NCBI RefSeq assembly: GCF_900607235.1
Contig: NZ_LR027851.1
Coordinates: forward strand, 310,001 to 374,000
Source of the DNA: Olivibacter jilunii
GTDB taxonomy: Bacteria > Bacteroidota > Bacteroidia > Sphingobacteriales > Sphingobacteriaceae
Length of the DNA stretch: 64,000 nucleotides
Direction: 5' to 3'
Shown here: positions 1 through 64,000 of the stretch, piece by piece
Layout of the letters: each line of letters begins with the position of its first letter
Position numbering within the stretch: the first letter of the stretch is position 1
Position numbers and translations under genes: made by a program
Notes under the pieces: model-generated
Told to the model about the DNA's origin: nothing
Databases searched by the model: none
Seen by the model: the letters and a program-made list of their open reading frames with translations, nothing else

Positions 1-1
1 C

Positions 2-3000
2 CTGGTGGAAGATGCCATCAATGGCAAGGCGATTGATCAGGCTTCTATCTGGCTAAGGGGCACTAGGCAAGGTACACGTACAGACGCAAACGGCTTTTTC
101 AGGTTAGTAATAAACAACCAAGAGCGTATGCTTGTTATCTCGCATCTGGGCTATTTGGATCAGGTGATTGAGATAGGCGACGGTATGCAAGATACCCTGC
201 GGGTTAAACTGGAACCGGCGATCAGTGAATTGGCTGCGGTGGAGATAAATACAGGTTATCAATTGCTTCCTAAGGAACGGGCCACGGGTTCTTTCGTGCA
301 ATTGGATAATAGCTTATTAAATAGACGGGTCAGTACAGACATCCTCAGTAGGATAGAGGATGTTACGCCGGGGCTTATTTTTGATCGCGGGCCAATTGCC
401 AGCGGGAATCCACCTATTACCATCAGGGGGCAAAGTACCATCAATGCTAAAACGGAACCGCTGATTGTGATTGATAATTTCCCTTATGAAGGCGATTTTA
501 ATACAATTAATCCCAACGATGTAGAGAGCATTACAATATTAAAAGATGCAGCGGCGGCATCCATCTGGGGGGCCAGAGCCGGTAATGGGGTCATTGTCAT
601 CACGACGAAGAGAGGGGGTTTCAACCGCAAAACCAACGTTTCTTTTAATACCAATATAACGGTTGCGGCAAAGCCTGATCAGTTCTACCAGCCTAAAATT
701 TCTACCGCAGATTATATTGAGGTGGAAAAATTGCTGTTCGCTCGTGGTTATTATACAGATGCGGAGCAATCGCTTAACAACTATGCATTGACACCGGTGG
801 TAGAGATGTTAATAGCGGGAGGCAAAGAGGCGGAGATAGAGCAGTTAAAGTGGCAGGATGTACGGAATGATTATGATCGTTTTCTTAACCGAAATGCTTT
901 TAACCGGCAGTATGCCATTAACTTAAATGGGGGGAGTGAGAACCAGCGTTTTTACTTTTCTGCGGGTTATGACCGTAATCTGGAAACTTTGGTGGGCAAT
1001 GCCTATCGTCGGGTTTCGCTGAATGCAAAAAATACCTACCTGTTTTTTGATAAACGTTTGGAGCTGACCTCGGATATCTATTTTTCAGAAAGTGGCAGGG
1101 AAACAAATGGCTTTTCGTCGGTCAATATGACTTCTGCCTATGGCTCGCAGATTGATCTATATCCATATGCGCGGCTTAGTGACGGCCAAGGGAACCACTT
1201 GGCGGTTGTAAAGGATTATCGAATGTCTTTTGTTGATAATGCCCTGCGCGATGGTTTGTTGGATTGGCAATACCGACCGTTGGATGAACTGAGCTTTGCA
1301 GATAATAGTAGCCGCATCACTGACTATCGCATTAACAGCAACCTCAATTACAAGTTCTCGAAAGCAATTAGCCTATCGGCTTTTTATCAATATGCCAAAA
1401 CGGCAACAGATCAGCGAAACTTACAGCCCCAAGAGGCTTATGCGGTTCGTAATTTGATCAATCGCTATTCTATCGTGCGTACTGCCGGTGTAGAACGGCC
1501 CATTCCCCTAGGCGGGATTTTGGATCAGACAGCCAGCCAACAGAAGACGCACAGCTTGCGGCTCCAGTTGAATGCGGCACATAAATGGAATGATGAGCAT
1601 GAAATAAACGGCCTTGCCGGTGTTGAAATGCGCGATCAGGGTACAGTCGTTGGCGTACACAGGCTTTATGGTTATAATGATGAATATGCAACGAGTGCTG
1701 CGGTGGATTATACAGGGAGCTATACCTCTTATGTGAATCCGGGCCAAACGAACCTCCGGATACCGAATGTGGATAGCCAGCGGGAATTGACCGATCGTTT
1801 TCTATCGTATTATAGCAATTTATCCTACACACTGCGAAATAAGTATACACTCTCTGCAAGCGGCCGATTGGACCAGAGTAATTTGTTTGGCGTAGAAACA
1901 AATAATAAAGGGGTTCCGCTTTATTCCGTGGGTTTAAGTTGGTTGTTAAGTGATGAAGACTTTTATTGGTTTAAATCGGTTCCGTACTTAAAGTTACGGG
2001 CCACCTTTGGTTACAATGGAAATATCGATAAGTCTATGTCTGCTTTCGTAACGGCACGATATAGCAGCAACGATCCAAATACCAGGTTGCCTTATGCAAC
2101 CATTCTTAATCCGCCTAATCCTGATTTACGCTGGGAACGGGTACGTGTGGTGAACCTCGGTTTAGATTTTGGTACCGCCAACAACCGCCTGAACGGTAGC
2201 ATCGAATATTTTAAAAAGGATGGTATGGATTTGATTGGCGTGAGGCCTTATGCTCCATCATCAGGTATTGTTTCCTTTACCGGAAATTATGCGGATACGA
2301 AAGGCGATGGACTGGATCTGGTGATCAATGCGCAGATACTGGATAGGAAATTAAAGTGGGACAATAATTTATTGTTCAGTGCCATTGGAGAGAAGGTAAC
2401 CAATTATAAACAGTCTTTTTCTGTAGCGTCCTATCTGGATGATTATATTATTGCACCGATGGAAGGTAGGCCACTTTCGGCGATTTATGCCTATCAATGG
2501 GCCGGTTTGGATGCATCAACGGGCGATCCTTTGGGTGTTCTGAATGGCGAGCCCAGTCAAGACTACTCGGCAATCTTAGCTGCGGCTACTCCGCAGAACT
2601 TAGTTTATCTGGGCGCCGGTAGACCGCGCCTATTTGGTGCGTTCCGTAATACCTTCTCTTACGGTGCATGGAGTATTTCAGTCAATATTTCCTATCGGTT
2701 CAAATATTATTTTCGACGGGCCTCTATTGACTACAATGCGCTGCTATTGGGTTATGGAGGACACGGAGATTATGAAAACAGATGGAGGCAGGCTGGAGAT
2801 GAACAATTTACCCAAGTTCCTTCCATGCCGGATGAGCCGATCCAAAGCCGCAACACTTTTTACACAAACTCCGCAATTTTGGTAGATAAGGCAGACCATA
2901 TTCGTTTGCAGGACATCAATTTAAGCTACCGGCTAACAAAGGCCACCATGCCTCGACTGCCAGTTAGCAGCGCTCAATTGTATGTATATGCCAATAATAT

Positions 3001-3106
3001 CGGGATTCTCTGGAAGGCGACGAATACGAAACTGGATCCGGATTATGCCAGGGTTGCCTCACCTCCAATGCGGACAATTGCTTTGGGTGTTAAAATTGAT
3101 TTTTAA
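2..3106 (+). CDS. SusC/RagA-family TonB-linked outer-membrane protein, 5' truncated
   Basis: The reading frame is open to the left window edge, so the start codon, signal peptide and any STN domain lie outside. The visible protein begins inside a carboxypeptidase-regulatory-like beta-sandwich (about residues 1-75). The TonB plug follows (about 80-205), with the SusC signature KDAAAASIWGARAGNGVIVI near residue 180, and then a long beta-barrel. The last residues, VKIDF, end in Phe as barrel proteins do. SusC proteins import glycans or peptides across the outer membrane, using TonB energy, together with a SusD lipoprotein. The stop codon overlaps the ATG at 3106 (TAATG), so this gene and the SusD gene after it are translationally coupled. 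The substrate cannot be told; no degradative enzyme follows. Family assignment is secure. Confidence 0.93.
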   Translation: MVEDAINGKAIDQASIWLRGTRQGTRTDANGFFRLVINNQERMLVISHLGYLDQVIEIGDGMQDTLRVKLEPAISELAAVEINTGYQLLPKERATGSFVQLDNSLLNRRVSTDILSRIEDVTPGLIFDRGPIASGNPPITIRGQSTINAKTEPLIVIDNFPYEGDFNTINPNDVESITILKDAAAASIWGARAGNGVIVITTKRGGFNRKTNVSFNTNITVAAKPDQFYQPKISTADYIEVEKLLFARGYYTDAEQSLNNYALTPVVEMLIAGGKEAEIEQLKWQDVRNDYDRFLNRNAFNRQYAINLNGGSENQRFYFSAGYDRNLETLVGNAYRRVSLNAKNTYLFFDKRLELTSDIYFSESGRETNGFSSVNMTSAYGSQIDLYPYARLSDGQGNHLAVVKDYRMSFVDNALRDGLLDWQYRPLDELSFADNSSRITDYRINSNLNYKFSKAISLSAFYQYAKTATDQRNLQPQEAYAVRNLINRYSIVRTAGVERPIPLGGILDQTASQQKTHSLRLQLNAAHKWNDEHEINGLAGVEMRDQGTVVGVHRLYGYNDEYATSAAVDYTGSYTSYVNPGQTNLRIPNVDSQRELTDRFLSYYSNLSYTLRNKYTLSASGRLDQSNLFGVETNNKGVPLYSVGLSWLLSDEDFYWFKSVPYLKLRATFGYNGNIDKSMSAFVTARYSSNDPNTRLPYATILNPPNPDLRWERVRVVNLGLDFGTANNRLNGSIEYFKKDGMDLIGVRPYAPSSGIVSFTGNYADTKGDGLDLVINAQILDRKLKWDNNLLFSAIGEKVTNYKQSFSVASYLDDYIIAPMEGRPLSAIYAYQWAGLDASTGDPLGVLNGEPSQDYSAILAAATPQNLVYLGAGRPRLFGAFRNTFSYGAWSISVNISYRFKYYFRRASIDYNALLLGYGGHGDYENRWRQAGDEQFTQVPSMPDEPIQSRNTFYTNSAILVDKADHIRLQDINLSYRLTKATMPRLPVSSAQLYVYANNIGILWKATNTKLDPDYARVASPPMRTIALGVKIDF

Positions 3107-3117
3107 TGAGTGAAATT

Positions 3118-4473
3118 ATGGAAAGAATAATACGATTGCTCGCGGTGGCGATGCTCTTGAACACATCCTGTACCAAAGAATTTTTGGATAAAAAGCCAAA
3201 CAAATCCTTAGTGGTGCCGTCTAGTTTGGAGAATTTTCAGGCGATTTTAGATAATAGTTTCAATGTATTTGGCGTGTCTCCTTTTATGAATCAGATAGCA
3301 GATGGCGATTTTTACGTGACGGAAAATGGCATTCCATCCCTGGCAAATTTGTCGCGAAATATCTATCTATGGCAAGACGATATTTATGAGGGAGCTACAA
3401 GTACGGATTGGAACAGGATGTACGAACAGGTTTTTTATGCCAATATCGTTTTAGAAGGCCTGGAAAAAATAAAGGGGAATCCCGATCAACGTTATATTGA
3501 CAGATTGCGCGGTACCGCGCTCTTTTGCCGAGCCTATGCCTACTACAACTTGGCACAGGAGTTTACGCCTCCTTATCATGCGGAAAGGGCAGCTAGTGAC
3601 TTAGGTTTGCCGCTTAGGACGAGTGCCGATGTAAATAGTCATCCAAACAGGGCATCTTTACAAGATACTTACCAGTTGATGATCGATGATCTCCAACAGG
3701 CGGAACTTTTATTACCTATTACTGTTGAACCTAAAACGAGGCCAACAAAGGCGGCAGCGTGGGCTTTGCTAGCTCGGATAACCTTATCCATGGCTGATTA
3801 TGAAACAGCGCTTCACGCTGCTGATAAGGCGCTGTCTTTTCAGAACGATCTAATGAATTTTAATACATTGGATACGGTAGCCGCAAGCCCTTTCCCATCC
3901 GGGCGTTCTGTTTATAATAAAGAGATTATCTATTACACAGACCGGATCACCAACACATTTTTTAATTCAGCGAATACCAGAGTTGTAGAAGATTTGTACG
4001 ATCTATATGATGACAACGATTTAAGAAAGCTTATTTTCTTTAATAACGGACGGTTCAAAGGTTCTTATGGAGGAAGTGCTTTATTTATCTTTACCGGTTT
4101 GGCCACGGATGAACTATATCTCATCCGAGCGGAATGTTATGCAAGAGCAGGGCGCACAGCGGAAGCACGAGATGATTTGACGCAATTGATGAGAACGAGA
4201 TGGAAGAAGGATCGCATTTACAACGTTCCAACAGATTTAGAAGACGGCGAAGTCTTGCAAATGATCTTATCGGAAAGGCGCAAAGAGCTGCTTACGAGGG
4301 GAACCCGTTGGTCTGATCTCCGTAGGCTCAATCAGGAGGAAATGTTTAAGACTTCCTTAAAGAGAAATTACCAAGGCGTAGAATATCTTTTAAGCCCGGG
4401 CGATCCACGTTATGTTTTTCCCATTGCAATGGATGAGCTCGAATTGGGTGGTATTGAACAAAATCCACGATAA
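3118..4473 (+). CDS. SusD/RagB-family nutrient-binding outer-membrane lipoprotein
   Basis: Surface lipoprotein that acts as the lid of the preceding SusC barrel and binds its substrate. I chose the ATG at 3118 because the peptide then opens with MERIIRLLAVAMLLNTSC, a signal peptide with lipobox LNTSC; the ATG at 3106, which overlaps the SusC stop, would add four residues and is also possible. The body shows the TPR-like alpha-helical pattern of SusD, including LRGTALFCRAYAYYNLAQEF, and a C-terminal block with LSERRKELLTRGTRWSDLRR, which is the usual SusD ending. At about 450 residues it is slightly short for the family. It ends 53 bp before a terminator-like hairpin that mainly serves the opposite strand. 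Confidence 0.93.
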   Translation: MERIIRLLAVAMLLNTSCTKEFLDKKPNKSLVVPSSLENFQAILDNSFNVFGVSPFMNQIADGDFYVTENGIPSLANLSRNIYLWQDDIYEGATSTDWNRMYEQVFYANIVLEGLEKIKGNPDQRYIDRLRGTALFCRAYAYYNLAQEFTPPYHAERAASDLGLPLRTSADVNSHPNRASLQDTYQLMIDDLQQAELLLPITVEPKTRPTKAAAWALLARITLSMADYETALHAADKALSFQNDLMNFNTLDTVAASPFPSGRSVYNKEIIYYTDRITNTFFNSANTRVVEDLYDLYDDNDLRKLIFFNNGRFKGSYGGSALFIFTGLATDELYLIRAECYARAGRTAEARDDLTQLMRTRWKKDRIYNVPTDLEDGEVLQMILSERRKELLTRGTRWSDLRRLNQEEMFKTSLKRNYQGVEYLLSPGDPRYVFPIAMDELELGGIEQNPR

Positions 4474-4478
4474 AAAAA

Positions 4479-4505
4479 CAGGGCTCTTCCTATTAGAGAG
4501 CCCTG
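4479..4505 (-). terminator. Intrinsic terminator of the minus-strand DUF6520-type gene
   Basis: A perfect 9-bp stem (CAGGGCTCT / AGAGCCCTG) has a 9-nt loop. Read on the minus strand it is followed by a run of seven T (4472-4478 in complement), the classical intrinsic terminator form. On the plus strand there is no T tract after the hairpin, so it should stop the SusD transcript poorly. Confidence 0.85.
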
Positions 4506-4526
4506 CCGGCAGTTATCGCTCGTTTT

Positions 4527-4799
4527 CTAATTCAAAGGGGTAAACTGCCCTGGTTCGATATTGGTAACCGGGGCAGTTGGGTTAGCACGGTGTCCAACGC
4601 AAGATTGATTGATTTCCGTATCACAAAGATAGTCTGTACCCTCTTCCATACTTGCCAGGTCCTTCCATTGTGCGTCTGAAGAATCGAAATAAACGTTGGG
4701 CTCGTCTTGATTAACATTGGCAGCGTAAGCAACACCACCGGCAACCAAAGAACCTACTAACGCTAACGCATTCAGTTTTCTAAATACTTTTTTCATCAT
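4527..4799 (-). CDS. Small exported protein with two cysteines, DUF6520-like
   Basis: About 90 residues. The start is taken at the tandem ATG codons (4799/4796), because a signal peptide then begins directly (MKKVFRKLNALALVGSLVAG, cleavage after AYA). A longer frame upstream adds 34 residues that do not look like an export signal. The mature part is short and polar, with two cysteines (YLCDTEINQSC) eight residues apart. The pattern and length match the small Bacteroidota proteins filed as DUF6520, which typically lie beside a MauE/DoxX-type membrane protein, as here. Function unknown. The neighbour suggests a periplasmic thiol/disulfide context, which is inference. The family name rests on recall of the layout, not on a search. 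Confidence 0.6.
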   Translation of the reverse strand: MMKKVFRKLNALALVGSLVAGGVAYAANVNQDEPNVYFDSSDAQWKDLASMEEGTDYLCDTEINQSCVGHRANPTAPVTNIEPGQFTPLN

Positions 4800-4939
4800 A
4801 TTTAAATTTAACCGGTTAACACGTGCTGAATTCCTCAGGTACGAGCACATTACCTGCCCCTTCGATTTTCCAAGGCTCCTATCTTCGAGGTATGTCTCCA
4901 TTTTGAATGTGCAGGGGAAGCCATCCCTGCTTTATCTCT

Positions 4940-5419
4940 TCAGGCAAGTTTGACGCTATCCTCCTTCCTGATCTGTTGATGAGGCTGTGCACCCCCTCTT
5001 CTTCGATCGGTTAGGTAGTGCAACCATAAAGCGATAACTGCCATGACTATAAATAGTATATTGAACCAAAATTGATCCCAATAGCTGCTATTCTTCCAGA
5101 GTATGCCCCCGCAACTGCAAGGCACACGATCAAACACCTCGTTTACACCTAATAGGACGTAGATGGAGAACGAACTTAGCAGAGATAATCCAAGCCATAG
5201 GCCCACGCGCCTGAAAGGTTCGTAAATAAGGCAGCAAACAATGCCAAGCTCGATGGATGGAATCAACCACACCAGTATATCGGCCATGGCAATCGGAAAC
5301 ACCTGATTGTGCATTTCGCGTAAGCTTTCCTGATAGTTTACCATTTTGCTAACCACGGCGTAGAAAAATAGCATGGCTAGTAGCGAGCTGAGTAGGTAAA
5401 TGATCTTTTCTGTTTTCAT
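4940..5419 (-). CDS. MauE/DoxX-type redox-associated membrane protein
   Basis: A 159-residue integral membrane protein with four predicted hydrophobic helices (about 7-27, 43-63, 73-93 and 117-137). Between helices 3 and 4 is the motif VPCSCGGILW; this cysteine pair, CxC followed by GG, is typical of the MauE-like proteins of Bacteroidota. MauE relatives take part in maturation of disulfide-containing periplasmic proteins. It lies upstream of, and in the same direction as, the small two-cysteine exported protein, so that protein is the obvious candidate client. The ATG at 5419 directly precedes a lysine and the first helix. Family call good; the client relationship is inference. Confidence 0.75.
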   Translation of the reverse strand: MKTEKIIYLLSSLLAMLFFYAVVSKMVNYQESLREMHNQVFPIAMADILVWLIPSIELGIVCCLIYEPFRRVGLWLGLSLLSSFSIYVLLGVNEVFDRVPCSCGGILWKNSSYWDQFWFNILFIVMAVIALWLHYLTDRRRGGAQPHQQIRKEDSVKLA

Positions 5420-5734
5420 AATCCTATCAATTGGTCTGAAAGTAAATTTAGCACGGCCTTCTCTTTCCGGCTTGTAACTTTCTTTGCAATTTGACTTGTA
5501 AATTTCCCATGATTCCAGGTGTTTTGGCTGATTCTGTCACTTTCACGGCTTTTTCGGCGCGTATTTTCCGTGTTTTCTTAAAAAATCCGATTCACCTTAT
5601 GCTTGTACCGATGCAAAACCTGTCAGAAAACCAATATATAACGGAGTCTTTTTTACCTGGTTAGAAATACAAGAATTAATATTTAGATAATATGCGAATG
5701 GTAGCTTTGCTGATACGAGATCAACTTATATCAT
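5420..5734. other. Divergent intergenic region
   Basis: About 315 bp between the minus-strand MauE-like gene and the plus-strand sigma factor. It must hold both promoters. It is AT-rich near the sigma start, but I could not pick a convincing TAnnTTTG box with a spaced TTTG. No repeat, hairpin or small gene stands out. Confidence 0.4.
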
Positions 5735-6325
5735 ATGTTTCCGAATGGGCTAAAAAATGCATCTGATAAGCAGTTATTGAACCAAATTGCGACCGGCAAT
5801 GTCAAAGCTTTTAGACACTTGATGCTTACGTACGAGCCCCTTGTATTCAATTTTGTTTTTAAGCTGGTTAAGTCAGGCATGCTGGCAGAAGAGATTACGC
5901 AAGATGTGTTTTTAAAAATATGGGAACGAGCGGCAGATTTTGCTCATGTAGAATCATTATCCGCATGGTTGTATACGATGGGTAGAAATCATGCTTATAA
6001 TAAACTAAAAGAGCACGCTGCAAGACGGTTGAGGGAACAGGACTATGCAGATAACCAAAAGCAGATTTGCGACTTGGAAGACCAGATTCACGAAAAAGAA
6101 TTAAGCCTGCTCGTTCATGAACTTGTAGACCAATTGCCCCCGCAACGTAAGCTTATTTTTAAACTGAAAACCGAAAAAGGGATGACGGTGGATGAAATTG
6201 GTCAATTTCTGGATCTATCGCCTTATACCGTGAGAAATCAACTGACAAAATCTTACGGGAAAATAAGAAAACTGCTAACAGAACATGCCTGTTTTTTGTT
6301 GATTGGTCTTCTGATCAATAAATAA
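5735..6325 (+). CDS. ECF RNA polymerase sigma factor, FecI-like
   Basis: A 196-residue sigma-70 of the extracytoplasmic-function class. Region 2 (about 27-95) includes EEITQDVFLKIWE, which contacts core polymerase and the -10 element. Region 4 (about 125-180) holds the helix-turn-helix GMTVDEIGQFLDLSPYTVRN. The C-terminus ends in a short hydrophobic tail (CFLLIGLLIN), common in the Bacteroidetes sigma-70 expansion family. The next gene is a FecR anti-sigma factor, followed by an STN-containing SusC. This gives the FecI/FecR/FecA-like arrangement, in which substrate binding at the receptor frees the sigma factor to transcribe the uptake genes. Assignment secure. Confidence 0.93.
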   Translation: MFPNGLKNASDKQLLNQIATGNVKAFRHLMLTYEPLVFNFVFKLVKSGMLAEEITQDVFLKIWERAADFAHVESLSAWLYTMGRNHAYNKLKEHAARRLREQDYADNQKQICDLEDQIHEKELSLLVHELVDQLPPQRKLIFKLKTEKGMTVDEIGQFLDLSPYTVRNQLTKSYGKIRKLLTEHACFLLIGLLINK

Positions 6326-6400
6326 TCCAAATAGCGCTGCCAACCTAGCAGCTAACGTACTATTTCTTAATCAAAAGTTAATCAAAAATTAAAGTTGCTG

Positions 6401-6417
6401 CATGGTACAGTACCATG
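6401..6417. promoter_or_regulatory. 17-bp perfect palindrome ahead of fecR-like gene
   Basis: CATGGTAC-A-GTACCATG is an 8-bp perfect inverted repeat around one base, 22 bp before the ATG of the FecR-like gene and 75 bp after the sigma stop. It could be an operator, or in RNA a stem too tight to form fully. Near-repeats of AATCAAAA lie just upstream. No protein partner can be named from the sequence. Confidence 0.5.
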
Positions 6418-6439
6418 TTCAGCTTTGTCATACAAGCAA

Positions 6440-7396
6440 ATGAACACAGATCGGCTAAATGAACTTTTTGCCAAATATATTGGCAATAGATTGAATGAGG
6501 AGGAGGAAATAGAGTTTTTCGAGCTTTTAGATAATCCGAATAATAAAGAGCGGTTTGAAAGCTTATTCGAAGCGTTATGGGAAACAGAACGGCAGACGAA
6601 GGATAAAACACTTACTGAAGAAAGCTTAAAGCGCATTGACCGTACGCTTAAAAAGCTTCCTCGTAAAAAACATACTTCTTATTTGCCGTGGTTTGCAGCG
6701 GCTTGCATGGCGCTGCTGCTAATGGCTACGTATGTTTTATATCAGTTTTACAGCGATTCGGAATGGGATGTTACTGTGCAGGCGCGGCATAACTTGGAAT
6801 ATGTTAGTCTGCCCGATGGGAGTCTGGTAATACTGAAAAAGGGGAGCGTATTGCGGTATCATGAGGCTTTTTCGGAAAAACGCACATTGCAAGTGGAGGG
6901 CGAAGCTTTTTTCGATGTTGTGTTGGATGCAAATCGCCCTTTTCTGGTGCAAACCAAGCATCTGACAACCCAAGTCTTAGGTACAGCATTCAGTGTCAAT
7001 ACCGTTGGAGATAATGAACATGTAATACTCTTGCGGGGGAAGGTGCGCGTAACATCATCAGATCATTCTGCTGTGCTTACACCGAATAGGCAAGCGGTTT
7101 ATGTAAACAACACCCTGCGTGATTTTCCAATTGACGCCTCAGCTGCTACCGCATGGTCATCGGATAGTTTTCATATCGAAAATCAACCCCTGCTTCGTCT
7201 TACCGATATCTTAGGAGCCAGATTTGGAAAAGAGATCGTTTTTAAGGAGGAGAAAATGAAGAATTGCCTAATAACAACCACTTTTTCAATGAAAGATTCT
7301 TTTAAAAGCATTATGGATGTGATTAGCCTGGTGAATCATGTGGAATGGCGTATGCAAGGCAATAAAGTGTTGATATATGGAAAAGGTTGTAATTAA
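6440..7396 (+). CDS. FecR-family anti-sigma factor
   Basis: A 318-residue inner-membrane regulator. The ATG at 6440 is used since MNTDRLNELFAKYIGN is the typical FecR amino end; a frame starting at 6395 adds residues encoded across the 17-bp palindrome. The cytosolic part (1-75) binds the sigma factor. A single membrane helix follows (about 78-98, LPWFAAACMALLLMATYVLY). The periplasmic FecR domain (about 105-225) contains LPDGSLVILKKGSVLRY and VEGEAFFDV. The DUF4974 C-terminal domain (about 245-318) normally contacts the STN domain of the receptor, and the receptor gene immediately downstream indeed carries an STN domain. Assignment secure. Confidence 0.93.
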   Translation: MNTDRLNELFAKYIGNRLNEEEEIEFFELLDNPNNKERFESLFEALWETERQTKDKTLTEESLKRIDRTLKKLPRKKHTSYLPWFAAACMALLLMATYVLYQFYSDSEWDVTVQARHNLEYVSLPDGSLVILKKGSVLRYHEAFSEKRTLQVEGEAFFDVVLDANRPFLVQTKHLTTQVLGTAFSVNTVGDNEHVILLRGKVRVTSSDHSAVLTPNRQAVYVNNTLRDFPIDASAATAWSSDSFHIENQPLLRLTDILGARFGKEIVFKEEKMKNCLITTTFSMKDSFKSIMDVISLVNHVEWRMQGNKVLIYGKGCN

Positions 7397-7534
7397 AAAA
7401 TGTAAAAATTTAAAAAGGAGAAGGATGGTCAAATAAAACAATAAAGAGAAAAAACAAGGTGTATCCTAGTTCGCGGCCAAGACACACCGAGCTAAAAAAT
7501 AATCTGTAAAACTATTTTATTTAAAATCTAAAGT

Positions 7535-10500
7535 ATGGAATATTTATTTCATTACCATAAAAAAATATTGAATTATCTAGCCTTAACGTCCATTTTGTAT
7601 AAGCGATCGACACGGTATGGCGTAATAGGGATAACGTTCTTATTATCAATCTTGATATATATCCCGGTACAGGCACAAACAATTAAAACAACCGAACTAA
7701 CTATTGCTGGGCAAGACTTGCCGCTGATAGAAGTTTTTAGAGAAATAGAAAAGCGCACAGATTTTCAGTTTTCTTATAATGAAACAGACATCAAGGGATT
7801 GAAGGTCAATTTAGTAAATGAAAGGATGAGTGTAGAAAAAATCTTAACGCTTGCCTTACAGAATACTCCGCTGGTGTTTAAGGTGATTGACAATAAGATT
7901 GCGGTATATGAGGATAAAGAGAAGCGGAGTGGTTCTCCGGAATCGGTCAATAAACAAGAGGAAATGATGGTGGAGGGTATTGTAAATGATACGCTGAACA
8001 GACCCCTGTCAGGTGTAAGCATTACATTGCAATCGAATCCCAAGAAGGTGGTCAGCACTGATGAGAACGGGCTGTTCCGAATAAGCGTGCCATCTACGGG
8101 TACGTTGATTGCAAAGTCGATAGGGTATAAAACAACGGAGGTGCCTATCGCCGGTAACCAGCGTATCACGATCTCCCTGTTGGAAGACATGGCAGGCCTC
8201 GATGAGGTCGTAGTAGTTGGGTACGGTACGCAGAAAAAGATTAATTTGACGGGGGCGGTGGATAAAGTGGAGGCTGAACAATTGGAACGTTATAAATTAA
8301 CTTCAATGGGTGAGGCTCTTCAGAGTCAAGTGCCCAACCTGAATGTTAATATAAGCGACGGAAAGCCCGGGAGGGGTGCGTCCTTTAATATTCGCGGTAC
8401 AACCTCTATTAATGGGGGCAGCCCGCTTATATTGCTGGATAACGTACCGATCTCTTCTTTTGAGTTTAATAATATTTCGCCACAGGATATAGATAATATT
8501 TCCTTTTTGAAGGATGCTTCTTCCGCAGCTATTTATGGCGCACGTGCGGCTTACGGCGTTATTCTCGTACAAAGTAAACAGGGGATAGCCGGGAAAACAG
8601 AGATTAGTTACAATAATAATTTTAAATGGGGGAAAGCTACCCGGGTTCCTAAAGTATATACAGGTTTAGATTATACTAAAATACAGGAAGAAGAATTTAA
8701 CGGAAATATCGGTCAAACATACTTCACCGAACCACAGGTAGAATATCCTTTTTTAGTGAATGCTGATCCTACCTTGCCTTTATATGACTTGCAGAATATT
8801 GGCGGGAAAGCCACGCTTCTGCTGGGTGGGCCTGTCATCAATTACTATGAAGAATGGTTTCGGGAATATTCACCGGAACAGAATCATCATCTAAGTGTGC
8901 GAGGTGGCACCAACAAATTTAAATATTATGTTTCGGGCGATTATAACTATGAAGAGGGAAATCTGAAGTTCAAACCCGAAAAAATTAATCGCTATAATTT
9001 GCGATCAAACACGACCTATCAGTTTAGTGATAAGGTGAGTGTGTTTACGAAAAGCTCGGCTACTTTGAGACGCGACGATATCCCAAACACCTACTTATAT
9101 GGCTTTAGTTCTAATCCTTGGCGTTTTATCGATAATACCAATCCGCTACTGCCGGAATACATTGACATAAATGGCGAAAAAATTCCAACCGATATTGGTT
9201 TCTATAAGGAATTCATCCAGAACCAATCGGAATATAAAACGAATACGAGTAGTTTTTTGAACCAGATTGGCACGGATATATCCTTGCTCAACAAAAGTTT
9301 GACCTTGCATGCAGACGCCTCTTATATGTATTACCATTGGTATAGAAATCGTTGGTGGGATAATACAGGCCCGTACCTATCGCACTCATTCAATAATCGG
9401 AATATTGTATTGTCTCATTATGCAGATGCGGGTCCGTCTAAAATTTATAAAAGTAATACGGAAGCAGAAACCTTCAATGTAAACGCATATGCCAATTACA
9501 AAAAAGCAATCGGTTTGCATGAGATTGACTTGACCGGGGGGATGACTTTTGAAAGATATAGCGAGCATTACGAAACGGTAGAGCGCCAAAATCCAATATT
9601 GGGAATCGATGAGCATTCTTTAAACTTGGCTACCGGAATTTTCAATGCCAGTGATACCGACGATGGTTATGCAAACAGAAGTATATTTCTGAGAGGGAAT
9701 TACCAATTTAATAATCGGTACCTGTTAGAGGTTAACGGTATGCATAACTATACGTCCAAATTCAGGAAGGATATGAGAGGTGCTTATTTTGGGTCTTTTT
9801 CTATGGGATGGCGTGTATCGGAAGAGGGATTTTTCGAATCGCTAAAACCGTTCGTCAATGAGTTTAAATTGCGGGGGTCTTTTGGTTCGTTGGGGAACCA
9901 AAATATAGGCTCTTTTGACTACCTGTCTATTTTGTCCCTGAGCCAATCTACCTATATGTTGAATGGCGAGAGGTATGCCTACACGAGTTCTCCTGCACCC
10001 ATCTCACAAAATTTTACCTGGGAAACTTCGAAAACCATTGATTTAGGAGCCGATATACAATTGCTTAATAGCAAGCTTGCTGTCGTATTTGATTATTATC
10101 AGCGCAATACAGACAACATGCTGGCACCGATCTATTCACTTCCTTCGGTATTTGGCGCAGCCGTACCCAAAGAAAATATTGCATCCTTGAGAAATAGGGG
10201 CTGGGAACTTACCTTGTCTTGGAAGGATAAGATCGGCAGCGCTAAACCTTTCTTTTATGATATACGGTTTAATCTTTCTGATTATAAGGCGGTTATTACG
10301 GATTATTACAACCCTACTAACTACTTAGGGGATTACTACGTCGGACAGGAAATCGGTGAGATTTGGGGCTTAAATACCTTGGGTCTTTTTCAATCAGATG
10401 AGGAAGCCAAGAATAGCCCGCTTTTGCAAACCAGCAGCTATAGACAGTTTGTTGGCGCTGGTAATATAAAGTTTGAAGATAGTAATAATGATGGCGTAAT

Positions 10501-11086
10501 TAATCGTGGCGACTGGACCTTGGCCAATCATGGTGATTATCGGATCATTGGAAATACGACGCCGCGATATTTATATGGCATTAATTTGAACTTCGCCTAC
10601 CAAGGGTTTGATCTGAGTGCTTTTTTTAACGGGGTGGGTAAAAGGGATATTTATCCAACGGCCGAAACGGCTAATTTCTGGAGCTCGTATAACCGGAAAT
10701 ACCAAGTATTATTGGAACATGTAGTGGAAAACCGGTGGACGCCTGAAAATCCAAATGCTTATTTCCCTAAACCGCAGGGTTATGTTGCCTTAGGTAACAA
10801 TGATTTGGGTGTTCCGCAGACCCGGTATTTACAGGATGCATCTTATCTGCGGTTGAAGAATCTGATCATCGGATATTCCTTTCCAACGCATCTTTTTAAG
10901 AACAGCATTAAATATTTACGGCTTTATCTGGCTGGAACGAACTTGTTTGAATTGACCAATTTGCACGAGACGCTTGACCCGGAAGGCTTGCAGAAAGATC
11001 CGGATGCAAATGAAGCCAGTGTGGGGTTGGGTACGGCGTATCCCATTCAGCGAACCTATTCTTTTGGTCTTGAACTTAAATTTTAA
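7535..11086 (+). CDS. SusC/RagA-family TonB-linked receptor with STN signalling domain
   Basis: A 1183-residue outer-membrane receptor. Order: a long basic amino end and hydrophobic export segment (about 28-48, ending VQAQ); an STN domain (about 52-125, including LIEVFREIEKRTDFQFSYNE), which signals to FecR; a carboxypeptidase-regulatory-like domain (about 145-222); the motif DEVVVVGYGTQKK; the plug (about 235-345) with KDASSAAIYGARAAYGVILV; and the barrel, ending ELKF. The STN domain and the sigma/FecR genes upstream show that this receptor both imports its ligand and triggers its own expression. It is followed at 12 bp by its SusD partner. No carbohydrate enzyme is linked, so the ligand may not be a glycan. 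Assignment secure. Confidence 0.95.
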   Translation: MEYLFHYHKKILNYLALTSILYKRSTRYGVIGITFLLSILIYIPVQAQTIKTTELTIAGQDLPLIEVFREIEKRTDFQFSYNETDIKGLKVNLVNERMSVEKILTLALQNTPLVFKVIDNKIAVYEDKEKRSGSPESVNKQEEMMVEGIVNDTLNRPLSGVSITLQSNPKKVVSTDENGLFRISVPSTGTLIAKSIGYKTTEVPIAGNQRITISLLEDMAGLDEVVVVGYGTQKKINLTGAVDKVEAEQLERYKLTSMGEALQSQVPNLNVNISDGKPGRGASFNIRGTTSINGGSPLILLDNVPISSFEFNNISPQDIDNISFLKDASSAAIYGARAAYGVILVQSKQGIAGKTEISYNNNFKWGKATRVPKVYTGLDYTKIQEEEFNGNIGQTYFTEPQVEYPFLVNADPTLPLYDLQNIGGKATLLLGGPVINYYEEWFREYSPEQNHHLSVRGGTNKFKYYVSGDYNYEEGNLKFKPEKINRYNLRSNTTYQFSDKVSVFTKSSATLRRDDIPNTYLYGFSSNPWRFIDNTNPLLPEYIDINGEKIPTDIGFYKEFIQNQSEYKTNTSSFLNQIGTDISLLNKSLTLHADASYMYYHWYRNRWWDNTGPYLSHSFNNRNIVLSHYADAGPSKIYKSNTEAETFNVNAYANYKKAIGLHEIDLTGGMTFERYSEHYETVERQNPILGIDEHSLNLATGIFNASDTDDGYANRSIFLRGNYQFNNRYLLEVNGMHNYTSKFRKDMRGAYFGSFSMGWRVSEEGFFESLKPFVNEFKLRGSFGSLGNQNIGSFDYLSILSLSQSTYMLNGERYAYTSSPAPISQNFTWETSKTIDLGADIQLLNSKLAVVFDYYQRNTDNMLAPIYSLPSVFGAAVPKENIASLRNRGWELTLSWKDKIGSAKPFFYDIRFNLSDYKAVITDYYNPTNYLGDYYVGQEIGEIWGLNTLGLFQSDEEAKNSPLLQTSSYRQFVGAGNIKFEDSNNDGVINRGDWTLANHGDYRIIGNTTPRYLYGINLNFAYQGFDLSAFFNGVGKRDIYPTAETANFWSSYNRKYQVLLEHVVENRWTPENPNAYFPKPQGYVALGNNDLGVPQTRYLQDASYLRLKNLIIGYSFPTHLFKNSIKYLRLYLAGTNLFELTNLHETLDPEGLQKDPDANEASVGLGTAYPIQRTYSFGLELKF

Positions 11087-11098
11087 AGCAAAATAACT

Positions 11099-12853
11099 AT
11101 GAAAGTGATATATAAGATAGCCTGCTTGACGTTTTCGGCATGGAGCCTTTTGGGTTGCGAAAGCGCATTTGATATAACACCTGAAACGCAGATAGCCGAA
11201 TCTCCTGCTATTTTTGAAAATGAAGCCGGACTGCAGACTTTTTCTAATGGTTTTTACAACTCCTTGGATTTTAATAGTATCAAAGACGATAAGTTTAGCG
11301 ATAATATGGAGCATATTGCTAGCCCACCTACGATACGGACCGCTTTATACACGCTTCCTACGGCTTTAGGTAGCGGTGGCTGGAGTTGGACAGAGCTTCG
11401 AAACCTCAACTATTTTATAACGAACGTTGAACAGTATACTAAAGATGAGGAGTTAAAGAATAGGTATCTTGGCTTAGCGAAATTTTTTAGAGCTTGGTTT
11501 TATTTTAAAAAGGTAAAAACCTTTGGAGATGTGCCACTGTACACCAAGGTTTTAGGTACAAATGATGAGGATCTGTATAAAGGTCGTGATGAGAGGACGG
11601 TGGTGATGGATCACGTATTGAGTGATTTAAATTTCGCGATCGAGCATCTGCCGGCAGAAAAAAATAAGAACAGGATCTCGAAATGGACCGCCCTGGCGCT
11701 AAAATCTAGAATTTCGCTTTTTGAAGGATCATGGCGTAAATACCATTCAGCAGAAAACTTACCGGATGCAGACAAATGGTTGGAGGAGTGTGCTGCTGCT
11801 GCAAAAGAACTCATGGACGCAAATGTATATAACATCTATACAACTGCCACACCGGAGACGGATTATGCGGCAATGTTTCAAGCCGCCGAAGCCAACCCTG
11901 ATGAAGTAATACTTGCTAGGTCTGCCAGCCAGATCTATTTTTACTATACGCCGGAGTTTACCTCTACTTCTAATGGAAATTACGGTGCCACACATTCTTT
12001 AATAAGTGATTATACAACCATCGAGGGCGATTCGTACTATACTTCGCGTGGAGGTGATATTATGAAGGTTGAATATTTTGATGAATTTCAAAATCGCGAT
12101 TTGAGATTAAAGCAATCAGTGGTGTACCCTGGTTATGTACGGATTGGTACGTCCTCTAAATCGGTAAATGACTTCGCGCAGAATAGAACGGGGTATCAAG
12201 TAACGAAACGTGTGGGCCCTCCTTTGGAAGATCAGGGAAACGATAGCAGAGACGCGATTTTGATTCGTTATGCGGAAGTGCTGCTGAATTACGCAGAGGC
12301 GCGGGCAATATTAGGACGATTAACGCAAAGTGATTTGGACCTAACAGTGAATAGGCTGCGGGAGAGGGCCGGCGTGATGAAGAAAATGACCTTGCCGCTT
12401 TTGACTGATGCGCTACAGCTTAATAGATATAAAAGAACAACTGACCCAAATGTGTTGGAGATATGTCGTGAAAGAAGAGTGGAGTTGGCTTTTGAAGGTT
12501 TTAGGCGCGATGATCTCATTAGATGGAACGAAGGCCATCTGTTCCGCTCTGAATACCAGGGTATTTATATTAAAGGGTTTAACCAGCTGATCGATTTGGA
12601 TCGGGATGGTAAGTACGATTTATATGTGGTGAATAGCACGGATCCATTGCCTACGGATCGGGTAAGTGGTGTGCAATATTTTAAATTGTCCAGTGTAAAT
12701 GGCCTTTCGGAGGGCAATTCGGGAAGGTTGACGCCCTATAACATTACTAAAAAGAACTTCGAAGATTGGGAGTATCTTAGTCCTATTCCGCAAGAAGAAA
12801 TAACGTTGAACACGAACCTGACACAAAATCCCGGATGGGACAAAATACAATAG
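11099..12853 (+). CDS. SusD/RagB-family lipoprotein, partner of the STN-type SusC
   Basis: A 584-residue lipoprotein with signal MKVIYKIACLTFSAWSLLGC, lipobox LLGC. SusD features include YLGLAKFFRAWFYFKKVKTFGDVPLY near residue 120 and the C-terminal CRERRVELAFEGFRRDDLIR. The spacing to SusC is 12 bp, and the next gene starts one base after its stop, so receptor, lipoprotein and the DUF6528-like protein form one transcript. A segment DLDRDGKYDLYVV resembles an acidic calcium-binding loop (inference). Confidence 0.94.
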   Translation: MKVIYKIACLTFSAWSLLGCESAFDITPETQIAESPAIFENEAGLQTFSNGFYNSLDFNSIKDDKFSDNMEHIASPPTIRTALYTLPTALGSGGWSWTELRNLNYFITNVEQYTKDEELKNRYLGLAKFFRAWFYFKKVKTFGDVPLYTKVLGTNDEDLYKGRDERTVVMDHVLSDLNFAIEHLPAEKNKNRISKWTALALKSRISLFEGSWRKYHSAENLPDADKWLEECAAAAKELMDANVYNIYTTATPETDYAAMFQAAEANPDEVILARSASQIYFYYTPEFTSTSNGNYGATHSLISDYTTIEGDSYYTSRGGDIMKVEYFDEFQNRDLRLKQSVVYPGYVRIGTSSKSVNDFAQNRTGYQVTKRVGPPLEDQGNDSRDAILIRYAEVLLNYAEARAILGRLTQSDLDLTVNRLRERAGVMKKMTLPLLTDALQLNRYKRTTDPNVLEICRERRVELAFEGFRRDDLIRWNEGHLFRSEYQGIYIKGFNQLIDLDRDGKYDLYVVNSTDPLPTDRVSGVQYFKLSSVNGLSEGNSGRLTPYNITKKNFEDWEYLSPIPQEEITLNTNLTQNPGWDKIQ

Positions 12854-12854
12854 C

Positions 12855-13757
12855 ATGCATAAATTAATTGTTTTGTTTCTACTGATTACGGTATTTCAAA
12901 GCGCGTTTGCGCAAGGTGATAACGTTAAACCTGAATCAGGCGATTTGGTAGCCTGCGGGGAAGATCAGGTATTTATCTTAGCGAAAAAGGATGCTTATAA
13001 AGGCCAAGTGAACTATCGATGGAAATGGAAAGTGAGTGAAGCCGGAAAGCAACTCCCTCGGGATTATCAGCAACTACTTAGTACATTGGACGACTGTAAA
13101 CCGGTGGACAATGGTACTAAGTTGCTCTTAACAGCTTCCAGCGGGGCAACCATATTGCTCGATATTGCTACTAAGAAAGTGCTTTTTTATGCTAAAACAC
13201 CAATGGCTCACTCCGCCGACTTGTTGCCGGGAGGACGTATTGCCGTGGCTAATTCTACGCATCAAAAAGGCAACAGCCTGGAGGTATATGATATCAGATA
13301 TCCGGAAAAGGTGCTTTACAGAGATAGTCTATATTCAGGACATGGGGTTGTTTGGAATTTAGCAAGCAAGCAAGTGCTGGCACTCGGCTTTGATGAATTA
13401 AGGATTTATGAGTTGGTAAATTGGACTGGTAACAAACCTAAATTGACTTTATTGAAAACGTACAAATTGCCCGATGAAGGCGGACATGAATTGAGTAGCA
13501 TAAATAATACGCAATTTTTGATTTCAACGCATCATGGCGTGTGGACATTTGATCTTCGGAAGGAGTCTTTTGAGCCTTTTACTCCACTGGCAAAGCGCGT
13601 CAATATCAAATCTGCCAATTATCATAATGAGTCTAAGGCGTTGATATACACGATTGCAGAAGAAAGCTGGTGGACTTTTAATATTTACGGTGAGAACCCA
13701 ACATTCAAGCTTCATATTCCGTCAGTTAAATTGTATAAGGTTCGAGTTGTTCGCTAG
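12855..13757 (+). CDS. Periplasmic beta-propeller-like protein, DUF6528-like
   Basis: A 300-residue exported protein with signal peptide MHKLIVLFLLITVFQSAFAQ. The body has repeating strands of propeller type. It includes CGEDQVFILAKK, a run with MAHSADLLPGGRIAVA, and SGHGVVWNLASKQVLALG, which together match the Bacteroidota family filed as DUF6528. Members often follow SusC/SusD pairs. The start lies one base after the SusD stop, so it belongs to the same uptake unit and may bind or process the same ligand in the periplasm. No catalytic motif is apparent. The family name is from recognition, not search. Confidence 0.65.
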   Translation: MHKLIVLFLLITVFQSAFAQGDNVKPESGDLVACGEDQVFILAKKDAYKGQVNYRWKWKVSEAGKQLPRDYQQLLSTLDDCKPVDNGTKLLLTASSGATILLDIATKKVLFYAKTPMAHSADLLPGGRIAVANSTHQKGNSLEVYDIRYPEKVLYRDSLYSGHGVVWNLASKQVLALGFDELRIYELVNWTGNKPKLTLLKTYKLPDEGGHELSSINNTQFLISTHHGVWTFDLRKESFEPFTPLAKRVNIKSANYHNESKALIYTIAEESWWTFNIYGENPTFKLHIPSVKLYKVRVVR

Positions 13758-13765
13758 ATTGAGAT

Positions 13766-13794
13766 AAAATGCCAGTCGTTATCACTGGCATTTT
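13766..13794. terminator. Bidirectional intrinsic terminator
   Basis: A perfect 11-bp stem (AAAATGCCAGT / ACTGGCATTTT) with a 7-nt loop sits between convergent genes. T runs on both strands come from the A/T ends of the stem, so it can end the sigma/FecR/SusCD/DUF6528 transcript and the minus-strand AraC gene alike. Confidence 0.88.
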
Positions 13795-13836
13795 AATCAA
13801 TACTTAATTTAAGGATGCTGAACATTTTATTATACT

Positions 13837-14871
13837 TTATTTTTTGTGATACCTCAAGTATAAAATACTAGGTAGGATACCAAATTCTTTCTTAAAAGCT
13901 CGAGTAAATGCTGCGCCGTCGTAGAATAGCAAATCTAAAGCAACTGCAGTAGGAGTGATGCCTTCCTCCACAATCTGTCTGTATCCCTCTGCCAATTTTG
14001 TTCGGGTAATATAACGCTGCAAACTCTCATGATAATGACGTCGGTGCACTTGGTTTAAGTAATTTGTGGTTAATTGGTGATTATGTGCCAGTTCTTCTAC
14101 GGTAAATGCAACACTTTCTTTTATATTCTCCTGCACTTGTTGTCTTATTTGTTGCAGCTTTAATATGAGCTTGTTCTGTGATTGGTATTCTTCACTGTAT
14201 TCTTGCCGGGCAAGTGTTATCAGTTGTAACAAGATGGGAGGGATATACCTTTCCAGTGAGAGCTCATTTTGCCTTGGCAAATGAAACAACCTGTAAAGAT
14301 AAAGTTTTGCTTTGGCGCTGAGCGGAATGCTAATGGTGCTTCCAAATTTTTCCGGTTTATAGGTTAGCTTAAAGAGAAGATCTTTTAGAAAGGATAAGGA
14401 GTTATCCTGAAAATGCAAAAGCAAGGATCTATCGATAATAAAATAAAAGGTGAGATACCGTTTTTCTTTTTTATAATAGGCTTGGTGATGCCCTGCTGGA
14501 AGATGGCTAATCTGATAATTTTGTTCCTTCATACGTAAGATAGTTGCTTTTTTCTGATCAATCCACAACCTTGTATTACCTTTTAATTGATAAAAAAAAT
14601 ACAAGTCATCATGGGTATAAATAAAATTCACGGTTAACTCCATGGAAGGAACAATCTCAGAAAGGTATATATAAGTGTCTTTGGTCTGGCAATATTGTTC
14701 AATGACGGTAAACTTTGGATGTTGCCAGTGCCTGCAATGTCCATAACGTAAGCGATAGGTAGTGTTTTTTGGTAAGTTATAGGATAGTTGGACGGGATCG
14801 GAGATGTATGGAAATTCAATCCTTACGCGGGGTTTAAGGGGCTGGTGTGTTTTTGATAAAGATGCTTTCAT
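13837..14871 (-). CDS. AraC-family transcriptional regulator
   Basis: A 344-residue protein with a divergent N-terminal half (about 1-240) and a C-terminal pair of helix-turn-helix motifs (about 255-342). The second contains AFTRAFKKEFGILPSILYLR, matching the AraC signature. The N-terminal part holds a central GHHQAYY stretch and no recognisable effector domain. It is convergent with the uptake operon and shares its terminator. Upstream lies the 330-bp gap before the 35-codon peptide gene, so it reads divergently from that locus and could regulate it, which is inference. DNA-binding assignment secure, effector unknown. Confidence 0.85.
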   Translation of the reverse strand: MKASLSKTHQPLKPRVRIEFPYISDPVQLSYNLPKNTTYRLRYGHCRHWQHPKFTVIEQYCQTKDTYIYLSEIVPSMELTVNFIYTHDDLYFFYQLKGNTRLWIDQKKATILRMKEQNYQISHLPAGHHQAYYKKEKRYLTFYFIIDRSLLLHFQDNSLSFLKDLLFKLTYKPEKFGSTISIPLSAKAKLYLYRLFHLPRQNELSLERYIPPILLQLITLARQEYSEEYQSQNKLILKLQQIRQQVQENIKESVAFTVEELAHNHQLTTNYLNQVHRRHYHESLQRYITRTKLAEGYRQIVEEGITPTAVALDLLFYDGAAFTRAFKKEFGILPSILYLRYHKK

Positions 14872-15201
14872 ATATGCGATTTATTGGTAATAAGACGAAT
14901 AAACGCAGGAAAAGATGATGAATCAAGTGACGGGGGTGACAATCCGTTTATGCCTTAAGAAGTCAACTGGCCGAGGGTAACCTAGAGGGCTTTATTTAGG
15001 TGACATAAGGTGTATTCTCTAATGGAAATCTTTGTAAAAATGCAATTTCGGTACCCGTAAAAGTAATTACGGCCGATTTATTTAGATTTTTACGGAAAAA
15101 ATTAGATGTTTGAACCGTGATCACCAAAATCTCATAGCTATTGAGTAGGTTAATACCGATGCCTTCGATAAAATCGGTACTTAAATTAAACAATAGATAA
15201 A
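14872..15201. promoter_or_regulatory. Structured leader/promoter region of the peptide locus
   Basis: This 330-bp gap holds several short inverted repeats: CCGTAA/TTACGG (15055-15060 / 15067-15072), the palindrome GTGATCAC (15117-15124), and TACCGAT/ATCGGTA (15154-15160 / 15173-15179). The last ends 22 bp before the peptide ATG. A CGGTAC word recurs. The promoters of the AraC gene (minus) and the peptide locus (plus) must lie here. I cannot fix a -7/-33 pair with confidence. Confidence 0.45.
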
Positions 15202-15309
15202 ATGTTAAAACCGTTGATTTTACCTGAACAAGCCCTAGGATTCTCCGATCTGTGTTTTCGCTATGGAATCATGAATTTGATTGACGATTGTGAGTATTGG
15301 GATCTTTAA
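15202..15309 (+). CDS. Small peptide, 35 residues, candidate signal or modified peptide
   Basis: A short frame, ATG at 15202 to TAA at 15309, with an in-frame stop 15 bp upstream, so it cannot be longer. The peptide begins MLKPLILPEQALGF, contains two cysteines (residues 18 and 30), and ends in the acidic-aromatic tail DDCEYWDL. No signal peptide or known family is apparent. Support for a real gene is positional: an A-rich Bacteroidota-type start region, a strong intrinsic terminator only 10 bp after the stop, and then, 21 bp after the terminator, an operon of acyltransferase-like enzyme, LytS kinase and LytTR regulator. A peptide made in excess ahead of a leaky terminator is a common plan for pheromone or bacteriocin loci. 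No homology is claimed. Confidence 0.5.
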   Translation: MLKPLILPEQALGFSDLCFRYGIMNLIDDCEYWDL

Positions 15310-15319
15310 TTTTTTCAAG

Positions 15320-15350
15320 CACTGCCCGACCCTAAGGGCAGTGTTTTTAT
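15320..15350 (+). terminator. Intrinsic terminator between peptide gene and acyltransferase operon
   Basis: An 8-bp perfect stem (CACTGCCC / GGGCAGTG) with an 8-nt loop is followed by TTTTTAT. Only 21 bp separate its end from the next ATG, leaving little room for another promoter. Downstream genes are therefore probably read by partial read-through. Confidence 0.85.
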
Positions 15351-15371
15351 AAACCATTTATGTAAATAATC

Positions 15372-16406
15372 ATGTTGAACAATTATGAAAATAAATTAAT
15401 CAGCCTGAAGCAGCGGCTAGCGAAGTCATCATGGAAATGCCATCCGCAGATGCTGAATACTTATGCTTTCTTCAGTGCTAATCTAACGCATTTTATGCCT
15501 GGCGTTCCGGCTACTTTGCATCAGAAATGGTTTAGTGAAGCCATTTTAAATAGGCAATGGAACAGACTTGATGAATCATTTTTTAACGATGAACACCCTT
15601 TTATAATTCAAGGATGGGATGAGGTATACCTAGAACGGTTAAGGAAACGACCCGGATTGATCTGCACGTTTCATACCGGGTCTTACCGGCTAATTAATTA
15701 TTTACTATACAGATCACAAATTCCTTTAGCGTTGCTGATAGGCGATTATGCATATCGCGAGCAAAGGCAATTCTTTGATAAGATCAAAGAAGGAATGCGT
15801 TCTACTTCAAGAAAAACTGCCTTTTCAACATTAAATGCAACAGATCCAAAGGTGGCGTTTAAAATGAAGCGTGCGCTTGAACAGGGATCGAATGTTTTAA
15901 CGTATTTGGATGGGTACCAAGGAGCGCAGGCTATAACGGGTGTCAATACCGTGCGCACACCATTTTTGGCACAGCATCAATTGCTTCGGAAAGGTTTGCC
16001 TTACCTCGCCTACAAACTGGATGTGCCGATTTATACGCTTTGCTGTTTCCGTGAAGCAGACAAGAGTCTCCGCTATATATGGCTCGGCCCTTTTGAAAAA
16101 AAAGAGATGACATTGCCGGATTTTATTGAGTACACCTTGTATAAAATCTACAGTGGTTTTGCTTCTTACTTACAACATTATCCGGCACAATGGCAAAACT
16201 GGTCGAGCTTACACCTCTATGCCAATAGAAATGATTTCTTTGTGCCCGCAAAAAAACAACCGGAAAGTAGAAGAGAACCTCAGGAGATGCTGCATGCTTT
16301 GCTAGCCCTTGGTAATGATTTCTTTCTATTGGATAAGCTAACCTATAAGGCCTATCAAATCCCTCAATCTCAGTTTAACGTTTTGCATCAACAATGGTAC
16401 AATTAA
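15372..16406 (+). CDS. LpxL/HtrB-like acyltransferase-fold protein (divergent)
   Basis: A 344-residue protein resembling the lysophospholipid/lipid A acyltransferase fold. LICTFHTGSYRLINYLL occupies the place of the family's first block, VLTYLDGYQGAQ that of the DxxGG-like block, and RTPFLAQHQLLRKGLPYLA that of the FFG...g.a.LA block. In LpxL enzymes the first block carries the catalytic HX4D/E; here the His is followed four residues later by Tyr-Arg (HTGSYR), so the acidic partner is missing at the normal place. No clear membrane anchor is visible. The last 13 bp overlap the kinase gene, showing translational coupling. It may acylate the adjacent peptide, or bind a lipid or peptide without catalysis (inference). 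Fold call moderate. Confidence 0.55.
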   Translation: MLNNYENKLISLKQRLAKSSWKCHPQMLNTYAFFSANLTHFMPGVPATLHQKWFSEAILNRQWNRLDESFFNDEHPFIIQGWDEVYLERLRKRPGLICTFHTGSYRLINYLLYRSQIPLALLIGDYAYREQRQFFDKIKEGMRSTSRKTAFSTLNATDPKVAFKMKRALEQGSNVLTYLDGYQGAQAITGVNTVRTPFLAQHQLLRKGLPYLAYKLDVPIYTLCCFREADKSLRYIWLGPFEKKEMTLPDFIEYTLYKIYSGFASYLQHYPAQWQNWSSLHLYANRNDFFVPAKKQPESRREPQEMLHALLALGNDFFLLDKLTYKAYQIPQSQFNVLHQQWYN

Positions 16407-17479
16407 CACGATTTAAACGATCGCCCGGTCAACAAAAGCTACTGGGCATCCAAGCAGCTTGTTGGTTACTTTATTTCGGTATCGTGTACATCGGCACCCG
16501 ATTAAATTTTCCGCAACAACGTGTCGGTACGCTTATTGGAATTTTTGTTCTAAAAGTGATTGTATTTTACCTTTTGCTAGGGATCCTATTTCTGGTATTC
16601 AATAAGAAGCATTGGTATAAAGGATTACTGCTATTGCTAATATTTTATTTTTTGGCAGCACCAGGTGCATATTTATATCTCTACAAGTTGATGGTTCATT
16701 TGGGCTTTAAGGTAAATCAAAAGGTGCCTCCACTAGATTGGAGTTTTCTAGGGCGCATGGCAAAGCACTATATTTTATTGGTCATTTTTGCTGTGGGGCT
16801 TTTTGTTTTTTTGAAATACCGCGCATACAAAAATAAGCAAATAGAAATGGCCATTATTGAATATAAGACAAAGATGTATGCAGCGTTGATGGCGAAAGAA
16901 CTAGAAAAGCTAAAATACGACGTATTAGCGAAGCAAGCTGATCCGCACTTTGTGCATAATATTTTTAATTTATTCTTCGGAGAATTACTTAAATATTCGC
17001 CTCGCTGGGCCCAACTAATGGCCTCATTCTCCGGTCTAACGCGCTATACGTTTACACATGCGTCTCAAGGTACCCGCAAAATTGTCGTATCGAAAGAGTG
17101 GCAGCAAGTAGAAGCCGCTCTTGCTTTGCAACAAGCCCGTTTTCCGGAAATTCCAATCCTGAAACCCGAAGTGCAAGGAGAGTTTGCCGGCCAGCGCGTA
17201 TTGCCCATGGCCTTCATTACACCCTTGGAAAATGCGTTTAAGTATGGGGATTTTACAGGCGACGGAGATGCGCTTTACATAAAATTACTTTTGACAGATG
17301 ACCTGGTTGAATTTACCTGTAGGAATCGCTTTGATCGGCGGTCAAGACCGATCACGTCAAGTGGAACAGGTTTGTCAAACTTAAGGAGAAGGTTGGAGAT
17401 CGTATTTAAAAATGAATTTCAATTAACGGTGGCGGAAGAAGAAGCATATTTTACTGTAAAAATTAGCATTAACCAATAA
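16394..17479 (+). CDS. LytS-type sensor histidine kinase
   Basis: A 361-residue membrane kinase. Four hydrophobic segments cover about residues 17-145. A coiled linker follows, then the His_kinase core with LAKQADPHFVHNIFN (about 175-190), where the family consensus is NPHF, and then a HATPase domain with TPLENAFKYGDF as N-box and GTGLSNLRRRLEIVF as G-box. It overlaps the acyltransferase-like gene by 13 bp and is followed after 2 bp by its LytTR regulator, so the three are co-transcribed. LytS/AgrC-like kinases with multi-span sensor parts often detect peptides or membrane-borne ligands. The Asn-to-Asp change at the phospho-acceptor block is unusual. Confidence 0.85.
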   Translation: MVQLTRFKRSPGQQKLLGIQAACWLLYFGIVYIGTRLNFPQQRVGTLIGIFVLKVIVFYLLLGILFLVFNKKHWYKGLLLLLIFYFLAAPGAYLYLYKLMVHLGFKVNQKVPPLDWSFLGRMAKHYILLVIFAVGLFVFLKYRAYKNKQIEMAIIEYKTKMYAALMAKELEKLKYDVLAKQADPHFVHNIFNLFFGELLKYSPRWAQLMASFSGLTRYTFTHASQGTRKIVVSKEWQQVEAALALQQARFPEIPILKPEVQGEFAGQRVLPMAFITPLENAFKYGDFTGDGDALYIKLLLTDDLVEFTCRNRFDRRSRPITSSGTGLSNLRRRLEIVFKNEFQLTVAEEEAYFTVKISINQ

Positions 17480-17481
17480 AT

Positions 17482-18216
17482 ATGATAAACGAATACTCAA
17501 TTAAGCAAGTCTTTAACTGCATGGTAGTAGATGATGAGCAGGCTTCTGTTACCATTGTTAAGAATTACATTAGCGCAATACCAAACTTAAATTTGGTTTG
17601 TTCAACAACGAACCCCGAGGAAGTACCTGCTTTATTGGAAAGGCATAGAATTGATTTACTCTTTTTAGATATTCACATGAAAGGGAAAGATGGTTGGGCG
17701 GTTAGGCGGATAGTGGAACCGGATATTCATGTAGTATTCTGTTCAGCGGACAATCGCTTGGGTAGCGAGGTCTTTGATGTGGATGGAGTGGATTATCTGG
17801 TAAAGCCATTTACGTTCGATCGTTTCAGTAAGGCGGTAGAACGGGTAATTAATCGGAGTAATGGGCTGCAATATAGTGGTGAGGCGGACGATTTAGATGC
17901 AGTCATATCTGTGAAAACAGGTAAAAGTAAAAAGGATATTATTGAATTAGTTGATATCGATTATATCACCACAAATTATAAACGGGTGCAGATTCACACT
18001 ATAAACGGGGTGATTACAGTAGACCATACGTTGAGTGAGTTGATGCAACGTCTTTCATCGCCGCGTTTTATTCAAGTAAGCAAATCGACCATCGTAGCCC
18101 GTAACCGTATCGCTACTGTACAGGCGAAATGCGTGATACTGAAAGGTAAAAATAAAACCGTTTTATCTGTAGGGGCGAAGTTTAAAGCGAACGTGCAAGC
18201 TTTATATCCGTCATAA
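17482..18216 (+). CDS. LytTR-family response regulator
   Basis: A 244-residue regulator. The receiver domain (about 12-128) has acidic pocket VVDDEQ, phospho-acceptor Asp in DLLFLDIHM and the conserved Lys in DYLVKPF. The LytTR DNA-binding domain (about 145-240) includes DIDYITTNYKRVQIHT and FIQVSKSTIVARNRI. It starts two bases after the kinase stop. LytTR regulators bind direct repeats spaced about two helix turns apart; I did not find a clear pair in front of the peptide gene. It is probably the output of the peptide/acyltransferase/kinase locus. Confidence 0.92.
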   Translation: MINEYSIKQVFNCMVVDDEQASVTIVKNYISAIPNLNLVCSTTNPEEVPALLERHRIDLLFLDIHMKGKDGWAVRRIVEPDIHVVFCSADNRLGSEVFDVDGVDYLVKPFTFDRFSKAVERVINRSNGLQYSGEADDLDAVISVKTGKSKKDIIELVDIDYITTNYKRVQIHTINGVITVDHTLSELMQRLSSPRFIQVSKSTIVARNRIATVQAKCVILKGKNKTVLSVGAKFKANVQALYPS

Positions 18217-18810
18217 ATGAGAAGTGGCATGAATGATTGGCGGGAAAGGTTAAAGCGTATAGAAAAACTTTTGGCTTATTTCAAGGAGGAGAAATTATTG
18301 GAATATTGGCAAAAGGACGACTTGCTGCGATTACAAGATGCTTTTATGTTACTGCTTACGGAAATACAGCAGTATTTTGGCGATATGCAACAGGAGTTAC
18401 TTTCGCGTGGTGAGCTGATTGACCTCTGGGATGAAGAGAAGTTGCACATTCCACTTACCAAGAAGTTGTTTGGAATGGATCATTACCGCTTTTATAAGGA
18501 AGTGTGGGATGAACTAAATGCGGTATTATCGGTGCAGAAAGAGACAGAGGATTTATATTTTCGAGTGTCTATCTCAGCGATGCAATTACTTTTCTTGATT
18601 CATCTGATGCACGAGGCACGTATTGTTGAAACACCTAAGAAAGGCAACTTATTCCGGTTTATTAGTAAGCATATTGGCACGCTGCAGCATGAAGAGTTAT
18701 CGTACGAAAGCCTGCGGAAAAAGTACCATACTGCTGATCGCAATACCATTATAAAGGTAAGGCGCTTACTGATGGACCTAGTTAATCTGATTAATAACCA
18801 CCACCTCTAA
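18217..18810 (+). CDS. RteC-like protein
   Basis: A 197-residue protein starting directly after the LytTR stop. A second ATG at 18229 would give MNDWRERLKRIEKLL and is equally possible. The C-terminal third (FISKHIGTLQHEELSYESLR, then a basic helix) resembles RteC, the regulator that controls excision of Bacteroides conjugative transposons downstream of the RteA/RteB two-component system. The order kinase, regulator, RteC is echoed here, but the regulator is of LytTR type and no transfer or integrase gene is present. The family call rests on the C-terminal pattern only. Its last 20 bp overlap the convergent small gene. Confidence 0.5.
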   Translation: MRSGMNDWRERLKRIEKLLAYFKEEKLLEYWQKDDLLRLQDAFMLLLTEIQQYFGDMQQELLSRGELIDLWDEEKLHIPLTKKLFGMDHYRFYKEVWDELNAVLSVQKETEDLYFRVSISAMQLLFLIHLMHEARIVETPKKGNLFRFISKHIGTLQHEELSYESLRKKYHTADRNTIIKVRRLLMDLVNLINNHHL

Positions 18811-19042
18811 CATTCGTGTTTAAGAGATAGAGCATCTGCCTTTGGTCTAGGAAATCCATGAGTTCATTAAACCAGGGAATAGTGTAAACAGGATTGTGTG
18901 CTATGTCCTGATGGCCAAGATCTATGATGTTTTGTAGGGTATAGAGCTTTTGCCGCTTGCAGATGTCTTGAAAATTTTTGCTAAATCCCAAGGTGTATAT
19001 TTTTTGGGATAGGAGGTCTTGAGTATTGATAATTGCTGCCAT
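18791..19042 (-). CDS. Small protein resembling RNA polymerase alpha C-terminal domain
   Basis: 83 residues. The stretch LSQKIYTLGFSKNFQDICKR, then a helix starting LQNIIDL, and FNELMDFLDQRQMLYLL follow the helix-hairpin-helix pattern of alpha-CTD-like small proteins found in Sphingobacteria. Such a domain could bind DNA or polymerase-associated factors (inference). The 3' end overlaps the RteC-like gene by 20 bp in a convergent tail-to-tail arrangement. The ATG at 19042 is 28 bp from a large multi-stem inverted repeat, which therefore lies in its leader. Moderate confidence that it is a gene. Confidence 0.5.
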   Translation of the reverse strand: MAAIINTQDLLSQKIYTLGFSKNFQDICKRQKLYTLQNIIDLGHQDIAHNPVYTIPWFNELMDFLDQRQMLYLLNTNVRGGGY

Positions 19043-19069
19043 GTTAATAATGCAACGGGCCGTACATTC

Positions 19070-19181
19070 AGCACCTCTGGGGTCTCAAACCCATTGCACA
19101 TGAACAAACTGACACCCGCGCATTGGCGGGCGATCAGTCTATTTACCATGTGCATTCAATAATTTGAGACTTCGAGGTGCT
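19070..19181. other. 112-bp multi-stem imperfect inverted repeat
   Basis: Five nested complementary segments fold the whole element: AGCACCTC/GAGGTGCT (19070-19077 with 19174-19181), GTCTCAAA/TTTGAGAC (19082-19089 with 19163-19170), TGCACATG/CATGTGCA (19095-19102 with 19147-19154), ACTGA/TCAGT (19108-19112 with 19134-19138), and CCCGC/GCGGG (19115-19119 with 19126-19130). That is 34 pairs, all perfect within segments and separated by internal loops. It lies in the leader of the minus-strand alpha-CTD-like gene and about 150 bp ahead of the plus-strand HTH gene. It could be a structured RNA or a single-strand DNA fold. Confidence 0.7.
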
Positions 19182-19332
19182 TGGTGAAATAGCTGTCGCT
19201 AAATAATTTATATGTTAAATATTCCTTTTTATATCATCTGTTAATTTTTAAAATTCTTCTCTCAAAGATATTGATAAAATGCTGATGAGGCAAGAATCAA
19301 TTTTTAAACTATAAACCCTAAATCAAATCATC
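19182..19332. other. AT-rich promoter region of the HTH gene
   Basis: About 150 AT-rich bases between the multi-stem element and the ATG at 19333. They presumably hold the promoter of the HTH gene. I see no distinct box. Confidence 0.35.
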
Positions 19333-19641
19333 ATGAACGCAAGACCTAAAGGGCCTGCGCCATGCCCGCAGTGTGCTTATCTCCTTCGCTTATTGTATCG
19401 CGAAGTGAGAGGCCTTAAAGAATATACAATCGAAATTCAACGCTTCATTCTCCAAAAGGAAAAGGAAGAAACCGTTTACCGTGATGCGGCTTATACGATG
19501 GATCGGGTGGGGATTAGTGACAGCACTTTACTTCGCTGTCAGCATAAGGGCCTGATCAAAGTGGCTAAAGTGGAAAAGGGTAAGAAGTATTTTCGGGATG
19601 CCGATGTGGAACGGTTGAGGACGATGTATTGGGGTTTTTAG
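19333..19641 (+). CDS. Helix-turn-helix protein, excisionase/MerR-like
   Basis: 102 residues. The N-terminal CPQC pair could bind metal. The C-terminal half carries YTMDRVGISDSTLLRCQHKG followed by KKYFRDADVERLR, the pattern of the winged HTH_17/MerR-like DNA-binding domain of excisionases and small Bacteroidota regulators. It stands alone between the structured element at 19.1 kb and the DUF6266 cassette. Its plausible targets are those neighbours (inference). DNA-binding call good, role unknown. Confidence 0.75.
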   Translation: MNARPKGPAPCPQCAYLLRLLYREVRGLKEYTIEIQRFILQKEKEETVYRDAAYTMDRVGISDSTLLRCQHKGLIKVAKVEKGKKYFRDADVERLRTMYWGF

Positions 19642-20071
19642 TTGTGTGTTGCAAGCTAATTACCTGCCAATTTCTGACCAAATGCTGCCGCTTACTTGCT
19701 TTTTACTTACTCCTGATCGGCTTTTTGTCGGCAATTTCCCGATCAGGTCCCGATACCACCTCGATAAAATCCCGATGACGTTTAGAAAAAAAGGGAGAGT
19801 TGGTTGCCGGTTGCGAAGATATTACCTAGGGAAATAGCTAAGTAGTTGACCGGTGGACGCAGCACCTCTGCGAAGACAAAAAACCTAAAGACATGCTTCA
19901 TCGCTCCCTTCATGATCCCTTCAATTTTTCGATACATCCCCTTCACCCTCCCTTCAATGCGCTTCGGCGCCTATGAAAGCCCTTTTTTACGCTTTATGTT
20001 TGCCTCATGACGCATGAGATACCGGTATAAATGATTGCGGAATGTATGGTTAAACTTTAAAATAGAAAAAA
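19642..20071. other. 430-bp gap ahead of the DUF6266 cassette
   Basis: It contains a cluster of CCCGAT words around 19740-19775 and an inverted repeat CTCATG-ACG-CATGAG at 20004-20018, 54 bp before the DUF6266 ATG, which is a possible operator. A CAGCACCTCTG 11-mer at 19863-19873 also occurs at 19069-19079, in the arm of the multi-stem element. No credible gene was seen. Confidence 0.4.
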
Positions 20072-20716
20072 ATGGGAACTATCAGAAATGGAGCAAATGG
20101 TGGCTTCAAAGGTAAAGCGGGAAGTGTGATCGGCAGCAGCTGGAAGAGCATAGACTACATTAAGGGCCTCTACAAAAAACGCACGAAACCCGCAACGGAA
20201 GAGCAATTGATGCAACAGGCTAAATTCCGTACAGTGATGCGCTTCCTGCTCCCCATCACAGCGTTCATTCGTATCGGTTTCGGCCAGAAGCGAGTGGACA
20301 GCATGACCCCCATGAACACAGCTTTCAGGGAGAACCTGGTGCTGGCGCTTATGGGTGACTATCCCGATTATTCGCTGGATTATAGTAAAATCCGTATCAG
20401 CGACGGCTTCTTTGCAGGCGGTGGCTCTGAAAGTGTCACGGTGGACGCCGGTGTTATGACGGTGAGCTGGGATACTACGCAGAATACGTTATACGATACC
20501 AACAATGACGATCGGGTATACATCCTGTTATATCAACCGGAGATCGATCAGTTTTTATCGGCACCGACACCACCTTTACGGGGCGATGGAAGTGTGGATA
20601 TCACGCTGCCAAATCACTTCCTGGGAGGTGAGGGGCATGTGTGGACTTTCTTTGCCGATAGGCAGGGCAGGAAAGTGTCGAGAAGCACGTATCTCGGAAC
20701 GGTGAACCTTGCTTAG
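20072..20716 (+). CDS. DUF6266-family protein
   Basis: 214 residues, no signal peptide. The amino end MGTIRNGANGGFKGKAGSVI followed by GSSWKSIDYIKGL is the hallmark of the Bacteroidota family DUF6266. Next comes an alpha-helical part (about 45-100), then a beta-rich domain (about 110-214) with VTVDAGVMTVSWD and a C-terminal RQGRKVSRSTYLGTV. Function is unknown. The glycine/lysine-rich N-terminus and beta-sandwich tail are reminiscent of structural or surface proteins, but this is speculation. A second, shorter member follows after 50 bp. Neighbours (DUF5675, small membrane proteins) suggest a phage-derived or lysis-like cassette. Confidence 0.8.
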   Translation: MGTIRNGANGGFKGKAGSVIGSSWKSIDYIKGLYKKRTKPATEEQLMQQAKFRTVMRFLLPITAFIRIGFGQKRVDSMTPMNTAFRENLVLALMGDYPDYSLDYSKIRISDGFFAGGGSESVTVDAGVMTVSWDTTQNTLYDTNNDDRVYILLYQPEIDQFLSAPTPPLRGDGSVDITLPNHFLGGEGHVWTFFADRQGRKVSRSTYLGTVNLA

Positions 20717-20725
20717 TATGTGACA

Positions 20726-20749
20726 GAGGGTACGGGTAACCGTGCCCTC
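20726..20749 (+). other. Hairpin with GTAA loop between the two DUF6266 genes
   Basis: A 10-bp stem (GAGGGTACGG / CCGTGCCCTC, one G-U pair) is closed by GTAA, a GNRA-type tetraloop. No T tract follows, so it looks like an RNA-stability or processing hairpin more than a terminator. The second gene starts 17 bp later. Confidence 0.6.
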
Positions 20750-20766
20750 CGCTTAACGCAGAAAGA

Positions 20767-21318
20767 ATGGAATGGATATCAAAAATTGAATTACCGAAAG
20801 TTAAAAAAGAACCAAATGGACGATTGGCTGTACAGCAACGTTTTAAGATCGCAATGGAATTTTTGGCACCCTTGGGAAAACTCCTGCAAAGCACATACAG
20901 TACCAGGAAGCGTGGAAAATCGGCCATGGGAAGAGCAATGTCAAAGGTGCTTAGCGGAGCGATTGAAGGGGCGTATCCCAATCAATACGTGAATCCGGCT
21001 AAGGTGCTGCTCAGTGAGGGAACCTTAATGTCTGCTCGCGAAATAGAGCTGAAGAGAGATGGAAACACCCTGACAGCAACGTTTAACGCAAGATCGGATT
21101 ACATTTTTGGTAACCCGGACGATGGCGTGCTCTTATGTGCCTATAGTCCTTCTCTGCGTATTGCGGGAATCAATGAAGAACCATCCATTCGGGCGGATGG
21201 AAAGGTCAGTATTACACTGCCTCCGCAACTGAAAGATCAGGAGGTACTTGTGTATATCCTATTTCGTACGCGCGATTGGAAACATTTTTCACGAAGCGTT
21301 TATCTGGGGGAATGGTGA
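20767..21318 (+). CDS. Second DUF6266-like protein, lacking the glycine-rich amino end
   Basis: 183 residues. It resembles the previous protein in its helical part (RFKIAMEFLAPLGKLLQSTY against the first protein's RFLLPITAFIRIGFG) and in its C-terminal beta domain (KHFSRSVYLGEW against KVSRSTYLGTV). It lacks the initial GKAGSVIGSSWK block. An in-frame stop 30 bp upstream shows that the short form is genuine and not a wrong start. The two genes look like a diverged tandem duplication. Cytoplasmic by appearance. It is followed by the heptamer array in front of the DUF5675 gene. Confidence 0.7.
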   Translation: MEWISKIELPKVKKEPNGRLAVQQRFKIAMEFLAPLGKLLQSTYSTRKRGKSAMGRAMSKVLSGAIEGAYPNQYVNPAKVLLSEGTLMSAREIELKRDGNTLTATFNARSDYIFGNPDDGVLLCAYSPSLRIAGINEEPSIRADGKVSITLPPQLKDQEVLVYILFRTRDWKHFSRSVYLGEW

Positions 21319-21532
21319 AGTGGTTGAGTAGTTAAGTAGGAAAGTGGTTGAGTAGGTTTATTAGTGTTGAGTTATGAGTTATGAGTGATGCCTGCCTGCC
21401 GGTAGGCAGGAATTTTGAGTGAGTGCCTACCGCTTATAGCCTACGGCATAAAGCTGATAGCTGACATCCGAAAGCTGACCGCTGATGGCTGAGAGCTAAC
21501 GCCTAATTCCTAACACCTAAAAACTAAATAAT
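21319..21532 (+). repeat. Word array: 22-bp palindrome plus 15-unit heptamer array
   Basis: Octamer words (GTNGTTRA type) at 21318-21355 are followed by heptamers AGTNNTG (about 21363-21388) and the palindrome CCTGCCTGCCGGTAGGCAGG (core 21389-21410). Then 15 consecutive 7-bp units, consensus NGCTRAN, run without phase change from 21424 to 21528. Units include AGCTGAT, AGCTGAC, GGCTGAG, TCCTAAC and ACCTAAA. The array ends four bases before the DUF5675 ATG, so it forms the whole leader of that gene. Confidence 0.85.
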
Positions 21533-21976
21533 ATGATTAAACTAATAAGAATCGCCGAAGGCATAAACACGACCCTCGGCCAGTTATACATTGACAATCT
21601 CTTCCAGTGCTATATACTGGAAGATAAAATACGGGATGAAAAAATCCCGGGAGAAACGGCCATCCCGGCCGGGACCTATCAACTCGGCTTGAACAAGCTG
21701 GCGGGTATGAATGCCAAATATCAGAGCCGATACAGTTCCATGCATAAGGGAATGGTAGAAATCAGAGGTATTCCCAATTTCAATTTGGTGTTCTTCCATA
21801 TCGGAAATTACCATACGGACACCCGTGGTTGCCCCTTAACTGGAAGTTACTATCAGCTGATTGACGGCGATTATCGGGTACTGCATTCGGCAGATGCCTA
21901 TAAACGGGTGTATCCTTTATTAGCTGAATGTGCTGCCGCGGGGAGTAGTTTGATCATTAGCCAATGTGATCATTAG
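21533..21976 (+). CDS. DUF5675-family protein, possible L,D-transpeptidase-like fold
   Basis: 147 residues, no signal peptide. YIDNLFQCYILEDKIRDEKI, then IPAGTYQLGLNK and FHIGNYHTDTRGCPLTG mark the family DUF5675, common in phages and genomic islands. The arrangement His-x-Gly-Asn followed by Thr-Arg-Gly-Cys recalls the HGN...S/T-x-G-C catalytic block of YkuD L,D-transpeptidases, suggesting action on peptidoglycan. This is my inference from the motif, not an established activity. Without an export signal it would need a holin-like partner, and two small membrane proteins follow directly. The leader is a heptamer array up to the start codon. Confidence 0.75.
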   Translation: MIKLIRIAEGINTTLGQLYIDNLFQCYILEDKIRDEKIPGETAIPAGTYQLGLNKLAGMNAKYQSRYSSMHKGMVEIRGIPNFNLVFFHIGNYHTDTRGCPLTGSYYQLIDGDYRVLHSADAYKRVYPLLAECAAAGSSLIISQCDH

Positions 21977-22148
21977 CCAATATGATAATGTTTTGGCTAC
22001 ATAAAGCTAATCGCTTACGGTCTTATAAGTAACTGTGGTAGTAGTGCGAGCTTATACCTTAAAGCTTACATCTTATTGATCGCTGATAGCTGACATCCGA
22101 AAGCCGATAGCTTATACTTAATTTCTAACCCCTAAAAGCTAAATAACA
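21977..22148 (+). repeat. Heptamer word array ahead of the first small membrane protein
   Basis: It opens with AGCCAATRTGAT words. A phase of 7-mers (AGCTTAC, ATCTTAT) precedes nine in-phase units from 22081 to 22143 (CGCTGAT, AGCTGAC, ATCCGAA, AGCCGAT, AGCTTAT, ACTTAAT, TTCTAAC, CCCTAAA, AGCTAAA), ending five bases before the ATG at 22149. The unit order closely copies the array before DUF5675. Confidence 0.85.
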
Positions 22149-22370
22149 ATGAAATCATTAGAATTAATAACCTTATTAGGAACCCTTATCTCCATATTAC
22201 TATCAATCATCGCTTATTTTCTAAAACAGTTACATGGTAACTTCCGGAAAATGGAGCAGGATGTGTCCATCATGAAAGCGAGTATACAATTGCTGAAAGC
22301 AGATTTAAAAGCGAATTATAATTTACTGCGACAGCGGATGGAGTTTTTGGAAAATGGCCATAAGCCGTAA
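22149..22370 (+). CDS. Small membrane-anchored coiled-coil protein, holin/XhlA-like
   Basis: 73 residues. One N-terminal membrane helix (about 5-27, LITLLGTLISILLSIIAYFL) is followed by a charged amphipathic helix (about 30-68) with regular hydrophobic spacing (MEQDVSIMKASIQLLKADLK). Size and layout resemble accessory lysis proteins of the XhlA type or coiled-coil spanin-like partners, though no sequence signature proves it. It lies between DUF5675 and another small membrane protein, each preceded by a short-word array. Probably real given its clean start and coding pattern. Confidence 0.55.
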   Translation: MKSLELITLLGTLISILLSIIAYFLKQLHGNFRKMEQDVSIMKASIQLLKADLKANYNLLRQRMEFLENGHKP

Positions 22371-22371
22371 A

Positions 22372-22413
22372 CCAATAACCAATAACCAATAACAAATAAC
22401 GAACAACAAATAA
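22372..22413 (-). repeat. Reverse-oriented TTNGTTA heptamer array (6 units)
   Basis: Six in-phase units CCAATAA, CCAATAA, CCAATAA, CAAATAA, CGAACAA, CAAATAA form the complement of the TTNGTTA heptamer found at 36.0 and 60.8 kb. The array fills the gap between two small genes and ends just before the ATG at 22419. Confidence 0.85.
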
Positions 22414-22418
22414 CGAAA

Positions 22419-22640
22419 ATGAACGAAATAACAGATAGAATCAAATCACCCACACCGAAGTTCTTTAAAAGAATAAGAACCATCGGTTTAACCTTGGGTG
22501 CGGTAGGCGGAGCGTTGCTAACAGCTCCGATTACTTTACCGACAACGGTAGTTACCATCGCCGGTTACCTCGCAACGGCTGGTATTGTAGCATCAGCCAT
22601 CTCAACTGTGGCCAAAGATGATACGCGAGTTGATAAATAA
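22419..22640 (+). CDS. Small membrane protein, holin-like
   Basis: 73 residues. A basic amino end (KSPTPKFFKRIR) leads into a long glycine/alanine-rich hydrophobic stretch (about 22-64) that can form two helices, separated near PITLPTT, then a short charged tail (KDDTRVDK). The shape is that of a small phage holin or a Bacteroidota hypothetical found beside DUF5675. A good terminator follows immediately, so this ends the cassette. Function inferred from size, topology and neighbours only. Confidence 0.55.
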   Translation: MNEITDRIKSPTPKFFKRIRTIGLTLGAVGGALLTAPITLPTTVVTIAGYLATAGIVASAISTVAKDDTRVDK

Positions 22641-22642
22641 CG

Positions 22643-22686
22643 GAAAGTCCCCTTGTATAGAATTATATGAGGGGGCTTTCTTTATG
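22643..22686 (+). terminator. Intrinsic terminator of the DUF6266/DUF5675 cassette
   Basis: An 11-bp stem (GAAAGTCCCCT / AGGGGGCTTTC, one G-U pair) is followed by TTTATG. It sits 3 bp after the last stop codon. Confidence 0.8.
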
Positions 22687-23084
22687 AATTAACAGGTGCA
22701 AAAGTCGTTGAGGTTTAATTAGCCAATTAGCCAATTAGCCAATGTGATAATAAGAAGGGCTAGTGCGGCCTGAAAGCCGATACAAATGATGAATGATGCC
22801 TGCCTGCCGGTAGGCAGGAATTTTTTTGTTACCGCCTTTATAACCGAAAGCTGATGGCTGAAAGCTGAAATAATTAGCCAATTTGATGATGAGCCAATTT
22901 GATGATGGCTGGTGCTGCCTAAAGCATAGAGCTTATAGCATAAACCTTATTAGCAGTAACACCAAGTAAAGCCGAAAGCTGACTGACATCCGAAATCCGA
23001 TAACTAAAATCTATAGTTTACTGTCTGCTAAGTTTGCCGAGCAGTGCGCCCGGCAAAGATTCTGTGAGAAAAAATCAAGGGTTA
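22687..23084 (+). repeat. Intergenic word array with palindrome (core 22797-22818)
   Basis: Three TTAGCCAA octamers occur near 22720-22743. The 22-bp palindrome with trailing AATTTTTTT follows, then GCTGANN heptamers (22850-22873), AGCCAATTTGATGATG words, and 7-mers of GCNTANA type around 22918-22955. No gene. It separates the plus-strand cassette from the minus-strand hydrolase operon. Confidence 0.85.
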
Positions 23085-23840
23085 TCAATTCTTGAAAGCG
23101 GTGATGGCTTCCTTGATGCCATTACCTGCTGTTTCAAAAAACGAGGGCCCGGCAAGAAGGTACACTTTTTTCAACGGTTTAAATTGAGCAAGCTTTTGCG
23201 TTTTTAAACCATTTTGTGTGCGGTATTCGTTGATGATGCCTTTTACCACATTTCCGGATACTACGGCTGTTTTACTGTCAATACCCGCATCCTTCAAATC
23301 ACTGGCAAATGCTATGTTGGTAACACCTAGTTTCAACGCTTCACGAGCGGCAATTGCTCCCACGGCAACCATAATGTCTTCGTTAAAATTATTTCGGTTA
23401 CCAAGCCCTATCAGCAATAGTTTTTTTGCGCCTAGCACTTTTTCGTCTGGGGTAATAAGAAAAGTTTCCAGAAAGTGCCCATCAAATTTACCTGTTTTAC
23501 GAATTTCGGTGAGCTGACCTTTCAGTGCTTCGTCAAGGTGAACTAACCCGTTAAGAGCAGCAGGTAAGGCAGGTGGAGAATTAAAAATATCTCCTTCTGT
23601 GTACTCAAACACACAGGCTATTTGTAAATCGGCCACGGCAGCGGAAGGCCCCTGTACCAAACCAATTAATGAAACCCCATCAACACTGCCCCACTCTTTT
23701 GAGGTCCCTACGGGGCTTGCTTGTGTGGTTTTTGTGGAAACGGTTTGCGCAAAGGTAGCCATGCTCCCTGCAGCGAAAAATACCATCCATAGGGTTTGTA
23801 AAGTCACTGCTTTAATAAAGCTGAGTTTTTGATTTTTCAT
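23085..23840 (-). CDS. Exported peptidase-M17 N-terminal-domain protein (no catalytic domain)
   Basis: 251 residues from the ATG at 23840, which places a signal peptide at the start (MKNQKLSFIKAVTL..., cleavage after TFAQ). A 15-residue longer start is less likely. The body matches the macro-like N-terminal domain of leucyl aminopeptidases (M17), including KLLLIGLGNRNNF and AVGAIAAREALKLG. The metal-binding C-terminal peptidase half is absent, so it is not an aminopeptidase by itself. It is the last gene of a minus-strand group of exported proteins. Role unknown; it may bind a nucleotide-like or peptide ligand (inference). Confidence 0.75.
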   Translation of the reverse strand: MKNQKLSFIKAVTLQTLWMVFFAAGSMATFAQTVSTKTTQASPVGTSKEWGSVDGVSLIGLVQGPSAAVADLQIACVFEYTEGDIFNSPPALPAALNGLVHLDEALKGQLTEIRKTGKFDGHFLETFLITPDEKVLGAKKLLLIGLGNRNNFNEDIMVAVGAIAAREALKLGVTNIAFASDLKDAGIDSKTAVVSGNVVKGIINEYRTQNGLKTQKLAQFKPLKKVYLLAGPSFFETAGNGIKEAITAFKN

Positions 23841-23940
23841 TTTTATACGATTTAATATTATTGTTAATAACAGCAATACAGGCATATTAACTCGGTGTAT
23901 TAGAACGGCGGAGATAGGGGCGGTTTATCTTTCATTTTGG

Positions 23941-25305
23941 TTAAAATTTAAATCCGATGACGGAACTTGCAAAGAAGCCGTCTTTATACTGCGGTATTAC
24001 GTCCTTTATGTAATCTCCCGTTTTAAAGTATTGTATGCCGATGTTGAAATTTAAAAAACGATTCATATCCCAGGATACACTTGTGAGGTATGCCGTTCCG
24101 ATGTATCTTTTTGCGGAGTTTGAAGACGACATGTTGAATGATCCATCGGGACGGTAAACGCCGTCTTGCAAAGAATAGCGCCAGTTGAACACAACATCCA
24201 ACGTGAGTGCTACGTTTTTAGCGGCATTCCATGCAAGGTAAGGATGAAGGTCTATTAAATTTACGGGGCCCACCTGGGGATTGAATCCAAAATACCCCCC
24301 TTTTGGGTACAAGGGATTAAATGTTCCCAATGTACCATCGCCCTTGGTTTTGTCGCCTGAAATGTAATCGTGGCGAAGGTTTATGGTAGGGGCCCCCGGT
24401 ATGTATTCAAACATATAGCCCACCTCCGCTGATGCTGTCCACGCTTTTATATTGCCGATACCGAATTTTCCGAACTGATAGGCTCCTTCAAAATTATATA
24501 TAAAACCACCGCCTCTTCTCCAAAACCGGGCACCAAGTGTATGCCGGGATTCTTTGGCTACACCTTCATCAAACGTAGCATCGGCACGGTTAATGCCGAG
24601 GTAATAAAAATCAAAATTGCCACTTTGCTGAATAATATAGGTGCTGTAAATACCCCAAAGGTTGGCTTCACGTGTGGAGCTATTGTCAAAAAAGCCAGTG
24701 TTTATTTTGGCCTCCGCCATAACAAAAGCGTCAACATTTAAGCTTGGTGATGCATAAGCAAGTTTAGCTCCATCAAAATAAAGACGAAGATTAGGACCAT
24801 CTCGTACATCAATCAAACGACCGCTGCCATATTGGATTTCTTGCCGGCCTACGCGAAGTGTAAGTGCTTTATCCAATTTGCGATAGGCCACAAAATCAAC
24901 AAAGAGATTTTCGACATTTAGTTTATCCTCGTCGATACGGCGCGGACCGTTCTTGCGTCCATTTTCTAAACCGCTCCGCAATTGCCCGAAAAAACGAATG
25001 CGATTTCCGACATGCAAATCAGCGTGGACTTGATAACGCTGAAGCAAAAAAACATCTTGGCCAACGCGCATTTCTCCCCAGTCTTCATTGGCGGAGTAAT
25101 CCAATTCTTCGCGTACTTCCCCTCCAAGTGAAAGGTAAATAGCACCGGTTTGGGAAAGAGGGATGTATTTTATCTTGTTGTAAAAAGTTCTTGTACTGTC
25201 TTTCAGTGTTGAATAATCTTCATCATACCGCATCAGCTGAAAACGCTGCGCCAGCATATGCATCGGTATAGACAATAAGAACAAGTATAATAAAATAGAC
25301 CTCAT
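23941..25305 (-). CDS. Alginate-export-like outer-membrane beta-barrel
   Basis: 454 residues from the ATG at 25305 (MRSILLYLFLLSIPMHMLAQ as signal peptide). Alternating strands fill the protein, including LSLGGEVREELDYS, FFGQLRSGLENGRK, and DKALTLRVGRQEIQYGSGRL followed by IDVRDGPN. These match the Alginate_exp family of outer-membrane channels, and it ends VIGFKF. In Bacteroidota such porins commonly serve secretion or uptake of small molecules, not alginate. The stop of the amidohydrolase upstream overlaps the longer possible start, so the genes are tightly linked. Confidence 0.8.
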   Translation of the reverse strand: MRSILLYLFLLSIPMHMLAQRFQLMRYDEDYSTLKDSTRTFYNKIKYIPLSQTGAIYLSLGGEVREELDYSANEDWGEMRVGQDVFLLQRYQVHADLHVGNRIRFFGQLRSGLENGRKNGPRRIDEDKLNVENLFVDFVAYRKLDKALTLRVGRQEIQYGSGRLIDVRDGPNLRLYFDGAKLAYASPSLNVDAFVMAEAKINTGFFDNSSTREANLWGIYSTYIIQQSGNFDFYYLGINRADATFDEGVAKESRHTLGARFWRRGGGFIYNFEGAYQFGKFGIGNIKAWTASAEVGYMFEYIPGAPTINLRHDYISGDKTKGDGTLGTFNPLYPKGGYFGFNPQVGPVNLIDLHPYLAWNAAKNVALTLDVVFNWRYSLQDGVYRPDGSFNMSSSNSAKRYIGTAYLTSVSWDMNRFLNFNIGIQYFKTGDYIKDVIPQYKDGFFASSVIGFKF

Positions 25306-25348
25306 ACGTTGACTTTCAGAATACTTAACTTCGGACGGTGCTAAAACC

Positions 25349-27124
25349 TTAATTTTTCTGGTATCCGCCAAAATACTTCACGGGCGACCAGGCGGGAATA
25401 ACCGGAAGTGTAGCGGGTGCTACGGTTTTATATTCTTCATTTCCGTATACTATCTTTCCGTCTACAATGGTGAGCTTAGCAGTGATGTTTTTGATTTCTT
25501 CTTCGTTTACCGTGAAATAGTCTTTATCGAGGATCGCCAGGTCGGCGAAATATCCTTTTTCAATCTTTCCTTTTAACGTGTCTTTAATCAACTTGTACCC
25601 TCCGTACGTTAAAAGACCCAATGCGGTTTTTCGGTCCAGTGTATTATCCTTTGCCATTACCTGTGTGCCGCCAATGGTTTTACCTGAGGTAATCCAATAC
25701 AAGGCCACCCACGGATTGTAGCTTGCTACGCGGGTTCCATCTGTGCCTAAACCTACTGGTAGCCCAAGTGCTAACATACGTTTCACGGGTGGAGCTGCCA
25801 ATGCACCTTTTTTGCCATAACGGTGGATGAAGCTTTCGCCCTGATAGGCCATTCGATGTTGCACGGCTATACCACCACCCAGCGCTTTTATACGTTTGAG
25901 GTTTTCATCTGTTACCGTTTCTGCGTGATCAATAAACCAAACCAGCCCATTAAGTGGTGTTTCCCTGTCAATATCTTCAATCACGTTCAGGAAGCGGGTG
26001 ATGCTTTCATTATAGGTGGCGTGAATACGAAATGGCCACCGTTTTTTTACCAATAATGAGAGTACTTCCTTCATGTTTTTTTCCATGGTAGGTGGTAGTT
26101 CGGGGCGGGGAAAAAGAAAATTCTCGAAATCGGCCCCATCCATTACCAAATTCTCACCGCCGCCTTCTACGTAATAATCTACATCGTTAAAACCGTTGTG
26201 CCCGTGATCGTCTATTTCTACCATTCCTGTCCATTTGCTATAATCGGCAAGCTCTGTACCTTTTTTCTGGGCAAAGAGGTAATAAGGTAAACGTACCGTT
26301 ATTTTTCCTTCTTTATTCAGCTCGTCGGTAATGCCGTAATCATCCGGAAAATTTTGGAAACCGCCACCGGCATCCATTCCGCCGGTTACCCCCAGGCGGT
26401 TGAGTTCCGTCATATATTGCAGCGTTGAGTTTACCTTTTCATCGTGCGAAAGCTCGGGCAGTTTTGCCAAGGTAGAATATAAGATCGATGCGTTCGGCTC
26501 TGCTACTAGGAGCCCAGTGGGGTTACCTTCGGTGTCTTTTTCAATCAAACCCTGGAAGGGATTAGGGGTGTCGCCGTTGATGGCTAATTTTTTCAATCCT
26601 GCCTTGTTGAGCCAGGCCTTGCCATACAGGTAAAGAATGAAGGTAGGTACATCACCAGTGGCTTCATTGATTTCTGCCAAAGTGGGTAATCGTTTTTCTT
26701 CAAACTGGTATTCGTTCCAACCACCTACTACGCGAACCCATTGCCCTTCGGGTGTGCGGGCCGACTGCTCTTTGAGCATTTGCAGGGCTTTTTTTAGCGA
26801 AGTAACACCATCCCAGCGTAGTTCGGTATTATAGAAGCGGCCACCACGGATAACGTGCAAGTGACTGTCAAATAAGCCGGGGATAATACGGCTTCCACGG
26901 GCGTCTATTACCTTTGTTTTGCTTGTTTTGAGTTTGAGTATTTGAGCGTTGGTTCCGGTTTGTAGAATTTTGTTGCCGGCGACGGCCACTGCCTGTACTT
27001 CTGCGTTTTCATCGCTGAGCGTCGTGATTTTTCCGTTAATGATAACGATGTCCGCTTTTTGGGCGTGTACCGCAATAGAGCTGAAAAGTAGAAATAAGAG
27101 AGGTAGCGTTTTAAATATATTCAT
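25349..27124 (-). CDS. Exported amidohydrolase (Amidohydro_3 / YtcJ-like)
   Basis: 591 residues with signal peptide MNIFKTLPLLFLLFSSIAVH. The metal-dependent hydrolase core begins with DIVIINGKITTLSD. It contains IPGLFDSHLHVIRGG (HxH metal ligands), RIHATYNES (His), WFIDHAETV (His) and GLGTDGTRV (the conserved Asp region), and closes with a beta-sandwich DLAILDKDYFTV. Such enzymes hydrolyse amide, imine or ester bonds. The export signal is unusual for a YtcJ-type enzyme but seen in Bacteroidota. With the isochorismatase-like hydrolase upstream and porin downstream it suggests periplasmic turnover of a small amide; the substrate is unknown. Confidence 0.85.
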   Translation of the reverse strand: MNIFKTLPLLFLLFSSIAVHAQKADIVIINGKITTLSDENAEVQAVAVAGNKILQTGTNAQILKLKTSKTKVIDARGSRIIPGLFDSHLHVIRGGRFYNTELRWDGVTSLKKALQMLKEQSARTPEGQWVRVVGGWNEYQFEEKRLPTLAEINEATGDVPTFILYLYGKAWLNKAGLKKLAINGDTPNPFQGLIEKDTEGNPTGLLVAEPNASILYSTLAKLPELSHDEKVNSTLQYMTELNRLGVTGGMDAGGGFQNFPDDYGITDELNKEGKITVRLPYYLFAQKKGTELADYSKWTGMVEIDDHGHNGFNDVDYYVEGGGENLVMDGADFENFLFPRPELPPTMEKNMKEVLSLLVKKRWPFRIHATYNESITRFLNVIEDIDRETPLNGLVWFIDHAETVTDENLKRIKALGGGIAVQHRMAYQGESFIHRYGKKGALAAPPVKRMLALGLPVGLGTDGTRVASYNPWVALYWITSGKTIGGTQVMAKDNTLDRKTALGLLTYGGYKLIKDTLKGKIEKGYFADLAILDKDYFTVNEEEIKNITAKLTIVDGKIVYGNEEYKTVAPATLPVIPAWSPVKYFGGYQKN

Positions 27125-27181
27125 GTTGTGAACTGTTATTTAATTCAAAAGCAGGAACTAAGCCTGCTTCGATTGATAGAA

Positions 27182-27871
27182 TTAGTGTTTTAGCATATCG
27201 TGGGCATATAGTATACCGAGGCCGTACGCACCGCCATATTTTTTTACTAGATCGGTTACGGGTTTGTAGGTTTCCTGTCTTGCCCAATCGCGTTGCAATT
27301 CTAACAGATACTGAATAGCGGTTATGGGTTTTGCACCCATTTGTACCATACGGGTAACAGCTTGCTCATGCGCCTCTTTACTGACATCGCCGCAAGCGTC
27401 TGTAATCACGTACACTTCATATCCTTCGCTGATAGCGGATAATGTAGGGCCTACGATACAAACACTGGTCCACAACCCGGCGAAAACAATTTTCTTTTTA
27501 TTCTTTCCGGTAATTGCTTGGTGTGCATTTGTATCTTCCCATGTGTTCATGGTGGTTCTGTCTATATAACCGCTTGTAGATTGTGGATAGAACGTTTCTA
27601 TCTCGGGAAATACCGGTCCGCTAAATGATTTCTCGGCCACAGTGGTGACCACTGTGGGCACTTTAAATATTTTGGAGGCACCGGCTACAATACCGACATT
27701 ATTCCTCAATTCATCCATTGTAATGCTCTTCGTGGCAAAAGACATTTGCCCTTCGTGATCAATCATTACCAACGTATGGTTGGTAGGGTTTAGTAGCTCG
27801 GGGCTTGGTTTTTGCGCAAATGCCGCTATTGAAAATGATACGACAGCGAATGTGGAAAGTAACTTTTTCAT
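27182..27871 (-). CDS. Exported isochorismatase-family hydrolase, YcaC-like
   Basis: 229 residues starting at the ATG at 27871, chosen because MKKLLSTFAVVSFSIAAFAQ is a signal peptide; a longer frame to 28045 lacks a sensible start. The catalytic Asp lies in TLVMIDHEGQM and the nucleophile Cys in GLWTSVCIVGPTLSA, followed by GYEVYVITDACGDVSKEAHE, all as in YcaC-type hydrolases. First gene after the Crp-like regulator in the same direction. The fold usually acts on amides or imides in the cytoplasm; here it is predicted to be exported with the amidohydrolase. Confidence 0.85.
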   Translation of the reverse strand: MKKLLSTFAVVSFSIAAFAQKPSPELLNPTNHTLVMIDHEGQMSFATKSITMDELRNNVGIVAGASKIFKVPTVVTTVAEKSFSGPVFPEIETFYPQSTSGYIDRTTMNTWEDTNAHQAITGKNKKKIVFAGLWTSVCIVGPTLSAISEGYEVYVITDACGDVSKEAHEQAVTRMVQMGAKPITAIQYLLELQRDWARQETYKPVTDLVKKYGGAYGLGILYAHDMLKH

Positions 27872-28254
27872 TTTAGTTTTTGTTGTTGTGATTGCTATAA
27901 TTAATTGTGTTTCTGCCTTGTGTTTGATATGTTTTTTAAGAGGTTTGTGTACAAAGCTTTTGTTAAGCAAAACTAGGGACTCTATGGGCGCTTTCCATTG
28001 AACTGGTTCAAGAAATGATAAGCCCATAAAGTTTTTATGTGACACTTTGGAGTAGGGCGCTTTCCGCTTAATGCGGTATGTTTATTTTCGAAAAACCCAC
28101 CTCGCTTTAGGATGGCAGGTGAAGGTGGTATGGGGTCAATTCAAAACAAATAGCTTTGCTTTACGTGGAGTATTCGCCGCAGGTGTTTTTTATATAACGT
28201 TAATTTCAGCAAAAACCGGAATTTCGAGCTTATTCTGCTATGTTGTCCGCCAAA
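27872..28254. other. Gap between hydrolase operon and Crp-like gene
   Basis: About 380 bp, presumably the promoter region of the hydrolase operon. I saw no repeat array and no convincing operator. Frames seen here have no coding character. Confidence 0.4.
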
Positions 28255-28833
28255 TTATTTTCCGGAAAGACGCTTTCTTATTTTACTTAGAAACTCAGCC
28301 GATATGCCTAGGTAGGAGGCGATATAGTGTTGTGCCACTCTTGTGGGGATGCCGGGGTATAGTTTCAAAAAGTCTAAATAGCGGTCTGTTGCACTCTTGG
28401 AGATCGTATGAAGCACTCTATTTTGAAACGTACATAAATGGCGCTGTACGATGATGCGGAAGAATCGTTCGAATTTAGGGATCTTCTTTAAAAGTATTTC
28501 TTTGGTTTGGGGGGTCACTATATAGAGCTCGCAGTCCTCCATGGTTTCAATAATCATCTGTGAAGGTGTTTGTTCGTGAAACGAGGCCATATTACTTACC
28601 CACCAATCTTCTACTGAAAATAAAAGTGTTACTTCAAGGCCATCTTCGTCAATATAATAGGACCTGATGCAGCCCTTCTGGATATAAACTTCAAATTTGC
28701 AGATCTCACCTTGTTGAAGCAGAATAGTTTTTTTAGGTACTTTCTTGAAAGTTAGCAGTTCGGTGAAGAATTGCGTTTCATCTTTGGTTAATGTAATATG
28801 CTTGCTTACATTGTTAATAATATTTGAATACAT
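28255..28833 (-). CDS. Crp/Fnr-family transcriptional regulator
   Basis: 192 residues. A cyclic-nucleotide-binding-like beta roll (about 20-125) has KKTILLQQGEICKFEVYIQK and DWWVSNMASFHEQTPS. A winged helix follows (about 145-190), with VAQHYIASYLGISAEFLSKI. The phosphate-binding cassette of true cAMP receptors is not evident, as usual for the Bacteroidota group of short Crp-like proteins. Same direction as the exported hydrolases and 383 bp upstream of them; the likely regulator of that group (inference from position). Confidence 0.88.
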   Translation of the reverse strand: MYSNIINNVSKHITLTKDETQFFTELLTFKKVPKKTILLQQGEICKFEVYIQKGCIRSYYIDEDGLEVTLLFSVEDWWVSNMASFHEQTPSQMIIETMEDCELYIVTPQTKEILLKKIPKFERFFRIIVQRHLCTFQNRVLHTISKSATDRYLDFLKLYPGIPTRVAQHYIASYLGISAEFLSKIRKRLSGK

Positions 28834-29201
28834 AAATCTGTATTAGCAGTTCAATTTTGGCCGATTGCTTTTTTAAAATGTTTCCGCTGCTGTAATTGCT
28901 TATCCAGTCTGCGCTTCTATGAGCGTGTAAATATACGGCTTAATTTTCTTTCGGGAAGCTGATGGCTGAAAGCTGAAATAATTAGCCAATGTGATGATTA
29001 GCCAATTTGATGACGGCTGGTGCTGCCTAAAGCCGACGCAAATAAGTGATGCCTGCCTGCCGGTAGGCAGGAGTTATGAGTGTTGAATGATGAATTTTTT
29101 TTGTTGTCCCTTATAGCGGAAAGCTGACTGCTGATGGCCGAAAGCTGAAATAATTAGCCAATGTGAGGATGAGTGCGAAAGTCTAACAAAAAGCAAAGAC
29201 C
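28834..29201 (+). repeat. Intergenic word array with palindrome (core 29050-29071)
   Basis: GCTGANN heptamers (28957-28977), TTAGCCAATGTGATGATT words, the 22-bp palindrome, AGTNNTG heptamers (29071-29092), and a second GCTGANN run (29110-29150). The array lies between divergent genes (Crp-like and fic), so the palindrome is not downstream of any gene and cannot be a terminator here. Confidence 0.85.
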
Positions 29202-29274
29202 TGAGCCGATTATTTCTTTTAATCGGCTCAAAAAAACGTTATATTTGAGCCGATTAATTATGCTAATCGGCTCA
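29202..29274. promoter_or_regulatory. Two identical 11-7-11 inverted repeats flanking the fic promoter
   Basis: TGAGCCGATTA and TAATCGGCTCA, 7 bp apart, occur twice: 29202-29212/29220-29230 and 29246-29256/29264-29274. Both copies are perfect and their centres lie 44 bp apart, about four helix turns. A TATATTTG box (29240-29247), matching the TAnnTTTG promoter element, overlaps the start of the second repeat, which ends 2 bp before the fic ATG. This is a strong candidate operator pair for repression, probably by the Fic protein's own C-terminal winged helix. Confidence 0.85.
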
Positions 29275-29276
29275 TT

Positions 29277-30374
29277 ATGTACAACTGGCAATATAAAGAT
29301 TGGCCCAATTTTACCTATTCAACAACACACCTGGCATCTACCGGTGTTGCATTTGCGAAGGAACTCGGATTGATAGGTGGTCTTATAACCGGCTTGAATG
29401 ATGAGTTGAGGCAGGAGGCTCTAATAGAGGTTCTGATAGCAGAGGCCATCAAAACATCTGAAATCGAAGGAGAATTTATGAGCCGTGAAGATGTTATGTC
29501 TTCTATCAAGAGAAATTTAGGGTTAAATGATGAAGCTCCCGTTCGCGATAAGCGAGCGACCGGGATAGCTAAATTGATGACCACTGTTAGAACAGATGCT
29601 GCGGAAAAGTTGTCTCTCAATATGATCCGGCATTGGCATCAACTTTTAATGGAGGGCTTTCCCAAAATTAGTGGAGGCGAATGGCGTAAAGGTGAAGAGC
29701 CGATGCAGGTTGTCTCGGGCGCTTATGGAAAAGAGACTATACATTACGAGGCACCTCCATCTTCCCAAGTGCCAAAAGAGATGGAACAGTTTATGGACTG
29801 GTTTCACCGCGATCATTTTGACGTAAAAGACGACATCATGCGGGCTTTGTTAAAGGCTGCAGTAGCCCATGTTTATTTTGAATCTATCCATCCCTTTGAA
29901 GATGGAAACGGACGCGTTGGAAGAGCCCTGGCCGAATATACACTCTCCAACACACTCGGGAGCCCTGTTTTGCTATCCATATCTAAAACCATTGAAAAAG
30001 ACAAAAAGCAATATTACGATGCACTAAAGCAGGCACAAGCGGGCTTAGACTTAACAGCATGGATTCATTATTTTACGCAGGTTATAGTAGAGGCACAACG
30101 AAATGCAAGAGAGCTGGTTGAGTTCACCGTAAAAAAGGCCAAATTTTTTGATCGGTTTACCGCTCTTCTGAATGAGCGGGAATTAAAGGTCATTAAACGA
30201 ATGCTGGAAAATGGATTGGAGGGCTTTGAAGGTGGAATGACGGCTAAAAAGTTCATGGCGATAGCTAAAACTTCTAAAGCAACTGCTACGCGAGATTTAC
30301 AGCATTTGCATGCTATAGGGATTTTAAATCAAATTGGTGCCGGCAGATCTGTTAGGTACGAATTGGTTTTGTAA
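29277..30374 (+). CDS. Fic-family AMPylase-like protein with C-terminal winged helix
   Basis: 365 residues. An N-terminal DUF4172-type segment (about 1-80, starting MYNWQYKDWPNFTY) carries the inhibitory motif TSEIEG, matching [S/T]xxxE[G/N] of class II Fic proteins. The Fic core (about 110-270) has the active-site loop HPFEDGNGRVGRA, with catalytic His and the phosphate-binding glycines intact. A C-terminal winged helix (about 295-365) contains KKFMAIAKTSKATATRDLQH. Fic enzymes transfer AMP to target proteins. Double operators directly in front suggest autoregulation. It stands alone between word arrays, like a self-contained module. Confidence 0.92.
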   Translation: MYNWQYKDWPNFTYSTTHLASTGVAFAKELGLIGGLITGLNDELRQEALIEVLIAEAIKTSEIEGEFMSREDVMSSIKRNLGLNDEAPVRDKRATGIAKLMTTVRTDAAEKLSLNMIRHWHQLLMEGFPKISGGEWRKGEEPMQVVSGAYGKETIHYEAPPSSQVPKEMEQFMDWFHRDHFDVKDDIMRALLKAAVAHVYFESIHPFEDGNGRVGRALAEYTLSNTLGSPVLLSISKTIEKDKKQYYDALKQAQAGLDLTAWIHYFTQVIVEAQRNARELVEFTVKKAKFFDRFTALLNERELKVIKRMLENGLEGFEGGMTAKKFMAIAKTSKATATRDLQHLHAIGILNQIGAGRSVRYELVL

Positions 30375-30477
30375 ATGCGCGTTCGTGGAAATAAGTGATG
30401 CCTGCCTGCCGGTAGGCAGGAATTTTTTGTTGCTGCCCTTTATAGCCGAAAGCTGACTGCTGATGGCTGACAGCTAA
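30375..30477 (+). repeat. Short word array with palindrome (core 30399-30420)
   Basis: The palindrome with trailing AATTTTTTG begins 25 bp after the fic stop and could end that transcript. GCTGANN heptamers (30450-30475) run up to the stop codon of the convergent LytTR gene. Confidence 0.85.
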
Positions 30478-31194
30478 TCACAAGCTATCGGGGAGATTTT
30501 TACCTAGATATATTTCAAAAAAAGCCCTCTTGAAAACTTCGCCGATCGGGATTTCGGCATTTTTTATATAAATAGTGTGCACATCAAACGAATCGATGCG
30601 CTTGAGGTTTACCAAGTAAGATTTACTCACTCTGACAAAACGACCGGGCTTTAGGTATCCGGAAATTGTCTTCAGGTTCATGGCGGTGACGATCTTGTTA
30701 TTTTCTGTAAAGATCACGACGTAATCTTTTAATCCCTGAACATACAAAATATCGTCGAAGAAAATTTTGTGGTAGCGCCGCTCGGCTTTTATAAGGATAA
30801 AATCACTTTCGATACTTTCTGTAATCCCTTGCTTGTCTAAAAGGCCGCGATAGAAAAACGCCTTTGCGATGGCTCGCTCTAATCGTTCTCTTTCAACCGG
30901 CTTTACGAGGTAATCGATCGCATCGGCTTCATAACTTTCTAAAGCATATTCGGAGTAGGCGGTAACAAAAATCACTAATATTTCCTTCGGAAGTAATGCG
31001 GCAAAATTTACCCCGTTTATTCCGGGCATCTCTACATCTAAAAAAATAAGATCGACGGGATTGTTGCTGATAAAATCATGGGCTTTTCTTGCACTGTTGA
31101 AACTGCCTAATATGACGATATCCGGAATTCCTTGCAGGTGCAATAGTATCCCTTCCCTGGCCAATGGCTCATCGTCGACGATAATACAATTCAT
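30478..31194 (-). CDS. LytTR-family response regulator
   Basis: 238 residues. The receiver domain (1-118) has IVDDEP, phospho-acceptor Asp in DLIFLDVEMPG, the switch Thr in VIFVTAYSE and Lys in DYLVKPVER. The LytTR domain (about 135-235) has FDDILYVQGLKDYVVI and RFVRVSKSYLVNLKRID. Its start overlaps the kinase stop by 4 bp. The kinase is divergent from the HMA-like/TonB receptor/DUF4249 genes, and direct repeats with a two-turn period lie in the gap between them, so those genes are the likely regulon. Confidence 0.93.
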   Translation of the reverse strand: MNCIIVDDEPLAREGILLHLQGIPDIVILGSFNSARKAHDFISNNPVDLIFLDVEMPGINGVNFAALLPKEILVIFVTAYSEYALESYEADAIDYLVKPVERERLERAIAKAFFYRGLLDKQGITESIESDFILIKAERRYHKIFFDDILYVQGLKDYVVIFTENNKIVTAMNLKTISGYLKPGRFVRVSKSYLVNLKRIDSFDVHTIYIKNAEIPIGEVFKRAFFEIYLGKNLPDSL

Positions 31195-32267
31195 ATCGGT
31201 ATACTTAAGATTACTTTATATAAATCGTCCCCATTGTCGATGTCAAGTTTGTAGCTCTTTCCATATAATAAATCTAATCGACGAATGATGTTGGCAAGTC
31301 CCAGCCCACCCGTTCGTATAAAAAAAGGTTCATTCGGTTTTGTATTGACACAGGTAAAGATCAACCTTTTTCCGATGTTTTTAAAACATAATGAAATGCT
31401 CGAAGGCGCTTCGGTATCTGCACTGTGCTTCACGGCGTTTTCTACAAAAGTAAGAAAAAGACCGGGGGGTATTGAAGTGTCCAATAAATCGGTAGGTTGT
31501 TCGTTGGTAATTTCAAAGCTAAATTCGTCACGCCTAATTTTTTCCAGTGCTAAGAAATCCCGTAAAAATTCAATTTCTGACTGTAATGATACGGTCTGTC
31601 CACGAGTTTCATAGAGTTGATAGCGCAAAAACTGAGATAGCTTCTTGATAACGGTTGAGGCTTTTTGTGGATCTTTTGAAATCAGTACATTGACGTTGTT
31701 GAGCATGTTAAACAGAAAATGTGGGTTTATCTGGTTTTTTAGTTCGCGAAGCTCAATCTGCAAGGTGTTTTTTTCCAGATCATTAATCCGTGTGGAGTCT
31801 TTTTTCCACCGCTGCAATAGCTTAATTGAGGTGGAGGCTATTACGGCTATGCCCAATATGTTCAAATTATCTATGATGGTAGCAAGTGGGCCGTAATTCT
31901 CCTGATCGTTTGTCAATCGATAGGTTTTGAAAAAGTAGTCGAAGATACCGTTTGACAGCACCTGCATGATCGATATCATGATCAGGATCATCATCAGGAT
32001 CGTAAATAAGTAAACGAAATAACGGTCTTTGAACAATAGCTTGGGAACAAGAATATACATATTCATATACACCATCGGTATAAATAGCAGTAATTTTGTA
32101 GCACCATAAAATAGGTCGTAATTTCCTGCATACTTCTTTGTTCCATTGAAATTCGGAATTTCAGTTAAGATGATGTAAATCCAGATCAGTAAATGCCGAT
32201 AAATCCGATACTTGTCTTCGACAAGAAAATCTACAAACCAGTGTTGTCGGGAGGAATTGTCTTTCAT
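31191..32267 (-). CDS. LytS-type sensor histidine kinase
   Basis: 358 residues. Four membrane helices occupy about 22-160. The His_kinase block LKNQINPHFLFNMLNNVNVL (about 192-212) is canonical. N-box FVENAVKHS and G-box GGLGLANIIRRLDLLYG follow. The sensor part has no soluble domain. Upstream partner of the LytTR regulator. Divergently arranged with the uptake operon at 32.6-36.0 kb. Confidence 0.92.
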   Translation of the reverse strand: MKDNSSRQHWFVDFLVEDKYRIYRHLLIWIYIILTEIPNFNGTKKYAGNYDLFYGATKLLLFIPMVYMNMYILVPKLLFKDRYFVYLFTILMMILIMISIMQVLSNGIFDYFFKTYRLTNDQENYGPLATIIDNLNILGIAVIASTSIKLLQRWKKDSTRINDLEKNTLQIELRELKNQINPHFLFNMLNNVNVLISKDPQKASTVIKKLSQFLRYQLYETRGQTVSLQSEIEFLRDFLALEKIRRDEFSFEITNEQPTDLLDTSIPPGLFLTFVENAVKHSADTEAPSSISLCFKNIGKRLIFTCVNTKPNEPFFIRTGGLGLANIIRRLDLLYGKSYKLDIDNGDDLYKVILSIPI

Positions 32268-32337
32268 TTACAATATTCGTGAGCACACCCAATTATGCTA
32301 TACCAAAGTAAGGTAAAAGATTGTTGTCGTAAACTGA

Positions 32338-32483
32338 TTTTTATACAAACGTACCTTTTTTTTATATAAACCTACCATTTTCACCGTATTAGGGGATGCT
32401 TCTGACCGGTCTTTCGGGGATGGTATACAAATGAGACCAATAGCCGGATTTGGTATAAAAAACCACCCCCCTTTGTATAAAAA
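32338..32483. promoter_or_regulatory. Two pairs of direct repeats with 21-22 bp period, candidate LytTR sites
   Basis: In the 302-bp gap (32268-32569) between kinase and HMA-like gene, TTTTTATACAAACGTACC (32338-32355) is repeated as TTTTTATATAAACCTACC (32359-32376), offset 21 bp. A third, weaker copy begins at 32299. A second pair, GTATAAAAAA at 32453 and 32475, is offset 22 bp. LytTR domains bind pairs of short direct repeats at such spacing, so these are good candidates for the adjacent regulator. The rest of the gap holds nothing else I can name. Confidence 0.6.
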
Positions 32484-32569
32484 AACAGCCGGCCATGATA
32501 CCGCCATATACATTTGTCCCACACTAATTCCGAGCAACAGGCGGGATTTTTCAAATAAAAAAAGAGATT

Positions 32570-32794
32570 ATGGATCAGGTGCTAATTTTTAAAACAGACG
32601 TTGATTGTATGGACGATGTAAATCGGCTAGCCGCTCTTTTAGAATCAACCGGTAAGGTTAGGCAATGGAGTTTTGATCTTACGGATTGCGACAGAGTCTT
32701 GCGGCTTGTCTCAACCGATCTGCATCCGCGAACAATTGAAAAATTATTACGAGCAGAAGGGATCTGCTGCGAAAACATGGCTTATGAATTATAA
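32570..32794 (+). CDS. Small HMA-fold-like protein without metal-binding cysteines
   Basis: 74 residues. Its beta-alpha-beta-beta-alpha-beta pattern (VLIFKTDVDCMDDVNRLAAL, then QWSFDLTDCDRVLRLVS, then IEKLLRAEGICCEN) fits the heavy-metal-associated ferredoxin-like fold, but the CxxC metal site is absent at the first loop; there is a single Cys (VDCMDD). Similar small proteins are common in Bacteroidota. First gene of the plus-strand unit opposite the LytS/LytTR pair; the TonB receptor follows after 59 bp. It may bind a ligand or protein instead of metal (inference). Confidence 0.65.
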   Translation: MDQVLIFKTDVDCMDDVNRLAALLESTGKVRQWSFDLTDCDRVLRLVSTDLHPRTIEKLLRAEGICCENMAYEL

Positions 32795-32853
32795 CGAGTA
32801 ACTATCCTCGGCTAATAGCAACGTATCACATTCACCGACATCAATTATATTTA

Positions 32854-35178
32854 ATGAGTAGATCACTGTTTTTAATTATCCTGCTACTTCCAGGCTTAAG
32901 TAGCTATGCGCAAAAGAAATTCACGATCCATGGAACGATCAAAGATGCCAGCACAGGAGAGACCCTTATCGGGGCGTCCATAAGGGTGCAGGGCTTTAGT
33001 GCTTTAGGTACTACCACCAATAGCTATGGCTTTTATTCGCTCTCCCCCGTGGAAGGAGAACACACCTTGTTGTTTAGTTATATAGGCTATGAAACGGTTG
33101 TTGAAAAGGTTTCATTGCATGGCAATCAAACGTTGAACGTATCGCTTACACCGAGGGGTACATTAGAGGAAGTGGTTATCCGGGCAGATCGTTCAGATCA
33201 TGATCAAATCCGATCGCCACAGATGGGGGTAGAGAAACTCAATATGGCACAGATCAATATGGTGCCCGTGGTAATGGGTGAGCGGGATATTTTAAAGACA
33301 GTCACGCTGATGCCCGGCATTAAATCGGGAGGAGAAGGGAACACGGGGTTCTACGTTCGGGGTGGTGCTGCCGACCAGAACCTTATTCTTCTGGATGAAG
33401 CGCCTGTCTATAACGCATCTCATTTACTGGGCTTTTTCTCTACCTTTAATTCGGACGCCATCAAAGACGTGAGTATTTATAAAGGCGGGATGCCCGCTGA
33501 ATACGGAGGGCGCTTATCATCTGTGCTTGATGTAAAGATGAATGAGGGCAATAATAAAAGATTTACCGTTGAGGGTGGCCTGGGATTGATTGCTTCGCGT
33601 TTAAAGGTGGAAGGGCCGATTGTGAAAGATAAAGGATCTTTTATGATAAGCGGCCGCAGAACATATGTGGACCTATTTCTGAAGGCTTCCTCAGATTCTA
33701 CGGTTAATAGCAGTACCTTATATTTTTATGATCTGAACGCCAAAGCCAATTATCATTTTGACGACAAGAACGCGCTCTATTTATCGGGGTATTTCGGTAA
33801 GGACGTATTGGGCGTGCAAGATATCTTCGGGACGGATTGGGGCAACAGCACGGCTACTATACGGTTTAATCACTTGTTCAGCAGTAAGCTGTTTTCTAAT
33901 ACTTCCCTGATTTACAGTAATTATCGGTACGCCGTTCAACAGTTTCAAAATGAGGAGGATGTTAAGATTACCTCGCGTATACGGGATTTTAATCTGAAAC
34001 AGGATTTTCAGTACACACTAAATAGTAATCATGCCATCAAATTTGGCGCAAATGTGGTGCATCACAAAATATCGCCGGGTGATGTCCGCGCTAGCGCTAA
34101 TTCCAGTTTTAATGATCTTCATGTAGAAGATCGATACGGTTATGAGGCTGCAATTTACGCGAGCGACGAGTGGAGGCCAACTGATAAGCTTACATTGCTT
34201 TATGGGCTACGCTTGAATGGGATGTTTGTGATGGGCCCCGGAACGTTTAAAACATACAATCCGGATGGGACGGTCTCAACAACTACAGCAGTTGGCTCAG
34301 GCGATCTGGTGAAATCCTACCTTATGCTGGAGCCACGGTTTTCTGCTAGTTATCTGTTGAACGATCGGACTTCGGTTAAGTTGTCCTATAATCGCAATAC
34401 GCAAAATATACACTTGCTCAGCAACTCTACCAGTAGTACGCCTACTGATCTGTACGTGATGAGTAGTAATAATATTAAGCCGGAAATTGCCGATCAGCTA
34501 TCAACCGGATATTTCCGGAATTTCAGCGATAATAATTACGAATTCTCTGCTGAAGTTTATTATAAATGGATGCAAAACCAGATCGACTATAAAGACGGTG
34601 CTGAACTGATGGTTAATCAGGATGCTGAATCACAGTTAACCTATGGTACGGGAAGGGCTTACGGCATGGAGTTATTTGTGAAAAAGAGACGCGGCCGACT
34701 CAATGGCTGGATCGGTTATACCTTATCACGCACGGAAAGAAAGTTTGATGCAATAAACCAAGGTAATTATTACCCTGCACGGCAGGATAGAACGCATGAT
34801 CTTTCAATCGTGGGAATTTACAAATTAAACGATCGTTGGACTTTCTCCGGTACGTTTATATACGGAACGGGCAATGCGGTTACTTATCCTACCGGCAAGT
34901 ATAGCCTCGGCGATCGAACCAGGTTTTCTTATTCGGAACGCAATGGGTATCGCCTACCCGCTACGCACCGGCTGGATATAGGGGCTACGCTGGAAGGAAA
35001 AGAGCATAAGCGCTATCACTCGAGCTGGACTTTTAGTATTTACAACGTATATGGCTACCACAATCCTTATGCAATTACTTTTCGGGATAGCAAGACCAAT
35101 CCAAATACTACTGAGGCGGTACGGACGAGTCTGTTTCCCATACCGATACCTTCTGTAACCTGGAACTTTAAATTTTAA
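32854..35178 (+). CDS. TonB-dependent receptor with carboxypeptidase-regulatory-like domain
   Basis: 774 residues with signal peptide MSRSLFLIILLLPGLSSYAQ. The regulatory-like domain (about 22-105) includes HGTIKDASTGETLIGASIRV. The plug (about 110-230) carries GFYVRGGAADQNLILLDEAP and a segment beginning GGMPAEYGGRLSSVLDV. A 22-strand-type barrel ends VTWNFKF. Shorter than SusC and lacking its signature, it belongs to the type paired with DUF4249 lipoproteins. That partner follows after 17 bp. It imports an unknown ligand, probably under the adjacent LytS/LytTR system. Confidence 0.93.
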   Translation: MSRSLFLIILLLPGLSSYAQKKFTIHGTIKDASTGETLIGASIRVQGFSALGTTTNSYGFYSLSPVEGEHTLLFSYIGYETVVEKVSLHGNQTLNVSLTPRGTLEEVVIRADRSDHDQIRSPQMGVEKLNMAQINMVPVVMGERDILKTVTLMPGIKSGGEGNTGFYVRGGAADQNLILLDEAPVYNASHLLGFFSTFNSDAIKDVSIYKGGMPAEYGGRLSSVLDVKMNEGNNKRFTVEGGLGLIASRLKVEGPIVKDKGSFMISGRRTYVDLFLKASSDSTVNSSTLYFYDLNAKANYHFDDKNALYLSGYFGKDVLGVQDIFGTDWGNSTATIRFNHLFSSKLFSNTSLIYSNYRYAVQQFQNEEDVKITSRIRDFNLKQDFQYTLNSNHAIKFGANVVHHKISPGDVRASANSSFNDLHVEDRYGYEAAIYASDEWRPTDKLTLLYGLRLNGMFVMGPGTFKTYNPDGTVSTTTAVGSGDLVKSYLMLEPRFSASYLLNDRTSVKLSYNRNTQNIHLLSNSTSSTPTDLYVMSSNNIKPEIADQLSTGYFRNFSDNNYEFSAEVYYKWMQNQIDYKDGAELMVNQDAESQLTYGTGRAYGMELFVKKRRGRLNGWIGYTLSRTERKFDAINQGNYYPARQDRTHDLSIVGIYKLNDRWTFSGTFIYGTGNAVTYPTGKYSLGDRTRFSYSERNGYRLPATHRLDIGATLEGKEHKRYHSSWTFSIYNVYGYHNPYAITFRDSKTNPNTTEAVRTSLFPIPIPSVTWNFKF

Positions 35179-35195
35179 CATTTATACAAGCACGG

Positions 35196-36008
35196 ATGAA
35201 AAATTCAATAAACTGCATCATTTATCTCCTTATCGTTTCTTTTCTAAGCTCCTGCGAAAGGGTGATTGAACTCGAGCTACGAGATGATATAGGACGCCTG
35301 GTGATAGAGGCTAACTTTCATGATCAACAGGGGGCGCAAACTGTTCGGCTTAGCACCAACGTTCGTTTCTCGGAACCAAATACCTATCCCCCTGTGACGG
35401 GAGCGCAAGTTAGTGTGGAAGACGACGCGGGTAACACTTATATATTTAAGGAGGGCCCCGCCGGTATATATACAACCGATACGGTGGCTGGTGTTTATGG
35501 AAGAACTTATTCGTTGAAGGTGCTTACGGGAGATACAACGTTTAGTGCCCGGTCAAAAATGCCTTCCCGGGTAAAATTGGATTCGATAACCGCCCGAAAG
35601 GATGAATTCGGAGATAATGAAAATGCGCGGATAATCAGTGTCCATTATCAGGATCCTCCAGGCGTTTCTAATCAATACCGGTTTGTCTTATACTTGAACG
35701 GCGTACTTGTTAAACGCGATTTTGTGAATGACGATCGGTTTAGCGACGGACGTTCTGTTGAATTGGATCTACCTTTAGGCGATGATGACGATGATTTAGA
35801 AGTACTTCCGGGCGACCGTGTTGAGGTGGAGATGCAATGTATCGATAAGCCAATTTACACCTATTGGTATTCATTGGCCTCGCAGCAGGGAAGCGATGGC
35901 CCGGGCGGAAGCGTAACCCCGGCAGACCCACCTACGAATATCACACCCACATCATTGGGATATTTTAGTGCACATACCACGGAAAGAAAAAGTATAACGG
36001 TGAAATAA
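35196..36008 (+). CDS. DUF4249 outer-membrane lipoprotein
   Basis: 270 residues; lipobox FLSSC after a short hydrophobic signal. Typical DUF4249 start: CERVIELELRDDIGRLVIEA, then VRLSTNVRFSEPNTYPPVTG and a transthyretin-like strand set. The family accompanies TonB receptors of the preceding type and likely acts as their surface substrate-binding partner. At 270 residues it is shorter than many members. An acidic loop (GDDDDDLEVLPGD) could bind cations. The stop is followed directly by word arrays. Confidence 0.9.
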   Translation: MKNSINCIIYLLIVSFLSSCERVIELELRDDIGRLVIEANFHDQQGAQTVRLSTNVRFSEPNTYPPVTGAQVSVEDDAGNTYIFKEGPAGIYTTDTVAGVYGRTYSLKVLTGDTTFSARSKMPSRVKLDSITARKDEFGDNENARIISVHYQDPPGVSNQYRFVLYLNGVLVKRDFVNDDRFSDGRSVELDLPLGDDDDDLEVLPGDRVEVEMQCIDKPIYTYWYSLASQQGSDGPGGSVTPADPPTNITPTSLGYFSAHTTERKSITVK

Positions 36009-36936
36009 TGTTGATGGAGTTTGTTGGTTATTGGTTGCTCGTTATTGGTTGTTAGTTATTAGTTATTAGTTATTAGTTATTGGTTATTCGTTGTTAGTTA
36101 TTCGTTATTGGTTATTGGTTGCTCGTTATTCATTGTGAGGTTAGTTAATGAGCCGATTAGCCGATGTGATGATGAGCCAATTAGCCGATGAGCCAATTAG
36201 TTAATTGGTCAATTAGTCAATGGCGTTGAACCGTTGGATAGGGAAGTAGTTAAGTTGTTGAGAAGTTAAGTTGTTGAGTAGTTAAGTTGTTGAGTAGTTA
36301 AGTTGTTGAGAAGTTAAATAGTTGAGTAGGGAAGTGGTTGAGTTGTTGAGTTGCCTGTTGTGTGAAGGGGTAAATTTTTTAGCGAAAATTATGCAGCCTT
36401 GATCCTTTTGTTTCTTTTCCCATCAAGGGGAAAAGAAAATGAAAATTTTAATTAAAAAAAATAACAATGAAAATTAGAAGAAAAGCCGATACAAATGATG
36501 AGCGATGCCTGCCTGCCGGTAGGCAGGAATTTTTTGTTGCCGCCCTTTATAGCGGAAAGCTGACTGCTGATGGCTGAAAGCTGGAAATAGCCAATGAGCC
36601 AATGTGATGATGAGCATTTTATAAGTGATGAGTTATGAGTGTTGAATGATGAGTCTTTTTGTTGTCCCTTATAGCGGAAAGCTGACTACTGATGGCTGAA
36701 AGCTGGAAATAGCCAATGAGCTAATGTGATGATGAGCTAATGTCATGATGGGGCTGGTGATACCTAAAGTCTACAGCTTATAGCATACGGCCTTAAAAGC
36801 TTACACCTATTGATCGCTGACATCCGATAGCTAAACCATAGCAAGGGATAACAATAAAAACCTCAAAAGAAACAAACCGGGGAGAACGGTGTTTATTATT
36901 GGATAGACCAACGAGCTTGGAAATAAGAAATGGCCT
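36009..36936 (+). repeat. Large composite word-array block with heptamer and octamer arrays and palindrome
   Basis: 928 bp without a gene. Contents in order: 16 in-phase heptamers TTNGTTA (36024-36135); AGCCAATT/AGCCGATG words; 13 in-phase octamers GTNGTTRA (36246-36349); a non-repetitive stretch (36355-36480) that recurs at 39.1 kb and holds a short hairpin-like CTTTTCCCATCAAGGGGAAAAG; the palindrome (core 36506-36527); GCTGANN heptamers; AGTNNTG words; and 7-mers near 36770-36840. The segment from about 36190 to 36580 is duplicated at 38.8-39.3 kb. Confidence 0.88.
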
Positions 36937-37515
36937 ATGGAGATCAAGATTGCTCAAATATCGGACGAAGCAGGTGCCTTCGCTGCATTGACTTTAGCTT
37001 TCAGCGCTGATCCGATGGCGCGCTGGTCTTTACCGGACCCCGCAAAATATTTAGCCGTATTTCCCGCCTTAGCCAAGGCCTTTGGCGGAAACTCATTTAC
37101 TGAGGGGACAGCCTACCTGGCTAATGGCTTTGCCGGTGCTGCTTTGTGGCTGCGACCCGGTGCCCGATCTGATGAGGAAGCTTTAATGAAGCTGTTCGAT
37201 GAAAATGTGGAAGGGGCGGTGAAAAAAGACATGCCGGGGATTTTTGAACAGATGGAGAAATTTCATCCAACCGAGCCGCACTGGTATTTGCCGATGATAG
37301 GTGTAGACCCGGCCTTTCAAGGGGCGGGAGTGGGCTCCGCATTGATGGCGGAGGCGCTCAAGGCCGTCGACAGGGATGGATTGATCGCCTATCTTGAATC
37401 TTCGAACCCGAAGAATATACCACTATATGAGCAACATGGTTTTGAAGTTATTGGCGAAATCCAATCAGGCAATTCACCGGTTTTACGGCCCATGTTGCGT
37501 AGCGCGCGACGGTAA
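36937..37515 (+). CDS. GNAT-family N-acetyltransferase
   Basis: 192 residues. The acetyl-CoA-binding motif is clear: YLPMIGVDPAFQGAGVGSAL (about 117-136), with the Q/RxxGxG/A signature, followed by the helix and YLESSNPKNIPLYEQHGFEV typical of small-molecule acetyltransferases. The amino part (LTLAFSADPMARWSLPDP) resembles GNATs linked to drug or metabolite modification. Substrate unknown. It stands alone after the repeat block, convergent with the serine hydrolase. Confidence 0.9.
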   Translation: MEIKIAQISDEAGAFAALTLAFSADPMARWSLPDPAKYLAVFPALAKAFGGNSFTEGTAYLANGFAGAALWLRPGARSDEEALMKLFDENVEGAVKKDMPGIFEQMEKFHPTEPHWYLPMIGVDPAFQGAGVGSALMAEALKAVDRDGLIAYLESSNPKNIPLYEQHGFEVIGEIQSGNSPVLRPMLRSARR

Positions 37516-37543
37516 TGTATAATAACCGGTTAATGTGTTCTGG

Positions 37544-38632
37544 CTAATGAATTAAGGTCTTTATAATCTCGTTTTGAAAGGTGTTAAGGCTGGTGGTATA
37601 CATATTGGTAAGGAGTATAATCGTAATTTTCTCCTGTGGGATATACAGTAGCCGTGTTGTTGTTCCCCAAATGGAGCCCTGCCGCTCATTCATAACAACT
37701 TCGCGATTATTGATCTGTAATTTTCGGATCCATAAACCGAAACCATAGGATTCTAAATAGGGCGTCAGCATCATCTTTAAACTTGAATCAGCCAGTAATC
37801 CACCGTTATATAACGCTTCTGAAAACAATAGAAGGTCTTCGGCGGTGGAGTACATCGCTCCGGCTGAATAGAAGTTTTCGATATAATAAAATGGATCGTT
37901 TTTTAGTTCTTTGGAGCTCTCATCTATGCTATAAACAGCGGCAAGATTTTCTGTTACTTGTTGATAGGAGCACATCCCCGAATGATGCATCTTCAAGGGC
38001 TGCAATAGCTGGGTTCTCAATACTTCTTCATAGGGTCTACCATAAATTGCCTCAATAATTTTGCCTAAGATCACATAATCTGCATTATTGTAACTATAAT
38101 GTTTGCCGGGTTCGTTTTCCATTTTGCCACTACAATATCGCTGTAAAATTTCGCCGGTGGTGTACTTCTTCAAAAACATGGAAGGTACTTCATTCGGGTT
38201 TTCGCCGGCCTCGCTGTTTTCTATACCGGAGGTGGCGGTTAAAAGGTGAAAAATGCTTGCCTTATCGCCGGCTGCTCCGGTGTAATTGGGTAAATACGTT
38301 TTTATCGTAGCATGTAGGTCCAATTTACCTGCTTCGTATAATTGCATAATCAGAACGGCTGTGAACAGCTTGGTAATGGAAGCAATCTTATACTTCGTAT
38401 CCGGTTGGTTGGGTACGTCAAATTGGAAATTGGCCGTTCCAAAACTCTTCAGGTATGTTTTGTTTGCTTGTTTTACTAAAATGGTTCCATTGTAATGGTT
38501 CGCTTTTGCATATTTATCGATAAACTTTTCGGTATGCTTCCACTGGCCTAATGAGTCAGTTGTCAGAAGCAGGAAATAAGCAATCCATATAAAAGTTCTC
38601 ACTGTATTAAAAATAGATAGCGTGTTTAGCAT
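37544..38632 (-). CDS. Exported serine hydrolase, class C beta-lactamase/penicillin-binding-protein-like
   Basis: 362 residues with an amino-terminal export or anchor segment (about 10-30). The catalytic SxxK is in KIASITKLFTAVL (about 82-94), and YxN in GKHYSYNNADYVILGKI. The third motif region near the end (RQGSIWGTTTRLLYIP) has no clear HxG/KTG, as often in this group. Such proteins are esterases, D-aminopeptidases or carboxypeptidases more often than beta-lactamases. Convergent with the GNAT gene. Upstream is a 900-bp repeat block. Confidence 0.88.
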   Translation of the reverse strand: MLNTLSIFNTVRTFIWIAYFLLLTTDSLGQWKHTEKFIDKYAKANHYNGTILVKQANKTYLKSFGTANFQFDVPNQPDTKYKIASITKLFTAVLIMQLYEAGKLDLHATIKTYLPNYTGAAGDKASIFHLLTATSGIENSEAGENPNEVPSMFLKKYTTGEILQRYCSGKMENEPGKHYSYNNADYVILGKIIEAIYGRPYEEVLRTQLLQPLKMHHSGMCSYQQVTENLAAVYSIDESSKELKNDPFYYIENFYSAGAMYSTAEDLLLFSEALYNGGLLADSSLKMMLTPYLESYGFGLWIRKLQINNREVVMNERQGSIWGTTTRLLYIPQEKITIILLTNMYTTSLNTFQNEIIKTLIH

Positions 38633-39484
38633 AATTTGTGTTCTTTGCTAAACGCACACGAATTAAATGCCATAATTATAATTGGTTGTTTTTGAGTGTC
38701 TTGATTGTGTTTTTACTCCTTTTCATTGCACGTTTTCGAACAGCAAATGTTCGCTTTTGGTCTTCGTTATTTTGAGTTGTTGAGTAGCCAATTAGCCGAT
38801 TAGCCGATTAGCCAATTAGCCGATTAGTTAATTGGTCAATTAGTCAATGGCGTTGAACCGTTGGATAGGGAAGTGGTTGAGTTGTTGAGTAGTTAAGTTG
38901 TTGAGAAGTTAAATAGTTGAGTAGGGAAGTGGTTGAGTTGTTGAGTTGCCTGTTGTGTGTTGCGCGTGATGAAATCACACGGGGCTCTCGCGTGTAGGAC
39001 AAAACGGCCTCATAAGATGAGCGTTAAGAAAAATTTGCATAGTGAGGAAAAGAAACAGCGTGAAGAAGTGAGGGACGAACGGCTCCGCGCTGTTGTGTGA
39101 AGGGGCAAATTTTTTAGCGAAAATTATGCAGCCTTGATCCTTTTGTTTCTTTTCCCATCAAGGGGAAAAGAAAATGAAAATTTTAATTAAAAAAAATAAC
39201 AATAAAATTAATAGAAGAAAAGCCGATACAAATGATGAGCGATGCCTGCCTGCCGGTAGGCAGGAATTTTTTCCCGCCCCTTATAGCGGAAAGCTGACTG
39301 CTGATGGCTGAAAGCTGAAATAATGAGCCAATTTGATAATGAGAAGGGCTAATGCGACTGAAACTGATATCCGATAGTCGATGTCTTCTAACAGCTAACC
39401 CCTAAAGCTATAGAGCTGTTGAATAAAGGAGTAAGTGACGGTTTGGCTGCGGATTGAAAAGTTATGATTAAAAGTGAAGAAAAA
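38633..39484 (+). repeat. Second large word-array block, paralogous to the 36-kb block
   Basis: AGCCRATT octamers (38785-38830), then the same sequence as around 36.19-36.24 kb, nine in-phase octamers GTNGTTRA (38873-38944), a 131-bp segment absent from the other copy and bounded by two TGTTGTGTG (38951-38959, 39091-39099), and then about 200 bp nearly identical to 36361-36580, including the palindrome (core 39243-39264) and GCTGANN heptamers. No gene. The first 120 bp (38633-38760) are plain AT-rich upstream sequence of the serine hydrolase. Confidence 0.88.
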
Positions 39485-39533
39485 TTTGCACAACCATTCG
39501 GTTGTATTTATATTTGAACAACCAAATGGTTGT
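39485..39533 (+). promoter_or_regulatory. Promoter with two ACAACC-N4-GGTTGT operators for the ArsR-like gene
   Basis: TTTG (39485-39488) and TATATTTG (39509-39516) are 20 bp apart, matching the Bacteroidota -33/-7 promoter. Perfect 6-4-6 inverted repeats lie at 39490-39505 (spacer ATTC) and 39518-39533 (spacer AAAT), centres 28 bp apart, one in the promoter spacer and one between promoter and start codon. This is a textbook repressor layout, most likely for the ArsR-like protein itself. Confidence 0.85.
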
Positions 39534-39535
39534 AT

Positions 39536-39856
39536 ATGATAGAAAGAAGAGACGTTTTTCAAGCGATTGCTGACCCCACGAGAAGGATGATCATTCAGAA
39601 GTTATCAAGAGGGGCTTTGAATATTGGTCAAATTGTAGCGGATTCCGGAATTACCAGGCAAGGGATTGCCAAGCATCTTAAAGTGCTAAGTGAATGTGGC
39701 ATGATATCGCTTACTCAGAAAGGTCGTGAACAATTTTGTGAGGCACGGCTAGATCAATTGGATGAGGTAATTGATTGGGTAAATGCCTCGCGCAAATTAT
39801 GGAACCAGCGCTTTGAGAAATTAGATAAATTTTTAACGGATAAAAAAAAACAATAA
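39536..39856 (+). CDS. ArsR-family transcriptional regulator
   Basis: 106 residues. The ATG at 39536 is used; a TTG two codons earlier overlaps the operator. It has the winged helix DVFQAIADPTRRMIIQKLSR, then INIGQ-type helices and ITRQGIAKHLKVLSECGMIS as recognition helix. No metal-binding cysteines typical of arsenic sensors (one Cys in SECGM, one in QFCEAR). Members linked to SRPBCC proteins form a known ArsR/AHSA1 pair, as here: the next gene starts 2 bp after the stop. Two operators overlap its promoter. Confidence 0.92.
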   Translation: MIERRDVFQAIADPTRRMIIQKLSRGALNIGQIVADSGITRQGIAKHLKVLSECGMISLTQKGREQFCEARLDQLDEVIDWVNASRKLWNQRFEKLDKFLTDKKKQ

Positions 39857-39858
39857 AT

Positions 39859-40329
39859 ATGAAGTTTCCAGACAAAGAACTTTTAATTACCCATTTATTT
39901 GATGCGCCCATTGATCGGGTTTTCGACGCATGGACTGACCCGGAAAAACTTAAGCATTGGTACGCGCCGGACGGATGTACCATTGAATACAAGTCCATCG
40001 AAGTAAAAGAGGGAGGTCGGTTTCATTACGCTATTCATCACCCCTTGCATGGTGAGGGTTGGGTTACAGGGGTTTATTTGGAGATACAGCCGCCGGAAAA
40101 GCTGGTGTTTACCATACAACTTTCCGATGAAAACGGGCGTGCGCTGGCTCCATCAGCAGAATGGCCAGGTGAAATTCTGACTACCGTGACCTTCGAATCC
40201 ATAGGTAATAAAACGGAGGCCACCATCCACGAGGCTGTTTCTGAAGACAAGGCTAAGGAAACAGGTGCTTATCAAGGCTGGATTGAAATGTTTAAAAAAC
40301 TAAACCGATTATTAGTTATTGGTGATTAG
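39859..40329 (+). CDS. SRPBCC/AHSA1-family protein
   Basis: 156 residues. Opens ELLITHLFDAPIDRVFDAWT, then DPEKLKHWYAPDG, the standard AHSA1-type START-like fold, and continues with GGRFHYAIHHP and TTVTFESIGNKTEATI. The fold forms a hydrophobic ligand cavity; the ligand is unknown. Co-transcribed with the ArsR-like gene. The last codons run into a degenerate word array (TTAGTTATTGGTGATTAG), so the C-terminus RLLVIGD is partly encoded by a heptamer-like word, which may mean the original end was altered. Confidence 0.9.
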   Translation: MKFPDKELLITHLFDAPIDRVFDAWTDPEKLKHWYAPDGCTIEYKSIEVKEGGRFHYAIHHPLHGEGWVTGVYLEIQPPEKLVFTIQLSDENGRALAPSAEWPGEILTTVTFESIGNKTEATIHEAVSEDKAKETGAYQGWIEMFKKLNRLLVIGD

Positions 40330-40590
40330 TTTTTTTTTAACGAAGCTTATGCAACCTTGATCTTTATTCACTTGAGTCTTTTTAAGGAGTTCATGAGCTC
40401 GAAGCAAGCTTCGGTTTGTAACTTTTGGCTTTATCCAAAAGTTAAATCATTTTTTAATTAAAAACAACAATGAAATCATTAAAAGGAAAGCCGAAAGCTA
40501 ACTGCTAATAGCTGAAAACTAAGCTGCTACTGCGAATAACCGGCGGGTATTGTCATTTAGTTGTTATAACTTAAATAGGTGCGCTTATGA
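40330..40590 (+). repeat. Degraded word-array block
   Basis: A diverged third relative of the 36.4/39.1-kb segment (AACGAAGCTTATGCAACCTT recalls AGCGAAAATTATGCAGCCTT) followed by short 7-mer words (GCTAACTGCTAATAGCTGA). No palindrome. An AGTTGTTATAACTT near-palindrome lies at about 40559-40572, close to the activator boxes of the next gene. Confidence 0.6.
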
Positions 40591-40655
40591 ACCTTATAAC
40601 AAAGTAGATTTGGACTTTGCAACAAAATAAGTTATTGCTTTTTTAGAGAATTTTG
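40591..40655 (+). promoter_or_regulatory. Activator-box pair and promoter of the SDR gene
   Basis: ACCTTATAACAAAG (40591-40604) and ACTTTGCAACAAAA (40614-40627) are direct repeats 23 bp apart. A GAATTTTG element (40648-40655) follows 34 bp after the second box begins. The same arrangement with identical spacings lies in front of the epimerase gene at 42.5 kb, on both sides of an AraC regulator gene. Confidence 0.75.
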
Positions 40656-40677
40656 CGTCACATTCAATAGAAATAAT

Positions 40678-41589
40678 ATGTGGACAACTACAAACATGCC
40701 TGATTTATCGGGTAAAGTAGCGATTGTAACCGGTGCTAATACGGGCGTTGGTTTTGAAACAGCAAAAGCCTTATACGAAGCAGGGGCATCGGTTACGATT
40801 GCAGCGCGGGACGAGCAGAAAATTAAACAAGCAATTGAGCGGATACGAGCTACGGGAAGCGGAGCCGGCTCGCTTGCGGTAGGAATTCTTGATTTGGCAA
40901 GTCTAACAAGTGTCAGGCATTTTGCCGATCAATTCAAAACCGGTTATGAACGCTTAGATCTGCTGATCAATAACGCAGGGGTAATGATACCACCCGCGGC
41001 TAAAACGGAGGATGGATTTGAATTGCAATTTGGCGTGAATTTCCTTGGACATTTTGCTTTAACAGGGCTTCTGTTTCCCTTATTGGCGAAAGCAGGAAAA
41101 CCCCGGGTCGTGACTTTGTCAAGCGGTGCGGCTATCCGCGCCGAAGGGATTGATTTCGATAATTTAAAATTAGAGAAGCCTTATGACGCTTGGCGAGAAT
41201 ACGCGGTCAGTAAATTGGCGGATGTGATTTTCACAAATGAACTTAACCGTCGGTTGCAGGAGAAGGGGAGTGGCGTTTTATCAGTGGCGGCGCATCCGGG
41301 TGTTACCCACACGGACCTGCAACGCCACATTCCAAATGATGAACTGGAAGTATTACTTGCCCAATTTGATAACGTGATGGAGCCGTGGCAGGGAGCGTTG
41401 CCTACTTTGTTTGCAGCCACGGATCCAGCCGTAAAAGGCGGTGATTTCTACGGACCTGATGGTGAGCATGAATATGTTGGGTATCCTGCACTTTCGAAGC
41501 ATTCTACGGCTTATATGCATGATCCGAGGTTAGCTGCCGATTTATGGGAGTATGCTGAAAGAGTGACCGGTGTTAACTACTTTCAATAA
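40678..41589 (+). CDS. Short-chain dehydrogenase/reductase
   Basis: 303 residues. Rossmann cofactor motif TGANTGVGFETAK (TGxxxGxG) near residue 20, NNAG at about 96, catalytic Ser in VVTLSSGAAIR, and YAVSKLA (YxxSK) near 178. Resembles the retinol-dehydrogenase/WW-oxidoreductase-like SDR group in length and the LQFGVNFLGHFALTGLL block. It reduces or oxidises an unidentified carbonyl or alcohol. Shares its promoter architecture with the epimerase at 42.5 kb and is followed by an AraC regulator, so the three form a small regulon. Confidence 0.92.
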   Translation: MWTTTNMPDLSGKVAIVTGANTGVGFETAKALYEAGASVTIAARDEQKIKQAIERIRATGSGAGSLAVGILDLASLTSVRHFADQFKTGYERLDLLINNAGVMIPPAAKTEDGFELQFGVNFLGHFALTGLLFPLLAKAGKPRVVTLSSGAAIRAEGIDFDNLKLEKPYDAWREYAVSKLADVIFTNELNRRLQEKGSGVLSVAAHPGVTHTDLQRHIPNDELEVLLAQFDNVMEPWQGALPTLFAATDPAVKGGDFYGPDGEHEYVGYPALSKHSTAYMHDPRLAADLWEYAERVTGVNYFQ

Positions 41590-41614
41590 CTTTGCATTAT
41601 TAAATTGAGATATT

Positions 41615-42415
41615 TTGCGTGTCACTAATATTCAGTCCTGCCATTTAGGCCCCGAGATTTCACCGGAGCAATTTATTTCGGATCATTTTTTTCTTTGCCT
41701 ACTTCGTGGATCTATGGTGGCTTACGATGGCCGAAAGACCTATAACTTACAACCGGGTGATTATTGCATTGCCCGGAAAAATCATTTGGTACGGTATACC
41801 AAATACAAGGATCATGATCGCTTTGAGAAAATCATCATCACCTTTGATGAACCTTTTCTGAGAAAGTTTTTGGAACGCTATCCGACTGATTTTTCTGCAA
41901 CGATTAATAATGACTCCTTTGTTTTTGTACAGAAAGAAACCCTCATTGCTAATTTTATCCAATCGTTAAAGCCTTATTATAATGGTGAAGAAACAATTGA
42001 CGAAGTCTTTGCAGACATCAAACGCGAAGAGTTGTTGTTGATTCTCTTGCGGGCCGATCCGGGCTTGGCAAGCATTTTTTTCAACTTCGGTGCGCCGGCG
42101 AAAATCGATTTAGAAGAGTTTATGAATCGCAATTTCCGATTTAATATCAGCTTGGAGCGCTTTGCTTTTCTTACAGGCCGGAGTCTTTCATCTTTTAAAC
42201 GGGATTTTTACAACATCTTCCATGATACACCTCGTAATTGGTTGAGAAAAAAACGATTGGATGAAGCACATTTTCAGTTAAGCAAAAATAATCTCAAAAC
42301 AAGTGAGGTTTATCTCGAAGTTGGATTTGAAGACTTATCGCATTTTTCTTTTGCGTTTAAAAAGCAGTTTGGTTATACCCCCAGCGAGCTAGCACATCGA
42401 AAAAGCACTACATAA
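41615..42415 (+). CDS. AraC-family transcriptional regulator
   Basis: 266 residues. The N-terminal cupin-like sensor (about 1-130) includes YNLQPGDYCIARKNH. The C-terminal double helix-turn-helix (about 170-262) has ISLERFAFLTGRSLSSFKRD and HFSFAFKKQFGYTPSELAHR. There is no ATG at the expected position; the frame can begin with TTG at 41615 or GTG at 41621, 25-31 bp after the SDR stop, so it is read from the SDR transcript. The paired boxes before the SDR and epimerase genes are its probable binding sites, which would make it autoregulated. Confidence 0.88.
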   Translation: MRVTNIQSCHLGPEISPEQFISDHFFLCLLRGSMVAYDGRKTYNLQPGDYCIARKNHLVRYTKYKDHDRFEKIIITFDEPFLRKFLERYPTDFSATINNDSFVFVQKETLIANFIQSLKPYYNGEETIDEVFADIKREELLLILLRADPGLASIFFNFGAPAKIDLEEFMNRNFRFNISLERFAFLTGRSLSSFKRDFYNIFHDTPRNWLRKKRLDEAHFQLSKNNLKTSEVYLEVGFEDLSHFSFAFKKQFGYTPSELAHRKSTT

Positions 42416-42439
42416 AGCAATGCAGACATTTAGTTACGG

Positions 42440-42504
42440 ACCTTGTAACAAAGCTAATCTGGACTTTGCAACAAAATAACCTGTTGTTTTATTGCAGAAT
42501 TTTG
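42440..42504 (+). promoter_or_regulatory. Activator-box pair and promoter of the epimerase gene
   Basis: ACCTTGTAACAAAG (42440-42453) and ACTTTGCAACAAAA (42463-42476), 23 bp apart, with GAATTTTG at 42497-42504. Spacings are identical to the SDR promoter at 40591-40655, while the sequence between the elements has diverged. This is what conserved binding sites of one regulator look like. Confidence 0.75.
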
Positions 42505-42523
42505 TGGTAAACAAACGAAAACA

Positions 42524-43477
42524 ATGGAAAATCAAACCGTATTGGTAACCGGTGGCACCGGCTTTGTAGCGGTGCATACGATACTGCAGTTATTGCAAAA
42601 AAATTATCGCGTCAGAACCACCGTTCGTTCTTTTGCTAGAAAGGATGACGTTATTAAGGCTTTAATGAGGGGTGGAATCAGCAATTTTGACAATTTATCC
42701 TTCTTTGAGGCTGATTTAAATGAGGATAGTGGATGGGCAGAAGCTGTACAGGGTTGTGATTATGCGTTACATGTAGCATCACCTTTCCCTGCGGAAGAAC
42801 CTGAAGACGAAAATGAGCTGATTGTACCGGCACGTGATGGTGCATTAAGGGTGTTAAGGGTTGCGCGAGACGCAGGTGTAAAGCGGGTGGTTTTGACTTC
42901 TTCTTTTGCGGCTATTGGTTACAGTATTGATTCGAAAAACTATGTGTATACGGAAGATGATTGGACCGACCCAACTGCTGCAATTCCACCCTATATAAAA
43001 TCAAAAACAGTGGCGGAAAAAGCAGCTTGGACCTTTATGGAAGAGGAGGGCGGTAATCTTGAGCTGTCCGTTATTAACCCAGTGGGCATCTTCGGTCCGA
43101 TACTGGGAGCTATTTCTTCCGCTTCTGTAGATATGGTAATCAAAGGAATCATTAATGGAACAACCCGGCAAAGCCCGGCATTTACTATGGGCGTTGTAGA
43201 TGTACGTGATGTAGCAGACATTCATATCAAGGCAATGTTGCATCCCCAAGCAAAAGGGCAGCGTTTCTTGGCAACATCAGCGGGTGTCATGAGTTTTTAC
43301 GATGTAGCACAGCTGATTAAACGAGAGAGACCACAATTGACAACTAATATTGCTGACATGGTGAATACAGACAAGTCCTTTTATATAAAGTTAAGCAACG
43401 AAAAGGCCAAATCTATTTTAAACTGGCAACCCCGTACCAAAGAGGAAGCTATTCTTGCCAGTGTGGATAGCTTATAA
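42524..43477 (+). CDS. NAD(P)-dependent epimerase/dihydroflavonol-4-reductase-like
   Basis: 317 residues. The N-terminal nucleotide site is VLVTGGTGFVAVHTILQLLQ. ADLNEDSGWAEAVQGCDYAL, then HVASPFP, are typical of dihydroflavonol-reductase-like extended SDRs. The usual YxxxK reads YIKSKTVAEKAAW, with Tyr and Lys in place (about 156-160). The ending LNWQPRTKEEAILAS is characteristic. It reduces an aldehyde or ketone of unknown identity. Controlled by the same box pair as the SDR gene. A hairpin terminator follows. Confidence 0.9.
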   Translation: MENQTVLVTGGTGFVAVHTILQLLQKNYRVRTTVRSFARKDDVIKALMRGGISNFDNLSFFEADLNEDSGWAEAVQGCDYALHVASPFPAEEPEDENELIVPARDGALRVLRVARDAGVKRVVLTSSFAAIGYSIDSKNYVYTEDDWTDPTAAIPPYIKSKTVAEKAAWTFMEEEGGNLELSVINPVGIFGPILGAISSASVDMVIKGIINGTTRQSPAFTMGVVDVRDVADIHIKAMLHPQAKGQRFLATSAGVMSFYDVAQLIKRERPQLTTNIADMVNTDKSFYIKLSNEKAKSILNWQPRTKEEAILASVDSL

Positions 43478-43486
43478 TAGCCGAGG

Positions 43487-43510
43487 CAGAACCCGGTAAT
43501 CCGGGTTCTG
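43487..43510 (+). terminator. Hairpin terminator after the epimerase gene
   Basis: A perfect 10-bp stem CAGAACCCGG / CCGGGTTCTG with loop TAAT begins 10 bp after the stop. The following sequence is only moderately T-rich. Confidence 0.75.
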
Positions 43511-43960
43511 TGATATTATGTTTGTTGAATAGTTTAATTAACTAACGAGTCAATGTGATAATTAGCCAATGTGATGATGAGCCAATGTGATAATGAGAGG
43601 CGCTAGTGCGACTGAAAGCCGACGTAAATAAATGATGAATGATGCCTGCCTGCCGGTAGGCAGGAATTTTTTGTTGCCGCCCCTTATAGCGGAAAACTGA
43701 CTGCTGATAGCTGAAATAATTAGCCAATGTGATGATGAGCCAATGTGATGATGAGAGGGGTTAGTGCTGACTGCTGATGGCCGAAAGCTGGAAATAAATG
43801 ATGATTTTTTTTGTTGTGAGTGCACAAAGGAAAGCCGAAAGCTAATTCCTAACTCCCTAAAACTTATAGCTTACAGCCTTATTAGTGGCAGTAACTTTGC
43901 ACCGGCACCTGCCTGCCGACTAGAAAGTGCCAGTGCAAAGCTCTTACCCTAAAGCTTATT
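43511..43960 (+). repeat. Intergenic word array with palindrome (core 43643-43664)
   Basis: AGCCAATGTGATGATG words (43555-43595 and 43720-43755), the 22-bp palindrome with trailing AATTTTTT, GCTGANN heptamers, 7-mers such as AACTCCC and TAAAACT, and a broken palindrome remnant (CCTGCCTGCCGACTAG, 43909-43924). It lies between convergent genes. No gene seen. Confidence 0.85.
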
Positions 43961-44898
43961 TTACGTACGTACGCGGATAATTGTTTTTCCTTTTGCTCGG
44001 TCAGTCTTGTTGAAAATCGTTACTGCGTCGTCGAGCGTTGCTACGTCACCAATGTTTGCACGTACTTTTCCTTCCCGTACGCGCTCGGCAATCTCCGTCA
44101 ATTGTGCACGATCAGGTACAACCACAAAATCGATCGTTTTTCCGTCTACCGGCCGGGCCTCGGTTGGGCCGGTTATCGTGACCATCGTCCCCCGGGGCGA
44201 ACCAGGCTTGCAGACCGTTCTGCGATAGTACCGCCGAGGACATCAAAAACCAGATCTACAGCGTCGATATTTTCAAGCTGCTCATTATCGAGGTCGATGA
44301 ACTCTTGCACGCCAAAATCCAGTGCTGTCTGACGGCCGGAAGCACGGCCGGTACCAATTACGTATGCTCCAGCCTCACGTGCTAACTGAACTGCCATAGA
44401 ACCGACTACGCCGGCAGCACCGTGAATCAGGACACGTTGGCCTGCCTGAAGTTTGCCGTGATCAAATAGCCCCTGCCATGCGGTAAGACCGGACATCACA
44501 ACAGCTGCTCCATCCGTAAAATCAACCTCCTCAGGAAGTGGAGCAAGGTTGCGCGCCTCAACAGCTACATACTCTGCTAGCGTACCATCGCGAGTCCAGT
44601 CTGTTAGGCCGAATACCCGTTGTCCGACGGAAAGCCCGGTCGTTCCATAATTAAGGGCGACGACCACACCGGCCAGTTCGTGACCCGGGATGGAAGGTGT
44701 ACGGTCGCGGCCAAGGCGATCAATCCACGTAGACGGCCACGAAAGCTCATCCCCCGTAAAACCCGATGCATAAACCTGGACAACCACGTCACCGTAGTTA
44801 GCACCTGAAAAACTACCGAGTCCCTGAGGTTCAGGGCACTCCATTAATTTCATGCCAGCTATACCCGCAGCCTGGTCTGTAACTACAATTGCTTTCAT
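43961..44898 (-). pseudogene. Zinc-independent quinone oxidoreductase/alcohol dehydrogenase-like gene, frameshifted
   Basis: The N-terminal part (44173-44898) starts MKAIVVTDQAAGIAGM and has the GroES-like domain (IPGHELAGVVVALNYG), the QOR cofactor block VLIHGAAGVVGSMAVQLARE and ends abnormally after SLVRPGG. The missing C-terminus (beginning TMVTITGPTEARPVDG, ending KGKTIIRVRT) continues in another frame from 44185 down to 43961. One extra base in the G5 run (C5 at 44189-44193 on the plus strand) would restore one frame of about 313 residues, the normal family length. A recent frameshift or a homopolymer sequencing error explains it. First-transcribed neighbours are the AhpD-like and nitroreductase genes. 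Confidence 0.88.
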
Positions 44899-44987
44899 AA
44901 CTTCTTCCTTTCTTAATCTGTTAATTAATATTGGTTTTTGAATTGTTTAAAATATTTAATAGGAGAGGATGATCGATCGGATAGCTA

Positions 44988-45533
44988 TTAAATGGATCCC
45001 GCCGCTGCGACCGTGGGAAAATCCTTGTCGGGGTCAAAGACGTTATTGAAGAAATTCGTTAATGAATACATCGCTACCAGTGCAACGATTTCCATGAGGT
45101 TGGCATCCGTATATCCAGCATCTCTTACTGCTGACAAATCAGCGTCATTTACATTACCGCGAGTTTCGATGACCTTCCGCGCAAATTGCACGGCTGCATC
45201 GCGTTTGGGATCGAATGCATGTCCCTTGCGGGCAAGAATAATTTCTTCGTCCGGTAACTTTGCCATGTGTTTAGCTGTATAACTATGAACTGTCAGGCAG
45301 TAGTTACAGCCATTCACTTCGGACACGGTGAGGCCGATGCTATCACGGGTTTTGACGTCAAGTGCCTTGCTTAAAGAACCCAGTAGTGTAGCCCATGCAT
45401 TGAAGGCAATCGGACTTTGCGAGAAGGTGGACAACATATTGGGAGTGAACCCGATGTTCTTGGTAAAAGTATCTAGGGTTTGTTTAGACGCTGCCGGTAC
45501 TTGTTCCGGTCTTAGTGCTTCTGTTCTTGCCAT
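44988..45533 (-). CDS. Carboxymuconolactone decarboxylase/AhpD-like protein
   Basis: 181 residues. The active-site block SEVNGCNYCLTVHSYTAKHM (about 69-88) carries the CxxC-x3-H motif of the AhpD/CMD family, which works as an alkylhydroperoxidase or thiol-disulfide protein. The first half (IGFTPNMLSTFSQSPIAFNA) is also typical. Lies between the nitroreductase and the frameshifted oxidoreductase in one minus-strand unit that runs divergently from a MocR regulator. This suggests a response to electrophiles or quinone-type stress (inference). Confidence 0.92.
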   Translation of the reverse strand: MARTEALRPEQVPAASKQTLDTFTKNIGFTPNMLSTFSQSPIAFNAWATLLGSLSKALDVKTRDSIGLTVSEVNGCNYCLTVHSYTAKHMAKLPDEEIILARKGHAFDPKRDAAVQFARKVIETRGNVNDADLSAVRDAGYTDANLMEIVALVAMYSLTNFFNNVFDPDKDFPTVAAAGSI

Positions 45534-45563
45534 TTTCTTAGGATTTGAAATTAAATGATAAGG

Positions 45564-46181
45564 TTATACAAAATCCAATATTTCGCTGATTGGACGACGC
45601 GGTTTTTGTGCCCAGTTTCCGGGACGCTCAGCACCTATGGATAATAATAAAACGGGTATTTCGTTTTCTGCCAATCCGAATTCCTTGTGCACTGCATCTG
45701 CGTCAAAACCGATCATTGGAGTGGAACCCAGCCCCCATGATCTGGCTACGTAGATCATCGTTGTAGCGCCAATGGCACCGGTGCGTACGGCTTCATCGCG
45801 TTGACGCTGCGGATAATCGGCATAAAGATCTCGTGCGGGGATTTCCCAATCAGGTATTAACCTTTCGGGCATAATGCCTGCTTCGACAACTGGTGCCAAA
45901 CGTTGTGGTATTACACTGGAATCGGCTAACTGGCCACATACGATGAATGTGACAGCGGCTTCTGTAACAGCAGGCTGATGCCAGGCAATGGGACTTAGCC
46001 GAGCCTTGGCTTCTGCTGAACGTACGGCAATGAAGCGCCAGTTTTGCATGTGGAAGGAAGTGGGCGCTGTAGTACCGATTCGTACCAGCTCACGAATCTG
46101 TTCGTCGCTTAAGGTAGCCGTAGCGTCGTAATACTTGGTAGACCTACGGCTTAAGATTGTCTCGATGACGGCGTTAGTCAT
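45564..46181 (-). CDS. Nitroreductase-family protein
   Basis: 205 residues. FMN-dependent fold: amino end IETILSRRSTKYYDATATLS, the PTSFHMQNWRFIAV flavin-binding block, and near the C-terminus GLGSTPMIGFDADAVHKEFG. It reduces nitro or quinone compounds with NAD(P)H; the true substrate is unknown. First gene of the minus-strand redox unit, with its start 105 bp from the divergent MocR gene. The shared gap holds GGTCCAATT direct repeats. Confidence 0.92.
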   Translation of the reverse strand: MTNAVIETILSRRSTKYYDATATLSDEQIRELVRIGTTAPTSFHMQNWRFIAVRSAEAKARLSPIAWHQPAVTEAAVTFIVCGQLADSSVIPQRLAPVVEAGIMPERLIPDWEIPARDLYADYPQRQRDEAVRTGAIGATTMIYVARSWGLGSTPMIGFDADAVHKEFGLAENEIPVLLLSIGAERPGNWAQKPRRPISEILDFV

Positions 46182-46254
46182 AAAAAATAATTTAACGTTA
46201 TGTAATGAACATTTTTTAATTGTTAAAACTATAGCTTAATTTGGTCACCATTAT

Positions 46255-46286
46255 GGTCCAATTTTAAAATACATAGGGGTCCAATT
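46255..46286. promoter_or_regulatory. GGTCCAATT direct repeat in the divergent MocR/nitroreductase gap
   Basis: GGTCCAATT occurs at 46255-46263 and again at 46278-46286, 23 bp apart, the second abutting the MocR ATG. A related TTGGTCACC lies just upstream (46241-46249). MocR regulators commonly bind paired direct repeats, so this is a plausible autoregulatory operator controlling both directions. Confidence 0.6.
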
Positions 46287-47813
46287 ATGATTAAAAAAAT
46301 CCTCGAAGTTTCGTTTAAAAAAGACGGACAGCATAGCCCATTGTACCTGCAGTTAGTGTCGGAAATTATCCAGTTGATTTGTCGGGGTATTCTGAAACCC
46401 AGCGAACCACTTCCATCGTCACGCGAACTGGCTCATAGCCTGCGCCTTAATCGTAAAACGGTAGTGGCTGCCTACGAAGAACTGGATGCGCAGGGATGGG
46501 TAGAAACCAAGGACAGAAGCGGCGTTTACGTGTCCGGCAACCTGCCCACTATATCCACGCAAAGGACAGACCACAATAACCAAGTACTGGCGCGAAGCAA
46601 AAAGCCTGCTTATGGATTGGTGAAAAGGGAACCGTCTTTTAAAGCTCCCGTAAAGACGGTAAGTATTGATATAGATGACCCTGAATCGCCTCTACCGCTA
46701 TATAAGATCGACGATGGTTTTCCGGACCCCAGAATTGCACCTATTGAGCAACTCGTCCGGGAGTATAGAAGATTAGCGAAAGGTCATATAACAAACCGAC
46801 TACTTAAGTATGGGCCGGAGCATGGTTCTTATCGTTTACGGATTGAGCTTGCAAAATATTTAAATCGTACCAGAGGTTTACAGATTACCGAAAAAGAGAT
46901 ACTAATAACGAAAGGAACGCAGATGGCGATCTACCTGGCTACGCAGTTACTCATCCAACCGGGAGACACCGTATTTGTGCCCGAACCGGGTTATTTTGAT
47001 GCGAACCAAACCTTTAGGCTTGCCGGTGCTGATCTGGTATATATCCCGGTTGATAACGATGGTATGGATGTGGATCTGATTGATCAGTTATGTAAGAAGA
47101 AGGTGCCGGCCATGATCTACGTTATTCCGCATCACCACCGTCCAACCACGGTTACCTTGAGTGCGGAACGACGCATGAAACTTATGAATCTAGCCAATAA
47201 GTATGGATTTGCAGTGCTCGAAGATGACTATGATTTTGATTATCGTTTTACAAGCAACCCGCTTCTACCATTAGCAACGGTGGATACCGGTGGACATATT
47301 ATTTATGTCGGATCTTTTTGCAAAAGTATCGCGCCGGGTGTCCGTATTGGATTTATGGTTGCCCCGGAAGTAGTAATAAACGAAGCAGCCGCCATTCGTA
47401 GGTTGATAGACCGGCAGGGCGAACTGTTATTGGAGGAAGCAACCGCTGAACTGTTGAGCACAGGAGAGATAGCGCGGCATATCAAGAAATCGTATAAGAT
47501 CTATCAGGGGCGCTTAGAAAATACGTGCCAGCTGTTAAGTGAGCAGTTGGGAAAGTACCTGACATTCGAGCGACCGCATGGTGGCTTAGCGATTTGGGCA
47601 CACTACACAGAAAAGATATGCGCCGGCGCTGTTGCCCATAATGCAAGGAAATTGGGACTAAAGATTAGCGATGGCCGTAATTACTTTTTTCAACCTACTA
47701 GTTCAATGCCATACGATTTTATACGCATTGGTTATAGTTCATTAAATGAAGACGAAATGGCCAGTGCCATTGGGATCTGGAAACATGCCCTGAAGCAATC
47801 GATCACTAAATAG
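46287..47813 (+). CDS. MocR/PdxR-type regulator: GntR wHTH fused to aminotransferase domain
   Basis: 508 residues. The GntR winged helix (about 12-82) has YLQLVSEIIQLICRGILKPS and LAHSLRLNRKTVVAAYEELD. After a linker, an aminotransferase class I domain (about 140-500) contains the PLP-anchoring block YVGSFCKSIAPGVRIGFMVA, with Lys in place, and DDYDFDYRF. MocR proteins sense PLP with an amine ligand and switch genes nearby. Divergent from the nitroreductase/AhpD/oxidoreductase unit, its likely target. The start is directly preceded by one operator repeat. Confidence 0.92.
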   Translation: MIKKILEVSFKKDGQHSPLYLQLVSEIIQLICRGILKPSEPLPSSRELAHSLRLNRKTVVAAYEELDAQGWVETKDRSGVYVSGNLPTISTQRTDHNNQVLARSKKPAYGLVKREPSFKAPVKTVSIDIDDPESPLPLYKIDDGFPDPRIAPIEQLVREYRRLAKGHITNRLLKYGPEHGSYRLRIELAKYLNRTRGLQITEKEILITKGTQMAIYLATQLLIQPGDTVFVPEPGYFDANQTFRLAGADLVYIPVDNDGMDVDLIDQLCKKKVPAMIYVIPHHHRPTTVTLSAERRMKLMNLANKYGFAVLEDDYDFDYRFTSNPLLPLATVDTGGHIIYVGSFCKSIAPGVRIGFMVAPEVVINEAAAIRRLIDRQGELLLEEATAELLSTGEIARHIKKSYKIYQGRLENTCQLLSEQLGKYLTFERPHGGLAIWAHYTEKICAGAVAHNARKLGLKISDGRNYFFQPTSSMPYDFIRIGYSSLNEDEMASAIGIWKHALKQSITK

Positions 47814-48127
47814 AGAGTAATCGTTGCGTATAATAGTAGCGGAAGCGGTAACGAAAGCCGAAAGCTGATTGCTGATAGCCGAGATAATTATGAATAATGC
47901 CTGCCTGCCGGTAGGCAGGAATTTTTTTGTTGCCGCCCTTTATAGCGGAAAGCTGGCTGCCGATGGCCGAAAGCTGAAATAATTAGCCAATTTGATGATG
48001 AGCCAATGTGATGCACAAGCCTTACACCCTAAAGCTTATAGCTTACGGCCTTACCAGTAGCTATATTCGTTAGTGCCTACAGGTTAGAGCCTATCGCTTA
48101 CTGCTTTATAAGTAGCGGTGAAAGTGC
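47814..48127 (+). repeat. Intergenic word array with palindrome (core 47898-47919)
   Basis: GCTGANN heptamers, the 22-bp palindrome plus AATTTTTTT, another GCTGANN run (47950-47978), AGCCAATTTGATGATG words, then in-phase 7-mers (ACCCTAA, AGCTTAT, AGCTTAC, 48024-48050). Lies between the convergent MocR and toxin genes. Confidence 0.85.
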
Positions 48128-48417
48128 TTAATACAACTTTGGATTTCTTTTGGTATGTCTTAACCTTATGATTCTAATTTCGTCAGGCATTACCCGGTAT
48201 GAAACGCGTAAATGATACTTTTCGAAGGCTCTCCAAGATCCATCATTATCGGTTTTGTACTTATCGAGAGGAAACTTTTTGGATGTAATGGCAGTGCTAG
48301 CGTCAGATCGATAATCGTATCCCTGACTTTTTCAGCATTCTGCAATGAATCTAAAGAAATTTTTTTAAAAACCTTCTTTAGTTCTTCCTGGGCTTGTTTG
48401 CTCCAAATAACTACCAT
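48128..48417 (-). pseudogene. ParE/RelE-family toxin gene, frameshifted
   Basis: It starts MVVIWSKQAQEELKKVFKKI, as ParE/RelE toxins do, but the frame goes wrong after LALPLHPK and stops early at residue 75. In the next frame the family's C-terminal half continues without a break: FPLDKYKTDNDGSWRAFEKY, then HLRVSYRV, and RIIRLRHTKRNPKLY with a stop at 48128-48130. A single missing A in a run of five (T5 at 48276-48280, plus strand) accounts for it; six would give a normal toxin of about 96 residues. Either inactivated or a sequencing indel. The start overlaps the antitoxin by 7 bp. Confidence 0.88.
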
Positions 48418-48626
48418 TTGGCTGCTTGATCTTTTAGATCTTTCGCAGAAATAAATTCACCACGTTCTATTTCATTATTTCCATTTTCAAGGTCTTCATT
48501 ATATTCTGCTAAAGTCTGAGCTCCTTCGCTTGTTTGAAATCTTATACCCATTAATTTTAGAGTGCTTAAAAGCCATTCTCTTTTGGAAGCATCCTTAATT
48601 TTATCTATATCTATTATCAGTTCCAT
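48411..48626 (-). CDS. Antitoxin-like protein paired with the ParE/RelE toxin
   Basis: 71 residues from the ATG at 48626 (MELIIDIDKIKDASKREWLL); a start ten codons upstream would add unlikely residues. The C-terminal half is acidic and flexible (LAEYNEDLENGNNEIERGEF), as in antitoxins that wrap their toxin, and ends ISAKDLKDQAAKW. Overlaps the toxin start by 7 bp, typical of toxin-antitoxin operons. No classical DNA-binding motif is recognised. Family name uncertain, role supported by position. Confidence 0.75.
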   Translation of the reverse strand: MELIIDIDKIKDASKREWLLSTLKLMGIRFQTSEGAQTLAEYNEDLENGNNEIERGEFISAKDLKDQAAKW

Positions 48627-48959
48627 TTGTGTAATCCCTCTAAAACAAAAATACACTTTCCTGATCGTTTTTTCAAGCGTATAAAAATTTGCTCAGCATG
48701 AGAAGGGCTAGTGCGACTGAAAGCCGACGCAAATAAGTGATGAGTTATGAGTGTTGAGTGATGAATTTTTTTGTTACCCCCGTTATAGCCGAAAGCTGAC
48801 TGCTGATGGCTGAAAGCTGAAATAATTAGCCAATTTGATAATGGCTGGTGCTGCCTAAAGCCTAGAGCTTATAGCATAAACCTTATTAGCGGTAACACCA
48901 AGTAAAGCCGAAAGCTGATATCCGAAAGCTGAAAAACTAACCCCTAAGGGCCATCCAAA
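48627..48959 (+). repeat. Intergenic word array without palindrome
   Basis: The first 65 bp are the antitoxin promoter region. Then AGAAGGGCTAGTGCGACTGA words, AGTNNTG heptamers (48738-48762), GCTGANN heptamers (48793-48823), GCNTANA 7-mers (48852-48885) and CCGAAAGCTGATAT words up to the next gene. It has the usual array layout but lacks the 22-bp palindrome, where GTGATGAATTTTTTTG stands alone. Confidence 0.75.
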
Positions 48960-49820
48960 TCATATCTCGACAAGCAGTCCAAAGAAGTACGTTTTGCTTG
49001 CCTGAGTCTGTAGGCCATAATACAATCCACCGTCAACCATGATTTTTTTCGATATTTCATATTGTAGGGCCATATCAATAAAATTACGCCATTCATGCCC
49101 TTTGAAATCATAGGTATAATAGGTTTCCAAAAATCCTTTGAGATTTTTGAACACCTTATGACTGATAACGGCTGATTGTAAAAACTCCGTATGCATACCA
49201 TTGCCAACGTCATCCTTCAAGCGATCGCCTTCTACCTGTAGACCGAGTTTCCACTCACCCGGCAGCTTTAATTCTAACGGGATAATAATTCCCCCTTCAT
49301 ATTCTTTATTGTCTGAATAGTTGTTTGTGGGTAGTTTAACATAGGCCATGCATCCGAAAGCGACATTTCCGTGATCGTTCCCATAGAGATTTTGCTTTAA
49401 CCGCAAGATCACATCACCAAAGCCACTCTTCGACTGGACGTTTCCTGAAGAGATGGAGCGACTGCGTTGGCGGCCATAACTTTGTACCTTGATCTGAAAA
49501 TCCATCGTATTCGTTAAGCCAAATTTCAAATTTGCCTGGTGCAAAAGATAAGTGGATTGAATGGCTTCATCGGTTCGCTGACGTTCATAGTTGAACAGAT
49601 CCGCTTCGTACATGAAGTGTCCTGCATCTATGGTATAAGGCGATTCGGTTTCATCTGGACGGTCTGCCCCGATTTCGTCTCTTAAGAGCGATTCGGGTGT
49701 CGGATTGAAAATAGAAAATTGGTTTTTGAGCTTAGCGGTGTCTTGCTGAGCCGAAGCGCTGATTACAAAAAATATTGCCGGTAATAGTATGATGAAGCGT
49801 TTTTTCACAAGGAAATGCAT
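48960..49820 (-). CDS. Outer-membrane protein, phenol-degradation MetA-like transporter family
   Basis: 286 residues with signal peptide MHFLVKKRFIILLPAIFFVI, cleaved at SASAQ. The mature protein is a small beta-barrel, beginning with RDEIGADRPDETESPYTIDA, which is the typical start of the Bacteroidota transporter family related to MetA-pathway phenol-degradation proteins (Pfam Phenol_MetA_deg), and ending YFFGLLVEI. Transport substrate unknown. Read in the same direction as the histidine kinase 136 bp upstream; co-transcription is possible. Confidence 0.8.
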   Translation of the reverse strand: MHFLVKKRFIILLPAIFFVISASAQQDTAKLKNQFSIFNPTPESLLRDEIGADRPDETESPYTIDAGHFMYEADLFNYERQRTDEAIQSTYLLHQANLKFGLTNTMDFQIKVQSYGRQRSRSISSGNVQSKSGFGDVILRLKQNLYGNDHGNVAFGCMAYVKLPTNNYSDNKEYEGGIIIPLELKLPGEWKLGLQVEGDRLKDDVGNGMHTEFLQSAVISHKVFKNLKGFLETYYTYDFKGHEWRNFIDMALQYEISKKIMVDGGLYYGLQTQASKTYFFGLLVEI

Positions 49821-49956
49821 AAGTTTCTTCCTAAAACACTTAAGTTGACTAAAGGTTTTACAGATATTGGTACGGCATAGCTGATTCTTTCCCCCGAATT
49901 TTTTGCGGGCCTTTTCAATCTGTTTGGATATACCGAAAGATGAAGACGCTTATCGA

Positions 49957-51249
49957 CTAGGACAGGGGAAGTCGTACTACAAAGGTGGTTCCTCCCAATG
50001 CGTTTGTGTTACAATGAATGGAGCCTCCTAACGCCTCGGTATATTGTTTGCACATCATCAGGCCCAAACCACTATTGATTCGATACGTGTCTGCAGAATT
50101 TTCAAAGGATTTGGATATCTTTTCAGCGACCGATTGACTCTCTCCCGATCCGCTATCGGCGACGGAGATAAGGGCGGTTTTACCTTCTTTACGCGTTTTT
50201 AGATGGATTTCTCCGCCTTCTTTAGTGAATTTTATGGCGTTATCAATTAAGTTTCGGATGATAAGCTGTGTGATCGCTTCGTTGCTTATAATATGCAATG
50301 GAGAACTACTATTTAGCACAAGCTTTATTCGCTTGTGCTGGGCGAGATGTGTGTATAGTTCTGAACTATGTCGTAAACTTTTGGTGAGATCAACGGTAGA
50401 TAGCTGCATTTGATCTACATGGTAGTAATCTTTAGACCAATGCAATACACTGTTCAGTAGCTGCTGTGTGCGATTTGTTAAATCGAGAAGATGTTGTTCG
50501 ATTATTTCTTTCTCTTCTGTTGTCAAACTCTCATAAAAAAGACGATCAAGGTAGGATTGTATGCCCGAGATCGGTGAGCGTAAATCGTGTGAAAGAATTG
50601 ATATCAAGCGAATTTTTTCATCGTTGAGTAAGCCGAGAAGCTTGGATTGTTTTTCTACAGTTTTGCGTTCAACTGTGTAATGAAAAACGAAGGTTATTAC
50701 ACCGGCCGCAACCAATAACGACACAACAAGATAAGTAATAAGATTGTCTAAAAAATAAATTGAGCGGCTCGTATAGGTGCTTTTTATACTATCGGGAAAA
50801 TTAAATTCGATTATTAGCAAGAGAATTATTAAGGTATTATGAAGAATAGTCCAGAAAATGTATTGATGCTTAGGCGATATCATCATGGTTGCCAGATAAA
50901 TACCTAGTAAAAGAAAGAGGGTAGGGCCAGCGACACCTGCGTTATAGAAATAATTGATGGCCAATAGCAAATTAAGGCAGACGGCCATGATCACAAAAGT
51001 CTCTAAGTATCGATTCTTGATGGTTGATTGATAATAGGCTGCGCCAAGAAGTACTGCGGCGACGAGTGAAATTAACGCAGAATAGTAGAGGCCGGATAAA
51101 CTGTTAAATATAAGTGTGCCCAATACCAGAACAAAGCCGATGAAAGTAAAGGCGTTAAATAGACGATGTTGTAAAGTAAATTGCTTTGGGTTACCAACGA
51201 TCTTGGATAAAAGATGTTGAAGATTCAAGGCAGTGAAGGTATGTATCAT
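49957..51249 (-). CDS. Membrane sensor histidine kinase
   Basis: 430 residues from the ATG at 51249 (a longer start adds an unlikely His-rich lead). Six hydrophobic helices fill about residues 25-190. HisKA has the phospho-acceptor in ISILSHDLRSPISGIQSYLD, and the HATPase domain has RNLIDNAIKFTKEGG (N-box), ADSGSG and SGLGLMMCKQYTEALGG (G2 box). No response regulator lies next to it, so it is an orphan kinase in this window. The sensor part resembles a plain 6-span membrane domain with no extracellular module. Confidence 0.9.
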   Translation of the reverse strand: MIHTFTALNLQHLLSKIVGNPKQFTLQHRLFNAFTFIGFVLVLGTLIFNSLSGLYYSALISLVAAVLLGAAYYQSTIKNRYLETFVIMAVCLNLLLAINYFYNAGVAGPTLFLLLGIYLATMMISPKHQYIFWTILHNTLIILLLIIEFNFPDSIKSTYTSRSIYFLDNLITYLVVSLLVAAGVITFVFHYTVERKTVEKQSKLLGLLNDEKIRLISILSHDLRSPISGIQSYLDRLFYESLTTEEKEIIEQHLLDLTNRTQQLLNSVLHWSKDYYHVDQMQLSTVDLTKSLRHSSELYTHLAQHKRIKLVLNSSSPLHIISNEAITQLIIRNLIDNAIKFTKEGGEIHLKTRKEGKTALISVADSGSGESQSVAEKISKSFENSADTYRINSGLGLMMCKQYTEALGGSIHCNTNALGGTTFVVRLPLS

Positions 51250-51464
51250 CTGTTGATCGTATTGGAGAAGGTGTTGCAACAAATGTAGATAAATATGTAC
51301 TGAAATACAATGAATATGAAAATAGTAGCACAAACCTTATGCCTTAAAACCTACAGCCTATTGCTCACTGCCTCCAGCTAAAAATGACTGTGTCGCTTGT
51401 AAATATCTCCAAAAATTGAGACATTCGCTCAAGCCTTTCTCAATTAGGGCGTATATAATGCGAT

Positions 51465-52502
51465 ATGGCGGAGAAGAAACCCTCGATTAATGACATAGCA
51501 AAACATCTTAAAGTTGCCAAATCTACGGTATCTTTTATCATCAATGGGAAAGCGGAAGCTCATAGGATAAGTAAAGAACAGGAGCAGCGGGTGCTTAACT
51601 ATGTCAAAGAAATCGGTTTTAAACCCAATTATATGGCGCAAAGCCTCGCAACAGGTAGATCGAACAGCATAGGTCTGATTGTGGAAAATATTGGGGACTC
51701 TTTCTTTGGGCCGATTGCGCTAATGATTGAGAAGCAGGCGAAAAAAAGTGGTTACCGGATCATTTATAGTAGTACGCTGGGCGATACCCAAGCCGCACTT
51801 TCGGTGTTGGATTTGTTTCGTGATACGAAGGTAGATGGTTTTATCGTTGCACCTCCTTTACATATAGAAGAACAGATCAAGACAATCATAGACGATGGTG
51901 TACCGGTGGTAATTTTCGATCGGATGCTGGAAGGAGTGGAAACGGATTACGTGGGGACGAATAACCGGGAAATGGTGGTGGAGGCCTGTGAGCATCTCCT
52001 GAAGCAGGGCTTCCAACATATTGCTTTTGTTTCGCTGGCCTCTTCTCAAAGCCAGATGAAAGAAAGACTGGATGGCTACCTTAGCTGTGTCGGCACTTGC
52101 GGCCAATCGCCTATCGTACTGGAAATGGATTATAATGACGAAGGAGACAGTCGGAAAAAAGAGATTATTAAATTTCTTCAATCACATCCACAGATAGATG
52201 CGATTGTTTTTGCAACGAATTATTTATGTATCAGTGGGTTGGAGGCTATCCGTGAACTGGGCTTGAAGATACCGGAACAAATTGGTATTGTTGTATTCGA
52301 TGAACACGACCTCTTTCGGCTGTTTACACCTTCCATTACTTCGATTGTACAACCCCTGGAGCAGTTAAGCGCTGCTATTTTTGACAACTTATTGAAGCGG
52401 ATCAACGGCAAATCTTCCACGCATGGACCGAACGTACAAGTAATCCCCTCGAAATTGATTATTCGCGAATCGAGCATTAAACCAAAAAAACTTCGAAAAT
52501 AA
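51465..52502 (+). CDS. LacI-family transcriptional regulator
   Basis: 345 residues. The helix-turn-helix PSINDIAKHLKVAKSTVSFI (about 6-25) and hinge helix NYMAQSLATGRS are canonical. The periplasmic-binding-like sensor domain (about 65-335) has GLIVENIGDSFFGPIA, VVIFDRML, and GIVVFDEHDLFRLFTPSITS. It controls sugar loci by binding palindromes. It reads toward the SusC/SusD/GH130/ROK/porter operon, with AAACYGGTTT-type palindromes in the gap, so it almost certainly regulates it. Confidence 0.93.
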   Translation: MAEKKPSINDIAKHLKVAKSTVSFIINGKAEAHRISKEQEQRVLNYVKEIGFKPNYMAQSLATGRSNSIGLIVENIGDSFFGPIALMIEKQAKKSGYRIIYSSTLGDTQAALSVLDLFRDTKVDGFIVAPPLHIEEQIKTIIDDGVPVVIFDRMLEGVETDYVGTNNREMVVEACEHLLKQGFQHIAFVSLASSQSQMKERLDGYLSCVGTCGQSPIVLEMDYNDEGDSRKKEIIKFLQSHPQIDAIVFATNYLCISGLEAIRELGLKIPEQIGIVVFDEHDLFRLFTPSITSIVQPLEQLSAAIFDNLLKRINGKSSTHGPNVQVIPSKLIIRESSIKPKKLRK

Positions 52503-52510
52503 CCTTGCTA

Positions 52511-52586
52511 AACTGGTTTTTTTAATTTAGTTTTGAAACGTCTTTCGGACTAACCTTTTTTTTAGCCAATCAGAAAAACCGGTTTT
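52511..52586. promoter_or_regulatory. Candidate LacI operators ahead of the mannoside operon
   Basis: AAAACCGGTTTT (52575-52586) is a perfect 12-bp palindrome of the LacI-family type with central CG. A weaker partner, AAACTGGTTT, lies at 52511-52520, 65 bp away. Both sit in the 142-bp gap between the LacI gene and the SusC gene. Confidence 0.7.
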
Positions 52587-52644
52587 CCTAGACTTTACGA
52601 TTTATTGCTAATAAATTATGAATTAACACCTAACTAATTGTATC

Positions 52645-55600
52645 ATGAACAGTAAAAACTTATGGGTTAAACTATGCCTGGCTGCGCTTCCGTGTGTACT
52701 GCACCCGGCGCTTTCAACCGCCGCTGAGGGGAAGGGCGAGCTTGTTAGCGCAATCGGACAGCAGCAGCGCATTAGTGGAAAAGTGCTGGATGCTGCCGGT
52801 CAACCACTGCCAGGGGCAACCGTCCGCATAAAGGGCGGAACGGCCGTAACATCTACCGATGTGAACGGACAATTCACCTTGCCGGCTGAAAATGGACAGC
52901 AAATCTCCGTGTCCTTTACGGGTTACTTATTCACCGAAATAACGGTTACCGGCAACGGCAATTTGGTGATTACCTTAAAGGAGGATGCTGCTGCCCTGGA
53001 TGAGGTAGTGGTGGTAGGTTATTCTTCTCAGCGGAGATCTTCGGTTACCGGAGCTGTAGCTTCAGTTAATATGACGGACGTTGAGTCGAGACGGGTGCCT
53101 AATGTGGCGCAGTCGCTACAGGGCCAGGTGGCCGGTGTGCAAATTACGCAAAGCAGTGGTGCCCCGGGGGACGGCATCAATGTGAGAATCCGTGGCGAAG
53201 GTACCATTGGCAATAATAACCCGCTTTATGTGGTAGATGGTGTACCGTCTAGGGATATAACTTTTCTGAATCCTTCTGATATTGAGTCGATGTCTGTACT
53301 AAAAGACGCTTCGGCTGCCGCAATCTATGGTTCGCGGGCGTCAGCGGGTGTGGTGGTGATTACCACTAAACAGGGCAAGATCGGGCAAAGTTCTATTAAT
53401 ATAAATTACTTTGGCGGGCTGCAACAGGCTACGAATCTGCCTAAGTTGCTGAACACGCAGCAATACCTGAATGTGCTTGAAAAAGCATGGAACAATTCGG
53501 GGATTACGGGCACGAACCCCTATACAGCGGATAAATCGCGTACCGATCTGGCCAATACGGATTGGTTGGACGAGCTGTTTGAAACGGGTAAGACGAATAG
53601 TGTCGAGCTATCGGCCAGCGGAGGAACGGAAAAAACGCAGTACTTGATTTCGGGCGGTTATTATCGGCAGAATGGTATTGTCATTTTCGATAACGATAAA
53701 TACGAGCGGATTAACTTTAGGGTAAATGTTAACAGTGCATTGTCAGACCGATTCAAAATTGGTACGAACATGCAGATGACCTATTCGAAGCGGGATCAGA
53801 TATCGGCAAAAGGTGATGCGCCGGGCATTATAAGGCACGCTTTATTAAGACCTCCGCTATTGAGCGTGTATAAAGATCCATCTGATCCAACCTGGTCTGC
53901 CGCTGATCCCTTTACCGATTTGCCGTTTTACAGAAATAACCAAGTGAATACGGGCTATGAGAGCAATAAATATGAATATACCCGCAACCCGGTAGCGGCA
54001 GCTTATTTTACCGATAATGTGTTCTCACGGATCAAGACCTTCGGCAACGTGTTTGGCGAGTATGCGTTGCTTGCGGATAAATCATTAAAGTTCCGAACAA
54101 ATGTGGGGATCGACCTCAATGTAAACCATACCAAAGCCTTTTTTGAAAATTATGGTGACGATGATGGGAGCGCGGGCCCTAATGACCTTGGTAAGGGACG
54201 GATTAATCGGCCAGAGGGTTTAAATGAAGATCGTGGAACTGATTTCACCTTGACCTGGAATAATGTGCTTTCTTATGATAAAACATTTGGATCGCATCAT
54301 ATCAGCGCGCTGGCGGGAACGGAATATATTAAGAATAATGGAGCTTCAATCAATGGGTCTCGTCGGCGTTACGATTATACCTTACCAACTTTCCGCTACC
54401 TGGATTATGGTAGTACCTTGCTCGATGTATGGAACGGCGGATCGGGATCAGAATATGCGCTGTTCAGTATCTTCGGATCGGCAAGTTATGAGTATGAGGG
54501 TAAATATATGGTGACAGCGAATCTGCGGGCGGACGAATCTTCGCGTTTCGGTGAAAACCATCGGTGGGGTTATTTTCCGTCGGTTTCTGCTGGATGGACG
54601 GTCAGCAAAGAACAGTTTATGCAAAACGTGAAGTGGATTAGCGATCTTCGTCTGCGCGCGAGTACCGGTACGCTGGGAAATCAGGAGATTGATAATTATG
54701 CGTATCTGACCTTGATGAAACGGGTGGGTGAGAACTACCTGATTGATCGTTACGGAAATCCCGATCTGAAATGGGAAACCACTGTACAGCATAATATCGG
54801 TTTGGATGCGTCGTTCTTTGGAGATCATGTTTCTTTCTCGGCCGACTATTTTATAAAGGATACACGCGACATCCTCTTGCCAATTTCGCTTCCCAGTTTG
54901 GTGGGGAACGTGCAACCTACCATCGTTAATGCAGGGCAGGTAAAGAACAAAGGGTTTGAGTTTTCACTGGGATACCGGAATAGTACGGCCGGTGGTTTCC
55001 GCTATGGATTGAACGCAAACCTCGCAACCCTATCGAATGAAGTGGTGAAGTTACATCCGAATGTACCTTATATCAGTGGTACGGCAACGCGTACGCAGGT
55101 AGGTAATCCTTTGAATGCCTATTTCGGCTATGTGGTGGAGGGAATTTATCAAAACCAGGCGGAAGTGAACAGTCATTTGTCCGGTGTTTCGAATCCGACG
55201 CAAAAACCGGGCGATATCCGTTTTAAAGATCTAAACGGTGATGGCATGATCAATGATCAGGATCGTGATTTTATGGGAAACCCTATTCCTAAATTAACCT
55301 ACGGACTTAACCTTACTGCTGCGTACAAGGGCTTTGACCTGGCCGTGCTGATACAAGGTGTGCAGGGTGTTGATCGCTATAACGACGGTAGAAAGATACT
55401 GGATTTTGATACGCGACCGTTCAACTACACGACAGATGTGCTTGGCGCCTGGGATGGTGAAGGAAGTAGTAACACCATTCCGAGGGTGACTTTCAATGAC
55501 AACGGCAGCAGCCGGGTTTCGAGCATCATCCTGGAGGATGCATCGTATGCACGATTGAAAAACGTAGAGCTTGGTTATTCTTTTGGATCGCTGATCAAAG

Positions 55601-55761
55601 ATACAAAGGTGCTGAAAAATATGCGCGTGTATGTTTCGGGGCAAAACCTGTTGACCTGGACAGATTATAAGGGGCTGGATCCGGAATCGACCGATCTGAT
55701 CGATATGGGAACATACCCATCTTCCAGAACCTTTTTGTTCGGTATCAATGTAACTTTTTAA
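52645..55761 (+). CDS. SusC-family TonB-linked outer-membrane protein of the mannoside locus
   Basis: 1038 residues. Signal peptide (MNSKNLWVKLCLAALPCVLH), then a carboxypeptidase-regulatory-like domain (about 45-115, with ISGKVLDAAGQPLPGATVRI), DEVVVVGYSSQRR, plug with KDASAAAIYGSRASAGVVVI, and barrel ending FGINVTF. No STN domain, fitting control by a LacI repressor instead of sigma/anti-sigma signalling. The calcium-like loop KDLNGDGMINDQDRD near residue 865 is typical of SusC barrels. Partner SusD follows. Confidence 0.95.
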   Translation: MNSKNLWVKLCLAALPCVLHPALSTAAEGKGELVSAIGQQQRISGKVLDAAGQPLPGATVRIKGGTAVTSTDVNGQFTLPAENGQQISVSFTGYLFTEITVTGNGNLVITLKEDAAALDEVVVVGYSSQRRSSVTGAVASVNMTDVESRRVPNVAQSLQGQVAGVQITQSSGAPGDGINVRIRGEGTIGNNNPLYVVDGVPSRDITFLNPSDIESMSVLKDASAAAIYGSRASAGVVVITTKQGKIGQSSININYFGGLQQATNLPKLLNTQQYLNVLEKAWNNSGITGTNPYTADKSRTDLANTDWLDELFETGKTNSVELSASGGTEKTQYLISGGYYRQNGIVIFDNDKYERINFRVNVNSALSDRFKIGTNMQMTYSKRDQISAKGDAPGIIRHALLRPPLLSVYKDPSDPTWSAADPFTDLPFYRNNQVNTGYESNKYEYTRNPVAAAYFTDNVFSRIKTFGNVFGEYALLADKSLKFRTNVGIDLNVNHTKAFFENYGDDDGSAGPNDLGKGRINRPEGLNEDRGTDFTLTWNNVLSYDKTFGSHHISALAGTEYIKNNGASINGSRRRYDYTLPTFRYLDYGSTLLDVWNGGSGSEYALFSIFGSASYEYEGKYMVTANLRADESSRFGENHRWGYFPSVSAGWTVSKEQFMQNVKWISDLRLRASTGTLGNQEIDNYAYLTLMKRVGENYLIDRYGNPDLKWETTVQHNIGLDASFFGDHVSFSADYFIKDTRDILLPISLPSLVGNVQPTIVNAGQVKNKGFEFSLGYRNSTAGGFRYGLNANLATLSNEVVKLHPNVPYISGTATRTQVGNPLNAYFGYVVEGIYQNQAEVNSHLSGVSNPTQKPGDIRFKDLNGDGMINDQDRDFMGNPIPKLTYGLNLTAAYKGFDLAVLIQGVQGVDRYNDGRKILDFDTRPFNYTTDVLGAWDGEGSSNTIPRVTFNDNGSSRVSSIILEDASYARLKNVELGYSFGSLIKDTKVLKNMRVYVSGQNLLTWTDYKGLDPESTDLIDMGTYPSSRTFLFGINVTF

Positions 55762-55857
55762 CCTTAAATACAAGTAACTGAAAGCCTGTCTTGGTGGTTC
55801 CTAACATAACAAATAGTGTGTGATGCGCAACTTTCGTTACTTCAAAAAATAATAGCA

Positions 55858-57339
55858 ATGAAAACATATATTTATAGCAGTTTGCTGGGCTTGGGCTTAA
55901 TGCTCGCGGCCTGTAATATGGAAAAAGACCCGATCGGTCTGCTTACGCCGGATCAGATCAGCGACAGTCCGTCGGAGGCAACGTTGACCTCGGCCGTCAA
56001 TAGTACGTACGAACCGCTCCGTAATACAACGGGCTTTCTGGGTGATGGTAGTTGGACGCGCGGGCTGTTTATTCGTCCTGATTTTGTGATGGAGGATATT
56101 GCCGGAGGTGATATGAATAAAAAATGGGTGTCTGACGGTGATCAGGCCTGGATGGATGAGGTGGGGCGCTTTTCGTTCACGGCGGATAACCCCGCGTTTA
56201 ATGGCCTCTGGACTTATGCTTTTGAGGGCGTGTCGAGAGCTAATCTGGCAATCGATAAACTGGGTAATCCGGAAACGGTGCAGCAGGCCGGTGTTTCGCA
56301 GGATCTGGCGAGACGTATGTTGGGAGAGGTGCTTTTCCTTCGTGCTTATTATTATTTCGAGCTGGTGACCAATTTCGGAGATGTGCCGCTTTTGACAAAA
56401 CCGCTGACCGACTTCGACGAAGCTTATGAAGTGGCGGTACGGGTACCGAAAGAACAGATCTGGCAACAGATAAATGCTGATCTACAACAGGCAGCGCAAT
56501 TGATTCCGGATACGAGACGCGCTGCTGAAAATGAGCCTTGGCGTGTTTCGTGGGGTGCCGTATTGGCTCTTGAGGCCAAGGTAGCTTTATTCAACGAACA
56601 ATGGCAAGAAGTGTTGACTAAGATCGATAGGTTGCAGCAGAAGGGGTATTTCAACCTGAATAGCAATTATTTTGATAGCTTTAGCAATAGTAAAAAGTTT
56701 AACGACCGGGAAGTGATTTTTGCGTATAACCACACGCAAGGGACGTTGCCAAAAAATGGTAATGGCATTGGTTCGCTCTTGGGTTGGGGTTTTCTTGCGC
56801 CTACGGATGACTTTGTCGCCTCGTTTGAACCGAACGACCCGCGTTTGGATTATACGGTTAATGTAGCGGATCGCTTAGTGTATAAATTAATGGGGGAACT
56901 GAATGCTGCTAATCGCGGAAATGGCGACTCGCCAACCAACAAAATTCTGATACGTTGGGCAGATGTTCTTCTCTGGAAGGCGGAAGCCTATCTGGAAACA
57001 GGCGATTATCAGCAGGCTATTCGTCTGATAAATGAGGTACGTGCCCGTGCTCGGAACACCTCTACGGTTACGGGCGGAACAGCACCAAGTGGAACACTAC
57101 CGGACCGCAATTTACAGGTGACAGATCCGGCCATAATCAAAGCTTGGCTTATGCAGGAAAGGAGAGCGGAGTTAGGTTTTGAACATCATCGCTTTAGCGA
57201 CTTGAGACGATGGGGAGTGGCCGAACAAGTGCTGAAGGCTATGGGTAAGAATTTTAATCCCAATCATTATCTGTATCCGGTGCCGCAGCGGGAGATCGAT
57301 TTGTCGGGTGGTACGATTACGCAGAACAGTGGATATTAA
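55858..57339 (+). CDS. SusD-family lipoprotein of the mannoside locus
   Basis: 493 residues from the ATG at 55858, placing lipobox LAAC after MKTYIYSSLLGLGLMLAAC; an upstream ATG at 55816 adds a non-signal segment. Contains LFLRAYYYFELVTNFGDVPL and the C-terminal block MQERRAELGFEHHRFSDLRR of SusD proteins. Surface glycan binding for the SusC before it. 96 bp separate it from SusC. Confidence 0.94.
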   Translation: MKTYIYSSLLGLGLMLAACNMEKDPIGLLTPDQISDSPSEATLTSAVNSTYEPLRNTTGFLGDGSWTRGLFIRPDFVMEDIAGGDMNKKWVSDGDQAWMDEVGRFSFTADNPAFNGLWTYAFEGVSRANLAIDKLGNPETVQQAGVSQDLARRMLGEVLFLRAYYYFELVTNFGDVPLLTKPLTDFDEAYEVAVRVPKEQIWQQINADLQQAAQLIPDTRRAAENEPWRVSWGAVLALEAKVALFNEQWQEVLTKIDRLQQKGYFNLNSNYFDSFSNSKKFNDREVIFAYNHTQGTLPKNGNGIGSLLGWGFLAPTDDFVASFEPNDPRLDYTVNVADRLVYKLMGELNAANRGNGDSPTNKILIRWADVLLWKAEAYLETGDYQQAIRLINEVRARARNTSTVTGGTAPSGTLPDRNLQVTDPAIIKAWLMQERRAELGFEHHRFSDLRRWGVAEQVLKAMGKNFNPNHYLYPVPQREIDLSGGTITQNSGY

Positions 57340-57377
57340 CTTTTCAACGAAAATGATTTATTAATTAAAGTACGAAT

Positions 57378-58535
57378 ATGAAGAAGCGATTTTTGCCAGT
57401 GATAATGGCAATGGGAATATGCGTTGCCGGAGTTCTTCCTTCACAGGCGCAGCATAAAACAAATAAACTACCTGATTGGGCCTTCGGCGGTTTTGTCCGC
57501 CCGGCTGGTGTAAACCCGGTTATTTCTCCGCGCGAAAATACCACGTTTCTTGACCCGATGAGTAGGAAGGATGTTGCTTGGGAATCTAATGATACGTTTA
57601 ACCCGGCAGCGGCCGTAAAGGATGGTGAAGTTGTTGTCCTGTACCGTGCCGAAGATAAGTTCGGTGTGAAAATAGGCCATCGTACCTCGCGTCTGGGGTA
57701 TGCAGTTAGTAAAGATGGTCTTTCTTTTACGAGAAAGGATAAGCCCGTTTTTTATCCGGCGAATGATGGACAGAAAGATTTCGAATGGCCGGGGGGAACT
57801 GAAGATCCGCGAGTGGCTGTTACGGAGGATGGTACTTACGTGATGTTTTATACCCAATGGAACAGAAAAATCGCGCGATTGGGCGTGGCTACTTCGAAGG
57901 ATTTAGTGCATTGGGAAAAGCATGGGCAAATTTTTGCGAAAGCGAAAAACGCGGCGCTGATTGTGGATAAATTCCATAAATCAGCCTCCATTGTGACAAC
58001 GGTGAAAAATGATAAGCAGGTAATTACCAAAGTGAATGGCAAGTACTGGATGTATTGGGGCGAAAATGGAGTTTTCGGAGCGACATCGGATAATTTGATA
58101 GACTGGGAACCTGTTGTGGATGGGAACGGGGCCCTGAAGGCGTTCATTTCGCCGAGAGCAGGGTACTTCGATAGCGATTTAACGGAATGTGGCCCGCCTG
58201 CGGTGTTAACAGAAAAGGGTATTTTGCTATTATACAATGGAAAAAATAACCCGGAACGTGGGGATAAGCGTTTTAACCGGGGAACTTACAGTGCCGGCCA
58301 GGTGCTTTTTGATCGGAATGATCCGACAAAGGTCATCGGCCGATTGGATGTGCCGTTCTTGAGACCAATGGAACCGTTTGAGAAGAGTGGGCAATATAGA
58401 GATGGAACGGTGTTTATTGAAGGGTTGGTTTATTTCGGGAAAAAATGGTATCTGTATTACGGTTGCGCGGATTCAAAAGTAGGGGTTGCCGTTTATGATC
58501 CGGCCAATCCGGCACAGCCCGACCCGTTGCCTTGA
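57378..58535 (+). CDS. GH130 family mannoside phosphorylase/hydrolase, exported
   Basis: 385 residues with signal peptide MKKRFLPVIMAMGICVAGVL, so periplasmic or surface-bound. A five-bladed-propeller GH130 pattern is clear: SNDTFNPAAAVKDGEVVVLY, GGTEDPRVAVTEDGTYVMFY, LTECGPPAVLTEKGILLLYN, and YYGCADSKVGVA near the end. GH130 enzymes act on beta-mannosides, either by phosphorolysis or, in an exported subset from Bacteroidota, by hydrolysis of beta-1,2-mannosides. Export argues for the hydrolytic kind, as free phosphate use outside the cytoplasm would waste the sugar phosphate; linkage specificity is not provable here. Sits between SusD and the ROK kinase. Confidence 0.9.
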   Translation: MKKRFLPVIMAMGICVAGVLPSQAQHKTNKLPDWAFGGFVRPAGVNPVISPRENTTFLDPMSRKDVAWESNDTFNPAAAVKDGEVVVLYRAEDKFGVKIGHRTSRLGYAVSKDGLSFTRKDKPVFYPANDGQKDFEWPGGTEDPRVAVTEDGTYVMFYTQWNRKIARLGVATSKDLVHWEKHGQIFAKAKNAALIVDKFHKSASIVTTVKNDKQVITKVNGKYWMYWGENGVFGATSDNLIDWEPVVDGNGALKAFISPRAGYFDSDLTECGPPAVLTEKGILLLYNGKNNPERGDKRFNRGTYSAGQVLFDRNDPTKVIGRLDVPFLRPMEPFEKSGQYRDGTVFIEGLVYFGKKWYLYYGCADSKVGVAVYDPANPAQPDPLP

Positions 58536-58572
58536 TATACGTTTAAAAGGTGAAAAATTATTTTAATTCTAT

Positions 58573-59436
58573 ATGCAAACAACTGTCCTTAGTGCAGACG
58601 TAGGAGGCTCGCATATTACTGCGGCCGTCATTCATCCGGTAACGCAATCGATAGTCGATGATACATTAATCCGCAAAAAAATTGATGCGCATGCTCCGGC
58701 CTCCACTATTCTGGAGGCCTGGACTTGTGCCTTGATTGAGGCGCAAGAGGCCTCTGGCAAGCAATGTACAGACCTAGCGGTGTCGATGCCCGGTCCTTTC
58801 GACTACGAAAACGGAATCTCATTGATCAAAGGCATGAATAAATATGAGGCGCTGTATGGCTTTAACGTGAAAGAGGTCTTTGCTGAACGAGTGAAACTAC
58901 CGCCCAGTCGCGTCCGCTTTTTGAATGATGCGGAAGCTTTTCTCCGTGGCGAGATTATAGGCAGTAACTTGGCGGAGAAAAGCCAGGTTCTGGGGTTGAC
59001 AATGGGAACTGGCCTGGGAGCCGCATTTTTCAACTCAGGAGTAGTAAAAGATCTGAATCTCGGTTCCTCCCGCTTTCTGGATGGGATAGCGGAAGATTAT
59101 ATATCAACCCGTGGCTTATTAACTTATTATCGCTCTTTAGGCGGTGCCGGAATTGATGATGTCAAATCATTGGCTGAAGTGATTTCCGGAGATCGTAAGG
59201 CAAAAGAGACAATGGCCCAATTGGCCCATTGGTTGGCCGATTTCCTTTTAATTCATTTGACAGCACTAAAGCCCGATGCGGTGATTATAGGCGGGAATAT
59301 CAGTAAAGCTTACCACTTATTTCTGCCGGAGGTTGTTGAAAGGCTTGCTGCACAAAAAATTCTTGTTCCGATAAAAGTAGCGATGATGGGAGAGCAGGCT
59401 GCTCTTCTTGGCGCTGCTTCATTGATTAATAGTTAA
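58573..59436 (+). CDS. ROK-family sugar kinase
   Basis: 287 residues. ATP site DVGGSHITAAVIHP, sugar site LNDAEAFLRGEIIGS, and TMGTGLGAAFFNSGVV are intact. The zinc-binding CxCGxxGC motif of many ROK kinases is missing; that region reads SRFLDGIAEDYISTRGL. It probably phosphorylates mannose (or glucose) released by the GH130 enzyme after uptake by the porter downstream. 12 bp before that porter gene, so co-transcribed. No helix-turn-helix, hence a kinase, not a ROK repressor. Confidence 0.88.
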   Translation: MQTTVLSADVGGSHITAAVIHPVTQSIVDDTLIRKKIDAHAPASTILEAWTCALIEAQEASGKQCTDLAVSMPGPFDYENGISLIKGMNKYEALYGFNVKEVFAERVKLPPSRVRFLNDAEAFLRGEIIGSNLAEKSQVLGLTMGTGLGAAFFNSGVVKDLNLGSSRFLDGIAEDYISTRGLLTYYRSLGGAGIDDVKSLAEVISGDRKAKETMAQLAHWLADFLLIHLTALKPDAVIIGGNISKAYHLFLPEVVERLAAQKILVPIKVAMMGEQAALLGAASLINS

Positions 59437-59447
59437 ACATAGCATAA

Positions 59448-60770
59448 ATGAACGCTATTTCCAAATATGGCTTTGCCATTCGATGCTCACTCATTGCATC
59501 TTTAGGGGGTTTTCTTTTTGGTTTTGAAACGGCCGTTATTTCCGGTGCGGAAAAAAACATACAGCAACTCTGGACACTTAATTCGTTTTGGCAGGGATTC
59601 ACCGTATCGGCCAGTTTGATTGGAACGGTTATAGGCGCGATGGTGGCCAGTATACCGGCGCAGCAATTTGGACGTAAAAAAGTATTGATCGTGGTTGCCC
59701 TTGCTTATTTATGTTCAGCCGTGGGATGTGCTTTATCGTACACTTGGTTGTTGTTCATCTTATTTCGATTCATCGGTGGGCTGGCCGTTGGTGTATCTTC
59801 CGTTGTTGGGCCTATTTATATTTCGGAAATTGCTCCTGCTGAGCGCCGCGGTCGGTTGACAGCCTCTTTTCAGTTTATGATTGTGCTGGGAATATTTATT
59901 GCCTATCTGACAAATTTTCTTTTTGTGGGACTGGGCGATGAAGCTTGGCGCTGGATGTTGGGTATTATGGTGGTGCCTTCGGTACTCTTTTTTTGCCTTC
60001 TGCAGCTTGTTCCGGAGAGCCCACGGTGGTTGGCTATCAACGGTTATAACGATAAGGCGCATGCTGTCTTTCGTAAATTGGGAGAGGAGGAAGCTATGAA
60101 CAGCGTATTACAGGCTGATCAAGTGGGTAAAGGAGCGCACGACCGTTTATTTCAAAAGAAATATCTGAAGCCCATTTTGTATGCTGTTATATTGGCGATG
60201 TTTAACCAGTTAAGTGGTATCAATGCCATTCTCTATTATGCTCCTCGCATTTTTGAATTGGCGGGTTTTGATCAAAAGTTGGCTTATCTGCAGCCGGTAT
60301 TTATAGGAGGTGCTAATTTATTGTTTACCTGCCTGGCGATGTTCTTCATCGATAAGTTTGGTCGAAAACGACTGCTGTTGATCGGTAGTTTAGGAATGTT
60401 TGTGTTTTTGGGCTTGGTTGCCCATGCTTTTAGTCAGGGTATCGCAGCCGCTTCTTCGGTGCTGATTTATTTGATCGGTTTTATTGCATTCTTTGCCTTT
60501 TCGCAAGGTGCGGTAATCTGGGTTTTTATCTCGGAGATATTCCCGAATAGCGTTCGCTCTCAGGGTAGCTCGCTCGGTAGTTTCACCCATTGGATCATGG
60601 CTGCCGTCATTTCTTGGCTCTTTCCGATTATCGCCGAAGGTAGTCCTAATGGCGGTTATTATTCTTTTATCTTTTACAGTCTGATGATGGCTGTTTCTTT
60701 TTTCTTCATTTGGAGATTTATGCCGGAAACTAAAGGAAAATCACTGGAGGAAATTCAAGAAGCCTTGTAG
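59448..60770 (+). CDS. Sugar porter of the major facilitator superfamily
   Basis: 440 residues, twelve membrane helices. Sugar-porter signatures: GFLFGFETAVISGAE at the start, RFIGGLAVGVSSVVGPIYIS, EIAPAERRGRL, VPESPRWLAI and the closing PETKGKSLEEIQEAL. Inner-membrane proton-coupled import of a monosaccharide, here probably mannose freed in the periplasm. Last gene of the LacI-controlled operon. The stop codon is followed within 8 bp by a heptamer array. Confidence 0.93.
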   Translation: MNAISKYGFAIRCSLIASLGGFLFGFETAVISGAEKNIQQLWTLNSFWQGFTVSASLIGTVIGAMVASIPAQQFGRKKVLIVVALAYLCSAVGCALSYTWLLFILFRFIGGLAVGVSSVVGPIYISEIAPAERRGRLTASFQFMIVLGIFIAYLTNFLFVGLGDEAWRWMLGIMVVPSVLFFCLLQLVPESPRWLAINGYNDKAHAVFRKLGEEEAMNSVLQADQVGKGAHDRLFQKKYLKPILYAVILAMFNQLSGINAILYYAPRIFELAGFDQKLAYLQPVFIGGANLLFTCLAMFFIDKFGRKRLLLIGSLGMFVFLGLVAHAFSQGIAAASSVLIYLIGFIAFFAFSQGAVIWVFISEIFPNSVRSQGSSLGSFTHWIMAAVISWLFPIIAEGSPNGGYYSFIFYSLMMAVSFFFIWRFMPETKGKSLEEIQEAL

Positions 60771-60945
60771 TTCCGTATTGGTTATTCGTTATTCGTTATT
60801 GGTTGTTGGTTGTTGGTTATTGGTTGTTGGTTATTCGTTATTGGTTGTTCGTGTAGCGGAGTGATGCGGGATTATCGAAGCGACAGAAGCAGTGGCAGGA
60901 GCACCAGCTAAAGCTGAAAACCGACGGCTGAAAGCTGACGGCAGT
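60771..60945 (+). repeat. TTNGTTA heptamer array and words after the porter gene
   Basis: Eleven in-phase 7-mers (TTGGTTA, TTCGTTA, TTGGTTG and variants) from 60778 to 60854, then AGCTAAAGCTGAAAACCGA words. Same heptamer as at 36.02 kb. No palindrome copy. Confidence 0.85.
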
Positions 60946-61872
60946 TCAATTAAACGATTGCCTAAACTCGATCGGTGATAGATCGGTCTTGGATTTGAAC
61001 AGTTTACTGAACGATTGTGAATGTTCGAAACCCAAGGCGTAAGCTATTTCAGAAATTGATAAATTAGTAGTGGAAAGTTTTTCTTTGGCCTTGTCGATCA
61101 GTTTGTTATGAATATGCTGTTGGGTGCTTTGCCCGGTGAGCACTTTGAGTAAGGTGCTTAAATATTTTTGCGAGATGTGCAGCTGATCGGCAACGTACTG
61201 AACGGAGGGCAGACCTCTTGAAATCAAATCTTCTTGATCGAAATAATGATTTAAAAGCTCTTCCAGACGATGCAACACCTGATGGTTGGATTTTTCTCTG
61301 GTGAGGAACTGACGATGATAAAACCGTTCGGAATAACTCAATAAAGTTTCAATTTGCGAAATAATGATCTGTTTGCTGAACTTGTCGATATTGGCATGGT
61401 ATTCCTGACGGATATTCTCGATGATGGCATTCAACGTCGCCTCTTCTTTTTCTGATAGGAATAGTGCCTCGTTTATCGCATAATCAAAATATTCATACTG
61501 TTTAATGGCTTTTGCTAAGGGTGTATTCCAGAAAAAATCGGGGTGAACTAGCAACATCCAACCGGAGCGAATTTGGTTTTGCGTAGCGTGAGGTTCGTGT
61601 TCGATTTTAAAAACTTGATTTGGTGCAATAAATCCCAAAACGCCTTCATCAAAATCGTATGCCTGCTGTCCGTATTTCATTTTGAAATCGATGCCTCTTT
61701 TTAGCGATACTTGATAAAAATCAAATATCCAACTTTTGCCACGGATATCGGCCGAACGTGGAATGGTACCAAAATCAATGACGCTGATGAGCGGATGTTC
61801 GGGTTGTGCTAAACCGCGTGATTTATGAAATTCGCTGATGGTTTTTAACCGGATGGGTGACTGGTTTTCCAT
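60946..61872 (-). CDS. AraC-family transcriptional regulator
   Basis: 308 residues from the ATG at 61872 (MENQSPIRLKTISEFHKSRG); a start 12 codons earlier is possible. The N-terminal cupin-like part (about 25-130) includes FIAPNQVFKIEHEP. The C-terminal double helix-turn-helix (about 205-305) has YVADQLHISQKYLSTLLKVL and LSISEIAYALGFEHSQSFSK, ending LSPIEFRQSFN. Same direction as the epimerase gene 72 bp upstream, a common regulator/target pair in Bacteroidota. Confidence 0.92.
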   Translation of the reverse strand: MENQSPIRLKTISEFHKSRGLAQPEHPLISVIDFGTIPRSADIRGKSWIFDFYQVSLKRGIDFKMKYGQQAYDFDEGVLGFIAPNQVFKIEHEPHATQNQIRSGWMLLVHPDFFWNTPLAKAIKQYEYFDYAINEALFLSEKEEATLNAIIENIRQEYHANIDKFSKQIIISQIETLLSYSERFYHRQFLTREKSNHQVLHRLEELLNHYFDQEDLISRGLPSVQYVADQLHISQKYLSTLLKVLTGQSTQQHIHNKLIDKAKEKLSTTNLSISEIAYALGFEHSQSFSKLFKSKTDLSPIEFRQSFN

Positions 61873-61944
61873 GATCGAGCTTAATTTTTGGGTGTAAAAG
61901 TTTGTCATTGCGGCGAACCGACAATGACAAACTGATGTTTAAAT

Positions 61945-62820
61945 TTAGAAATAATTTTCCTGCATATCTTCTAATAAACCAATATGTGTGGGTTTCCAGC
62001 CCAGCTGTTCTTGTGTTTTGCTTCCGATAGCGGCGCCTTCAAAGGTAATGAAACGACCCATCCAGTCAAAGTGTGTTACAATGGCTTCTCCTGAAACGGA
62101 TTGAACAGGTAACTGCAATTGTTTGCCGATTAACGTGGCAATTGTTTTTATTTCAATGGATTGATCGCCCACAACATTATACACGGCTCCTTTCGCTGCT
62201 TTCTCTACAGCCAAGCGGTAAGCTTTGGCCGCATCTAAACGATGTACCGCCGACCAATGGTTTTTCCCTTCCTCCGGATAGGCCGAAACACCATTTTTGC
62301 GTGCCTGTGCAATAATAAACGGAATAAAGCCTTTATCGCCTTTGTCATGAACGGATGGTGGTAAACGAACTACCGACGCATGAACGCCTGCTTCTGACAG
62401 TGCCAAGGTCGTGGCTTCTGAAGGTCGTGGTGAATTTCCAACCGGACTTTCTTCTGTAATAAAGCCATTGATAGGGGTTAATCCTAACATGCCGGAGGTT
62501 ACCACCAGAGGTTTGTTGGTGCCTGCCAAGACATTTCCCATAGTCTGGATAGCGGTTTTATCCACTTCACCTGCTTTTTGGTATTGCGTAAAATCATGGA
62601 TAAAAGCGGTGTGAATAATGCCGTCGGCCTGTGAGGCGCCTTGTTTTAAAATTTCTAAATCTTCAAGCGTTCCTAATAAAACCGATGCGCCTGCATCACG
62701 GATAATTTTCGCGGATGCTTCTGAACGTGCCAAGCCGATGACCTGATGTCCTGCTCGGATCAATTCCTTCACTACTGCCGAGCCGATGAAGCCTGATGCT
62801 CCTGTTACAAATATGTTCAT
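61945..62820 (-). CDS. NAD(P)-dependent epimerase/dehydratase-like SDR
   Basis: 291 residues. Starts MNIFVTGASGFIGSAVVKEL with the TGASGFIG cofactor motif. Continues VVRLPPSVHDKGDKGFIPFI and WSAVHRLDAAKAYRLAVEKA, typical of the atypical extended SDR group without a clear YxxxK. Often controlled by an AraC protein next door, as here. Substrate unknown. Confidence 0.9.
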   Translation of the reverse strand: MNIFVTGASGFIGSAVVKELIRAGHQVIGLARSEASAKIIRDAGASVLLGTLEDLEILKQGASQADGIIHTAFIHDFTQYQKAGEVDKTAIQTMGNVLAGTNKPLVVTSGMLGLTPINGFITEESPVGNSPRPSEATTLALSEAGVHASVVRLPPSVHDKGDKGFIPFIIAQARKNGVSAYPEEGKNHWSAVHRLDAAKAYRLAVEKAAKGAVYNVVGDQSIEIKTIATLIGKQLQLPVQSVSGEAIVTHFDWMGRFITFEGAAIGSKTQEQLGWKPTHIGLLEDMQENYF

Positions 62821-63229
62821 CTTTTAACTATTTTGTTTGATACAAAGTTCCTGTATGGACGAAATAATACTGTAGCCGAACGTCAGATTGCTGTAGCCGA
62901 AAGGGTAGTTGTGAGAGTAGTTAAGTGGTTGAGTAGGTTTTTTTAAGTGATGAGTTATGAGTGTTGAATGATGAATAGTAGCCGTGGAAGTGGCACTTGT
63001 TTGTCGTTGGGTAGGCTAACGAAAGCCTAAAGCTGAAGTCAATAATTAGCCAATTTGATGTTGGGTGATGAGTTTTTTTATAAGCGATGAATGATGCCTG
63101 CCTGCCGGTAGGCAGGAATTTTTTTGTTGCCGCCCCTTATAGCCGAAAGCTGACTGCTGATAGCTGAAAGCCGAATGCCGGTTGCTAATTCCTAAAACCT
63201 ATAGCACATTACTGCTAGCCAAGTAGATT
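62821..63229 (+). repeat. Intergenic word array with palindrome (core 63095-63116)
   Basis: The first 60 bp are the epimerase promoter region. GTGGTTGAGTAG octamers (62919-62938), AGTNNTG heptamers (62945-62972), AGCCAATTTGATG words, the 22-bp palindrome with AATTTTTTT, GCTGANN heptamers (63146-63172) and further 7-mers follow. The array lies between two minus-strand genes, so the palindrome with its T run points opposite to transcription. Confidence 0.85.
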
Positions 63230-64000
63230 TCAGTTTATTTTCTGTTTGATACGATCAATCAACTGATTGAATTGGGGGTTGTTGGGACGTAATTGACTCA
63301 ACCTTTCTGCCCAGCGTAGGGCGTCTTTCAATGCCGGGTCGCCATTGTTTAATACCATGTCAAAGGTATTGCTGGCCTCATAGAGATAAACACAGATCTC
63401 GCCGGTGTAGATTTTTTGCGCAAAGGCTTTGTCTTCGGCTGTAATTTCAGTGCTATCTCTTTCTCCGCTATAATAGGGTTGCATAATTGCGGTATAACGC
63501 CGTTTGTCTTCTGCTTGTATGCTGTCTGTTGATATATCCATGCTGTTGGCCACGAAAGCATAACCCGCTTTTTTAGCTATTTCGGTGTCTTTTGCGCGCT
63601 GTGCGTAGCGTAACTGCAACAGATAAAGGTGTCCTTGCTGCTTGCGACTTAGCTGCTGTTTGAGTGCGTCCATCTGATTAAAAAGACTGGGTATGTCTTG
63701 TAAGCGGTTTTCTCGCAGCGCGGCGCTAGCTGCATCTGTTAATAAGTTAAAGAGCACGGGTGCCAGTTTTTGCCGCCTTGTTTGGTCTACCGTAGGATAG
63801 GTTTTTAGTAATAGGTCAAAAGCAGCCCCTTTGGCATGGTTGAGATTGTCACGGATGAAATCAATGTTAGCCGGGTTTTCACGCTCGGTACTGCTTTGGG
63901 CCTTGATATAGGCATCAAATGCTAAGCTGTTATCAAGGCCTAAATCTTTCTTCTGGATGATATAGGTTTTTAGAAAATGCGGATCCCGATTGCCCCCTTC
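63230..64000 (-). CDS. C-terminal part of an unidentified helical protein, cut by the window edge
   Basis: The frame stays open to the right window edge; GTG or ATG codons inside are not needed as starts. The visible 256 residues are helical and repeat-like, with NPANIDFIRDNLNHAKGAAF, ALRENRLQDIPSLFNQMDAL, and an end reading LRWAERLSQLRPNNPQFNQL. The pattern recalls the helical tail of Bacteroidota thioredoxin-family exported proteins, but the thioredoxin domain itself would lie outside the window, so this is a guess. Followed on its 3' side by a word array. Confidence 0.6.
   Translation of the reverse strand, partial: EGGNRDPHFLKTYIIQKKDLGLDNSLAFDAYIKAQSSTERENPANIDFIRDNLNHAKGAAFDLLLKTYPTVDQTRRQKLAPVLFNLLTDAASAALRENRLQDIPSLFNQMDALKQQLSRKQQGHLYLLQLRYAQRAKDTEIAKKAGYAFVANSMDISTDSIQAEDKRRYTAIMQPYYSGERDSTEITAEDKAFAQKIYTGEICVYLYEASNTFDMVLNNGDPALKDALRWAERLSQLRPNNPQFNQLIDRIKQKIN

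Follow-up and report, generated by a model that had tools for sequence, protein, structure and literature searches.

Of the described peptide-signalling systems, those closest to the locus discussed here are the Agr (AgrBDCA) system of Gram-positive bacteria, in which the autoinducer AIP-I contains the sequence CDFIM, and the ComQXPA system, whose signal, ComX, is a prenylated peptide. Promoters regulated by LytTR proteins carry 9-bp direct repeats spaced by about 21-22 bp. We know of no peptide quorum-sensing system described in Bacteroidota, of no peptide or acyltransferase partner of the transmembrane transcription regulators, and of no role in peptide maturation for the class of LPLAT-fold enzymes; a search of a limited literature collection found neither a Bacteroidota peptide quorum-sensing system nor a description of a system such as the present one. 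Ribosomal peptides with a conserved Cys are found in Bacteroidota among the DAG-RiPPs (lipidated RiPPs), which employ MNIO enzymes together with a lipoprotein signal peptide and the Lgt/Lsp/Lnt pathway (PMC12636315).

The locus lies in the window, i.e. the whole stretch of 64,000 nucleotides of Olivibacter jilunii DNA that was analysed, and belongs to a type of cassette that recurs (table 1). An earlier note, made from the sequence alone, had described a tightly coupled operon behind a 35-codon gene with its own terminator, and all the frames were found in place, with 62 bp between the peptide stop and the gene of the enzyme here called ACYL, a 13-bp overlap of the ACYL and kinase genes, a gap of 2 bp between kinase and regulator genes and none before the fifth gene. 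The LytS and LytTR labels agree with the Pfam matches (8.8e-9 for PF06580 His_kinase, the only match of the kinase above cut-off, the AgrC/ComD-type HATPase_c_5 not being reached). The RteC-like label of the fifth gene had to be abandoned: its product gives no Pfam RteC (PF09357) match at E 1 and a probability of 0.2% in the hhalign profile comparison with genuine RteC, and the PF09357 matches of its own genome at E 10 are two other genes only. The AlphaFold model of this protein is too poor for use (pLDDT 45, four sequences).

Table 1. Features of the cassette and its immediate surroundings, in window coordinates.
Feature	Position	Strand	Remarks
Precursor peptide gene	15202-15309	+	ATG frame, 35 codons, MLKPLILPEQALGFSDLCFRYGIMNLIDDCEYWDL; probable core from C30
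ACYL: divergent LpxL/LPLAT-fold enzyme, 344 aa	15372-16406	+	HTGSYR replaces HX4(D/E)
LytS-type sensor kinase, 361 aa, about 4 N-terminal TM segments	16394-17479	+	PF06580
LytTR response regulator, 244 aa	17482-18216	+	PF00072 + PF04397
Fifth protein, 197 aa, without significant Pfam match, not RteC	18217-18810	+	
AraC-family regulator, divergent from cassette, possible partner	13837-14871	-	
Predicted LytTR-type operator, direct repeat at 21 bp	15038-15073	+	half-sites AATTTCGGT 15044-15052, AATTACGGC 15065-15073
Presumed 5' leader of peptide transcript	15110-15201	+	two possible hairpins; transcript start inferred
Intrinsic terminator between peptide gene and ACYL	15320-15348	+	hairpin + T-run

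Related loci were collected by taking mostly the better search matches, and are thus no random draw; removal of 11 of the initial 124 (duplicates, one near-identical locus and one fragment) left 113. Since related loci remain in the sets, the counts given below are not counts of independent events. The kinase gene lies directly downstream of that for ACYL in 101 of the 113 loci, and is accompanied by the regulator in 97; the enzyme thus occurs mostly with the kinase pair, the opposite of which would have refuted the earlier note. The distances of the three proteins correlate (Mantel r 0.85-0.91, n=97). Five such cassettes are present in the genome of the window (genus Olivibacter). A protein related to the fifth gene product is encoded downstream in 36/113 loci, and an AraC- or Crp-like gene occupies a place comparable to that of the window in 36 of the 53 loci with wider context. 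A plasmid search gave no ACYL match, with the caveat that close records may be missing from it. A role in anti-phage defence found no support, PADLOC being blank for ACYL, the kinase, the regulator, the fifth protein and the first DUF6266 gene; its one weak match (E 0.0008) was the HTH gene at 19333.

The earlier note would have been refuted had no conserved short frame been present upstream of homologous operons, but short frames with similar C-termini do recur there: 98 of the 113 ACYL loci encode a short peptide, accepted on curation, with a Cys close to the C-terminal end, and re-inspection yielded a peptide-like frame in eight more (L025, L079, L124, L141, L158, L162, L168 and L173; L141 without ATG, and L158, L162 and L168 with a late ATG only). 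The eight are left out of the peptide statistics, which use at most the 98 curated sequences. No peptide frame was found in the remaining seven (L037, with an insertion, L041, L077, L121, L130, L136, at a contig end, and L176). A gene of this tiny size is easy to overlook. The peptides share a plan consisting of a leader, often an acidic linker, and a Cys followed by mostly 5 residues at the natural C-terminus, the residues after the Cys being 69% hydrophobic; the window peptide has two Cys and ends in DDCEYWDL. The 'invariance' of the Cys is partly one of choice, as it served as a curation criterion. All five cassettes of the window's genome have their own peptide gene, with four different cores. 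A C-terminal motif was matched in 44 of 90 further loci, whereas the reverse strand gave 2/90 and shuffled sequences 2.5, these two being the real controls: the motif was meant for the first 20 loci and was worded after the others had been seen, so that this was not a blind hold-out. A looser motif discriminates weakly (90/112 versus 32 on the reverse strand and 32.7 in shuffles).

The codons of the related peptides are under purifying selection, in their reading frame only, with a pooled pN/pS of 0.25, thus not near 1, the value that would have refuted the earlier note, as opposed to 1.26 and 1.46 in the shifted frames; dN/dS was 0.04-0.42 over 23 peptide pairs, and 0.16 between the window peptide and that of its close relative L022. 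After removal of near copies (10 of 99), a crude N-terminal signal-peptide pattern was found in none of 89 peptides. Of 31 precursors scanned, none matched NCBIfam and one gave a marginal Pfam match.

LytTR-type repeats upstream of many peptide genes are a point that the earlier note had not foreseen. Direct repeats at exactly 21 bp precede 28 of 89 peptide genes, with 2.3 expected from shuffles, while the same count in four control regions (82-89 loci each) ranged from 2 to 9, the highest, somewhat raised at 21 bp, being that inside the kinase gene (9/83). For these counts 12 of 99 loci were removed as near copies and few or none more for short upstream DNA, so that n is at most 89. The strict repeat is missing in the other 61 promoters, that of the window included, whose half-sites are identical at 7/9 positions (8/9 in L022). 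Judged from sequence alone, these repeats make it probable that the peptide gene is under the control of the regulator. With no mismatch, the window operator pattern occurs once in its own genome and once in that of the relative G003, with no match at one mismatch; further matches, at two to three mismatches, are no commoner than with a reversed-pattern control, which speaks against a wider regulon. As the operator is unique in the genome, there is no sign of regulated promoters other than that of the peptide gene. The gap at 18811-19333 contains direct repeats of low complexity only.

An operator that stands out only before the peptide gene raises the possibility that the peptide is the output, namely a mainly bioactive (e.g. 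antimicrobial) lipopeptide, the synthesis of which is autoinduced by the kinase pair, as for nisin, with signalling in the service of production. The hydrophobic cores and a transcription unit that ends in a terminator would suit such a product. We consider it unlikely, since no immunity or ABC export gene was recognised among the annotated recurrent neighbours, cores of about 6 residues are short for a bacteriocin, and several parallel cassettes per genome fit private channels.

The terminator of the window has a stem of 8-10 bp (15320-15343 for 8 pairs) followed by TTTTT just past the peptide stop, as the earlier note had it, although a simple terminator scan did not list it. In 39 of 98 loci a terminator is predicted no more than 75 nt away from the stop codon of the peptide gene (1.2 expected from mononucleotide shuffles). 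In the window leader, the first possible hairpin (CTCA-TAGCTAT-TGAG, 15131-15145) is outside the minimum-energy fold and the second (TACCGAT...ATCGGTA, 15154-15179) is present in predicted folds; the predicted fold of the whole 236 nt has a z of -2.73. Other relatives have a two-hairpin leader with covariation, the covarying hairpin being present in 13 loci. The corresponding covariance model gave 13 strong matches over 87 sources, in one subgroup only and none in the window, and RNAalifold found no or little consensus in the other leader subgroups. No known RNA element could be identified with the leader, nine loci giving no Rfam match at the gathering score and the window matches being at chance level.

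A terminator between peptide and operon and a structured leader, along with a fold of ACYL that is that of lipid-modifying enzymes, could also be reconciled with a short frame encoding a peptide that acts inside the cell as a regulator or attenuator, or a small protein that partners ACYL, with ACYL making a small lipid signal sensed by the kinase. This is held to be quite improbable by taking into account that the peptide sequence is constrained and free of codon runs, that the peptide-to-ACYL spacing is very variable among loci, and that the core varies, though weakly, with the membrane domain of the kinase. The operator, structured leader, short frame and terminator could instead belong to a dual-function RNA of about 240 nt resembling RNAIII, which would itself be the main effector, the peptide having a lesser part; the restriction of the leader model to one subgroup and the clear coding constraint leave very little room for it.

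The variation of the core was related to that of the kinase in the 57 loci with short cores and intact proteins. Raw correlations were similar for the membrane (0.56) and kinase (0.53) domains. The partial correlation with the membrane domain, given the kinase domain, was 0.24 (p 0.001), as compared with 0.05 (p 0.08) for the catalytic domain, given the membrane domain. With the reservation that partial Mantel tests are liberal on related sequences, peptide-core variation appears to track the membrane domain slightly more than the catalytic domain.

ACYL itself has no Pfam match at E 1 in the window, and the label of divergent LpxL-like enzyme is upheld by its family, as 21 of the 24 aligned ACYL members match PF03279 with an E of at most 1, and by a predicted model (pLDDT 86) with the fold of LpxM (Z 20) and PatA (Z 19-20; structure matches 5knk, Z 20.3; 5kn7, Z 20.2; 5f2z, Z 19.8). 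No TM segment is evident. The active-site motif expected of the family is not conserved: HxGS(Y/F)R takes the place of HX4(D/E) in most members, with Arg at H+5 in 24/24 sequences of one alignment and in 14/16 of another (Gln and Phe in the remaining two). Without the acidic residue normal acyl transfer is not assured. Three other genes of the same genome match PF03279 strongly, and its ordinary homologue L196 has HQFNWE.

The recurrence of the cassette in many relatives, often with a predicted operator before the peptide gene, makes it probably an undescribed chemical-communication system. We lean, with reserve, towards an autoinducing peptide-signalling system, a reading proposed in the earlier note and strengthened by the recurrence, the selection and the kinase-pair linkage, with modification by ACYL, peptide export and the role of ligand remaining unproven. 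The sequence itself establishes the cassette, the peptide genes and their selection, the terminator, the LytTR-type repeats, the fold of ACYL (as a prediction) and the weak core/membrane-domain covariation; the modification and its chemistry, export, sensing and sign of the feedback are inferred. A short precursor, in many cases translated from a separate transcript with its own terminator, would be modified by ACYL, an LPLAT-fold relative of the lipid A acyltransferases, in the place of AgrB or ComQ. In the simplest chemistry, the conserved Cys would be acylated, or its amino group once the leader has been removed. The LytS-type membrane kinase may then sense the mature peptide and phosphorylate the LytTR regulator, and binding of the latter to the direct repeats of 21-bp period in the peptide promoter would increase peptide synthesis. 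It speaks against this reading that the cassette has neither a recognisable exporter nor a recognisable protease, and that the crude pattern reveals no signal peptide in the precursors. Only tentatively, and as a doubtful extension, can these products be pictured as ribosomal lipopeptide pheromones, in which an enzyme of the lipid A acyltransferase fold, recruited to a new task, acylates peptides with a C-terminal Cys core and many parallel private channels of Bacteroidota are read by LytS/LytTR pairs or membrane LytTR regulators. Lipidation of the peptide by ACYL, if it occurs, would open a new route to lipidated RiPPs; if it does not occur, an LPLAT fold that carries out a different reaction on peptides would be even stranger. 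A concrete family is defined, with precursors outside known protein families, an enzyme class not known to take part in peptide maturation, and predicted operators, all directly testable.

As in RiPP loci, the precursor gene is conserved with a putative modifying enzyme, and the pair survives in L253-L255, where the kinase is lacking and peptide and ACYL genes face that of a LytTR protein with about 4 TM segments. The latter likens these loci to the transmembrane transcription regulators (PMC10269533), with the membrane-anchored LytTR protein standing beside peptide and ACYL. With the DAG-RiPPs (PMC12636315), the cassette peptides share the occurrence in Bacteroidota and the conserved Cys; their lipidation is only proposed, and they differ in that none of 89 contains the lipobox [LVI][ASTVI][GAS]C and no MNIO enzyme was recognised. 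From LpxL, LpxM and PatA, with which its predicted fold agrees, ACYL departs in its active-site motif. The likeness to Agr extends to the short precursor, whose hydrophobic core contains a Cys (CDFVIL, for example, resembles the AIP-I sequence), the membrane kinase, the LytTR response regulator and the LytTR-type repeats before the peptide promoter. The cassette differs from Agr in the absence of the AgrB-type membrane peptidase, no match being found among the five cassette proteins, its enzyme having instead the LPLAT fold and no evident TM segment, in the PF06580-type kinase, and in a core that ends at the natural C-terminus. In ComQXPA, as is proposed for the cassette, an enzyme with a lipid-type substrate adjoins the precursor, the C-terminus of which becomes the signal, and a membrane kinase and regulator follow, the LPLAT enzyme of the cassette taking the place of the isoprenyl transferase, Cys that of Trp, and the LytTR protein that of the NarL-type regulator.

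Re-reading of the sequence confirmed the five frames of the cassette at the positions and with the spacing first noted (table below). The kinase matches PF06580, as a LytS-type protein, and the regulator PF00072 and PF04397, with a receiver-LytTR arrangement, while the peptide, the divergent LpxL-like enzyme (ACYL) and the fifth protein individually gave no significant Pfam match. On contigs C9 and C12 of the same genome, two paralogous cassettes are followed, at a distance of a few kb, by genuine RteC (PF09357) genes (L030, L193, L194).

Coordinates of the cassette, its surroundings and related loci (L, individual loci; G, source genomes)
Feature	Location	Coordinates	Remark
SusC-SusD pair and MauE (PF07291)	window	5-5419	recurrent upstream, also for instance L022-L029, L200-L216
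Small secreted-looking protein, minus strand	window	about 4530-4800	recurrent upstream
ECF sigma factor, further SusC/SusD-like pair, DUF6528 gene	window	5735-13757	between MauE and AraC gene
Direct repeat	window	15044 (AATTTCGGT), 15065 (AATTACGGC)	7/9 identical, hence outside the 28 regions counted at 21 bp
Precursor peptide, 35 aa	window	15202-15309
ACYL	window	15372-16406
LytS-type kinase	window	16394-17479
LytTR regulator	window	17482-18216
Fifth protein	window	18217-18810
MerR-like HTH gene, two DUF6266 genes, DUF5675, two 73-aa proteins	window	19333-22640	one 73-aa protein with a weak holin match
RteC gene	L030	11674-12540	same genome
Kinase-less variant, LytTR protein back to back with peptide(s) and ACYL	L253 (G322)	8243-10935	two identical peptide copies
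Kinase-less variant, as above	L254 (G419)	8034-10508
Kinase-less variant, as above	L255 (G274)	687-3235	uncurated peptide-like frame

ACYL is present in five copies in the genome itself and, by profile A1 (from one of two ACYL alignments, A1 and A3), in 5/5 genomes of the genus, 83/399 at the family level and 12/395 at the class level, six of the last being weak (E 1e-11 to 1e-18); L041, the only weak class-level match inspected, has no cassette. Carriers include Parapedobacter luteus, P. koreensis, Ferruginibacter paludis, Terrimonas ferruginea and Agriterribacter humi, among others. The association of ACYL with the kinase pair, on which the earlier note had staked its proposal, holds: of 113 distinct ACYL loci, 101 have the kinase next downstream, no more than 400 nt away, 97 of them with the regulator after it, and 36 have a relative of the fifth protein. 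The 12 loci without a kinase there are L039 and L128, where one lies further downstream, L069, at a contig end, and L041, L130, L173-L176, L182, L189 and L192. Two broken cassettes were seen in one genome (G002), one with a shortened ACYL immediately preceded by a transposase-like gene, labelled by eye (L037), the other with the peptide kept and only the start of ACYL left (L040). A distant ACYL relative (L256) adjoins an arginase-family gene, with no peptide or kinase recognised, so that the enzyme family beyond the cassette probably serves other roles.

The precursor peptides are a gene family. Both the recurrence of a short frame upstream and the selection on it, as anticipated, were found: in 98 of the 113 loci a frame of 21-63 codons that carries a Cys close to its C-terminus was curated, this Cys being a criterion of the curation. 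Eight of the other 15 do show a peptide-like frame, and re-inspection found no peptide frame in the remaining seven; the peptide-like frame of L124 reads DICDIVLPGLDMF, and L079 has a copy of the Ferruginibacter-type peptide. Purifying selection is evident from dN/dS values of 0.04-0.42 (23 related pairs) and from a pooled pN/pS of 0.25 in frame, as opposed to 1.26 and 1.46 when the frame is shifted either way (18 pairs sharing no locus). A C-terminal motif occurs in 44/90 further loci against 2/90 on the opposite strand and 2.5 in shuffles; it was meant for the first 20 loci, yet was written after the rest had been seen, so that the test was not blind. Among 89 peptides, 43 end exactly five residues after the Cys and 47 have Lys immediately before it; the acidic fraction of the ten residues preceding the Cys (0.26) is about twice that of the rest of the leader (0.12). 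The cores, from Cys onward, are of 73 distinct kinds, CEYWDL in the window and CIPYEGF, CIPYEGL (twice) and CPFEIF in its four paralogues. Scans of 31 peptides yielded no NCBIfam match at E 0.01 and one marginal Pfam match (E 0.005).

The peptide gene appears to form its own transcription unit, and its control by the regulator is inferred from repeats of LytTR type. A terminator-like hairpin is found no more than 75 nt past the peptide stop in 39/98 loci (1.2 expected from mononucleotide shuffles). A LytTR site consists of a pair of 9-bp repeats spaced by one 21-bp period; direct repeats with 8/9 identical positions at exactly 21 bp precede the peptide in 28/89 regions, against 2.3 ± 1.7 in shuffles and, within the same loci, 2/89 inside ACYL, 9/83 inside the kinase gene, 6/82 after the regulator and 5/89 far upstream. 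Over the scanned spacings of 10 to 40 bp, 11 regions have repeats at 20 bp and 6 at 22 bp, 11 bp (7 regions) and 30 bp (8) are mildly raised, and the remainder are near background. The counterpart of the window's repeat in its close relative L022 is 8/9 identical. Searched without mismatch in two Olivibacter genomes, the window-site pattern occurs once per genome, both times before the peptide gene; with up to three mismatches, total matches there are no more frequent than those of a reversed-pattern control.

A two-hairpin leader, a candidate cis-regulatory RNA, was observed immediately before the peptide gene, or the peptide-like frame, in L038, L156, L158, L160-L162, L166, L168, L179, L183 and L185-L187. 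In nine sequences 96% of the cells are paired, five pairs are changed on both sides, GAAGCCG is invariant and a GCGAG loop is present in 8/9; the covariation score exceeds all 500 shuffles, and the number of further pair types does not surpass that in shuffles (373 of 500). The covariance model gave 13 strong matches across 87 sources, nine being the training set, and nine in 12 hand-picked genomes, all before this cassette. Rfam has no match for the leader in L161 and L179, the two of nine scanned loci that carry it.

The AlphaFold model of ACYL is confident (mean pLDDT 86.4), and its closest solved structures, LpxM of A. baumannii (Z 20) and mycobacterial PatA (Z 19-20), score far above all others. 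PF03279 is matched at E 1 or better by 21/24 alignment members, two ACYL paralogues also pass its cut-off, and three genes elsewhere in the genome match it strongly. Arg106 stands where the acid of HX4(D/E) belongs in 24/24 members of A3 and 14/16 of A1 (the exceptions are L025 with Gln and L039 with Phe); the PDB title of 5knk calls the LpxM acid, E127, catalytic. Neither alignment varies at His101 or Asp180; the comparison was made with L196, an ordinary homologue in the same genome. Thus, the predicted fold and the ancestry of ACYL are clear, but its chemistry is not.

From hydropathy, the kinase family has about four transmembrane segments, of which the last is weak. Over 97 loci, the distances of the three proteins, ACYL, kinase and regulator, are correlated with one another (0.85-0.91). 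In 57 short-core loci, core distance correlates at 0.56 with the kinase membrane domain and at 0.53 with the kinase domain; with the kinase domain removed the former is 0.24 (p 0.001), and with the membrane domain removed the latter is 0.05 (p 0.08). Core against ACYL given the regulator is 0.19 (p 0.001), and against the regulator given ACYL 0.13 (p 0.003). The effects are small, and on related sequences tests of this kind are liberal.

The wider context was read in 53 loci, several of them short, with representatives annotated. Upstream are SusC and SusD on the same strand (29/53), and MauE (21/53) and an AraC- or Crp-like gene (36/53) on the other; downstream are a small MerR-like HTH gene (23/53) and a DUF6266-cluster gene (12/53). 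These neighbours were not seen with the CIPYEGL type and, with few exceptions, are absent from Chitinophagaceae-type loci; therefore, they are not counted as parts, and remain candidates for uptake or output. A thioredoxin-like gene (labelled by eye) often accompanies the SusC-SusD/MauE set, and these neighbours are possible uptake or redox partners. The small minus-strand protein upstream is presumably DUF6520. A protein cluster including DUF6266 genes lies downstream in 23 loci (Pfam for the window and one other member). In other cassettes with both MauE and the AraC gene the two are close together; the stretch between them in the window is possibly an inserted operon. Nine cassettes with the core CFFRT(F/I) (L135, L137, L139, L140, L142-L144, L147, L149) have, within the stretches covered, a homoserine O-succinyltransferase gene upstream in 8/9 and, in all nine, a gene for a sodium:solute symporter downstream (Pfam for L137 only).

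To what has been established, namely the genes, selection, terminator, LytTR-type repeats and predicted fold, a mechanism may be attached by inference: ACYL would acylate the precursor, the leader would be removed and the peptide exported, the membrane sensor would detect the mature peptide, and the LytTR regulator would act on the precursor promoter, giving positive feedback. Three observations argue against it: no exporter or protease was recognised, the active site of ACYL is altered, and no regulon is visible other than the peptide itself. The last of these fits the rival view that the peptide is a product rather than only a signal. A signalling role, in which the target of ACYL is the peptide and not the kinase, is what the kinase-less loci point to, since there the peptide-ACYL pair has a LytTR protein alongside even without the two-component part (L253-L255). 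No kinase is nearby; the facing protein has about four transmembrane segments and a C-terminal LytTR domain. A strict repeat search found no operator in their divergent intergenic regions; in L174, which is the G419 locus, a 21-bp repeat occurs at a greater distance upstream of the peptide.

No description of such a system was found in the literature, in which subscription journals and preprints were thinly covered, so that absence from print is not established. As far as consulted, a survey of two-component quorum sensing assigns the complete Agr pathway to alphaproteobacteria, clostridia and bacilli, without listing Bacteroidetes among them (PMC8895600). The nearest chemistry found is that of the DAG-RiPPs of Bacteroidota, which, as far as the available part of that report goes, differ from this cassette in relying on other enzymes and a lipoprotein signal (PMC12636315). 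With Agr the cassette shares the plan of a precursor, a modifying enzyme, a membrane sensor and a LytTR regulator on the precursor promoter, built here from other parts.
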